Source: Terebella lapidaria (Eukaryota; Annelida; Polychaeta; Terebellida; Terebellidae). Taken from it: 64,000 nt of DNA. Shown here in pieces: positions 1 to 64,000 of this stretch. Where the stretch lies: contig OX424564.1 of NCBI GenBank assembly GCA_949152475.1, positions 744,001-808,000 of the forward strand. Reading direction: 5' to 3'. The notes beneath the pieces are model-generated. The model searched no databases. It saw only the letters and a list, made by a program, of their open reading frames with translations, and was not told where the DNA came from. The position numbers were made by a program, and so were the translations under genes. Numbering within the stretch: position 1 is the stretch's first letter; each line of letters begins with the position of its first letter.

Positions 1-568
1 GAGCCATTTCCAGCTTTAAAAAAAAAAAATTTTTTTTTTGGCCATTGAAATTTTTTTGGGACTTAGATAATTTCACCCAATTTTTGCTTCATAATGGGAG
101 CTATGCAGAGTAATCTCATAGAACACTTCAAGATAGAGCCTAAGTATTGGCACATTCAAATGGGAATTCATATATTGCGGTTTGAGTGGTGACCTTGAGT
201 TTGACCTTCAATAACCTTGAAAGGTCAAAACGACCTTTCTCAAAAAAATGATGAATTTTGCCTTTGGTGTCCATTTTCTCAAAATCTATTCAGACAGTTT
301 TCTTCAAAATCATGTATAATATAAGAATCTCCTCATGTACCTTTCTGATGTGTATAAGTTTTGTGCCTTTGAATCGACTGCCTGTGAAAATTTGTCATTA
401 ATGAAAAAAATCTTTCAAGATGTAACTTGATTTCGTATTATAGTCCATACAGAAAATGTTTTAACATATAAATTTTAACATCAGTGTAACGATTTATATG
501 TACTCAGTATTCTGCTGCACATGATTGCCGGTAAGCTACAGCACCCTTGGTGCTATGTTTTTATTTTT
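1..568 (+). repeat. 3' part of a hairpin-ended interspersed repeat
   Basis: Non-coding, with runs of A and T and 'ccttgaaaggtca'-type motifs. It is closely similar to 4945-5911, including a shared end that carries the hairpin AGCACC-CTT-GGTGCT (540-554 here, 5896-5910 there) followed by a T-rich stretch. The start lies outside the window. It appears to be the right part of a non-autonomous element; a terminal hairpin next to a T run is typical of Helentron-associated elements, but no Rep or helicase coding is present, so the class is inferred. Confidence 0.5.
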
Positions 569-605
569 AGGTTACCGGACCTATGGTCCGATAACCTATT
601 GCCGT

Positions 606-652
606 CACGTTGCGTCCGTCGTCCGTCCGTCGTCCGTCGTCCGTCCACAGCT
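606..652 (+). repeat. CGTCC/GTCCGTC simple repeat
   Basis: Short tandem runs of GTCCGTC and GTCGTCC directly downstream of the left palindrome of the element. The same motif occupies the same place in the copies starting at 2373, about 14340 and 27354, so it belongs to the element and did not arise locally. Confidence 0.8.
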
Positions 653-796
653 GTATCTTTAAAGTTTACAGGCGGATTTTTCTGAAATTTTGCACAAAAA
701 TGCCTAAAAATATTTCAAGAGGGGTTTTTTTTTTAGTTTTTTTATTTTCGCATTTTTCTCAAAATGGCGACCATTTTTGACGAAAAATGGCCAATT

Positions 797-1742
797 TTGG
801 ACTTTGGCGGCCATTTTCTCAAAAACTGTCTGATCAGTTTTGAGATTTTTGTTTCAAAAGATTCCCCTTATGTACCTTTATGATGTGTATAAGTTTTGTT
901 GCCCTTGAATCGCCGGTCTCCGTGTGGCGGCCATTTTGAATTTTTGACGGGTCGGCGAAAAAAATTTTTTTTGCCCCAAATCGCGTTACTATCCACTTCG
1001 GGCCATTTCTAGGCAAAAAAAAAATTTTCACCCTTTGAAAAAAATTTTGGACTTAGAAAATTTTCTTTTTTCCTTCATAATGGGAGCTGCCCGGACTGTA
1101 CTCATAGAACGCTTAAAGATAGAGCTTAGATATTGGCACTTTCAAATGGGAAGTCATATATGGCGACTTGTGTGGTGACCTTGAATTTGACCTTGGATGA
1201 CCTTGAAAGGTCAAAATAGCCATTTTTGGGTCGAAAAATGCCCAAATTTGCAGCTTTTCTGTCTTTTCTCGAAAACTGTCTGATCAGTTTTGAGATTTTC
1301 GTTTCAGAAGATTCCCCATTATGTACATTTATGATGTGTATAAGTTTTGTTGCCCTTAATCGCCGGTCTCCGTGTGGCGGCCATTTTGAATTTTTGACGG
1401 GTCGGCAAAAAAAATTTTTTTTGCCCCAAATCGCGTTACTATCCACTTCGGGCCATTTCTAGGCAAAAAAAATTTTTTACCCTTTGAAAAAAATTTTGGA
1501 CTTTGAAAATTTTCGGCACTTTTTTCCTTCATAATGGGAGCTGCCTAGACTGTACTCATAGAATGCTTGAAGATAGAGCTTAGAAATTAGCACTTTCAAA
1601 TGGGAAGTCATATATGAAGACTTGTGTGGTGACCTTGAATTTGACCTTGGATGACCTTGAAATGTCAAAACAGCCATTTTTGAGTCGAAAAATGCCCAAA
1701 TTTGCACCTTGTTTGTCTTTAATCGAAAACTGTCTGATCACT
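797..1742 (+). repeat. ~450-bp tandem repeat inside the first hairpin-ended element
   Basis: The landmark AAAACTGTCTGATCA recurs near 823, 1272 and 1723, a spacing of about 450 bp. Each unit also has GACGGGTCGGC followed by an A/T run, 'ttccttcataatgggagct' and 'gtgaccttgaatttgacctt'. A further partial unit follows to about 1930, and diverged relatives are at 5140-5640. No unit has a conserved open frame. Confidence 0.75.
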
Positions 1743-2416
1743 TTTGAGATTTTTATTTCAAAACATAGTAATTGGGGTTTTTGACATGATGTGTATAAAT
1801 ATGTATATAGTGTATAAAGTGCCTTGAATTGCTCAAAAGGCTAGAAATTTAGGCTGAATAGGCCCCAAATTTAATTTTTGGTCGTTTTCCTTCAAATTTA
1901 TCTGATCAGTTTTGAGATTTTTGTTATAAAACATGCTAATTGGGGTCCCTGACATTGTGTATAAAGATGGAGTGCTTTGAATTGCTTAAAAGGCCCCTTG
2001 AGTGTGTAAATTGGCCTCTACAGCCAAAAAATGTTTGTAGGTATAGCTGGAATTGGAAGTCATATACATGTATACCACATATATATGTGGCTTTTTTGGG
2101 TGACGTTGAACTTGACGTCAGATGATATTGAGTGCTATATCTCAGTGTCACGTCCAACAAGAAATGTGTAAATTTCGTTTATAGACAAAAGACTTGTAGA
2201 TAGACCTTGTATTTGTATTTTGAACATACATGAATACAAGGTTATATGCTGCACACTTAATGATGACATTGAAGTTCACGAAGATGATTGGTTTATCTTA
2301 ACGTCATATCTCACCTGTCCTGTTTCAACTAAAGTTGTCCGGTAACCTATCTTAGCCCTTGGGCTACTTTTTAGGTTACCGGACCTTTGGTCCGATAACC
2401 TATTGCCGTGGCGTTG

Positions 2417-2477
2417 CGTCCGTCGTCCGTCGTCCGTCGTCCGTCCGTCCGTCCGTCCGTCCGTCCGTCGTCCGTTC
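2417..2477 (+). repeat. GTCCGTC simple repeat
   Basis: A longer version of the run at 606-652: tandem GTCC/GTCGTCC units just inside the left palindrome of the second element copy. Confidence 0.85.
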
Positions 2478-2849
2478 ACATTTTTATCTTTAAAGTTTAT
2501 GGTCGAATATTTCTGAAATTTTGCACAAAAATACCTAAAAATATTTCCAGGAAAGGTTTTTTTTAGTTTTTTGATTTTCGCATTTTTTTCAAAATGGCGG
2601 CCTTTTTCGTCGAAAAATGGCCAATTTTGGACTTTGACGGTCGTTTTCTCAAAATCTGTTCAGTAACTTTTTTTCTTATTGATGCATGACACTCCTCCTA
2701 TGTACCCCTTTGACATGTATAAATTTCGTTGCCCTTGAATCGCTCGAAGTGGGCCATTTTGGGCCCAAACTCGGCCCAAATGGGACTTTCCCATGTTAAA
2801 TTCTCCTATGCTTTATAATGGGACACATTAAGCCTAATATCTCACTTAA

Positions 2850-4900
2850 AATTGAAATTAGAGACTAAGAATCAATTGTGGACATATAGGAAATGATATA
2901 TGCTGAATATTCTCGTGACCTTGAATTTGACCTCTGACCTTGGTTTCAAGGTCATAGCGGCCGTTCTCGTCGAAAATGGCTAATTTTGGACTTTGATGGT
3001 CGTTTTCTCAAAATCTGTTCAGTAACTTTTTTTCTTATTGATGCATAACACTCCTCATATGTACTTCTGTGACATGTATAAATTTCGTTGCGCTTGAATC
3101 ACTCGAAGTGGGCCATTTTGGGCCCAAACTCGGCCCAGATGTGACTTTCCCATGTTAAATTTTCCCATGCTTTATAATGGGACACATCAAGCCTAATATC
3201 TCACTTAATATTGAGATTAGAGACTAGGAATCAATTGTGGACATATAGGAAATGATATATGCTGAATATTCTCGTGACCTTGAATTTGACCTTTGACCTC
3301 ATTTTCAAGGTCACAGGACAAAATGGCTAATATCTCGCTTATTATCGACTTTACAGCTTAGAAATCAATTGTGAACATATAGGAAATGATATATGCTGAA
3401 TATTCTCGTGACCTTGAATTTGACCTTTGACCTCATTTTCAAGGTCACAGGACAAAATGGCTAATATCTCGCTTATTATCGACTTTACAGCTTAGGAATC
3501 CATTGTGAACATATAGGAAATGATATATGCTGAATATTCTCGTGACCTTGAATTTGACCTTTGGCCTCATTTTCAAGGTCACAAGACAAAATGGCTAATA
3601 TCTCGCTTATTATCGACTTTACAGCTTAGGAATCAATTGTGAACATATAGGAAATGATATATGCTGAATATTCTCGTGACCTTGAATTTGACCTTTGACC
3701 TCATTTCCAAGGTCACAGGACAAAATTGCTAATATCTCGCTTATTATCGACTTTACGGCTTAGGAATCAATTGTGAACATATAGGAAATGATATATGCTG
3801 AATATTCTCATGACCTTGAATTTGACCTTTGACCTCATTTTCAAGGTCACAGGACAAATTGGCCAATATCTTGCTTATTAGCGACTTTACCGCTTAGGAA
3901 TCAATTGTGAACATATAGGAAATGATATATGCTGAAAATTCTCGTGACCTTGAATTTGACCTTTGACCTCATTTTCAAGGTCACAGGACAAAATGGCCAA
4001 TATCTTGCTTATCAGCGACTTAACAGCTTAGAAATCAATTGTGAACATATAGGAAATTATATATGCTGAAAATTCTGATGACCTTGAATTTGACCTTTGA
4101 CCTCATTTTGAAGGTCACATGACAAAATGGCTAAGATCTCGCTTATTATCGACTTTACAGCTTAGGAATCAATTGTGAACATATAGGAAATGATATACGC
4201 AGAATATTCTCATGACCTTGAATTTGACCTTTGACCTCATTTCCAAGGTCACAGGACAAAATGGCCAATATCTTGCTTATTAGCGACTTTACAGCTTAGG
4301 AATCAATTGTGAACATATAGGAAATGATATATGCTGAATATTCTCGTGACCTTGAATTTGACCTTTGACCTCATTTTCAAGGTCACCGGACAGAATGGCC
4401 AATATCTTGCTTATTAGCGACTTTACAGCTTAGGAATCAATTGTGAACATATAGGAAATGATATATGCTGAAAATGCTCGTGAACTTGAATTTGACCTTT
4501 GACCTATTTTCAAGGTCATAGGACAAAATGGCCAATATCTTGCTTATTAGCGACTTTACAGCTTAGGAATTAATTGTGAACATAAGGAAATGATATATGC
4601 TGAAAATTCTCATGACCTTGAATTTGACCTTTGACCTCATTTTCAAGGTCAGCAGGACAAAATGGCTAATATCTTGCTTATTATCGACTTTACAGCTTAG
4701 GAATCAATTGTGAACATATAGGAAATGATATATTCTGAATATTTTAATGATATTGAATTTGACCTTTGACCTAAATTTCAAGGTCAGTCATTTTATTTTC
4801 AAAGTCAGATTACAAAATGGCTTATATCTCGCTTATTATCAAATTTACAGCTTAGGGGTCCATCGTGAACATATAGGAAATGATGTATGCTGAATAGTTT
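2850..4900 (+). repeat. 134-bp satellite, first block (about 15 units)
   Basis: The landmark CTCGTGACC is at 3271, 3405, 3539 and 3673, exactly 134 bp apart. Most units contain TGACCTTGAA, TGACCTTTGACCT and TTCAAGGTCA close together, followed by 'aaaatggctaatatctcgc' and 'aggaatcaattgtg'. Units differ by scattered substitutions and a few single-base indels, so the array is not freshly amplified. Confidence 0.9.
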
Positions 4901-4944
4901 GGTGATCTAGAATTTAACCTTTGATCCCATTTTCACGGTTAGAG

Positions 4945-5911
4945 ATAAGGCGATTTCAGTGGTCACCTTGAATTTGACTTTCAAAAAAACAAAAAAAAAT
5001 TTTTTTGGCCAATGAAAATTTTTTTTGAAAATTTCACCCAATTTTCCTTCATAATTTGAGCTGTGCGGAGTAAACTCATAGAACACTTGAAGATAGAGCC
5101 TAAGTAATTGCACATTCAAATGGGAAACCATATATTGTGGTTTGAATGATGACCTTGAATTTTACCTTCAATGACCTTGGAAGGTCAAAACGACCTTTTT
5201 TGTCGAAAAATGACCAATTTTGGATTTTGATGGCCATTTTCTCAAAAACTGTTTGATCAGTTTTGAGATTTTTGTTTCAAAACATTCCTCTTATGTACCT
5301 TTATAATGTGTATAAGTTTCGTTGCCCTTGAATCGCCGGTCTGCGTGTGGCAGCCATTTTGATTTTTTGACGGGTCGGCGAAAAATTTTTTTTTGTCCAA
5401 AATCAAGTCACTATTCGTTTTGAGCCATTTCCAGCAAAAAAAATAAAAAAAACATTTTTGGCCATTGAAAAATTTTTTGGACTTAGAAAATTTCACCCAA
5501 TTTTTCCTTCATAATGGGAGCTGTGAGGAGTAAACTCACAAAATAGACCCTAAGTATTGGCACATTCAAATGGGAAATCATATATTGCGGTTTGAATGAT
5601 GACCTTGAATTTGACCTTCAAAGACCTTGGAAGGTCAAAAACGATGAAATTTGTCTTTGGTGACCATTTTTGTCTAAATCTATTCAGACAGTTTATCTCA
5701 AAATCATGTATAAGATTATCTTTATGTACCTTTGTGATGTGTAATTTGATTTTGTACTATATATAGTCCATACAGAAAATGTGTTTCCAGCAACATTTAC
5801 GAACATGTTTTGACAATTAGAGTTCAAGATCAGTGTAACAATTTATATGTTGGAAAATCAATACTCTGCGTTTCTCATGATTGCCGGTAAGCTACAGCAC
5901 CCTTGGTGCTA
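4945..5911 (+). repeat. Repeat segment inserted in the 134-bp satellite
   Basis: This segment interrupts the satellite, which resumes at about 5912 in mid-unit. It resembles 1-568 and the ~450-bp tandem unit (GACGGGTCGGC, 'ttccttcataatgggagct') and ends with the hairpin AGCACC-CTT-GGTGCT (5896-5910). It is best read as a second hairpin-ended element family nested in the first. Its left boundary is approximate. Confidence 0.5.
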
Positions 5912-6715
5912 TGTTTATCGACTTTACAGCTTAGGAATCAATTGTGCGCATATAGGATTTGATATATGTTGAATATTCTCATGACCTTGAATTTGACCTC
6001 TGACCTCATTTTCAAGGTCAGAGCATAAAATGGCTAATATCTCGCTTATTATCGACTTTACAGCTTAGGAATCAATTGTGAACATATAGGAAATGATATA
6101 TGCTGAAAATTCTCATGACCTTGAATTTGACCTTTGACCTCATTTTCAAGGTCAAATGACAAAATGGCTAATATCTCGCTTATTATCGACTTTACAGCTT
6201 AGGAATCAATTGTGAACATATAGGAAATGATATATGCTGAATATTCTCATGACCTTGAATTTGACCTTTGACCTCATTTTCAAGGTCAGAGCATAAAATG
6301 GCTAATATCTCGCTTATTATCGACTTTACAGCTTAGGAATCAATTGTGGACCTATAGGAAATGATACATGTTGAATATTGTCATGACCTTTAATTCGACC
6401 TTTGACCTGATTTTCAAGGTCAGATCACAAAATGGCTAATATCTTGCTTAATATTGACTTTACAGCTTAGCAATCAATTGTCAACATATAGGAAATGATA
6501 TATGCTGAATATTCTCATGACCTTGAACTCGACCTCTGACCTCATTTTCAAGGTCAGGTCACACAATGGCTAGTATCTCACTTAATATCGACTTTACAGC
6601 CTAGGAATCAATTGTGAACATGCTAGAAATGATATGGGCTGAATGTTCTTGTGACCTTGAATTGACCAATGACCTTATTTTCAAGGTTATGGGACAAAAG
6701 GCTAATATCTAAAAT
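5912..6715 (+). repeat. 134-bp satellite, second block (about 6 units)
   Basis: Continuation of the satellite after the inserted segment. The composite of TGACCTTGAA, TGACCT(T/C)TGACCT and TTCAAGGTCA is kept in most units. The last unit is decayed and runs into the right end of the second element. Confidence 0.85.
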
Positions 6716-6752
6716 ATACATTGTCCGGTAACCTTTCTTAGCCCTTGGGCTA

Positions 6753-8398
6753 GTTTTTTTTCTTATTGATGCATAACACTCCTCTTATGTGCCCCTGTGA
6801 CATGTATAAATTTCGTTGCCCTTGAATCGCTCGAAGTGGGCCATTTTGGGCCCAAACTCGGCCCAAATGGGACTCTCCCATGTTAAATTCTCCTATGCTT
6901 TATAATGGGACACAATTAAGCCTAATATCTCACTTAATATTGAGATTAGAGACTAGGAATCAATTGTGCACATATAGGAAATGATATATCCTGAATATTC
7001 TGGTGACCTTGAATTTGACCTCTGACCTCGGTTTCAAGGTCAGAGGGCCATTTTCGTCGAAAAATGGCCAATTTTGGACTTTGACGGTCGTTTTCTCAGA
7101 ATCCGTTCAGTAACTATTTTTCTTATCAATGCATAGCACTCCTCATATGTACCCCTGTGACACGTATAAATTTCGTTGCCCTTGAATCGCTCGAGGTAGG
7201 CCATTTTGGCCCAAACTCGGCCCAAATGGGACTTTCCCATGTTAAATTCTCCTATGCTTTACAATGGGACACATTAAGCCTAATATCTCACTTATTATTG
7301 AGATTAGAGACTAGGAATCAATTGTGCACATATAGGAAATGATATATGCTGAATATTCTCAGGGTCTTGAATTTGACCTCTGACCTCGGTTTCAAGGTCA
7401 GAGCACAAAATGTCTAATATCTTGCTTATTAACGACTTTACAGCTTAGGAACCAATTGTGGACATATAGGAAATGATATATGCCGAATATTCTGATGACC
7501 TTGAATTTGACCTTTGACCTCATTTTCAAGGTCACACCACAGAATGGCTAAAATCTCTTTTATTATCGATTTTACAGCTTAGGGATCAATTGTGGACATA
7601 TAGGAAATGATATATGCTGAATATTCTCGTGACCTTGAATTTGACTTCTGACCTCAGTTTCAAGGTCAGAGCACAAAATGGCTAATATCTTGCTTATTAT
7701 TGACTTTACAGTGTAGGAATCAATTATGAACTTATAGGAAATGATATATGCAGATTATTGTCATGACCTTGAATTTGACCTTTGACCTCCTTTTCAAGAT
7801 CGCAGGACAAAATAGCTAATATCTCGCTTATTATCGATTTTACAGCTTAGGAATCAATTATGAACATATAGGAAATGATATATGCTGAATATTGCTATGA
7901 CCTTGGATTTGACCTTTGACCTCATTTTCAAGGTCAGAGAACGAAATGGGTAATATCTCGCTTTTTATCGACTTTACAGCTTAGCAATCAATTGGGGACA
8001 TATAGAAAATGATATATTCTGAACATTGTCATGACCTTGAACTTCACCTTTGACCTAATTTCCAAGGTCACAGGACAAAATGGCTAATGGCTTGCTCATT
8101 ATAGACTTTACAGCTTAGGAATCAATTATGAACATATAGGAAATGATATATGCTGAATATTACTATGACCTTGAATTCGACCTTTGACCTCATTTTCAAG
8201 GTCACAGGACATAATGGCTAATATCTCGCTTATTATTGACTTCACAGCTTAGGAATTAATTGTGGACATACTAGAAATGACATATGCCGAATATTATCGT
8301 GTCCTTGAATTGACCAATGACGTTTTTTAAAGGTCACGGGACAAAATACTAATATCTAAAATATATATTGTCCGGTAACCTTTCTTAGCCCTTGGGCT
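6753..8398 (+). mobile_element. Third satellite-bearing element copy, lacking the left palindrome
   Basis: The region opens with 'cttattgatgcataacactcctc', which also occurs internally near 2670 and 3030. It continues into satellite units and ends with GTCCGGTAACCT (8370-8381) and the hairpin AGCCC-TT-GGGCT (8387-8398). No palindromic left end is seen, so it is left-truncated or arose by duplication of the right part of copy 2. Confidence 0.45.
6905..8345 (+). repeat. 134-bp satellite, third block (about 10 units)
   Basis: Same unit as in 2850-4900, more diverged between units. The DR1-like TGACCTTTGACCT is present in most units; some carry TGACCTCTGACCT. Each unit again has 'gctaatatct' and 'ttacagcttagg' landmarks. 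Confidence 0.85.
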
Positions 8399-9738
8399 CA
8401 TTTTTCTCAGAGAAATATCGATCTAGATCTACAATGATTTGACAAAAAAAACTATGACATGCCTACCAACATGCGAATTTTCACAAAAGCTTGCATCATA
8501 TACATATATCATATATCATATATATCATATATATCATATATCATATACATATATCATGATCTGCTTCAGGCCCCTACAAAAATTCTGACAATGCTGTAGG
8601 CCTACAGCTACACTGGGGCACATGAATTTAACCCGCTTAGCCAACCCGCGAGCGTTCATCTCACTTAGGCTGTGAAACATCACCTCGTATATTTTCATAC
8701 CAGCTTTCTGGGTGAGTGTATATTCACACTGCATGAAAATAATGACCAGTTTTCAAGCAGTATTTTGTGAGCGTTCTGCTCAGAAACTGGGGGAAACAAT
8801 AGGGTTTTTCATTGCCATCAGCGTCCAAAATTTTGTATATTTTCACCACGTGTCCATTCAAAGCATGATAGCGAAAAATCCCATGTGTCGTCCCATATAT
8901 TCATACTTATCACACACTGTCCAATACGTCAATTGATAAAACTAGCATAGTTAGGTTGGAATTTTTTGATACAAAGGTGCTTATGGACCACCGATGTAAG
9001 ACCATTGGGGCCTATTTCGATCATTAGTTGAATGGCCACTTCAGTTGTACTATGTAGCCTGTAGCTTACACCACACGTACACAGAACGCCTGTGACCTCA
9101 ACCGGCCATGAGTTTGATCGTCAAGATTTTTAACCATTCAGATCATTGGTCTGGGAAACTTCATTGTCTCGTGATAATACATTTTTTGTTAATTTTTAAT
9201 TTATAAAATTCACCAAATAAACTGTCGATCGGAAGCCTCATCATGATTTTTTTTGTAAGATAACGAAAATTCTAACATAATAATGCTTGTGACACCAGTT
9301 TGCTACCATATGTAAACATGATTACCAGAAATCTCAAATTTGACTATTTATACTCAAGATAGGCCTATGCAAACAGATTAATCAAAATGATTTCATTGAC
9401 TGAATATTAGGTATTTCAAGTCTCCGACACGGTATATAGGCACATACATACTGAATTTCATGAGATACTGGCTCAACACGGAAATAACAGGTAATGCCAT
9501 TTTCAGGATGTTGCAGATCGGTAGCATTTTTTTTGCATGGAGTGACACCAATAGCTGTAGGCCTACCGGGTGAACAAGCAAAAGGAAACCTGAAGGTTCC
9601 AGATGAAATGTTACCAAAGGTGAAATTATGTCCAGTAATCGACAAATTTGACGGATTATTGGTTCATTTTATTATTTGCATCCAATTACCAGGCCTATAT
9701 AGCATCGAGCCAAAATTAATCATTTCAACTTATACATA
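8399..9738 (+). other. Unassigned AT-rich DNA
   Basis: No gene, RNA or element end is recognised. The longest open frames are short and lack any family resemblance. The only structured part is the TATATCA microsatellite at 8497-8560. Confidence 0.6.
8497..8560 (+). repeat. (ATATATCAT)n microsatellite
   Basis: Imperfect tandem run of ATATCAT/ATATATCAT units ending in 'atatatcatgatctgc'. Confidence 0.9.
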
Positions 9739-10045
9739 CCGTATTGGTCCTAATAGTGGCACGTGTCCTAATAGTAGAGCGTCCCCCTCTTTTCACCAAA
9801 AATGTTCGATATTTGAAACCTTGTTATTCACTTCATATCTTTCTAATAAAATCTTACAGTGTTCCAATCCACATATTTATGTTATTGTGGCGATTATGCC
9901 CAAAGATCACGGCAGGTGACTTTCCTAAACACTAACCAGTTTTACGGTCTCTTTTTGGACGCTTCTGTTCGAAGCATGCGTTGCCCCGGCATCGCTTTGT
10001 AATCCTCTTGCGCCCAGTAAACTATAACAATGGTTTGACCTAGTT

Positions 10046-10390
10046 AGGCATCCCGATTGAAAATCGGGAGGCCTTATGTTTTTGTCTGTTTTTTTTTTTT
10101 TTTTTTTTTTCTTCTTCCGCCGTTTGGTTTCCGGATCATAACTCTTGAACGCCTCGATCTATCTTTCCGAAATTTTCACAGCTCATCCGAAATACTTTGC
10201 TTCTAACCCCTATTGTTTTTCGTCGAGATCCGAAATCCAAGATGGCCGCCAGCGGCCATTTTGGAAAAAAAAATCGGGCGATTCCTGTCAATGTCATAAT
10301 TTGATTCAGGCAATTTCCAGAGGAAAAAAAATTTTGTAGGTGCATTTTTTTTTTTTTTTTTGGACTTAGAATTTTTCCCTCGCCTGCGCC
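10046..10390 (+). mobile_element. Palindrome-headed non-coding element
   Basis: The head at about 10046-10075 is an inverted repeat (ATCCCGATT, GAA, AATCGGGA within AGGC...GCCT), followed by a long T run (about 10089-10110) and 'cgtttggtttccggatcataact'. The segment at 21709-21800 has the same plan: AAGGCATTTC / GAAATGCCTT, T runs, then 'tttggtttccgcacgataact'. The right boundary is unclear. It is nested in the TIR element at 9739-12004. Confidence 0.45.
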
Positions 10391-10429
10391 CATGCAGATG
10401 TAATACTGTAACTGAGCCATGCTACTGTA

Positions 10430-10712
10430 TTCACTGACTGCAGCCTGCATGTCCAGCATGAGGCTAGGCTCTGCCCTCTCAGCCAGTGCAGGAGATCAGC
10501 CAGTCTGTCCAGCACAGCAATGGGCTCTGCCCCTCTCAGCCAACCCTGCTCAGTCATGCCTTACAAGATCAGCCAGTCTGTCCAGCTCAGAAATAGGCTC
10601 CGCCCCTCTCAGCCAGCCCTGCTCAGTCATGCCTGACAAGATCAGCCAGTCTGTCCAGCACAGAAATAGGCTCCACCCCTCTCAGCCAGCCCTGCTCAGT
10701 CATGCCTGACAA
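10430..10712 (+). repeat. 73-bp tandem repeat
   Basis: GATCAGCCAGTCTGTCCAGC starts at 10494, 10567 and 10640, exactly 73 bp apart, in about 3.5 units. Each has 'ccctctcagccagccctgctcagtc'-type sequence. Open frames across the block simply follow the period and show no protein family. Confidence 0.9.
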
Positions 10713-11469
10713 GTGATACAGCTAGCATGTCCAACATGACCCTAGGCTCATATCCATGCATAATCCCCACTCCCCCCTCCAAAGCCTGGTTTACTAGTGT
10801 GTGTACATGGTAAAAGAATGAAGTTCCATCCCACAGAATACAATAGTTGGTTAATAAGCCAACACACATGACACAACATGCTTGGGGAATGATTTGCCAT
10901 GTCTGCATTTATATTGTACAAACATGTATTGTTTGAATGTTTTGTTATTCAACTCTATTTCACATGCAATGACCAAATCATCATTGTTTTAGTTAGCTGG
11001 CAAATGTTTGGCTTTGGTTATAATATGAATGCGAAAATTCCGCTGTATTGTACAAGTTTTGAAATCACAAAATTGGCCAAGATGACACAGCATTCTTTTA
11101 GTCACGTATCATTTTATATTTGACAGGAGCACCTGAAAAATATCACGAACATTCTGATTAAATATACTAGTACGCTGAATAATATTGGCTGGGTAATTGT
11201 CCATTCATTTTGGGTGGCAAATGTCTGGTGGGCCAAGTTGTCAAGATGATAAAAAGCAGTTCTGGTAAGAAACTGTCTGATGAGCTCTCACTCTTACCCA
11301 CATACAATGGCCTATGTATCCTTTTTTCTCAGTCCAGTATGACCATTTGAAATGATAAGAACAAAATGGGGGATGCCACAAAGCCTATAGGCTTTTATGT
11401 CTAGTTTCCCTTCGTGTCTCGTGTATTGGTGTTTATATACTCTGGTACCGTTTTGATCTGTGAGTTGTC

Positions 11470-11860
11470 TCAGAGCAAGGCGAGAGGGACGACGGGGAGC
11501 TCAGCCATGAGCTCTACATCCTCGCACCGCGGCTAAGGCCTTCGCGGGCCCTGGGGACGACATCAATGGGGAGCCCGGGCTGGGGTAGACCTTGATGACT
11601 CGGATCACCGGTCTTCTCCACCCGGGATGGTGCGACACAGGCTCTGGCAGACTGTCGGGCTGTCCGTACGTTGGGCTCGTTGGGCGGGCTGCTACCTGGT
11701 TAAAGTTCTAATGCTAGAGTAATGACTGCGCCTGCAGTGACCTTCGGTGAGCGGACCTCCGCGAGGATCCGGGGATAGCGGGTGCGCGTCCGCGATGACC
11801 TGTGGTGAGAGGACTATCCTCGAGGATCCCAGATAGCGGACGACGTTAAAACTTTATTTG
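11470..11860 (+). other. GC-rich segment with a ~55-bp internal direct duplication
   Basis: GC content is clearly higher than in the surrounding AT-rich DNA. Two related blocks lie at about 11736-11783 and 11796-11842; both contain GGTGAG..GGAC, then CG(C/A)GAGGATCC and ATAGCGG. No tRNA, snRNA or SINE promoter could be identified with confidence. It may be part of the interior of the surrounding TIR element. Confidence 0.4.
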
Positions 11861-12200
11861 AATCATAATAAAGGGGATTGAAGACTATAAGTATATTATT
11901 GAGTGATTTTCTTAAATTTGACATGAATTTTGACCTCATTTTTGCGCGAGTTGCTACAGGAGGTCTTGCTTTGGCTCGCCGAGCTACTATTAGGACCAAT
12001 ACGGTACTCACCCATTCATTCAGTCATTGGAAAACATTATCCGATTTGTACTGTAATGTTATAATAATTTATAGAAAAAAAACAAATTACGTCTTTGGAT
12101 TTCCATAAAACACGCACCTGCCATCTGGCGAATGTTTTTCTCCATCAATATTTATATTCCTGCACGTGCAAGTAATGGTCTAAACATGCAAAAAGTAGTA

Positions 12201-15200
12201 CAGTCAGTGTAGTAGTTCCGGATCATCAGTAATAGCGGATCACTTCAACACTAAACATGACAAATATTCCTTGGAACTTCACGAACACAAATTTTTCTTG
12301 GCAAGATTTTCCAAGTGTAAAGTGTCCGTTCTCAAAATATGTTTTCGTGGTTTTCACGTGCAAATTGTTGACATCACGTGATCCGATTCATATCTGGGTC
12401 AGGGGTTTGGTCCAGAATCGTCTCCTACGGAAACCGATAGGTGCATTTGTTGAATGTTTTGGGTCGACATAAATATGAAAATCGATTATTTATAGACGCT
12501 AAAAAGTTCGCAAACATTTGGTAAAGGTATATTACAAAGCATCTTTTGTGAACATCGTGAGACTGCTGTATTTTAACATTTTACTTGAAAAATGAAATTG
12601 AAGTAAAAGCGGATCACCGTTTGTATGTCTGGACTCGTTCTGAGAATTTATGACATGCGGACAGTAACTTTCGGCGTACAATCGTATTGAGAAATTTCTT
12701 TGGGGAGAGGACCTTTGTGAAAAAAATAGGAGATCTTACAATATCCCAATTTCAAATTGAAAATTTTATTACAAAATAAAAAAATTGGCCCCGTTTTTTA
12801 TATGTAATATAAAGTTCAACACAAACCTCATACATATGTAAGATTTTTGGCCATAAATTTTATTAGGATGGTCAGATCAATTTGAAGTTTGCTTCGTTTC
12901 CATTTGGCATAAAACCACATTTTTTTCACCGAGTTCAAATTTCTTTTTTGAAAATTGAATAAGTTGGGAAGCTTCTCCAATGTTAAATTTCACCTGTGTA
13001 CAGTAGACATGAAATTCGCGAGTCTAAACAGAGTTCGGCATGTTGTTCAATGTTAGAATTGCACAGTACAGCGTAAGAATTATATTTTATTGGAATACAC
13101 TGTAAAATGTGTGCCCCTATGTGTTTTCCTAATCAAGAACTTTCCTCATATAACATTAGATCACGAACTCCCCAAATTTGCTTGAATTTCCGTGATTCGA
13201 TTTGGGTCCAACATTTAACATTGGGGTAGATTGGCAACTTTTTCAGTTTTCAAGATAGAACTCTGTAATTTTGTTTAAAAAAATATACGATAAATGGAAA
13301 CATAAAATTTTTAATTGCCGCAAGTGCAGCCCTGCTAGTATATCCATCAGCGTAGATAAAGCCACAAACAGCCGCCCACACAGACGGCATCAAACAGCGT
13401 TAGGGTTTTTTTCATGTTAAATTTCCAATCTAATTTTCCAGCGAAAAATAGCCCCTAAAGTATCATGTTGGTCTAAATTTCTAAAACATGGTTAGGCAGC
13501 CCCTATGCCCTCGTTGTTTGCCCGTGCTCTCTATAGCGGCCGCACACGTATGGATGGCCAACGCACATGCGGACGGGCATCCACATACAGACGTACATGT
13601 TCGCCTGGACATGGGATACCGCCGGAGGGCCGCACCTGAGAACGCAACTGGAAAAAAGCACGGGATCGGCGCCAAAGGCGGTCGAAGCACAAGCTACATA
13701 CATGACTGAACGAATATAAATGCAAAAATAAAAATATATGTACAAATATATCATCAGAAGTAATATCTGGTATTGGCAATACATGTACATATATCAACAG
13801 GACAGCAATTCTAATCACAGGAGCGAGCGCATTCAGTGTTCTGAAAACGTCGATCTGCTCTCAGTCAAAATGACACACTGCCGCATAGTTTCCAAGTAGC
13901 GCCTACATCTTTTGTGAGAAATGCTGATTTCACATTTGCGAGAGAAGTACGTGTAATTGAAACGGCTGTGACATCCATGATCGAGAAAAGTTTTATTGAA
14001 CTGTATATAAGTGTTCATGTGCAATTTTATTTTCTCGATATTGGCTTTTGTGACATACGCAGGTTTTGATAGTAGAGACTTGAACTGCAATCATTTATTC
14101 GTTTATAAATCTATCGGTGAAATGCTATTTGACCACATGATGACTTGGAAATCTGCAACAATATGTTGCAATACACATGAACTGTAGATGCTCAAACCTT
14201 CGTAATTAATCGGTTCCACAAAGATACTGTTCTTCAATGTTCTGCAACAGTCATAGATTAAAACAGTATTCAAATGATCTTGTTGGGTGACTATTTCAGG
14301 CGTCTCGGCAGAAATGCATTCAAGGATTCATACGGCTTGGTTCGATAACCTTGGCATCGCTTTGCGTCCGTTGTCCATCGTCCACATTTTTAGCTTAAAA
14401 ATTTACCAAACATATGTTTCTAAAATTTTGCACAAAATACCTGAAAATATTTCCAGAGGGAGATATTTTTTAGCTTTTTGATTTTCGAAAATCAATCGTC
14501 AATTTTTTCTAAATGAAGCATTAGATTACCCAGATATAACTTGGCAGTGTTTGACTTTTGTGGCCCTTGAATAGCTGGTCTGTGATGTGGCCATTTTGAT
14601 GTGGCCATCTGTGATGTGGCCATCCGACGGGTCAGAAATCAAAGAGCTATCAGATTTGATCCATTCCCAATTTTTCCTTCTTAATTGGAGCTGTTTGGAG
14701 TAAACTTCTAGAACACTTCAAGATTGTGGTGCTGCCAATTTTTTTTTTCTTTTAAATTCTCAATGATATTCTATAAATGATATTTTGAACTGTAATCCAA
14801 TATCATTTTGATGATCCATTGTTCAGCCATGTATACTCCATATTTGACACTGCGACGATTTTGGTTTGCTGACTCAGCACTTTAGGCTTTCCATATACCT
14901 CATTAATACATCATAGAGCAAAACAGACGTAATTTACTGATATGATACACTACACATTTGTTCATTTTGCCAAACTTAGCACTGCGTCAGCAGAATTTTT
15001 CACATATGCGGCTCAGTGCCGATATATCCACTTGTTGTGTAGACAAACCATGAAGTTTTCGGCATGAGTAAAACATGATATGTTAGATGAATAGCCTACT
15101 ATGAATTGTCTCGAGATCGTACATTTCACAGATATATTTCACACAAAAATTGGCATGCTAGTATGTCACAAAATTTGTGGTTATACTATGTCCAAAACAT

Positions 15201-16045
15201 TAGGAATATAAATAGTTTGTCGATATATTTTTCATATATAACAGCGTCAACAAAATACAAAAACTTACCACAAATTTTGTCATGATGAACAGATAAAATA
15301 CTTGTATATATACAATAATATGTTATATGTTAATATTGATATACATAATATTGATTTTGTATACATGTATAATAAATAATTGAATAATATCAATTTTGTG
15401 ATCATCTAGCATGTTCGCAAGTACGTTGCTATAAGGCATTGAAAAAAAACCTTTTCGGACAATATCCACTTGGCGCAATACTATTCGTTTCCCAGAAAAA
15501 AAAACTTGTATACTAGTACACTTGTTACAATTACAACAATTCATGATTATTATATCTGAAACTCATTACATCATTACATCTAAAAGTAAATCAATTTCAC
15601 ATCATTGAAGTAGAATCAATTGACAGGAAGATGTTCTCCAATTTGCAATTTCGGTAATAATTTATTTTGTCTGGGCCATTCTGTATGAGAGATAGTTAAT
15701 GGAAATAGAACCCAGTCCGCTACAAATTAATACATTTTTATATCAAATATGTTGTTCTTCCAATTTGTAATTCAAAATCAATATCTTACAACTTTCAGTG
15801 CCGATAATCACCGCCAGAGGGCACGTGATCCGGAACTACTGAAATGATCCGCTTCTGCTTCAATTCCGTCCTGCAGTAAAAACTGCAGTTCGTAAATAAT
15901 AGTTACCACACAGGCGCCTTATCGACATATATTAAAAACATCTAATATACACATGTATTAGTAATAATATTTAATTCCAGTCTACAAGCATACTGATTTA
16001 ATTGGTCGCACCTTGCTGAGTGATCCGGAACTACTACACTAACTG
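12201..16045. mobile_element. 3.85-kb Tc1/mariner-like non-autonomous element
   Basis: The left end begins CAGTCAGTGTAGTAGTTCC at 12201 and continues GGATCA. The right end is its inverse (CAGTTAGTGTAGTAGTTCC read from 16045). Both are flanked by TA (12199-12200 and 16046-16047). A CAGT terminus with a TA duplication is typical of the Tc1/mariner group. A subterminal inverted copy of the GGATC-AACTACT motif is at 15829-15856, and 'agcggatcac' recurs near 12234 and 12608. No transposase is recognised in about 3.8 kb, which instead holds a relic of another element near 14330-14730. The right end is 79 bp from the NSUN2 start codon. Confidence 0.65.
14330..14730 (+). repeat. Decayed copy of the hairpin-ended element family
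   Basis: 'gataaccttggcatcgctttgcgtccgttgtcc' followed by 'aaattttgcacaaaatacc' and 'aaatatttccagaggg' matches the order seen at 590-725. The palindromic head and CGTCC repeat are degraded. Nested inside the Tc1/mariner-like element. Confidence 0.6.
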
Positions 16046-16124
16046 TATTTAGTAATCAGGTGTTGCACAAGTAGATCTAGTGCCTGAACTCATCATTTTG
16101 ATACCCACTGACTTGCTGACAGCG

Positions 16125-26871
<10,747 letters not shown>

Positions 26872-27353
26872 TGATTAGCGACTCTTAGGAATTGAGAGAC
26901 ATTATTCGGAGTGTGAGTGTTTGCCCCTGGAAGGAATGTGTGGTTTTGAGCAATAAATCTTCATAATCTGTGTGTTTATTTGTGATAGAACTCATGCCAG
27001 AGCAGTGTTGAACTGAGATTCCTATGTATGTTTAGTCTACTCATGGGATAATGTTACACAGGTCATGACAACAAAGAACAGAGAAAGCTATCATACAAGA
27101 ACCAGAGGCTGCTGAACTTTAAACATGATTGAAAAAAAAATTTGAAGAAAAGATCGTAAATTTAGCCCAACGGTTATAAAGGAGAATGTTGTTTGTGGTA
27201 CTGAGACAACACATGTGAGCAAGGGTCCTGTAGAAAAAAGGCCGGTTAAATCACCCATCGACCAATATACACATTTTTTGTGGAGGACGTAACCTTGGAT
27301 ACAAGCTCTATTTTCAACAGTTTTGCCTATTCGTGGTGGACGTTCTCTTTTTA
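26872..27353 (+). other. NSUN2 3' UTR and downstream spacer
   Basis: AATAAA at 26952-26957, 81 bp after the NSUN2 stop, is the likely poly(A) signal. The remainder shows no gene or repeat that I recognise. Confidence 0.7.
26952..26957 (+). terminator. NSUN2 polyadenylation signal
   Basis: Canonical AATAAA shortly after the stop codon of NSUN2, followed by a T/G-rich stretch ('tgtgtgtttatttgtg'). Confidence 0.75.
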
Positions 27354-27475
27354 TTAGGTTGCCGGATTTATGGTGAGATAACCTATTACCGTCACGTTGC
27401 GTCCTTCGTCCGTCTGTCCATCCACATTTTCATCTTTAAAGTGTATGCTCTAATCTATTTATGTCCACACTTTGA
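27354..27475 (+). repeat. Left end of a hairpin-ended element (relic)
   Basis: 'attaggttgccggatttatggtgagataacctattaccgtcacgttgcgtcc' follows the plan of 568-650: palindromic head, 'cctatt(g/a)ccgtcacgttgcgtcc', CGTCC repeat, 'catctttaaag'. Only the left ~120 bp is present. It directly precedes the DIRS-like fossil. Confidence 0.7.
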
Positions 27476-30400
27476 CCTGTATAATAAACACTTTGGGAAA
27501 TCTTACCTGGCTTTCAAATAAGAGGGTAATCGTGCCATTGAGATTTTTTAATGGCAAACTCTCTAAAACTGGTCGTTCTATGCCCCTCTGACCTCAGTCG
27601 TTCATAACGGTTTTTTGACGAAACCGGACTGAGTCAGTGGTCACTTTGAGAGATTTCTTGACGAAACTGTTCCATCGGAACCGCCATTACCTTTGTCCCT
27701 GCTTTTGGCAGCAAGACAAAGGCTCTTACTTCTAGGCTTTCAATAGGAGTTTATCTTCGTTTTCCTGGATTACGATCGTTTTCCTACGGATTTTCTTCAC
27801 TATTTTAGCGTATATTGTACAGCTACAGTAGTTTAGAGTACTTTTAGTCTAGTTTTTTGTGAGGAGGTGGTGAAATCCTCATCGGATAGGTAGCTTCCTC
27901 GATTTTCGGCCTTTGCTTTGTTCATGTTGGACTTTTCCAGATGAAGTGTGTCGGGTGTAAGCAGTTCCTTCCTAAGTGGGAGTTACACCACAATTGTTGG
28001 GCGTGTCGCTCCCTATGTCGACCTACGGCCTGCTGCGGTATGGCTGGTCCAACTACTTGTGTGGACTTCGTGCTGTGCAACAGGACAGGTTGGCTAAGCC
28101 TCTCCTCCCGCTCCCAACCCCTCTGCTAGTTCAAGCAGCAAGTCCCGGTTCAAGCAGGCCGCGCAGAAGCGGGAAGAGCAGGATATTCTTTTGCTTCGCC
28201 TTATTACTGCTGTAAGTGCTGATTTGTCTTTATCTTTCAGCAATCCCCGGTACCCGGGAACCGATCCTATGCCTATAGTACCACGAGTTCTTCGTGCCTT
28301 GCCTTGTGCTTGGCCTCGGTTAACTCTTACCCAGTTCCGCCATTGGAGACCCGGGCGAGGGGCCGAGACATGCCTATAGACCCCGGTTATCCGGCATTGA
28401 GCTCCTTTCGGAGGCGTCTCACGGTGTCAACTACCCTTGAGTTCAACTCCGTTAACGTCTCAATTTGTGGACTGTGGACTGTCGGCGCCACGGGGTCGCA
28501 AGCGCCAGTGTTCCGCACTGTCCACGCGGGTTTGGCCCTCGGAAGGCAGGCGACCGTAGCTACGACCGTGGGGCCTGTGCGTTCCAAGGTTTCTGGGCCT
28601 TTTTTCCCGGTTCCCGAGAGCCGTGCTGTGGCTCTTGGGAGCCTGGGGTCAGGTCTCAGGACCCGGGTCTCGGCTCCCGGGAGCCGGGATTCGGTTCCTG
28701 GGAGCCACGCCTCGGTTCCGGGGAACTAGTGTTCGGTCTTCCATTCTCCACGGGTTTCTTGCCTCGGGGTTTGGATTCTGTGGCCCACCTCCTGTTCGGA
28801 GCTCTTTGGCGGATGTGCCCGTGTATCCGTTGTCTCCTCGGGTTTGGTTAACCGGCCGCCGGTGTGCATGGCACCTAGGAGTCGTGTTACTACTTCTCAG
28901 TCTATGCTATGTAAGAAGTCAGTGACATTCGATTCTAATGTGGTTTATTTTCCACAGGTCGCCGAGGATTTCGAGGGGGCCGAGGTTCCATCTGCTCCTC
29001 TCCAGCCAGCTGTCTCGTCCGACCCGGTTTCTGTTCCCCAGTCGGACTCAGTCGCCCAGGCCTCTCCAGCTCCGCTGTCTGTTTCGGCCTCAGCCTCTGG
29101 CTCGCCGGTGTCTACGGCATTCAAGGCTCCGTTGTCCACGATTCCGGGAGTTTCTTCTCATTTTCTTTCCCGTGGGAAGTTTCACGCGGAGATGCTGGCT
29201 ATGAAGAATGATTTCTTGACCCGTTTTGAGAACCTTCTTCCTCAGAGGTCTCCCAGGGTCCCGGACGTGGGGGGGGGGGGGGGGATTCTGACGATATCTC
29301 TTACCTGCCTCAAGAGGATGGCATCGTCCCTTTGCCAGGCCCGTCTGGACTTGTGCGTCCGAAGTGCGTCCGAAGTGCCAGCGTCAGGAGGATGTAGTCT
29401 CTCAGGAGGGTGAGGACTCCTGGAATGCCTACGATATGCCCTGGGCCGACAAGTTGAACTTTGTGCGCAGGATCGCTGGCGAGGAATGGCTGGATGTTCA
29501 TGCAGATTCTCCTCCGCCAGCGAAACGAGTCAGGTCTTTCATGGAGCGTGACCTCCATCAGCCTAAGGTGCCTAGAGATTCTGGCTAGGCCGTCCAAGCT
29601 TCAGGACCAGGATGCCTTCTCACAGCCCAAGTCTGTCTTGTGCCATGGAATCAGCTTTCCGACTGGCAGTCGTCCGTCCGGCTTGGCGTGGCGGTTGATT
29701 CCGCTATGGACTGGCTTGTCCATGCCCTAACCGTATCCATGAAGGCTTGTCATGAGCAGATTTTGAATAACGAGGATTTGGACAAGTCCGACTTGGCAGA
29801 TGTTATCCATGGGTTCGTCAGCCTTGTACAGTCGCTGGGGCGGGCCGTGGCGGACAAGGTGTCTTTGGATACTTACCTCTGGTAGGCTTCTGAGTTGTGG
29901 CGGAGGGCCGCGGTCCTTCAGCGTCTGGAGGTCAAGTTGCCGGAGCAGCTGTTGGCCAGGCTACATCACCATCCTGTCTTACCGAAGGAGGGTCCTGCTT
30001 CCCCTTTCCTCTTCCCGGCGGACATACACCGGGAGCTGGATGAGTTAAAGACCCGTAGGGAGGAGCGGGAGCGTGCGAAGGCCTCTATGGTTGCCTCTCT
30101 CCAGCAATCCAAGGCTATGGAGCGTTGGTCCAAAATGCTTTTGCAGCAGCAGCAGCGCAAGCGTCCCCAGCAGCAGCAGCCGTAGGGGGCTTCTGACTCG
30201 ACTTCGGCGGCCCGCGGTAGGGGTCGAGCCCTTGACCGTCCCTTTCGGAAGGCCCCTGCAGGCACACAACGAGGGGGGCAGAGTGGACGTGGTCCCGTCC
30301 GTGGACGTCCAACCAGCCCATCCAAGTCCGCAGGGGCAAAGAAGTCAGGTAATTCCCTCGTCACAGGATCCGGCTTCGTCACGTACGACCGTGTCTCCAA

Positions 30401-30795
30401 ACGATTTCTGGACTCGCTGGCGTGATCTAGGAGCCAGTCCTTGGATTGTCACGACCTTACGTCGCGGGTTCGGTCTGAAGTTGGTTCAGTTTCCGCCCGT
30501 GACGCTCACTCCAAGGATTTTTTCCCTTCCTCACGACCCCGAAAGGCGTCAAGCCTTGGTAGACGAGATTTTTGCCATGATTAAAAAACGAGTGGTAGAA
30601 CCGGTGCAGGGCAACTCTCCCGGGTTTTACAGTACATTCTTTGTGGTTCCGAAGGCCTCGGGTGGATGGAGACCGGTCATAGACCTGTCCGCCCTCAATC
30701 GCTACCTTCACATTCCAACTTTCACCATGGAGACTACAGAAGTGGTCCGGTCGGCCTTGCCTCTGGGGGCATGGGTCGTGACGATCGACCTGAAG
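27476..30795 (+). mobile_element. DIRS-like retroelement fossil
   Basis: Parts in order: a non-coding leader from about 27476; a gag-like region from about 27940 that opens with a Cys/His-rich motif (CVGC...HHNCWAC) and continues Pro/Ser-rich; and the first part of a reverse transcriptase up to 30795, with the block GGWRPVIDLSALNRYL and VTIDLK typical of DIRS-type enzymes. The element is broken, with several breaks in coding frame, and its preserved part stops where the 5S array begins. A related leader sequence recurs at 63860. Terminal repeats were not identified. DIRS is favoured over Gypsy by the reverse transcriptase wording and the gag motif. Confidence 0.6.
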
Positions 30796-30904
30796 ACCAC
30801 GTTGAAAGCACCAGTTCTCGTCTGATCACTGAAGTTAAGCAACGTAGGGCCTGGTTAGTACTTTGGATGGGTGACCGTCTGGGAATACCGGGTATTGTAG
30901 ACTT
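30796..30904 (+). rRNA. 5S rRNA copy 1 (5'-truncated, diverged)
   Basis: Starts at the equivalent of 5S base 14, directly against the DIRS-like fossil, so the 5' strand of the terminal helix is missing. It also has an extra T in 'gtactttgg' and two substitutions in the 3' half. Probably a pseudogene at the array edge. Confidence 0.9.
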
Positions 30905-31073
30905 TTTGTTTTTTGCCGAACACCACCATGAATCGACTGTGGCCAATTTCTTCTGAATTTCCATCCAATTTTCACCAATTTCATGTTTTCGGCACATACG
31001 TGTGCATAATAGAGATTGCTCAACGTGCATGCATGACCACACATATAAATGGTCTTATTTTCGTACTGCTGAT

Positions 31074-31193
31074 GTCTACGACCATACTACGTTGAAAGCA
31101 CCAGTTCTCGTCTGATCACTGAAGTTAAGCAACGTAGGGCCTGGTTAGTACTTGGATGGGTGATCGCCTGGGAATACCGGGTGTTGTAGACTT
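31074..31193 (+). rRNA. 5S rRNA copy 2
   Basis: Full-length 120 bp with two C-to-T changes (the 'atactac' near base 15 and 'gggtgatcg' in box C). Confidence 0.95.
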
Positions 31194-31362
31194 TTTGTTT
31201 TTTGCCGAACACCACCATGAATCGACTGTGGCCAATTTCTTCTGAATTTCCATCCAATTTTCACCAATTTCATGTTTTTGGCACATACGTGTGCATAATA
31301 GAGATTGCTCAACGTGCATGCATGACCACACATATAAATTGTCTTATTTTCGTACTGCTGAT

Positions 31363-31482
31363 GTCTACGACCATACCACGTTGAAAGCACCAGTTCTCGT
31401 CTGATCACTGAAGTTAAGCAACGTAGGGCCTGGTTAGTACTTGGATGAGTGACCGCCTGGAAATACCGGGTGTTGTAGACTT
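31363..31482 (+). rRNA. 5S rRNA copy 3
   Basis: Full length; two G-to-A changes in the box C region ('gatgagtgacc' and 'ctggaaat'). Confidence 0.95.
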
Positions 31483-31651
31483 TTTGTTTTTTGCTGAACA
31501 CCACCATGAATCGACTGTGGCCAATTTCTTCTGAATTTCCATCCAATTTTCACCAATTTCATGTTTTTGGCACATACGTGTGCATAATAGAGATTGCTCA
31601 ACGTGCATGCATGACCACACATATAAATGGTCTTATTTTCGTACTGCTGAT

Positions 31652-31771
31652 GTCTACGACCATACCACGTTGAAAGCACCAGTTCTCGTCTGATCACTGA
31701 AGTTAAGCAACGTAGGGCCTGGTTAGTACTTAGATGGGTGACCGCCTGGGAATACCGGGTGTTGTAGACTT
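31652..31771 (+). rRNA. 5S rRNA copy 4
   Basis: Full length; one change in box C ('acttagatggg'). Confidence 0.95.
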
Positions 31772-31940
31772 TTTGTTTTTTGCCGAACACCACCATGAAT
31801 CGACTGTGGCCAATTTCTTCTGAATTCCCATCCAATTTTCACCAATTTCATGTTTTTGGCACATACGTGTGCATAATAGAGATTGCTCAACGTGCATGCA
31901 TGACCACACATATAAATGGTGTTATTTTCGTACTGCTGAT

Positions 31941-32060
31941 GTCTACGACCATACCACGTTGAAAGCACCAGTTCTCGTCTGATCACTGAAGTTAAGCAAC
32001 GTCGGGCCTGGTTAGTACTTGGTTGGGTGACCGCCTGGGAATACCGGGTGTTGTAGACTT
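31941..32060 (+). rRNA. 5S rRNA copy 5
   Basis: Full length; two changes ('acgtcgggcc' and 'cttggttggg'). Confidence 0.95.
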
Positions 32061-32229
32061 TTTGTTTTTTGCCGAACACCACCATGAATCGACTGTGGCC
32101 AATTTCTTCTGAATTTCCATCCAATTTTCACCAATTTCATGTTTTTGGCACATACGTGTGCATAATAGAGATTGCTCAACGTGCATGCATGACCACACAT
32201 ATAAATGGTCTTATTTTCGTACTGATGAT

Positions 32230-32349
32230 GTCTACGACCATACCACGTTGAAAGCACCAGTTCTCGTCTGATCACTGAAGTTAAGCAACGTAGGGCCTGG
32301 TCAGTACTTGGATGGGTGACCGCCTGGGAATACCGGGTGTTGTAGACTT
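32230..32349 (+). rRNA. 5S rRNA copy 6
   Basis: Full length; one change, 'ctggtcagtac', shared with copy 7. Confidence 0.96.
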
Positions 32350-32518
32350 TTTGTTTTTTGCCGAACACCACCATGAATCGACTGTGGCCAATTTCTTCTG
32401 AATTTCCATCCAATTTTCACCAATTTCATGTTTTTGGCACATACGTGTGCATAATAGAGATTGCTCAACGTGCATGCATGACCACACATATAAATGGTCT
32501 TATTTTCGTACTGCTGAT

Positions 32519-32638
32519 GTCTACGACCATACCACGTTGAAAGCACCAGTTCTCGTCTGATCACTGAAGTTAAGCAACGTAGGGCCTGGTCAGTACTTGG
32601 ATGGGTGACCGCCTGGGAATACCGGGTGTTGTAGACTT
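32519..32638 (+). rRNA. 5S rRNA copy 7
   Basis: Full length; shares 'ctggtcagtac' with copy 6. The spacer that follows carries a 129-bp duplication. Confidence 0.96.
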
Positions 32639-32936
32639 TTCTTTTTTTGCCGAACACCACCATGAATCGACTGTGGCCAATTTCTTCTGAATTTCCATCC
32701 AATTTTCACCAATTTCATGTTTTTGGCACATACGTGTGCATAATAGAGATTGCTCAACGTGCATGCATGACCACACATATAAATGGTCTTATTTTCGTAC
32801 TGTGGCCAATTTCTTCTGAATTTCCATCCAATTTTCACCAATTTCATGTTTTTGGCACATACGTGTGCATAATAGAGATTGCTCAACGTGCATGCATGAC
32901 CACACATATAAATGGTCTTATTTTCGTACTGCTGAT

Positions 32937-33056
32937 GTCTACGACCATACCACGTTGAAAGCACCAGTTCTCGTCTGATCACTGAAGTTAAGCAACGTAG
33001 GGCCTGGTTAGTACTTGGATGGGTGACCGCCTGGGAATACCGGGTGTTGTAGACTT
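32937..33056 (+). rRNA. 5S rRNA copy 8
   Basis: Full length and identical to the array consensus, preceded by the spacer with the 129-bp duplication. Confidence 0.97.
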
Positions 33057-33224
33057 TTTGTTTTTGCCGAACACCACCATGAATCGACTGTGGCCAATTT
33101 CTTCTGAATTTCCATCCAATTTTCACTAATTTCATGTTTTTGGCACATACAGGTGCATAATAGAGATTGCTCAACGTGCATGCATGACCACACATATAAA
33201 TGGTCTTATTTTCGTACGGCTGAT

Positions 33225-33344
33225 GTCTACGACCATACCACGTTGAAAGCACCAGTTCTCGTCTGATCACTGAAGTTAAGCAACGTAGGGCCTGGTTAGT
33301 ACTTAAATGGGTGACCGCCTGGGAATGCCGGGTGTTGTAGACTT
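33225..33344 (+). rRNA. 5S rRNA copy 9
   Basis: Full length; three changes in box C and downstream ('acttaaatggg', 'gaatgccggg'). Confidence 0.95.
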
Positions 33345-33513
33345 TTTGTTTTTTGCCGAACACCACCATGAATCGACTGTGGCCAATTTCTTCTGAATTT
33401 CCATCCAATTTTCACCAATTTCATGTTTTTGGCACATACGTGTGCATAATAGAGATTGCTCAACGTGCATGCATGACCACACATATAAATGGTCTTATTT
33501 TCGTTCTGCTGAT

Positions 33514-33633
33514 GTCTACGACCATACCACGTTGAAAGCACCAGTTCTCGTCTGATCACTGAAGTTAAGCAACGTAGGGCCTGGTTAGTACTTGGATGGG
33601 TGACCGCCTGGGAAAACCGGGTGTTGTAGACTT
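33514..33633 (+). rRNA. 5S rRNA copy 10
   Basis: Full length; one change giving TGGGAAAACC, the same TGGGAAA seen at the transposon's left border. First copy with the 'cgttctgctg' spacer. Confidence 0.96.
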
Positions 33634-33802
33634 TTTGTTTTTTGCCGAACACCACCATGAATCGACTGTGGCCGATTTCTTCTGAATTTCCATCCAATTT
33701 TCACCAATTTCATGTTTTTGGCACATACGTGTGCATAATAGAGATTGCTCAACGTGCATGCATGACCACACATATAAATGGTCTTATTTTCGTTCTGCTG
33801 AT

Positions 33803-33922
33803 GTCTACGACCATACCACGTTGAAAGCACCAGTTCTCGTCTGATCACTGAAGTTAAGCAACGTAGGGCCTGGTTAGTACTTGGATGGGTGACCGCCTGG
33901 GAATACCGGGTGTTGTATACTT
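33803..33922 (+). rRNA. 5S rRNA copy 11
   Basis: Full length; one G-to-T change in the terminal helix ('gtatact'). Confidence 0.96.
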
Positions 33923-34061
33923 TTTGTTTTTTGCCGAACACCACCATGAATCGACTGTGGCCAATTTCTTCTGAATTTCCATCCAATTTTCACCAATTTC
34001 ATGTTTTTGGCACATACGTGTGCATAATAGAGATTGCTCAACGTGCATGCATGACCACACA

Positions 34062-34067
34062 TATAAA
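34062..34067 (+). promoter_or_regulatory. TATA-like element 30 bp upstream of 5S genes (representative copy)
   Basis: TATAAA in 'acatataaatggtc' begins exactly at -30 of copy 12 and recurs in the spacer before each gene from copy 2 on, except copy 21. A TATA-like box near -30 is known to help Pol III transcription of 5S genes in several invertebrates. Confidence 0.65.
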
Positions 34068-34091
34068 TGGTCTTATTTTCGTTCTGCTGAT

Positions 34092-34211
34092 GTCTACGAC
34101 CATACCACGTTGAAAGCACCAGTTCTCGTCTGATCACTGAAGTTAAGCAACGTAGGGCCTGGTTAGTACTTGGATGGGTGACCGCCTGGGAATACCGGGT
34201 GTTGTAGACTT
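34092..34211 (+). rRNA. 5S rRNA copy 12
   Basis: Matches the array consensus. GTCTAC at the start pairs with GTAGAC at the end. The family's internal control region is present: box A around AAGTTAAGCAACGT (gene bases 49-62) and box C around TGGATGGGTGACCGCCTG (80-97). Confidence 0.98.
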
Positions 34212-34221
34212 TTTGTTTTTT
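34210..34221 (+). terminator. Pol III T-tract terminator (representative copy)
   Basis: The gene end runs into TTTTT, then G, then TTTTTT. Two T tracts in a row follow nearly all 5S copies in the array. Runs of four or more T are the usual Pol III stop. Confidence 0.85.
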
Positions 34222-34380
34222 GCCGAACACCACCATGAATCGACTGTGGCCAATTTCTTCTGAATTTCCATCCAATTTTCACCAATTTCATGTTTTTGGC
34301 ACATACGTGTGCATAATAGAGATTGCTCAACGTGCATGCATGACCACACATATAAATGGTCTTATTTTCGTTCTGCTGAT

Positions 34381-34500
34381 GTCTACGACCATACCACGTT
34401 GAAAGCACCAGTTCTCGTCTGATCACTGAAGTTAAGCAACGTAGGGCCTGGTTAGTACTTGGATGGGTGACCGCCTGGGAATACCGGTTGTTGTAGACTT
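34381..34500 (+). rRNA. 5S rRNA copy 13
   Basis: Full length; one change ('ataccggttgttg'). Confidence 0.96.
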
Positions 34501-34669
34501 TTTGTTTTTTGCCGAACACCACCATGAATCGACTGTGGCCAATTTCTTCTGAATTTCCATCCAATTTTCACCAATTTCATGTTTTTGGCACATACGTGTG
34601 CATAATAGAGATTGCTCAACGTGCATGCATGACCACACATATAAATGGTCTTATTTTCGTTCTGCTGAT

Positions 34670-34789
34670 GTCTACGACCATACCACGTTGAAAGCACCAG
34701 TTCTCGTCTGATCACTGAAGTTAAGCAACGTAGGGCCTGGTTAGTACTTGGATGGGTGACCGCCTGGGAATACCGGGTGTTGTAGACTT
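34670..34789 (+). rRNA. 5S rRNA copy 14
   Basis: Identical to the array consensus. Confidence 0.98.
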
Positions 34790-34958
34790 TTTGTTTTTTG
34801 CCGAACACCACCATGAATCGACTGTGGCCAATTTCTTCTGAATTTCCATCCAATTTTCACCAATTTCATGTTTTTGGCACATACGTGTGCATAATAGAAA
34901 TTGCTCAACGTGCATGCATGACCACACATATAAATGGTCTTATTTTCGTTCTGCTGAT

Positions 34959-35078
34959 GTCTACGACCATACCATGTTGAAAGCACCAGTTCTCGTCTGA
35001 TCACTGAAGTTAAGCAACGTAGGGCCTGGTTAGTACTTTGATGGGTGACCGCCTGGGAATACCGGGTGTTGTATACTT
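34959..35078 (+). rRNA. 5S rRNA copy 15
   Basis: Full length; three changes ('accatgttg', 'gtactttgatg', 'gtatact'). Confidence 0.95.
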
Positions 35079-35247
35079 TTTGTTTTTTGCCGAACACCAC
35101 CATGAATCGACTGTGGCCAATTTCTTCTGAATTTCCATCCAATTTTCACCAATTTCATGTTTTTGGCACATACGTGTGCATAATAGAGATTACTCAACGT
35201 GCATGCATGACCACACATATAAATGGTCTTATTTTCGTTCTGCTGAT

Positions 35248-35367
35248 GTCTACGACCATACCACGTTGAAAGCACCAGTTCTCGTCTGATCACTGAAGTT
35301 AAGCAACGTAGGGCCTGGTTAGTACTTGGATGGGTGACCGCCTGAGAATACCGGGAGTTGTAGACTT
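35248..35367 (+). rRNA. 5S rRNA copy 16
   Basis: Full length; two changes ('cctgagaat' and 'cgggagttg'). Confidence 0.95.
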
Positions 35368-35536
35368 TTTGTTTTTTGCCGAACACCACCATGAATCGAC
35401 TGTGGCCAATTTCTTCTGAATTTCCATCCAATTTTCACCAATTTCATGTTTTTGGCACATACATGTGCATAATAGAGATTGCTCAACGTGCATGCATGAC
35501 CACACATATAAATGGTCTTATTTTCGTTCTGCTGAT

Positions 35537-35656
35537 GTCTACGACCATACCACGTTGAAAGCACCAGTTCTCGTCTGATCACTGAAGTTAAGCAACGTAG
35601 GGCCTGGTTAGTACTTGGATGGGTGACCGCCTGGGAATACCGGGTGTTGTAGACTT
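35537..35656 (+). rRNA. 5S rRNA copy 17
   Basis: Identical to the array consensus. Confidence 0.98.
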
Positions 35657-35825
35657 TTTGTTTTTTGCCGAACACCACCATGAATCGACTGTGGCCAATT
35701 TCTTCTGAATTTCCATCCAATTTTCACCAATTTCATGTTTTTGGCACATACGTGTGCATAATAGAGATTGCTCAACGTGCATGCATGACCACATATATAA
35801 ATGGTCTTATTTTCGTTCTGCTGAT

Positions 35826-35945
35826 GTCTACGACCATACCACGTTGAAAGCACCAGTTCTCGTCTGATCACTGAAGTTAAGCAACGTAGGGCCTGGTTAG
35901 TACTTGGATGGGTGACCGCCTGGGAATACCGGGTGTTGTAGACTT
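35826..35945 (+). rRNA. 5S rRNA copy 18
   Basis: Identical to the array consensus; the spacer before it has 'acatatataaatgg' in place of 'acacatataaatgg'. Confidence 0.98.
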
Positions 35946-36114
35946 TTTGTTTTTTGCCGAACACCACCATGAATCGACTGTGGCCAATTTCTTCTGAATT
36001 TCCATCCAATTTTCACCAATTTCATGTTTTTGGCACATACGTGTGCATAATAGAGATTGCTCAACGTGCATGCATGACCACACATATAAATGGTCTTATT
36101 TTCGTTCTGCTGAT

Positions 36115-36234
36115 GTCTACGACCATACCACGTTGAAAGCACCAGTTCTCGTCTGATCACTGAAGTTAAGCAACGTAGGGCCTGGTTAGTACTTGGATGG
36201 GTGACCGCCTGGGAATACCGGGTGTTGTAGACTT
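36115..36234 (+). rRNA. 5S rRNA copy 19
   Basis: Identical to the array consensus. Confidence 0.98.
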
Positions 36235-36403
36235 TTTGTTTTTTGCCGAACACCACCATGAATCGACTGTGGCCAATTTCTTCTGAATTTCCATCCAATT
36301 TTCACCAATTTCATGTTTTTGGCACATACGTGTGCATAATAGAGATTGCTCAACGTGCATGCATGACCACACATATAAATGGTCTTATTTTCGTTCTGCT
36401 GAT

Positions 36404-36523
36404 GTCTACGACTATACCACGTTGATAGCACCAGTTCTCGTCTGATCACTGAAGTTAAGCAACGTAGGGCCTGGTTAGTACTTGGATGGGTGACCACCTG
36501 GGAATACCGGGTGTTGTAGACTT
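36404..36523 (+). rRNA. 5S rRNA copy 20
   Basis: Full length; three changes ('acgactatacc', 'gttgatagc', 'gaccacctg'). Followed by a spacer shortened by 75 bp. Confidence 0.95.
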
Positions 36524-36617
36524 TTTGTTTTTTGCCGAACACCACCATGAATCGACTGTGGCCAATTTCTTCTGAATTTCCATCCAATTTTCACCAATTT
36601 CATTTCGATCTGCTGAT

Positions 36618-36737
36618 GTCTACGACCATACCACGTTGAAAGCACCAGTTCTCGTCTGATCACTGAAGTTAAGCAACGTAGGGCCTGGTTAGTACTTGGA
36701 TGGGTGACCGCCTGGGAATACCGGGTGTTGTAGACTT
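36618..36737 (+). rRNA. 5S rRNA copy 21
   Basis: The gene is consensus, but the shortened spacer before it lacks the TATAAAT motif that all other full-spacer copies carry 30 bp upstream. Confidence 0.97.
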
Positions 36738-36906
36738 TTTGTTTTTTGCCGAACACCACCATGAATCGACTGTGGCCAATTTCTTCTGAATTTCCATCCA
36801 ATTTTCACCAATTTCATGTTTTTGGCACATACGTGTGCATAATAGAGATTGCTCAACGTGCATGCATGACCACACATATAAATGGTCTTATTTTCGTTCT
36901 GCTGAT

Positions 36907-37026
36907 GTCTACGACCATACCACGTTGAAAGCACCAGTTCTCGTCTGATCACTGAAGTTAAGCAACGTAGGGCCTGGTTAGTACTTGGATGGGTGACCGC
37001 CTGGGAATACCGGGTGTTGTAGACTT
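36907..37026 (+). rRNA. 5S rRNA copy 22
   Basis: Identical to the array consensus. Confidence 0.98.
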
Positions 37027-37195
37027 TTTGTTTTTTGCCGAACACCACCATGAATCGACTGTGGCCGATTTCTTCTGAATTTCCATCCAATTTTCACCAA
37101 TTTCATGTTTTTGGCACATACGTGTGCATAATAGAGATTGCTCAACGTGCATGCATGACCACACATATAAATGGTCTTATTTTCGTTCTGCTGAT

Positions 37196-37296
37196 GTCTA
37201 CGACCATACCACGTTGAAAGCACCAGTTCTCGTCTGATCACTGAAGTTAAGCAACGTAGGGCCTGGTTAGTACTTGGATGGGTGACCGCCTGGGAA
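37196..37296 (+). pseudogene. 5S rRNA copy 23, cut by the transposon
   Basis: The first 101 bases of 5S are consensus, ending in GACCGCCTGGGAA. The transposon follows and the last 19 bases (ATACC-helix 3' part) are missing, so no complete 5S RNA can be made. Boxes A and C remain. Confidence 0.95.
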
Positions 37297-37297
37297 A
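37291..37297 (+). other. Left target-site sequence of the transposon, TGGGAAA
   Basis: The seven bases before the element are TGGGAAA, within the 5S gene (consensus TGGGAAT; TGGGAAA exists in copy 10). The seven bases after each element copy are TGGGACC. The shared TGGGA and the 7-bp length suggest a target-site duplication with later changes, or a tandem junction formed at slightly different 5S sequences. Confidence 0.55.
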
Positions 37298-37326
37298 GGC
37301 GAATGACCCCCCAAAGTCCTTATCCT
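37298..37326 (+). repeat. Left terminal inverted repeat of the transposon
   Basis: Starts GGCGAATGACCCCCCAAAGT and ends CTTATCCT. It matches the inverse of the right end at about 20 of 28 positions with one gap. It also resembles the inverse of 5S bases 75-95 (GGCGGTCACCCATCCAAGT). Confidence 0.65.
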
Positions 37327-38979
37327 GGTTGAGGACGATCACTATTAACAGGTGGCGCCAGGGGCGAAAGGAATCAGAGAAATTGTGTGTTCTTTCATGA
37401 TCAAATTTTGAGAGTTGTGGATGTGATTTATGAACTTAGTTTGTTGGAATCATATTATATGTGTCTTTTTTTCAAGTATGCTTTCAAGCTATTTCGTATG
37501 CATTCTGCGACTTAAAATAGTATATAATATTTGCTGTTCAGTGCATATTCAAGTATATTTTCCCGATCGAATTAACTACATTCGATATGTTTGCCTCTAT
37601 AGTGCAGGAGTAAGAAACTAACATATTATCATAGCATGTGTGAATGTGTTTCTGAATAAAATGCAATGCATTCATAATTGTTTATTTGTTTCCATGAAAA
37701 TCACTGTAATATCTATATTGCAATCCGGTAATATCATCATGAACTGAACTGAATTGCACATTCACAACAATTGGCTAAAAAAGGTCAACTAAAATAAACA
37801 AATCAAGAGAATGGTGTAAAATGATAAATGTCAATAATTAACAATATAATATGTAAATAAAATAAAATGGTATGTAAACACAAACTAACCTCTCCAGTTC
37901 AAGGTAAAGAGATTCAAAGTATACCAGCAGAATCGGACAAAATACTCAACAATTATAAGTAAATGGTATGTAAACACAAGATTCAAAGTATACCGGTACA
38001 ATCGGACAAATTAATCATCAATTATAAGTGAATGGTATGTAAACACAAATCAAGTTCTCTTGACATTAACCGCAAAGTATCCCTGATAATACACATCTTT
38101 TCATGTACATTGTATAACACGTGAATATATCTGAAAGAATACTTTTGACATAATCTCAAAACAAATTGATATAATTTCACATTTGATATATATTCTCATA
38201 TCCATCAATTTGACATGAGAGCTAAATGCATTATATCAGTATACAAAATAATTCAACCGCAAAGGTTACAAACTGATCAATGCATGTTTACTTTTATGCC
38301 TCATGTGACAACTACATGCAATTTATAGTGTTATACCATCTACAAACCTATGTTAATGGAAAATTCATTGCACATGAATTAATTTGAACACAAAAACTTC
38401 ACTAACATATTCTCACCTGATAACATATGATCACATGCATTGAAAACTAATTGAAGCTGAAAGTCTTCCACAAAAAGGTCATGAACAAATCCATATGTGT
38501 ACACATGCACTACATGGACAAAATAAATGTGATAGACCATTTCTACTACATGGGTCTCCAAATAGCTCACTGAGCTGTGCATGAAACACTCATTGAATAC
38601 AAATTACTATTTTCATAGTATCTAGATCATTCAAAGAACTATCAAACTGCCTAGATCATTCAAGGAACTGATGAACAAATATGCAAAAATTCATTGAATA
38701 CAAATGAATTCAACCACCAATGATATTCCCTTTATCAGACAAAATATATTCGTTTCATAGTGTCATGTTTATCCATAGCACATGTTGGACCAGATGAAGC
38801 ATGGAACATTGATTGAATACATTGAGTTTACCACAAAAGTCAGAAACAGACATCTACATGTATACATGTCTTATCCCACAAAATACATGTGATAGATAGT
38901 GTCACAACTCTAGAAATATACACATTAAATTGGTTAAGAACAACACATACAAGTATGGTGACAATGCTAATCAAACACT
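37327..38979 (-). other. 3' flank of the transposase gene, copy A
   Basis: AT-rich, with only short frames. It holds a near-duplicate segment ('ggtatgtaaacacaa' at about 37870, 37966 and 38033, with 'attcaaagtatacc' between) and no recognisable second gene. The same sequence recurs in copies B and C. It is probably 3' UTR and element backbone. Confidence 0.65.
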
Positions 38980-40316
38980 CTATTCCCCTGTTCCCTTTTG
39001 ACGACTGAGTTCTGCATCCACGACTTCCTTGAAATGCTCGTAGCTATTGTAAATGTTTCCGAAGCCAGGCGTAAGAGATCTACCAGTAGTGGGGCAAAAG
39101 GTGAAAATTTTCTGATGGCTCCCCTCAGTTTTTGCTTTTGATGGGGTGTATCGTTTCCTGAGACCTCCACATTTGGCTACTTTGCAGGCAGCACAGGGTT
39201 TGGACGACTTGTCCGGAAGCACTCTCTTCAGTTGAGGGGTTGTAGGGGGCATAGTTGGAACGAAGCATGATCCTCCCTGTGGTGTGATTGCAGGCTGGAA
39301 CTTGATCGATGGAGCCTGTGGTTGCAAAGGAACTACCATCATGACTGGAGCACTCGAGGGCAGGGGATTGGTTGATCCTGAAGTGGATGGCTCTGGCTCC
39401 TCTACGTCCAGCCTCCGCTTCTCACGCTGTCTTTTCCCAGCAACATGAGGTATTGTATCATACTGAACCTGAAGACGGTCGGGTGGTGGCAAAACCTGGG
39501 GAAGTGTTGGAGCTTCTGCTATTTCCTCTTGAGAGATGACCTTACGATGCCTCGTCACCTTCGGCAGCACGGTGGCAGTCAGGTTAGCCTTCTTCTCCTC
39601 CTTCGCAATAAACATGCTGATGGACTTAGCATTGATGTTGGGCAAAGGGATACCTAGCTTGCACAGTTTAGGATCATCTTGGACACGGTGGAGAATCCTC
39701 TTGTACTGTGCCCGTATGTAAGTTGTGGCCTTCGAGGGTGACCTGGACATGTTGGCAGGAGGGCGATTGTTCAATATCTTGATAACCAGATAGAGAAGGC
39801 GAGACTCTTCGTTGATTTGCGCAGCCTGAGGATATCTCCTCCACCCAAACTTTGTTTTCTGTGCAGCGCTCTTTTGTGGAGAATCCGGACCAAGGCAGCG
39901 ACCAAACAAAGTGTAACCCCATTTTGATTCATACTGTCGCATGAAATTTTTGCTGGACTTGTCCACATCATGCAGGGCATCTGCAGCAGCAGAAATCTTC
40001 TCTCTCAGTGAGGGTGACACGATGTAGCGGTCAGTGTCATCTGATAGCTCTATGAGCAGGACCGCCAAGTTCTCTACTTCTGAAAATCCAGGCAGATGCA
40101 GGTGTCTGGGTGACATCAAAACATCCTCCAAGGCAGGACTGGTCTCCTCTGTCACATGCTCCAGTGATGTCAAGACAGCATGATCCTGGTTGATGGCATC
40201 CAGAGGACTGTCCTGATCTGGTGAGTCGCTTGCATCATTAATGTCAACACCTTCATCCTCATCCTCATCCTCTTCATCATCAGGTTCCTCCTGTTCTTGT
40301 GACTGTTCTTGATCAA
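38980..40316 (-). CDS. Transposase exon 10: acidic, Pro/Ser-rich tail with C-terminal Cys cluster
   Basis: Begins VDQEQSQEQEEPDDEEDEDE and passes through KRQREKRRLDVEEPEPSTS, a basic cluster that may be a nuclear signal. It ends with a CAACKVAKC zinc-knuckle-like cluster and FCPTTGRSL. An upstream in-frame Met exists before the acceptor, but splicing from exon 9 (GAGAAAG|gtatta to ccacag|TTGATC) gives the continuous frame. Confidence 0.75.
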
Positions 40317-43300
40317 CTGTGGTATAAGCAAAGTATTTCAAATTGTAACATTGTTGTGGCAAACAACAATCCATGATAAGTAATTATCACATGTTTTGCA
40401 TGATACTCTGAACATGTGACCTCACGTAGAAGTATTGAATATATATAGCTCTGGCAACGGATGACAAGTATCTAATACCTTTCTCGATGTAGTAGTTGCG
40501 GGGACTGAACTGTGTGGACTGGCAAAAAGCATATTCCACACCAAGGAGCTCCTCCTCATCTGGGTTGTCATAAGACTCAGGGTGTGGCAGGGGGGCAGAG
40601 AAGTTTGGCTCGAACAAATGCTCCTTCCCGAACAACACTTCTGCCTGCTGGTTGAGACGCTGGATCTGACGAGGATCAACGCAGGATGTAACCCTGCCAC
40701 GACCACCAGCAACTCGTAGCGATTCCATCCTCGCATTCCACTGCACAGCGAATGCGATGAGGTACACCTGGAATATACAGTATTTATATATGATAAAACT
40801 GAATATTTCACGGAAAATACAGTTATTTGTACAAAGTGCAAAATTTGCAACAATGTGGTAGATATCTCTGGGAAGTTTTGAATAATTTTGCATTTCTCCC
40901 AGTATTCAATACATAATTGTTACTCTGTCATATTGTCAATTGATATATGTAACAGCTCATAACTTCACTAGTTAACTAGGAATTTTTTGATTTTGATAGT
41001 ACCTGGAACTGCATAATGCCACATTTTTTTGATGGAACAGCATTGTACATGTGTGAGTGTAGGCCCTCCAATGAGTTGCTCCCTCTCCGGCACTTGTACT
41101 TGTTCAGGATGATGCCATTTAGATTGACCTCCTTCGTAGCGATGTACAGGGTAACACCGGGCGGGTCCTAGGAAGAAGATAACTCAGATGTATCCGAGGA
41201 AAAATACTTTTGTTGTTGTTTGGTATAAGGTGTGTTTCTACTGCTGCTTACCTGCATACAACTGAGATGTTTGCATGCTGTGGCCCAGTAAGTATCGACA
41301 GCTTCAGGTGATCTGAACAAGGGGATGCCATCAATGTCCAACCCAGCCGGCCCTTTGAACTCCTCCAGGATAGCTTCAACAGCACTAGCAGTTTCCTGAA
41401 AAAACCGCCAATAAATGTTCTTTTTTTATTTCAGAATAGATACTTCCAGTCAGCTCATATCACGATAGGAACTGAACTGACCTCGACCCCACGGGTAACA
41501 CGCCGGACATACGTCTTGACCTGGTATGGCTTCAGGAATGTGATCATTTCACCATCTGTGTACTGCGCATACAGTTCCGGTTTCCCCCGACGAACGGCTT
41601 CGGTGAGCTGTTGCATGTCTCTGCCATTGTAAGCCAGGACAGCTCCTGCCATGGCACTCATGAACAAGCCATACTTGGCATGGGTTTGCTTGATGATGAC
41701 AGTGTCCCATCGGTGCAACCAATGGCGGATATCCAATCGAACAACCATGCCTTCCTGGACCCATTCATCGAACAATCCTTCCAAATAGGAGCTCCCCCCA
41801 TCTCTGAAAAATGCAGAATTATCCCGTTTCTAAATATAACTTCAAACAAATCAAAAGGAACATACATTTGAAGAAACTCTTCAATCACATTCTACCTGCC
41901 ATTTACCTGCAACAGTTGCAATCTGTATACAGCACTTTTGGGGCACCCTGATTTGCACGCTGAAAGCGGGCAACAAGTCCACGGGCCAAACGCTTGTAGG
42001 ACTCTTCAGACTCAGACGCCACGACAACAGTTGTTAAGAACTGACCCCACTCGTTGAGAACACTTGTGATGTACTGCATCGTACCTTGTCCGTCACCTGA
42101 GATTTTCTTTAGGATCTGGAAAAATTATAATAGAGTTCTTATGAGTAATTGCGTTAAATAATTTCATTGTTTATAGATCAATCAAAACTTGAAAAAGTAG
42201 AATTTAATTGCTTGAAATATTAAACACCTGTTTTGTTCCATCTATGCAAAGGATCTCTCCTGTCATGCTGAGAATGGAAGCGCGATAATCTGGGAGCTTC
42301 TCCATCTCCATGATCATGTGGGCTCGGCGTAGCGTACGAGCTGATGGCAATGCAGTCTGGGCAATGGGAGGGGTGTATGTTCCAGCCGGCTTGATGAAGG
42401 ACAGGATCCCACGCTGAGCGCTGTTGTTGGCAGTGTGGGCTTCATACAACAAGGTTTGGTAGAGGTCCCGGCGCTCTGTGTACCACTCATCATGGCCCTG
42501 CTTTATCAGCCTCTGTACCTTGCTCATCGACACTGAATTGACTCTGTCATTCAAAAGAACAACTACGCTCTTGTCCACAGCTCGCTTTCCACACAGGACA
42601 ACAGGAAACATGTTGCGCACAGCGGGAGCGAGTATAGACAGAATCTTGGGACTTGTAGCCAACCAGATGTACTGTTGCTGTTCTTTTGCCCAGACGTCTG
42701 TGCCATCATCGATGTCGTCTGATGTGTTGTCTGCAGCCTGTCTCATCTTCATGCATGATGCACATGTGAGGCGTTCTGTTAGTAGTGTGTAATGATATTG
42801 AGTTCCACAAACCTGCCTTGCAAACGATGCATAGCCTTTCTTGTCCAAGTAACTACCAGAAGGGGCTGGACAGTTTGAGTTGGGACAACGGACCTTGGCC
42901 TCCATGACACCAACAGGACGCCAGAAGAAAACTGGTGTTGTGAAGAACCCCAACATGTTTGGGACTGATCCTCTGATGGTTGAAGGGACTGGAGGGGGAT
43001 TGAACTCCATTTTTGGCTTGAAGATTTTCCTTGCCACTGTTTGTCCTTTGCTGTTCTTGTATGGCCTTGCTGGCTGGAATAAACCATATTCCTCACTTTC
43101 CTTCAGCCATCTGATGTTGGGTGCAGCTATGCCTTGTGAATAGGATGGTGGCTCATCCCAAAACTTCTGCCATCCTTCAAGGACCATGGTCCCATCCACA
43201 CTTGATGACGTGGACGGTTCGACAGTGGAGGCAGATCTACAAAAGTTGGATTCACATAAGTATTTATCATATATCTATTCTATGTATTCCTTCATACCCA

Positions 43301-45080
43301 TCCATAGTTTTGTTTAGCCGGATGATAATTGAAACATAAAGTATCAACTTGAGTATTTACACTTTAGATAAAAACATTACACCACATGTAGTACACACCC
43401 ATGGCTTGAATGTTCAATGGCAGGTTCTCCGCTTGTAACTGTGGCTGGAATGAGATTTCCCAAAGTTGTCAGCTGGGTTGACACTGCCACTTCTGACTCA
43501 TCCAGGATTCCCTCTATTCATAAAAAATACCTCAATGCAATGAACATGTGACACAAAGAATTCAGGCAAAAAAAAAGCAACAAGAGAAATTCAGGCAAAG
43601 AATGTAAGATTTGAAATGCTTAAAATGGTGCATTTCTATTTTTTTTCATAATAAATACATTGTCGAAATATTCAGCAAAATTTAGCAAAAATTCTTTCAG
43701 AAAGACATGTCATTGGAGAATTAGCTGAGGGGCTGAGAATGATCACAGCAAGAATGTGCAGTGTGATGCCTTAAACATGTTTCACCACTCGAGGTCGTGT
43801 AAGAGGGGAAGTGCAAGGTCATCAAGAAATCAAGTATAAGGTGATATTTTGAAGCAGTGATAGGTTATCAAGCACAAGAAAATGAAGCCAATCAGTGCGG
43901 GTCCACTATTTCTATCTGTCACTGATAAGAAATTATATGTAGTTCAATATTCCTGGTGAAGTCAGTTATAAATTTTGACAATAATTTTCCCAAAATACAC
44001 AAAAAGAAACAGTGATATTATACTGAAAAAGCAATTATACCATCACCTAAGAAGAACATATATAAGCGCCAGAAAAAGCACCTTATTGACATCAAGTACA
44101 CACAAACAACAAATATTCTCACCATGACATGAATAGTATGTAGTGTGTAGGCTGAGAAAAAAAAGTATTTTATATTTTATCACATGTTATTTCACTATGA
44201 ATGTTGACATTATTCTTCTCCAAAAACCAATTTGAAATCAGTTTGTATGTTAAGTTCATATGCACCTGCAACACTCAGCAGTTCAGCATCCGCAACATAT
44301 CCAGCATCAATTTCACACTGAGCTGTTTTCTCTTCCAGCTTCTGTGAATATGGCAAAATAGTCAAAATGTAATATCAATGACATTTGTGCAACCTGTATT
44401 TCAGCAATCCTAATGACAAAGTAAGTGAGAACAAATACCAATTGTATTGATGTTGCTTCTATATTTAGAGCACAGTTTCATATGAGGAGAAAATGATTTC
44501 TTTTATTTAGAATATAATTTAGAACCAACCAATACAACAATTAAGCTCTCACCTTCAACCTTCTGTCTAGATGAACAGAGACAACAGGGAACTCTTTGAC
44601 AAGTTCCAATAGAGTCTCCTTCTGCCATCTGAGATGATCAATTTTCTCGCCTTTTTGACAGAATTCAGCAAGGAGCCACACTACCCAGCCCACATCATTT
44701 TCCAAAAGCCACTTGAAAGTTTGGCCTGCATATCGTCCAAACGTTATCATGAGCTCTAATTTCCAGAGATCATGTCCCACATTCTTAGCAGCTTTCTCAG
44801 CCGTGTTCCTGTTCATCCAAATTGGTTCAACCAGTATGTTGGGCGCTTTTGCAACATCTTTTGCAGCTTTGGTACTTGTTAGCTTTGCCTCATCAGGTCT
44901 GTAGAGTGGAATGACTGGATATCGATGTTGGTTTTGATGTTGCTCCAGATGCTGCTTCAGAGTAAAAGTTTTATCACAGATATCACATTTGAGGGCTTTG
45001 ATAGGAGAATGAGTTTTTAAGTGACGAGTCAGGTTCGACTTTTGGCTGAATGTTTTCTTGCATATACTACACTGGTGCAT
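38980..45080 (-). CDS. DDE-type transposase with zinc fingers, copy A (1,397 aa, 10 exons)
   Basis: Exons in order of translation: 44553-45080, 44266-44341, 43399-43513, 42228-43236, 41907-42115, 41482-41803, 41252-41395, 41003-41167, 40479-40767, 38980-40316. All nine introns have GT-AG ends and phases agree; the sum is 4,194 nt. Layout: two C2H2 fingers (C4-C7-H20-H24, C32-C35-H48-H52); a conserved FGRYAGQTFKWLLENDVGW block (114-132); a Cys-rich DUF6729-like domain with Cys357, 362, 383, 398 and 401; a catalytic core with candidate D572 (CIDGTK), D641 (YTDCNCC), D670 (RLDIRHW) and E835 (SNSLEG); an acidic Asp/Glu run after about 953; and a C-terminal Cys cluster (1327, 1330, 1335, 1360). 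It probably binds element ends and catalyses transposition. No breaks seen. Start chosen at the Met before finger 1; upstream is an acceptor-like site, so a 5' UTR exon is likely. Confidence 0.85.
41003..42115 (-). CDS. Transposase exons 5-8: RNase H-like catalytic core
   Basis: Exons 41907-42115, 41482-41803, 41252-41395 and 41003-41167 code for residues 577-856. They carry KKISGDGQGTMQYITSVLNE, KVLYTDCNCC (D641), RLDIRHWLHRW (D670, H673), TRGVEETASAVEAILEEF, DPPGVTLYIATKEVNLNGI and RRGSNSLEGLHSHM (E835). Spacing of about 69 residues and then 194 residues between candidate D, D and E, with a helical insert before E, fits the hAT/MuDR/P/Kolobok/Dada range of DDE enzymes. Which Asp is the second ligand is not settled. 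Confidence 0.7.
42228..43236 (-). CDS. Transposase exon 4: DUF6729-like Cys-rich domain leading to the first catalytic Asp
   Basis: 1,009 nt, residues about 240-576. It contains TPVFFWRPVGVMEAKVRCP, a C-x4-C ... C ... C-x2-C set, a long helical part (LYQTLLYEAHTANN) and ends ILCIDGTKQ with D572. The pattern FFWRP...CP..C and SMTG.IL.IDGTK follows the DUF6729 family. The start is an AG acceptor, not a methionine; an upstream GTG-like or internal Met start is not needed. Confidence 0.8.
44553..45080 (-). CDS. Transposase exon 1: two C2H2 zinc fingers and FGxxAGQTFxWLLEN block
   Basis: Codes for residues 1-176. Both fingers are C-x2-C-x12-H-x3-H, with a linker of seven residues (SPIKALK). The block around residues 113-132 resembles the N-terminal part of large DUF6729-type proteins known from fish genomes. 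The donor is AAG|gtgaga at 44552. The fingers are good candidates for recognising the element's ends or the 5S target. Confidence 0.85.
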
Positions 45081-46832
45081 CTTCCCAATTATTTCATTCC
45101 TCCTGAAAAGGAAAAGATAAATAAATGAAATAACCAACTGCCATACAAGATAATGATCACGAAATTGTATTAATTACATACAACATTTGATACAATGTGT
45201 TAAGAAATGAAAAATTAAACATAAGTTATTGACAGATATCTTTTCCAACAATTGATTACATTATGATAACAATAATGTCAACTTCTCACAGTGTTATTTA
45301 TCATTAGCGGGAAATATCATTCGAAAGGTAAAACTAGTCTGATACTGAAAATATCAACAAATTAATAAACCATTGCTGCAATGAAAACAATGTTGAATGA
45401 AAACATCATCCATGACTTCTAGTGTTAGCCACTAGGTATTGTTGCCTTCATTAACACATTCCAAATTTTGGTAAAATTACAGCATACCTGATACATCAAA
45501 TCATGATTTCTGTTGTCAGTGCTTGTGGAGCATTAGTGTTTAACCATCTGCGGACAAGCACCCACACGCCAGACTGATGCTTGTTTTCACCTGCACAAAT
45601 CTGTACAAAACAAAGGTATCACACATAAATTATCACTTATTTATAACACAATCCATTTGGTTGGGCACACATGGTCGTTGACATTTTCATTACTTATTAG
45701 CACAACATAATTATGTATTTCACTCCTATGCACGAATTAAAAACAATGTATTTCCAATCTCCTTTTCAGTTTACACTGCCTCAACAGTGACCATCAATTT
45801 ATTATTATCCAAATTCTATTGCTAAAGATAATGAAAACAATTATAATACAACGAAACGCTACCTTCCAGAATCAGCATGATGTGATGATCCATTTTATTC
45901 ATTTCATTGTCGAATACAGATGAGAAAATGAATCTGATGATGTTGAAGACTTCCATTCATGATAAACAGCTTCGGTGTGGTCTGTTCTGTGAACGACTGG
46001 GTTTACACTTGACTTGGCTCCAATTACTGTACCATTCACTCAGGTGCACTATAATTCCAGATCATCAGATGCCTGTATGTACAGAAAAATCATGGGCTAT
46101 ACTCATGCATGCATCATATCAATTACCAACGCTTGGAATATCAAGTTAATGTTGAATAAATGCAACTACAACCATGCGCGTGTACGTTATGACAGTATAC
46201 GGCCCAAGTGGGCCTAAAGTTTGCACACAAGTTTTGAACAAATGCCTGATACTGCCGCAGTGACTGTATTTTGTGTATTTATTATTCCATCTGTAGGAAA
46301 TAGCTACCATAACTCACTGTCATACTTGTAGTGATAGTTTGCTGAAGGAAAATAAGCACTGAATTCGAGTTTGTTTTCTCTGGATCTGAAACCGGAAGTG
46401 GGGTTTTGTATGGAGAGACTTTAGGGCAATCAGTATTTTTCATTGTATTTTTGTTGTCCAAGTGTTGCAAACGCAGAATTTACGTGAAATATGATGCACC
46501 AACACTTAATTTTCACCAATAGAATATTTATTGGACAATAATTTATCAATAAACAACGCCTGCAGTGAAAATCATACACCCCAAAACGCTGGAATGAAGA
46601 CGCTAGTGCTGTTCCATACAATTGCACTCGATCTGTGTTTTGGTGCAACCTGACCAATTCGAATCATAACGTAACGATATTTACTCTTAAAAAGAGTTTG
46701 AATGATGGACATATCATGTTATAATAGCTTCCTAATACCTTTTGATGCATATATGTGTCAAATATTGAAGAAACAGTTAATTGAATGCATGATGCTCTCT
46801 TCATGGAAGCTGCCATTTTTAAGCTAAATATT
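45081..46832 (-). other. Upstream region of the transposase gene, copy A
   Basis: No conserved frame. On the minus strand an acceptor-like 'cttttcag' lies about 30 bp before the start codon, and possible 5' UTR exon material is at about 45490-45600 (flanked by AG and GT). Remaining sequence is AT-rich. The promoter is expected here or at the CCAAT-bearing palindrome beyond it. Confidence 0.45.
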
Positions 46833-46926
46833 CAGCCAATCATTGAGCCCTGTTGAGCAACTGCCAGCCAATCATTGAGCGCCGTTGAGCAGGACTGAAC
46901 GCTCAACAGGGCTCAATGATTGGCTG
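46833..46926. promoter_or_regulatory. 26-bp perfect palindrome with CCAAT motifs near the right end, copy A
   Basis: CAGCCAATCATTGAGC plus ten more bases (46833-46858) is the exact inverse of 46901-46926. A near copy of the left arm lies between them (46865-46890). Each arm carries a CCAAT box. The structure lies 37 bp from the right end of the element, upstream of the minus-strand gene, so it may be promoter, transposase-binding subterminal repeat, or both. Confidence 0.6.
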
Positions 46927-46935
46927 GTTGAGCAG

Positions 46936-46963
46936 AGGATATGTACTTGGAGGTGCAACTGCC
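46936..46963 (-). repeat. Right terminal inverted repeat of the transposon
   Basis: On the plus strand it ends GTACTTGGAGGTGCAACTGCC. This is strikingly like 5S box C, GTACTTGGATGGGTGACCGCC, which is what stands directly before the insertion point in the target. Confidence 0.65.
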
Positions 46964-46970
46964 TGGGACC
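46964..46970 (+). other. 7-bp junction between transposon copies A and B, TGGGACC
   Basis: Exactly seven bases separate the right end of copy A from the left end of copy B. The same seven lie between B and C (56637-56643). TGGGA is shared with the 5S target site. Confidence 0.7.
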
Positions 46971-49900
46971 GGCGAATGACCCCCCAAAGTCCTTATCCTG
47001 GTTGAGGACGATCACTATTAACAGGTGGCGCCAGGGGCGAAAGGAATCAGAGAAATTGTGTGTTCTTTCATGATCAAATTTTGAGAGTTGTGGATGTGAT
47101 TTATGAACTTAGTTTGTTGGAATCATATTATATGTGTCTTTTTTTCAAGTATGCTTTCAAGCTATTTCGTATGCATTCTGCGACTTAAAATAGTATATAA
47201 TATTTGCTGTTCAGTGCATATTCAAGTATATTTTCCCGATCGAATTAACTACATTCGATATGTTTGCCTCTATAGTGCAGGAGTAAGAAACTAACATATT
47301 ATCATAGCATGTGTGAATGTGTTTCTGAATAAAATGCAATGCATTCATAATTGTTTATTTGTTTCCATGAAAATCACTGTAATATCTATATTGCAATCCG
47401 GTAATATCATCATGAACTGAACTGAATTGCACATTCACAACAATTGGCTAAAAAAGGTCAACTAAAATAAACAAATCAAGAGAATGGTGTAAAATGATAA
47501 ATGTCAATAATTAACAATATAATATGTAAATAAAATAAAATGGTATGTAAACACAAACTAACCTCTCCAGTTCAAGGTAAAGAGATTCAAAGTATACCAG
47601 CAGAATCGGACAAAATACTCAACAATTATAAGTAAATGGTATGTAAACACAAGATTCAAAGTATACCGGTACAATCGGACAAATTAATCATCAATTATAA
47701 GTGAATGGTATGTAAACACAAATCAAGTTCTCTTGACATTAACCGCAAAGTATCCCTGATAATACACATCTTTTCATGTACATTGTATAACACGTGAATA
47801 TATCTGAAAGAATACTTTTGACATAATCTCAAAACAAATTGATATAATTTCACATTTGATATATATTCTCATATCCATCAATTTGACATGAGAGCTAAAT
47901 GCATTATATCAGTATACAAAATAATTCAACCGCAAAGGTTACAAACTGATCAATGCATGTTTACTTTTATGCCTCATGTGACAACTACATGCAATTTATA
48001 GTGTTATACCATCTACAAACCTATGTTAATGGAAAATTCATTGCACATGAATTAATTTGAACACAAAAACTTCACTAACATATTCTCACCTGATAACATA
48101 TGATCACATGCATTGAAAACTAATTGAAGCTGAAAGTCTTCCACAAAAAGGTCATGAACAAATCCATATGTGTACACATGCACTACATGGACAAAATAAA
48201 TGTGATAGACCATTTCTACTACATGGGTCTCCAAATAGCTCACTGAGCTGTGCATGAAACACTCATTGAATACAAATTACTATTTTCATAGTATCTAGAT
48301 CATTCAAAGAACTATCAAACTGCCTAGATCATTCAAGGAACTGATGAACAAATATGCAAAAATTCATTGAATACAAATGAATTCAACCACCAATGATATT
48401 CCCTTTATCAGACAAAATATATTCGTTTCATAGTGTCATGTTTATCCATAGCACATGTTGGACCAGATGAAGCATGGAACATTGATTGAATACATTGAGT
48501 TTACCACAAAAGTCAGAAACAGACATCTACATGTATACATGTCTTATCCCACAAAATACATGTGATAGATAGTGTCACAACTCTAGAAATATACACATTA
48601 AATTGGTTAAGAACAACACATACAAGTATGGTGACAATGCTAATCAAACACTCTATTCCCCTGTTCCCTTTTGACGACTGAGTTCTGCATCCACGACTTC
48701 CTTGAAATGCTCGTAGCTATTGTAAATGTTTCCGAAGCCAGGCGTAAGAGATCTACCAGTAGTGGGGCAAAAGGTGAAAATTTTCTGATGGCTCCCCTCA
48801 GTTTTTGCTTTTGATGGGGTGTATCGTTTCCTGAGACCTCCACATTTGGCTACTTTGCAGGCAGCACAGGGTTTGGACGACTTGTCCGGAAGCACTCTCT
48901 TCAGTTGAGGGGTTGTAGGGGGCATAGTTGGAACGAAGCATGATCCTCCCTGTGGTGTGATTGCAGGCTGGAACTTGATCGATGGAGCCTGTGGTTGCAA
49001 AGGAACTACCATCATGACTGGAGCACTCGAGGGCAGGGGATTGGTTGATCCTGAAGTGGATGGCTCTGGCTCCTCTACGTCCAGCCTCCGCTTCTCACGC
49101 TGTCTTTTCCCAGCAACATGAGGTATTGTATCATACTGAACCTGAAGACGGTCGGGTGGTGGCAAAACCTGGGGAAGTGTTGGAGCTTCTGCTATTTCCT
49201 CTTGAGAGATGACCTTACGATGCCTCGTCACCTTCGGCAGCACGGTGGCAGTCAGGTTAGCCTTCTTCTCCTCCTTCGCAATAAACATGCTGATGGACTT
49301 AGCATTGATGTTGGGCAAAGGGATACCTAGCTTGCACAGTTTAGGATCATCTTGGACACGGTGGAGAATCCTCTTGTACTGTGCCCGTATGTAAGTTGTG
49401 GCCTTCGAGGGTGACCTGGACATGTTGGCAGGAGGGCGATTGTTCAATATCTTGATAACCAGATAGAGAAGGCGAGACTCTTCGTTGATTTGCGCAGCCT
49501 GAGGATATCTCCTCCACCCAAACTTTGTTTTCTGTGCAGCGCTCTTTTGTGGAGAATCCGGACCAAGGCAGCGACCAAACAAAGTGTAACCCCATTTTGA
49601 TTCATACTGTCGCATGAAATTTTTGCTGGACTTGTCCACATCATGCAGGGCATCTGCAGCAGCAGAAATCTTCTCTCTCAGTGAGGGTGACACGATGTAG
49701 CGGTCAGTGTCATCTGATAGCTCTATGAGCAGGACCGCCAAGTTCTCTACTTCTGAAAATCCAGGCAGATGCAGGTGTCTGGGTGACATCAAAACATCCT
49801 CCAAGGCAGGACTGGTCTCCTCTGTCACATGCTCCAGTGATGTCAAGACAGCATGATCCTGGTTGATGGCATCCAGAGGACTGTCCTGATCTGGTGAGTC

Positions 49901-52900
49901 GCTTGCATCATTAATGTCAACACCTTCATCCTCATCCTCATCCTCTTCATCATCAGGTTCCTCCTGTTCTTGTGACTGTTCTTGATCAACTGTGGTATAA
50001 GCAAAGTATTTCAAATTGTAACATTGTTGTGGCAAACAACAATCCATGATAAGTAATTATCACATGTTTTGCATGATACTCTGAACATGTGACCTCACGT
50101 AGAAGTATTGAATATATATAGCTCTGGCAACGGATGACAAGTATCTAATACCTTTCTCGATGTAGTAGTTGCGGGGACTGAACTGTGTGGACTGGCAAAA
50201 AGCATATTCCACACCAAGGAGCTCCTCCTCATCTGGGTTGTCATAAGACTCAGGGTGTGGCAGGGGGGCAGAGAAGTTTGGCTCGAACAAATGCTCCTTC
50301 CCGAACAACACTTCTGCCTGCTGGTTGAGACGCTGGATCTGACGAGGATCAACGCAGGATGTAACCCTGCCACGACCACCAGCAACTCGTAGCGATTCCA
50401 TCCTCGCATTCCACTGCACAGCGAATGCGATGAGGTACACCTGGAATATACAGTATTTATATATGATAAAACTGAATATTTCACGGAAAATACAGTTATT
50501 TGTACAAAGTGCAAAATTTGCAACAATGTGGTAGATATCTCTGGGAAGTTTTGAATAATTTTGCATTTCTCCCAGTATTCAATACATAATTGTTACTCTG
50601 TCATATTGTCAATTGATATATGTAACAGCTCATAACTTCACTAGTTAACTAGGAATTTTTTGATTTTGATAGTACCTGGAACTGCATAATGCCACATTTT
50701 TTTGATGGAACAGCATTGTACATGTGTGAGTGTAGGCCCTCCAATGAGTTGCTCCCTCTCCGGCACTTGTACTTGTTCAGGATGATGCCATTTAGATTGA
50801 CCTCCTTCGTAGCGATGTACAGGGTAACACCGGGCGGGTCCTAGGAAGAAGATAACTCAGATGTATCCGAGGAAAAATACTTTTGTTGTTGTTTGGTATA
50901 AGGTGTGTTTCTACTGCTGCTTACCTGCATACAACTGAGATGTTTGCATGCTGTGGCCCAGTAAGTATCGACAGCTTCAGGTGATCTGAACAAGGGGATG
51001 CCATCAATGTCCAACCCAGCCGGCCCTTTGAACTCCTCCAGGATAGCTTCAACAGCACTAGCAGTTTCCTGAAAAAACCGCCAATAAATGTTCTTTTTTT
51101 ATTTCAGAATAGATACTTCCAGTCAGCTCATATCACGATAGGAACTGAACTGACCTCGACCCCACGGGTAACACGCCGGACATACGTCTTGACCTGGTAT
51201 GGCTTCAGGAATGTGATCATTTCACCATCTGTGTACTGCGCATACAGTTCCGGTTTCCCCCGACGAACGGCTTCGGTGAGCTGTTGCATGTCTCTGCCAT
51301 TGTAAGCCAGGACAGCTCCTGCCATGGCACTCATGAACAAGCCATACTTGGCATGGGTTTGCTTGATGATGACAGTGTCCCATCGGTGCAACCAATGGCG
51401 GATATCCAATCGAACAACCATGCCTTCCTGGACCCATTCATCGAACAATCCTTCCAAATAGGAGCTCCCCCCATCTCTGAAAAATGCAGAATTATCCCGT
51501 TTCTAAATATAACTTCAAACAAATCAAAAGGAACATACATTTGAAGAAACTCTTCAATCACATTCTACCTGCCATTTACCTGCAACAGTTGCAATCTGTA
51601 TACAGCACTTTTGGGGCACCCTGATTTGCACGCTGAAAGCGGGCAACAAGTCCACGGGCCAAACGCTTGTAGGACTCTTCAGACTCAGACGCCACGACAA
51701 CAGTTGTTAAGAACTGACCCCACTCGTTGAGAACACTTGTGATGTACTGCATCGTACCTTGTCCGTCACCTGAGATTTTCTTTAGGATCTGGAAAAATTA
51801 TAATAGAGTTCTTATGAGTAATTGCGTTAAATAATTTCATTGTTTATAGATCAATCAAAACTTGAAAAAGTAGAATTTAATTGCTTGAAATATTAAACAC
51901 CTGTTTTGTTCCATCTATGCAAAGGATCTCTCCTGTCATGCTGAGAATGGAAGCGCGATAATCTGGGAGCTTCTCCATCTCCATGATCATGTGGGCTCGG
52001 CGTAGCGTACGAGCTGATGGCAATGCAGTCTGGGCAATGGGAGGGGTGTATGTTCCAGCCGGCTTGATGAAGGACAGGATCCCACGCTGAGCGCTGTTGT
52101 TGGCAGTGTGGGCTTCATACAACAAGGTTTGGTAGAGGTCCCGGCGCTCTGTGTACCACTCATCATGGCCCTGCTTTATCAGCCTCTGTACCTTGCTCAT
52201 CGACACTGAATTGACTCTGTCATTCAAAAGAACAACTACGCTCTTGTCCACAGCTCGCTTTCCACACAGGACAACAGGAAACATGTTGCGCACAGCGGGA
52301 GCGAGTATAGACAGAATCTTGGGACTTGTAGCCAACCAGATGTACTGTTGCTGTTCTTTTGCCCAGACGTCTGTGCCATCATCGATGTCGTCTGATGTGT
52401 TGTCTGCAGCCTGTCTCATCTTCATGCATGATGCACATGTGAGGCGTTCTGTTAGTAGTGTGTAATGATATTGAGTTCCACAAACCTGCCTTGCAAACGA
52501 TGCATAGCCTTTCTTGTCCAAGTAACTACCAGAAGGGGCTGGACAGTTTGAGTTGGGACAACGGACCTTGGCCTCCATGACACCAACAGGACGCCAGAAG
52601 AAAACTGGTGTTGTGAAGAACCCCAACATGTTTGGGACTGATCCTCTGATGGTTGAAGGGACTGGAGGGGGATTGAACTCCATTTTTGGCTTGAAGATTT
52701 TCCTTGCCACTGTTTGTCCTTTGCTGTTCTTGTATGGCCTTGCTGGCTGGAATAAACCATATTCCTCACTTTCCTTCAGCCATCTGATGTTGGGTGCAGC
52801 TATGCCTTGTGAATAGGATGGTGGCTCATCCCAAAACTTCTGCCATCCTTCAAGGACCATGGTCCCATCCACACTTGATGACGTGGACGGTTCGACAGTG

Positions 52901-55900
52901 GAGGCAGATCTACAAAAGTTGGATTCACATAAGTATTTATCATATATCTATTCTATGTATTCCTTCATACCCATCCATAGTTTTGTTTAGCCGGATGATA
53001 ATTGAAACATAAAGTATCAACTTGAGTATTTACACTTTAGATAAAAACATTACACCACATGTAGTACACACCCATGGCTTGAATGTTCAATGGCAGGTTC
53101 TCCGCTTGTAACTGTGGCTGGAATGAGATTTCCCAAAGTTGTCAGCTGGGTTGACACTGCCACTTCTGACTCATCCAGGATTCCCTCTATTCATAAAAAA
53201 TACCTCAATGCAATGAACATGTGACACAAAGAATTCAGGCAAAAAAAAAGCAACAAGAGAAATTCAGGCAAAGAATGTAAGATTTGAAATGCTTAAAATG
53301 GTGCATTTCTATTTTTTTTCATAATAAATACATTGTCGAAATATTCAGCAAAATTTAGCAAAAATTCTTTCAGAAAGACATGTCATTGGAGAATTAGCTG
53401 AGGGGCTGAGAATGATCACAGCAAGAATGTGCAGTGTGATGCCTTAAACATGTTTCACCACTCGAGGTCGTGTAAGAGGGGAAGTGCAAGGTCATCAAGA
53501 AATCAAGTATAAGGTGATATTTTGAAGCAGTGATAGGTTATCAAGCACAAGAAAATGAAGCCAATCAGTGCGGGTCCACTATTTCTATCTGTCACTGATA
53601 AGAAATTATATGTAGTTCAATATTCCTGGTGAAGTCAGTTATAAATTTTGACAATAATTTTCCCAAAATACACAAAAAGAAACAGTGATATTATACTGAA
53701 AAAGCAATTATACCATCACCTAAGAAGAACATATATAAGCGCCAGAAAAAGCACCTTATTGACATCAAGTACACACAAACAACAAATATTCTCACCATGA
53801 CATGAATAGTATGTAGTGTGTAGGCTGAGAAAAAAAAGTATTTTATATTTTATCACATGTTATTTCACTATGAATGTTGACATTATTCTTCTCCAAAAAC
53901 CAATTTGAAATCAGTTTGTATGTTAAGTTCATATGCACCTGCAACACTCAGCAGTTCAGCATCCGCAACATATCCAGCATCAATTTCACACTGAGCTGTT
54001 TTCTCTTCCAGCTTCTGTGAATATGGCAAAATAGTCAAAATGTAATATCAATGACATTTGTGCAACCTGTATTTCAGCAATCCTAATGACAAAGTAAGTG
54101 AGAACAAATACCAATTGTATTGATGTTGCTTCTATATTTAGAGCACAGTTTCATATGAGGAGAAAATGATTTCTTTTATTTAGAATATAATTTAGAACCA
54201 ACCAATACAACAATTAAGCTCTCACCTTCAACCTTCTGTCTAGATGAACAGAGACAACAGGGAACTCTTTGACAAGTTCCAATAGAGTCTCCTTCTGCCA
54301 TCTGAGATGATCAATTTTCTCGCCTTTTTGACAGAATTCAGCAAGGAGCCACACTACCCAGCCCACATCATTTTCCAAAAGCCACTTGAAAGTTTGGCCT
54401 GCATATCGTCCAAACGTTATCATGAGCTCTAATTTCCAGAGATCATGTCCCACATTCTTAGCAGCTTTCTCAGCCGTGTTCCTGTTCATCCAAATTGGTT
54501 CAACCAGTATGTTGGGCGCTTTTGCAACATCTTTTGCAGCTTTGGTACTTGTTAGCTTTGCCTCATCAGGTCTGTAGAGTGGAATGACTGGATATCGATG
54601 TTGGTTTTGATGTTGCTCCAGATGCTGCTTCAGAGTAAAAGTTTTATCACAGATATCACATTTGAGGGCTTTGATAGGAGAATGAGTTTTTAAGTGACGA
54701 GTCAGGTTCGACTTTTGGCTGAATGTTTTCTTGCATATACTACACTGGTGCATCTTCCCAATTATTTCATTCCTCCTGAAAAGGAAAAGATAAATAAATG
54801 AAATAACCAACTGCCATACAAGATAATGATCACGAAATTGTATTAATTACATACAACATTTGATACAATGTGTTAAGAAATGAAAAATTAAACATAAGTT
54901 ATTGACAGATATCTTTTCCAACAATTGATTACATTATGATAACAATAATGTCAACTTCTCACAGTGTTATTTATCATTAGCGGGAAATATCATTCGAAAG
55001 GTAAAACTAGTCTGATACTGAAAATATCAACAAATTAATAAACCATTGCTGCAATGAAAACAATGTTGAATGAAAACATCATCCATGACTTCTAGTGTTA
55101 GCCACTAGGTATTGTTGCCTTCATTAACACATTCCAAATTTTGGTAAAATTACAGCATACCTGATACATCAAATCATGATTTCTGTTGTCAGTGCTTGTG
55201 GAGCATTAGTGTTTAACCATCTGCGGACAAGCACCCACACGCCAGACTGATGCTTGTTTTCACCTGCACAAATCTGTACAAAACAAAGGTATCACACATA
55301 AATTATCACTTATTTATAACACAATCCATTTGGTTGGGCACACATGGTCGTTGACATTTTCATTACTTATTAGCACAACATAATTATGTATTTCACTCCT
55401 ATGCACGAATTAAAAACAATGTATTTCCAATCTCCTTTTCAGTTTACACTGCCTCAACAGTGACCATCAATTTATTATTATCCAAATTCTATTGCTAAAG
55501 ATAATGAAAACAATTATAATACAACGAAACGCTACCTTCCAGAATCAGCATGATGTGATGATCCATTTTATTCATTTCATTGTCGAATACAGATGAGAAA
55601 ATGAATCTGATGATGTTGAAGACTTCCATTCATGATAAACAGCTTCGGTGTGGTCTGTTCTGTGAACGACTGGGTTTACACTTGACTTGGCTCCAATTAC
55701 TGTACCATTCACTCAGGTGCACTATAATTCCAGATCATCAGATGCCTGTATGTACAGAAAAATCATGGGCTATACTCATGCATGCATCATATCAATTACC
55801 AACGCTTGGAATATCAAGTTAATGTTGAATAAATGCAACTACAACCATGCGCGTGTACGTTATGACAGTATACGGCCCAAGTGGGCCTAAAGTTTGCACA

Positions 55901-56636
55901 CAAGTTTTGAACAAATGCCTGATACTGCCGCAGTGACTGTATTTTGTGTATTTATTATTCCATCTGTAGGAAATAGCTACCATAACTCACTGTCATACTT
56001 GTAGTGATAGTTTGCTGAAGGAAAATAAGCACTGAATTCGAGTTTGTTTTCTCTGGATCTGAAACCGGAAGTGGGGTTTTGTATGGAGAGACTTTAGGGC
56101 AATCAGTATTTTTCATTGTATTTTTGTTGTCCAAGTGTTGCAAACGCAGAATTTACGTGAAATATGATGCACCAACACTTAATTTTCACCAATAGAATAT
56201 TTATTGGACAATAATTTATCAATAAACAACGCCTGCAGTGAAAATCATACACCCCAAAACGCTGGAATGAAGACGCTAGTGCTGTTCCATACAATTGCAC
56301 TCGATCTGTGTTTTGGTGCAACCTGACCAATTCGAATCATAACGTAACGATATTTACTCTTAAAAAGAGTTTGAATGATGGACATATCATGTTATAATAG
56401 CTTCCTAATACCTTTTGATGCATATATGTGTCAAATATTGAAGAAACAGTTAATTGAATGCATGATGCTCTCTTCATGGAAGCTGCCATTTTTAAGCTAA
56501 ATATTCAGCCAATCATTGAGCCCTGTTGAGCAACTGCCAGCCAATCATTGAGCGCCGTTGAGCAGGACTGAACGCTCAACAGGGCTCAATGATTGGCTGG
56601 TTGAGCAGAGGATATGTACTTGGAGGTGCAACTGCC
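46971..56636. mobile_element. 9,666-bp DNA transposon, copy B
   Basis: Repeats copy A at an offset of 9,673 bp. No difference was seen between the derived frames of A and B or in the stretches compared by eye. Same termini, gene and palindrome (56506-56599). Confidence 0.85.
48653..54753 (-). CDS. DDE-type transposase with zinc fingers, copy B
   Basis: Same ten-exon gene as in copy A: 54226-54753, 53939-54014, 53072-53186, 51901-52909, 51580-51788, 51155-51476, 50925-51068, 50676-50840, 50152-50440 and 48653-49989. Predicted protein of 1,397 aa with the same fingers, Cys-rich domain and catalytic residues. It looks whole. Because copies A and B are identical, their relative activity cannot be told apart. 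Confidence 0.85.
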
Positions 56637-56643
56637 TGGGACC

Positions 56644-59600
56644 GGCGAATGACCCCCCAAAGTCCTTATCCTGGTTGAGGACGATCACTATTAACAGGTG
56701 GCGCCAGGGGCGAAAGGAATCAGAGAAATTGTGTGTTCTTTCATGATCAAATTTTGAGAGTTGTGGATGTGATTTATGAACTTAGTTTGTTGGAATCATA
56801 TTATATGTGTCTTTTTTTCAAGTATGCTTTCAAGCTATTTCGTATGCATTCTGCGACTTAAAATAGTATATAATATTTGCTGTTCAGTGCATATTCAAGT
56901 ATATTTTCCCGATCGAATTAACTACATTCGATATGTTTGCCTCTATAGTGCAGGAGTAAGAAACTAACATATTATCATAGCATGTGTGAATGTGTTTCTG
57001 AATAAAATGCAATGCATTCATAATTGTTTATTTGTTTCCATGAAAATCACTGTAATATCTATATTGCAATCCGGTAATATCATCATGAACTGAACTGAAT
57101 TGCACATTCACAACAATTGGCTAAAAAAGGTCAACTAAAATAAACAAATCAAGAGAATGGTGTAAAATGATAAATGTCAATAATTAACAATATAATATGT
57201 AAATAAAATAAAATGGTATGTAAACACAAACTAACCTCTCCAGTTCAAGGTAAAGAGATTCAAAGTATACCAGCAGAATCGGACAAAATACTCAACAATT
57301 ATAAGTAAATGGTATGTAAACACAAGATTCAAAGTATACCGGTACAATCGGACAAATTAATCATCAATTATAAGTGAATGGTATGTAAACACAAATCAAG
57401 TTCTCTTGACATTAACCGCAAAGTATCCCTGATAATACACATCTTTTCATGTACATTGTATAACACGTGAATATATCTGAAAGAATACTTTTGACATAAT
57501 CTCAAAACAAATTGATATAATTTCACATTTGATATATATTCTCATATCCATCAATTTGACATGAGAGCTAAATGCATTATATCAGTATACAAAATAATTC
57601 AACCGCAAAGGTTACAAACTGATCAATGCATGTTTACTTTTATGCCTCATGTGACAACTACATGCAATTTATAGTGTTATACCATCTACAAACCTATGTT
57701 AATGGAAAATTCATTGCACATGAATTAATTTGAACACAAAAACTTCACTAACATATTCTCACCTGATAACATATGATCACATGCATTGAAAACTAATTGA
57801 AGCTGAAAGTCTTCCACAAAAAGGTCATGAACAAATCCATATGTGTACACATGCACTACATGGACAAAATAAATGTGATAGACCATTTCTACTACATGGG
57901 TCTCCAAATAGCTCACTGAGCTGTGCATGAAACACTCATTGAATACAAATTACTATTTTCATAGTATCTAGATCATTCAAAGAACTATCAAACTGCCTAG
58001 ATCATTCAAGGAACTGATGAACAAATATGCAAAAATTCATTGAATACAAATGAATTCAACCACCAATGATATTCCCTTTATCAGACAAAATATATTCGTT
58101 TCATAGTGTCATGTTTATCCATAGCACATGTTGGACCAGATGAAGCATGGAACATTGATTGAATACATTGAGTTTACCACAAAAGTCAGAAACAGACATC
58201 TACATGTATACATGTCTTATCCCACAAAATACATGTGATAGATAGTGTCACAACTCTAGAAATATACACATTAAATTGGTTAAGAACAACACATACAAGT
58301 ATGGTGACAATGCTAATCAAACACTCTATTCCCCTGTTCCCTTTTGACGACTGAGTTCTGCATCCACGACTTCCTTGAAATGCTCGTAGCTATTGTAAAT
58401 GTTTCCGAAGCCAGGCGTAAGAGATCTACCAGTAGTGGGGCAAAAGGTGAAAATTTTCTGATGGCTCCCCTCAGTTTTTGCTTTTGATGGGGTGTATCGT
58501 TTCCTGAGACCTCCACATTTGGCTACTTTGCAGGCAGCACAGGGTTTGGACGACTTGTCCGGAAGCACTCTCTTCAGTTGAGGGGTTGTAGGGGGCATAG
58601 TTGGAACGAAGCATGATCCTCCCTGTGGTGTGATTGCAGGCTGGAACTTGATCGATGGAGCCTGTGGTTGCAAAGGAACTACCATCATGACTGGAGCACT
58701 CGAGGGCAGGGGATTGGTTGATCCTGAAGTGGATGGCTCTGGCTCCTCTACGTCCAGCCTCCGCTTCTCACGCTGTCTTTTCCCAGCAACATGAGGTATT
58801 GTATCATACTGAACCTGAAGACGGTCGGGTGGTGGCAAAACCTGGGGAAGTGTTGGAGCTTCTGCTATTTCCTCTTGAGAGATGACCTTACGATGCCTCG
58901 TCACCTTCGGCAGCACGGTGGCAGTCAGGTTAGCCTTCTTCTCCTCCTTCGCAATAAACATGCTGATGGACTTAGCATTGATGTTGGGCAAAGGGATACC
59001 TAGCTTGCACAGTTTAGGATCATCTTGGACACGGTGGAGAATCCTCTTGTACTGTGCCCGTATGTAAGTTGTGGCCTTCGAGGGTGACCTGGACATGTTG
59101 GCAGGAGGGCGATTGTTCAATATCTTGATAACCAGATAGAGAAGGCGAGACTCTTCGTTGATTTGCGCAGCCTGAGGATATCTCCTCCACCCAAACTTTG
59201 TTTTCTGTGCAGCGCTCTTTTGTGGAGAATCCGGACCAAGGCAGCGACCAAACAAAGTGTAACCCCATTTTGATTCATACTGTCGCATGAAATTTTTGCT
59301 GGACTTGTCCACATCATGCAGGGCATCTGCAGCAGCAGAAATCTTCTCTCTCAGTGAGGGTGACACGATGTAGCGGTCAGTGTCATCTGATAGCTCTATG
59401 AGCAGGACCGCCAAGTTCTCTACTTCTGAAAATCCAGGCAGATGCAGGTGTCTGGGTGACATCAAAACATCCTCCAAGGCAGGACTGGTCTCCTCTGTCA
59501 CATGCTCCAGTGATGTCAAGACAGCATGATCCTGGTTGATGGCATCCAGAGGACTGTCCTGATCTGGTGAGTCGCTTGCATCATTAATGTCAACACCTTC

Positions 59601-62481
59601 ATCCTCATCCTCATCCTCTTCATCATCAGGTTCCTCCTGTTCTTGTGACTGTTCTTGATCAACTGTGGTATAAGCAAAGTATTTCAAATTGTAACATTGT
59701 TGTGGCAAACAACAATCCATGATAAGTAATTATCACATGTTTTGCATGATACTCTGAACATGTGACCTCACGTAGAAGTATTGAATATATATAGCTCTGG
59801 CAACGGATGACAAGTATCTAATACCTTTCTCGATGTAGTAGTTGCGGGGACTGAACTGTGTGGACTGGCAAAAAGCATATTCCACACCAAGGAGCTCCTC
59901 CTCATCTGGGTTGTCATAAGACTCAGGGTGTGGCAGGGGGGCAGAGAAGTTTGGCTCGAACAAATGCTCCTTCCCGAACAACACTTCTGCCTGCTGGTTG
60001 AGACGCTGGATCTGACGAGGATCAACGCAGGATGTAACCCTGCCACGACCACCAGCAACTCGTAGCGATTCCATCCTCGCATTCCACTGCACAGCGAATG
60101 CGATGAGGTACACCTGGAATATACAGTATTTATATATGATAAAACTGAATATTTCACGGAAAATACAGTTATTTGTACAAAGTGCAAAATTTGCAACAAT
60201 GTGGTAGATATCTCTGGGAAGTTTTGAATAATTTTGCATTTCTCCCAGTATTCAATACATAATTGTTACTCTGTCATATTGTCAATTGATATATGTAACA
60301 GCTCATAACTTCACTAGTTAACTAGGAATTTTTTGATTTTGATAGTACCTGGAACTGCATAATGCCACATTTTTTTGATGGAACAGCATTGTACATGTGT
60401 GAGTGTAGGCCCTCCAATGAGTTGCTCCCTCTCCGGCACTTGTACTTGTTCAGGATGATGCCATTTAGATTGACCTCCTTCGTAGCGATGTACAGGGTAA
60501 CACCGGGCGGGTCCTAGGAAGAAGATAACTCAGATGTATCCGAGGAAAAATACTTTTGTTGTTGTTTGGTATAAGGTGTGTTTCTACTGCTGCTTACCTG
60601 CATACAACTGAGATGTTTGCATGCTGTGGCCCAGTAAGTATCGACAGCTTCAGGTGATCTGAACAAGGGGATGCCATCAATGTCCAACCCAGCCGGCCCT
60701 TTGAACTCCTCCAGGATAGCTTCAACAGCACTAGCAGTTTCCTGAAAAAACCGCCAATAAATGTTCTTTTTTTATTTCAGAATAGATACTTCCAGTCAGC
60801 TCATATCACGATAGGAACTGAACTGACCTCGACCCCACGGGTAACACGCCGGACATACGTCTTGACCTGGTATGGCTTCAGGAATGTGATCATTTCACCA
60901 TCTGTGTACTGCGCATACAGTTCCGGTTTCCCCCGACGAACGGCTTCGGTGAGCTGTTGCATGTCTCTGCCATTGTAAGCCAGGACAGCTCCTGCCATGG
61001 CACTCATGAACAAGCCATACTTGGCATGGGTTTGCTTGATGATGACAGTGTCCCATCGGTGCAACCAATGGCGGATATCCAATCGAACAACCATGCCTTC
61101 CTGGACCCATTCATCGAACAATCCTTCCAAATAGGAGCTCCCCCCATCTCTGAAAAATGCAGAATTATCCCGTTTCTAAATATAACTTCAAACAAATCAA
61201 AAGGAACATACATTTGAAGAAACTCTTCAATCACATTCTACCTGCCATTTACCTGCAACAGTTGCAATCTGTATACAGCACTTTTGGGGCACCCTGATTT
61301 GCACGCTGAAAGCGGGCAACAAGTCCACGGGCCAAACGCTTGTAGGACTCTTCAGACTCAGACGCCACGACAACAGTTGTTAAGAACTGACCCCACTCGT
61401 TGAGAACACTTGTGATGTACTGCATCGTACCTTGTCCGTCACCTGAGATTTTCTTTAGGATCTGGAAAAATTATAATAGAGTTCTTATGAGTAATTGCGT
61501 TAAATAATTTCATTGTTTATAGATCAATCAAAACTTGAAAAAGTAGAATTTAATTGCTTGAAATATTAAACACCTGTTTTGTTCCATCTATGCAAAGGAT
61601 CTCTCCTGTCATGCTGAGAATGGAAGCGCGATAATCTGGGAGCTTCTCCATCTCCATGATCATGTGGGCTCGGCGTAGCGTACGAGCTGATGGCAATGCA
61701 GTCTGGGCAATGGGAGGGGTGTATGTTCCAGCCGGCTTGATGAAGGACAGGATCCCACGCTGAGCGCTGTTGTTGGCAGTGTGGGCTTCATACAACAAGG
61801 TTTGGTAGAGGTCCCGGCGCTCTGTGTACCACTCATCATGGCCCTGCTTTATCAGCCTCTGTACCTTGCTCATCGACACTGAATTGACTCTGTCATTCAA
61901 AAGAACAACTACGCTCTTGTCCACAGCTCGCTTTCCACACAGGACAACAGGAAACATGTTGCGCACAGCGGGAGCGAGTATAGACAGAATCTTGGGACTT
62001 GTAGCCAACCAGATGTACTGTTGCTGTTCTTTTGCCCAGACGTCTGTGCCATCATCGATGTCGTCTGATGTGTTGTCTGCAGCCTGTCTCATCTTCATGC
62101 ATGATGCACATGTGAGGCGTTCTGTTAGTAGTGTGTAATGATATTGAGTTCCACAAACCTGCCTTGCAAACGATGCATAGCCTTTCTTGTCCAAGTAACT
62201 ACCAGAAGGGGCTGGACAGTTTGAGTTGGGACAACGGACCTTGGCCTCCATGACACCAACAGGACGCCAGAAGAAAACTGGTGTTGTGAAGAACCCCAAC
62301 ATGTTTGGGACTGATCCTCTGATGGTTGAAGGGACTGGAGGGGGATTGAACTCCATTTTTGGCTTGAAGATTTTCCTTGCCACTGTTTGTCCTTTGCTGT
62401 TCTTGTATGGCCTTGCTGGCTGGAATAAACCATATTCCTCACTTTCCTTCAGCCATCTGATGTTGGGTGCAGCTATGCCTT
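56644..62481. mobile_element. DNA transposon, copy C (runs into the assembly gap)
   Basis: Starts GGCGAATGACC after TGGGACC and follows copy A at an offset of 19,346 bp until the N run. The right 3.8 kb, with the first exons of the gene and the right terminus, is not in the assembly. Confidence 0.85.
58326..62481 (-). CDS. DDE-type transposase, copy C (partial at gap)
   Basis: Exons 10 to 5 are complete (58326-59662, 59825-60113, 60349-60513, 60598-60741, 60828-61149, 61253-61461) and exon 4 is partial (61574-62481). The N-terminal part, with zinc fingers, is lost in the gap. Same predicted residues as copy A where present. The apparent frame through the gap joins exon 4 to unrelated exon 9 of copy D and is not real. 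Confidence 0.8.
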
Positions 62482-62681
62482 NNNNNNNNNNNNNNNNNNN
62501 NNNNNNNNNNNNNNNNNNNNNNNNNNNNNNNNNNNNNNNNNNNNNNNNNNNNNNNNNNNNNNNNNNNNNNNNNNNNNNNNNNNNNNNNNNNNNNNNNNNN
62601 NNNNNNNNNNNNNNNNNNNNNNNNNNNNNNNNNNNNNNNNNNNNNNNNNNNNNNNNNNNNNNNNNNNNNNNNNNNNNNNNN
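62482..62681. other. Assembly gap (200 N)
   Basis: Sequence before the gap is copy C at the position equivalent to 43135 in copy A; sequence after it is equivalent to 40679. The assembly therefore jumps back by about 2.5 kb or more in the unit, so the gap hides at least the rest of one copy. A round number of Ns suggests that the true size is unknown. Confidence 0.95.
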
Positions 62682-63805
62682 ACGCAGGATGTAACCCTGC
62701 CACGACCACCAGCAACTCGTAGCGATTCCATCCTCGCATTCCACTGCACAGCGAATGCGATGAGGTACACCTGGAATATACAGTATTTATATATGATAAA
62801 ACTGAATATTTCACGGAAAATACAGTTATTTGTACAAAGTGCAAAATTTGCAACAATGTGGTAGATATCTCTGGGAAGTTTTGAATAATTTTGCATTTCT
62901 CCCAGTATTCAATACATAATTGTTACTCTGTCATATTGTCAATTGATATATGTAACAGCTCATAACTTCACTAGTTAACTAGGAATTTTTTGATTTTGAT
63001 AGTACCTGGAACTGCATAATGCCACATTTTTTTGATGGAACAGCATTGTACATGTGTGAGTGTAGGCCCTCCAATGAGTTGCTCCCTCTCCTGCACTTGT
63101 ACTTGTTCAGGATGATGCCATTTAGATTGACCTCCTTCGTAGCGATGTACAGGGTAACACCGGGCGGGTCCTAGGAAGAAGATAACTCAGATGTATCCGA
63201 GGAAAAATACTTTTTTTGTTGTTTGGTATAAGGTGTGTTTCTACTGCTGCTTACCTGCATACAACTGAGATGTTTGCATGCTGTGGCCCAGTAAGTATCG
63301 ACAGCTTCAGGTGATCTGAACAAGGGGATGCCATCAATGTCCAACCCAGCCGGCCCTTTGAACTCCTCCAGGATAGCTTCAACAGCACTAGCAGTTTCCT
63401 GAAAAAACCCCAATAAATGTTCTTTTTTTATTTCAGAATAGATACTTCCAGTCAGCTCATATCACGATAGGAACTGAACTGACCTCGACCCCACGGGTAA
63501 CACGCCGGACATACGTCTTGACCTGGTATGGCTTCAGGAATGTGATCATTTCACCATCTGTGTACTGCGCATACAGTTCCGGTTTCCCCCGACGAACGGC
63601 TTCGGTGAGCTGTTGCATGTCTCTGCCATTGTAAGCCAGGACAGCTCCTGCCATGGCACTCATGAACAAGCCATACTTGGCATGGGTTTGCTTGATGATG
63701 ACAGTGTCCCATCGGTGCAACCAATGGCGGATATCCAATCGAACAACCATGCCTTCCTGGACCCATTCATCGAACAATCCTTCCAAATAGGAGCTCCCCC
63801 CATCT
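62682..63805 (-). CDS. DDE-type transposase, copy D (internal exons only)
   Basis: Exon 9 partial (62682-62770), exon 8 (63006-63170), exon 7 (63255-63398) and exon 6 (63484-63805). These exons stay open and carry RLDIRHW and SNSLEG. Exons 1-5 are absent because other sequence follows at 63814. A fragment of a gene, not expected to be functional. Confidence 0.75.
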
Positions 63806-63813
63806 CTGAAAAA
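62682..63813. mobile_element. DNA transposon, diverged copy D (internal fragment)
   Basis: Matches 40679-41811 of copy A with a few differences: a synonymous change in exon 8, a substitution in one intron and a one-base deletion in another. It ends abruptly at 63813 inside the intron between exons 5 and 6, where the sequence changes to a DIRS-like leader. Confidence 0.85.
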
Positions 63814-64000
63814 GGAAGTTTTAACTTGTTTAAAACCAGTATTTATTACATACCTACCTCTATAATAAACTCTTTGGGTAATCTTACCTTGGCATTCAAA
63901 GAAGAGGAGAGAGAAATGAATGTCACAAGAATTTTCTCAAAATTCCTGACATCCATCTCGAACTCGAAATTGAAGGAAATTACTCTCACACATCTCAGAT
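63814..64000 (+). mobile_element. DIRS-like leader fragment (fossil)
   Basis: 'tataataaactctttgggtaatcttacc' followed by 'ggcattcaaagaagagg' resembles 27478-27525, the leader of the DIRS-like fossil. No coding part is inside the window. The border with transposon copy D is sharp. Confidence 0.5.

Follow-up and report, generated by a model that had tools for sequence, protein, structure and literature searches.

Dada elements are transposons specialised for insertion into repeated small RNA genes, and Mutsu is a non-LTR retrotransposon. Published Dada elements are 4,666-10,979 bp in length, and Dada target site duplications are 6-7 bp; in Dada-U6 and Dada-U1 terminal inverted repeats are absent, the subterminal inverted repeats (9-bp and 7-bp) resemble the target at the same distance, and tandem Dada-U1 copies are separated by nothing except a 6-bp duplication (Kojima and Jurka 2013, PMC3706591). 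The Dada-U6_DR transposase (1,402 aa, 11 exons) carries C389/C394/C429/C432, the catalytic residues D567/D635/E811 with a DxxH after the second D, and C1359/C1362/H1372/C1381 (PMC3706591). The same paper names Mutsu as an element that specifically targets 5S rRNA genes. Dada-5S families, with the target ATTCCCAGGCGGTC, have been published in a paper that reports them from ray-finned fish only (Kojima 2022, PMC8869645; e.g. Dada-5S-A_CaAu) and cluster with Dada-U1. A literature search on transposons in 5S found nothing relevant beyond these two papers, and the 5S sequence used as a literature text query gave no match.

In the window analysed here, a stretch of 64,000 nt, the last gene of a 5S rRNA array is interrupted by a 9,667-bp element. 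We consider it very probable that the element is a DNA transposon of the Dada superfamily, apparently autonomous, which occupies the published Dada-5S site with its transposase opposite to the 5S, and that the motif-based proposal set out below accounts for its targeting and its array. The original prediction knew of no DNA transposon described at this 5S site, a claim overturned by the fish families (PMC8869645); the locus is a further example of a phenomenon already published. The array and the element are laid out as follows.

30797..37291, + strand, 5S rRNA gene array (23 Rfam matches, among them the first gene, altered at its 5' end, and the last, interrupted one)
37196..37291, + strand, interrupted 5S gene, 5' 96 nt
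37292..37297, + strand, left spacer GGGAAA, presumed target duplication (GGGAAT in intact 5S)
37298..46964, element copy 1, 9,667 bp, with a minus-strand transposase
46965..46970, + strand, spacer GGGACC between copies 1 and 2
46971..56637, element copy 2, body identical to copy 1
56638..56643, + strand, spacer GGGACC between copies 2 and 3
56644..62481, element copy 3, ended by the assembly gap
62482..62681, assembly gap, 200 N
62682..63831, piece of a further, slightly different copy (1141/1151 identical to 40679-41829, last bases included)

The 23 Rfam 5S matches span 30784-37308 with a repeat length of mostly 289 bp, and the array is homogenised: of the 21 genes between the first and the last, 14 depart from their consensus at one position or none. 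The 5S gene does not appear to be of vertebrate type, and the host is probably not a fish. A Pfam scan aimed at placing the host, run to E 0.1 on 5 of a set of 8 reading frames, gave hits for none of the 5. The last gene, starting at 37196, keeps the consensus over its first 101 positions and then loses it, being intact as far as GCCTGGGAA before element sequence takes over. The junction reads GCCT-GGGAAA-GGCGAATGACC where the intact gene has GCCT-GGGAAT-ACCGGG, and the insertion point lies after nt 96. In the single 5S insertion (n=1 junction) visible in the window, the site is the one published as the Dada-5S target, ATTCCCAGGCGGTC, the complement of GACCGCCTGGGAAT. The predicted passage from consensus 5S into a large element thus stands, with a body of 9,667 rather than 9,666 bp.

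The element does not stand alone: beyond the confirmed 5S junction three copies lie head to tail, the third cut by 200 N, with a tandem period of 9,673 bp (the body plus a 6-bp spacer). A single insertion with its right flank at 46970, as originally supposed, was rejected; at 46971 the next, identical copy begins. Copies 1 and 2 differ at 7 of 9,673 positions, every one in the 5S part and spacer preceding copy 1, and copies 2 and 3 at none of 5,866 compared. A rearrangement near 62481 was likewise rejected, the assembly gap lying there; the piece beyond it leaves element sequence from about 41812, within the intron preceding exon 6 of the gene described below. The junctions hold 6-bp spacers, GGGAAA on the 5S side and GGGACC between copies, neither exactly GGGAAT; a second 5S flank is absent from the window. 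A 17-base query for the 3' half of the broken gene, with up to 3 mismatches, gave 22 matches in the window, all at or before 37025, and GGGAAA is therefore a presumed target duplication. Compared with fish Dada-5S, the locus has a presumably non-vertebrate 5S, three head-to-tail copies and the spacer GGGACC, and the likeness is one of site rather than of compared sequence.

The predicted inverted ends proved to be an imperfect subterminal repeat, with no terminal inverted repeat seen at the element ends.

37309..37326, + strand, left arm of the subterminal inverted repeat in copy 1, 11 nt from the spacer (copy 2 equivalent, 46982-46999)
46936..46953, + strand, right arm of the subterminal inverted repeat in copy 1, 11 nt from the spacer; 5S-like at about the same distance
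46940..46964, + strand, last 25 nt of the element, 18/25 identical, ungapped, to the 25 nt of 5S preceding the insertion site

The two 18-nt arms match at 14 positions, each offset by 11 nt from its end, and 5 of 20,000 control pairs do as well. The right end resembles the 5S target in register: its 18/25 identity was reached in none of 100,000 shuffles and is the best among all forward positions in the element, while the right arm matches 5S at 13/18 (equalled by 13 of 20,000 controls). The left end is weakly similar (12/18, equalled by 105 of 20,000), and both complete copies terminate in the 5S-like motif. When stretches of the element are aligned locally, with gaps, to the whole 5S gene, the ends do not stand out: interior stretches score up to 31 against 28 for the right end, and 1,015 of 1,922 stretches reach the score of the left end. 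The repeats are longer and less exact than those of Dada-U6 and Dada-U1, and their target is 5S. Shared with those two families (PMC3706591) are target-like subterminal repeats, absent terminal inverted repeats, 6-bp spacers and introns, and with Dada-U1 also tandem copies; the 9,667-bp length is consistent with Dada because it falls inside the published range.

The predicted DDE-type gene is present on the strand opposite to the 5S.

38980..45102, - strand, transposase gene of copy 1, exon limits read from splice sites without a transcript
45102-44553, 44341-44266, 43513-43399, 43236-42228, 42115-41907, - strand, transposase exons 1-5
41803-41482, 41395-41252, 41167-41003, 40767-40479, 40316-38980, - strand, transposase exons 6-10

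Read from the ATG at 45080, the 10 exons give an open predicted protein of 1,397 aa, with the catalytic core divided among several exons. Chosen by eye so as to follow the published order, the catalytic residues are D572, D641, D670-I-R-H (the DxxH after the second D) and E835, flanked by an N-terminal CCCC finger (C357/C362/C398/C401) and a putative C-terminal CCHC (C1327/C1330/H1353/C1360), also read by eye, so that the order of finger, D-D-(DxxH)-E and finger matches published Dada transposases. Protein size, motif order and, for residues chosen in this way, most spacings are as in Dada-U6_DR: the CCCC spacing is 5/36/3 against 5/35/3 and the D-D distance 69 against 68, whereas C4-to-D1 is 171 against 135, D2-to-E 194 against 176, and the CCHC, alike in order and place, is spaced 3/23/7 against 3/10/9. 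The DxxH and CCHC patterns taken alone are weak evidence, because loose versions recur at 1065 and at residue 4, respectively. In Pfam the spliced protein passed the cut-offs for DUF6729 (E 1.9e-22) and C2H2 fingers alone, with no transposase family among the matches, and a literature search on DUF6729 found nothing. Like Mutsu, the element would have its multicopy home in 5S genes, but Mutsu is a retrotransposon, and Pfam found no reverse transcriptase in the six main reading frames of the element or in the spliced protein. The published Dada-5S target is written as the 5S complement, and on our reading of that orientation the transposase here likewise runs opposite to the 5S. Searches for relatives by peptide patterns gave no match in viral contigs and 5 and 8 matches in prokaryotic genome contigs, none upheld by tblastn; a 5S-junction pattern had 0 matches in viral contigs. 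Transposase motifs, end structure and exact insertion point together support well the prediction of a Dada-like element at a 5S target site.

The anatomy of the locus, the open gene, the insertion point, the mutual likeness of the two ends, the likeness of the right end to the target, and the tandem copies are direct observations, for which we propose a common basis. The transposase most likely binds one motif, AGTACTTGGATGG in 5S, which recurs imperfectly 11 nt in from each end of the element; element ends and target would be alike because the one motif is bound in both. Cutting beside the motif would be staggered by 6 bp. The right end and spacer appear to recreate a 5S-like site, and a new copy could therefore land against a resident one, so that the head-to-tail array may have formed by such landing or by unequal exchange inside the 5S array. 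The chances are about even that unequal crossing-over or amplification in the 5S locus built the array by itself, the 5S-like right end being simply the element's own binding site; this concerns the array step and leaves the Dada identity untouched. The absence of body differences among the copies, GGGACC at both internal junctions and the homogenised 5S array favour such amplification, but Dada-U1A_DR adjoins Dada-U1B_DR in a published tandem of two different families (PMC3706591), and tandem insertion does occur in the superfamily, as this pair cannot come from amplifying one unit.

It is improbable that the junction or the tandem copies are an assembly artefact, whether a chimeric join or one copy multiplied by the assembler. 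The bodies are letter-identical, and the sequence stops within copy 3 at the gap and restarts within another copy, as for an unresolved repeat; against this, the break coincides exactly with the site published for Dada-5S (PMC8869645), a position that a join made at random should not hit, the 5S-like motif closes each of the two complete copies, and tandem Dada copies with 6-bp spacers are already published (PMC3706591). These points support the junction more than the copy number. That the element is a DDE transposon from a superfamily other than Dada (MuDR, P, hAT, Kolobok or a related group) which landed in 5S by chance is most improbable: the C/DxxH motif is common to these superfamilies (PMC3706591) and the likeness to Dada is to published descriptions rather than directly compared sequence, but the CCCC spacing and D-D distance close to those of Dada-U6_DR, the subterminal instead of terminal repeats and the exact Dada-5S site all point to Dada.

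With the element read as a Dada transposon, a more far-reaching account can be offered only tentatively, namely that this is Dada-5S in a non-fish animal, that about 25 bp of its right end are a copy of the 5S target, which makes the element its own preferred target, growing head-to-tail arrays in the 5S locus, and that the site has been kept since before vertebrates or was reached twice independently. If the host is not a fish, a site-specific lineage reported only from ray-finned fish in the paper that named it (PMC8869645) extends to another animal group. The apparently intact transposase gene and target-like ends offer a direct way into the question of how Dada locates a single position within a single gene family, and the same element into that of why Dada copies line up in tandem.

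The 5S rRNA genes (23 Rfam matches between 30784 and 37308) lie at a start-to-start distance of 289 bp for most repeats. The last gene, starting at 37196, is interrupted by the element as originally predicted: the consensus is kept over its first 101 positions and is then lost, with GCCT-GGGAAA-GGCGAATGACC replacing the GCCT-GGGAAT-ACCGGG of an intact gene. The 3' half of the broken gene is absent after the junction, since all 22 window matches to this half lie at or before 37025. Two repeats of odd length (32519-32937, 418 bp, and 36404-36618, 214 bp) are signs of unequal exchange inside the 5S array. At the opposite edge the first 5S gene (~30797) has no normal 5' end, and reading frames in 28223-30825 continue directly into it; by eye these resemble a DIRS-type reverse transcriptase, and the two of them that were run against Pfam gave no match. 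Elsewhere, a 134-bp unit forms two long tandem arrays within 3193-8357 (3193-4786 and 5915-8357).

The original prediction of a single insertion holds for the element within the 5S gene and fails from 46971 onwards, where a second head-to-tail copy begins, followed by a third:

37292-37297, spacer GGGAAA before copy 1
37298-46964, element copy 1
45102-38980, minus strand, transposase gene of copy 1, ten exons by splice-site reading
46971-56637, element copy 2
56644-62481, element copy 3, interrupted by 200 N
62682-64000, post-gap copy fragment (62682-63831) and the sequence it joins

Self-comparison of the window yields a 15,539-bp match (99.955%) at an offset of 9,673 bp, and within the window there are exactly three occurrences of the element's left end and two of its right end. 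Compared base for base, copies 1 and 2 disagree at 7 of 9,673 positions, all within 37279-37297 (the 5S part and spacer preceding copy 1), and copies 2 and 3 at none of 5,866. Beyond the gap, 62682-63831 is identical to the element at 1141 of 1151 positions and carries exons 6 to 8 and a portion of exon 9, with the assembly gap lying beyond the latter. In the intron that immediately precedes exon 6 this post-gap copy gives way to unrelated sequence; it is either truncated or fused to a different locus. Copy number is the point most exposed to assembly error, and the 5S junction the least, because it is located at a published site.

The exon limits of the transposase gene are predicted from splice sites alone; the spliced product has 1,397 residues and no internal stops. 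Above the Pfam cut-off are N-terminal C2H2 fingers and DUF6729, the latter at E 1.9e-22 with its best stretch at residues 317-408. Residues selected by eye to suit the published Dada order comprise a CCCC finger (357/362/398/401), D572, D641 and E835 with DxxH at 670, in keeping with the DDE-type gene originally predicted, and a CCHC finger (1327/1330/1353/1360); the likeness is one of motif order and spacing, not of aligned sequence. As described, the Dada-U6_DR transposase has 1,402 residues in 11 exons, with CCCC at 389/394/429/432, DDE at 567/635/811 with DxxH, and CCHC at 1359/1362/1372/1381 (PMC3706591). The CCCC spacing (5/36/3 here) and the distance between the first two aspartates (69 here) are close to it, whereas finger to first D (171 against 135), second D to E (194 against 176) and the CCHC spacing differ.

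Dada-U6 and Dada-U1 are described as having no terminal inverted repeat and short subterminal ones that recur in the target gene at equal distance (PMC3706591). The layout here is similar: the inverted ends previously noted are indeed inverted, but lie 11 nt inside each end (CCCCAAAGTCCTTATCCT on the left; CCTCCAAGTACATATCCT, reverse complement, on the right) and not at the termini. The arms agree at 14 of 18 positions, equalled by 5 of 20,000 control pairs from the element interior. The last 25 nt of the element match the 25 nt of 5S preceding the site at 18 positions, ungapped, a score reached by none of 100,000 shuffles and the highest among all forward element positions; an 18-nt version scores 13, equalled by 13 of 20,000 controls. 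The left end matches more weakly (12/18; 105 of 20,000 controls equally good). When the complete 5S gene is aligned locally with gaps, the ends do not stand out (right end 28, interior stretches up to 31; 1,015 of 1,922 stretches attain the left end's score), and the case for an end-5S relationship therefore depends on how far each match sits from the site, a distance common to the ends and 5S. Separately, copy 1 has a strong inverted repeat (46833-46927; 26-nt perfect arms 42 nt apart, with an overlapping 27-nt pair at 93%) ~40 nt inward of its right end.

The insertion site, GACCGCCTGGGAAT, is the complement of ATTCCCAGGCGGTC, the target of Dada-5S families published from ray-finned fish and grouped with Dada-U1 (Kojima 2022, PMC8869645), so that a 5S-site DNA transposon is not undescribed, as had been thought. 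Duplicated target bases are described as sometimes replaced in Dada insertions (PMC8869645), which may be why the spacers read GGGAAA before copy 1 and GGGACC between copies instead of GGGAAT. The tandem habit is shared with Dada-U1, whose tandem copies are reported with the 6-bp duplication alone between them (Kojima and Jurka 2013, PMC3706591). Motif order, subterminal layout, site and tandem habit thus agree with the Dada-like assignment. Since site, anatomy and tandem habit match published Dada (PMC8869645, PMC3706591), all three are already known, and we see no basis for a new kind of element.

We propose that the transposase would recognise a motif common to 5S and its own element ends, make a cut staggered by 6 bp next to it and join at that point. 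Right end plus spacer would restore a 5S-like site, so that a new copy could insert adjoining a resident one and build the array. The other route is unequal exchange within the 5S array; identical copies and identical spacers do not discriminate between the two.

Finally, the 5S gene of the window appears unlike vertebrate 5S, and the host is therefore probably not a fish. In the account given in PMC8869645, Dada-5S is reported solely from ray-finned fish; if the host is not a fish, the range of Dada-5S would be widened past fish.
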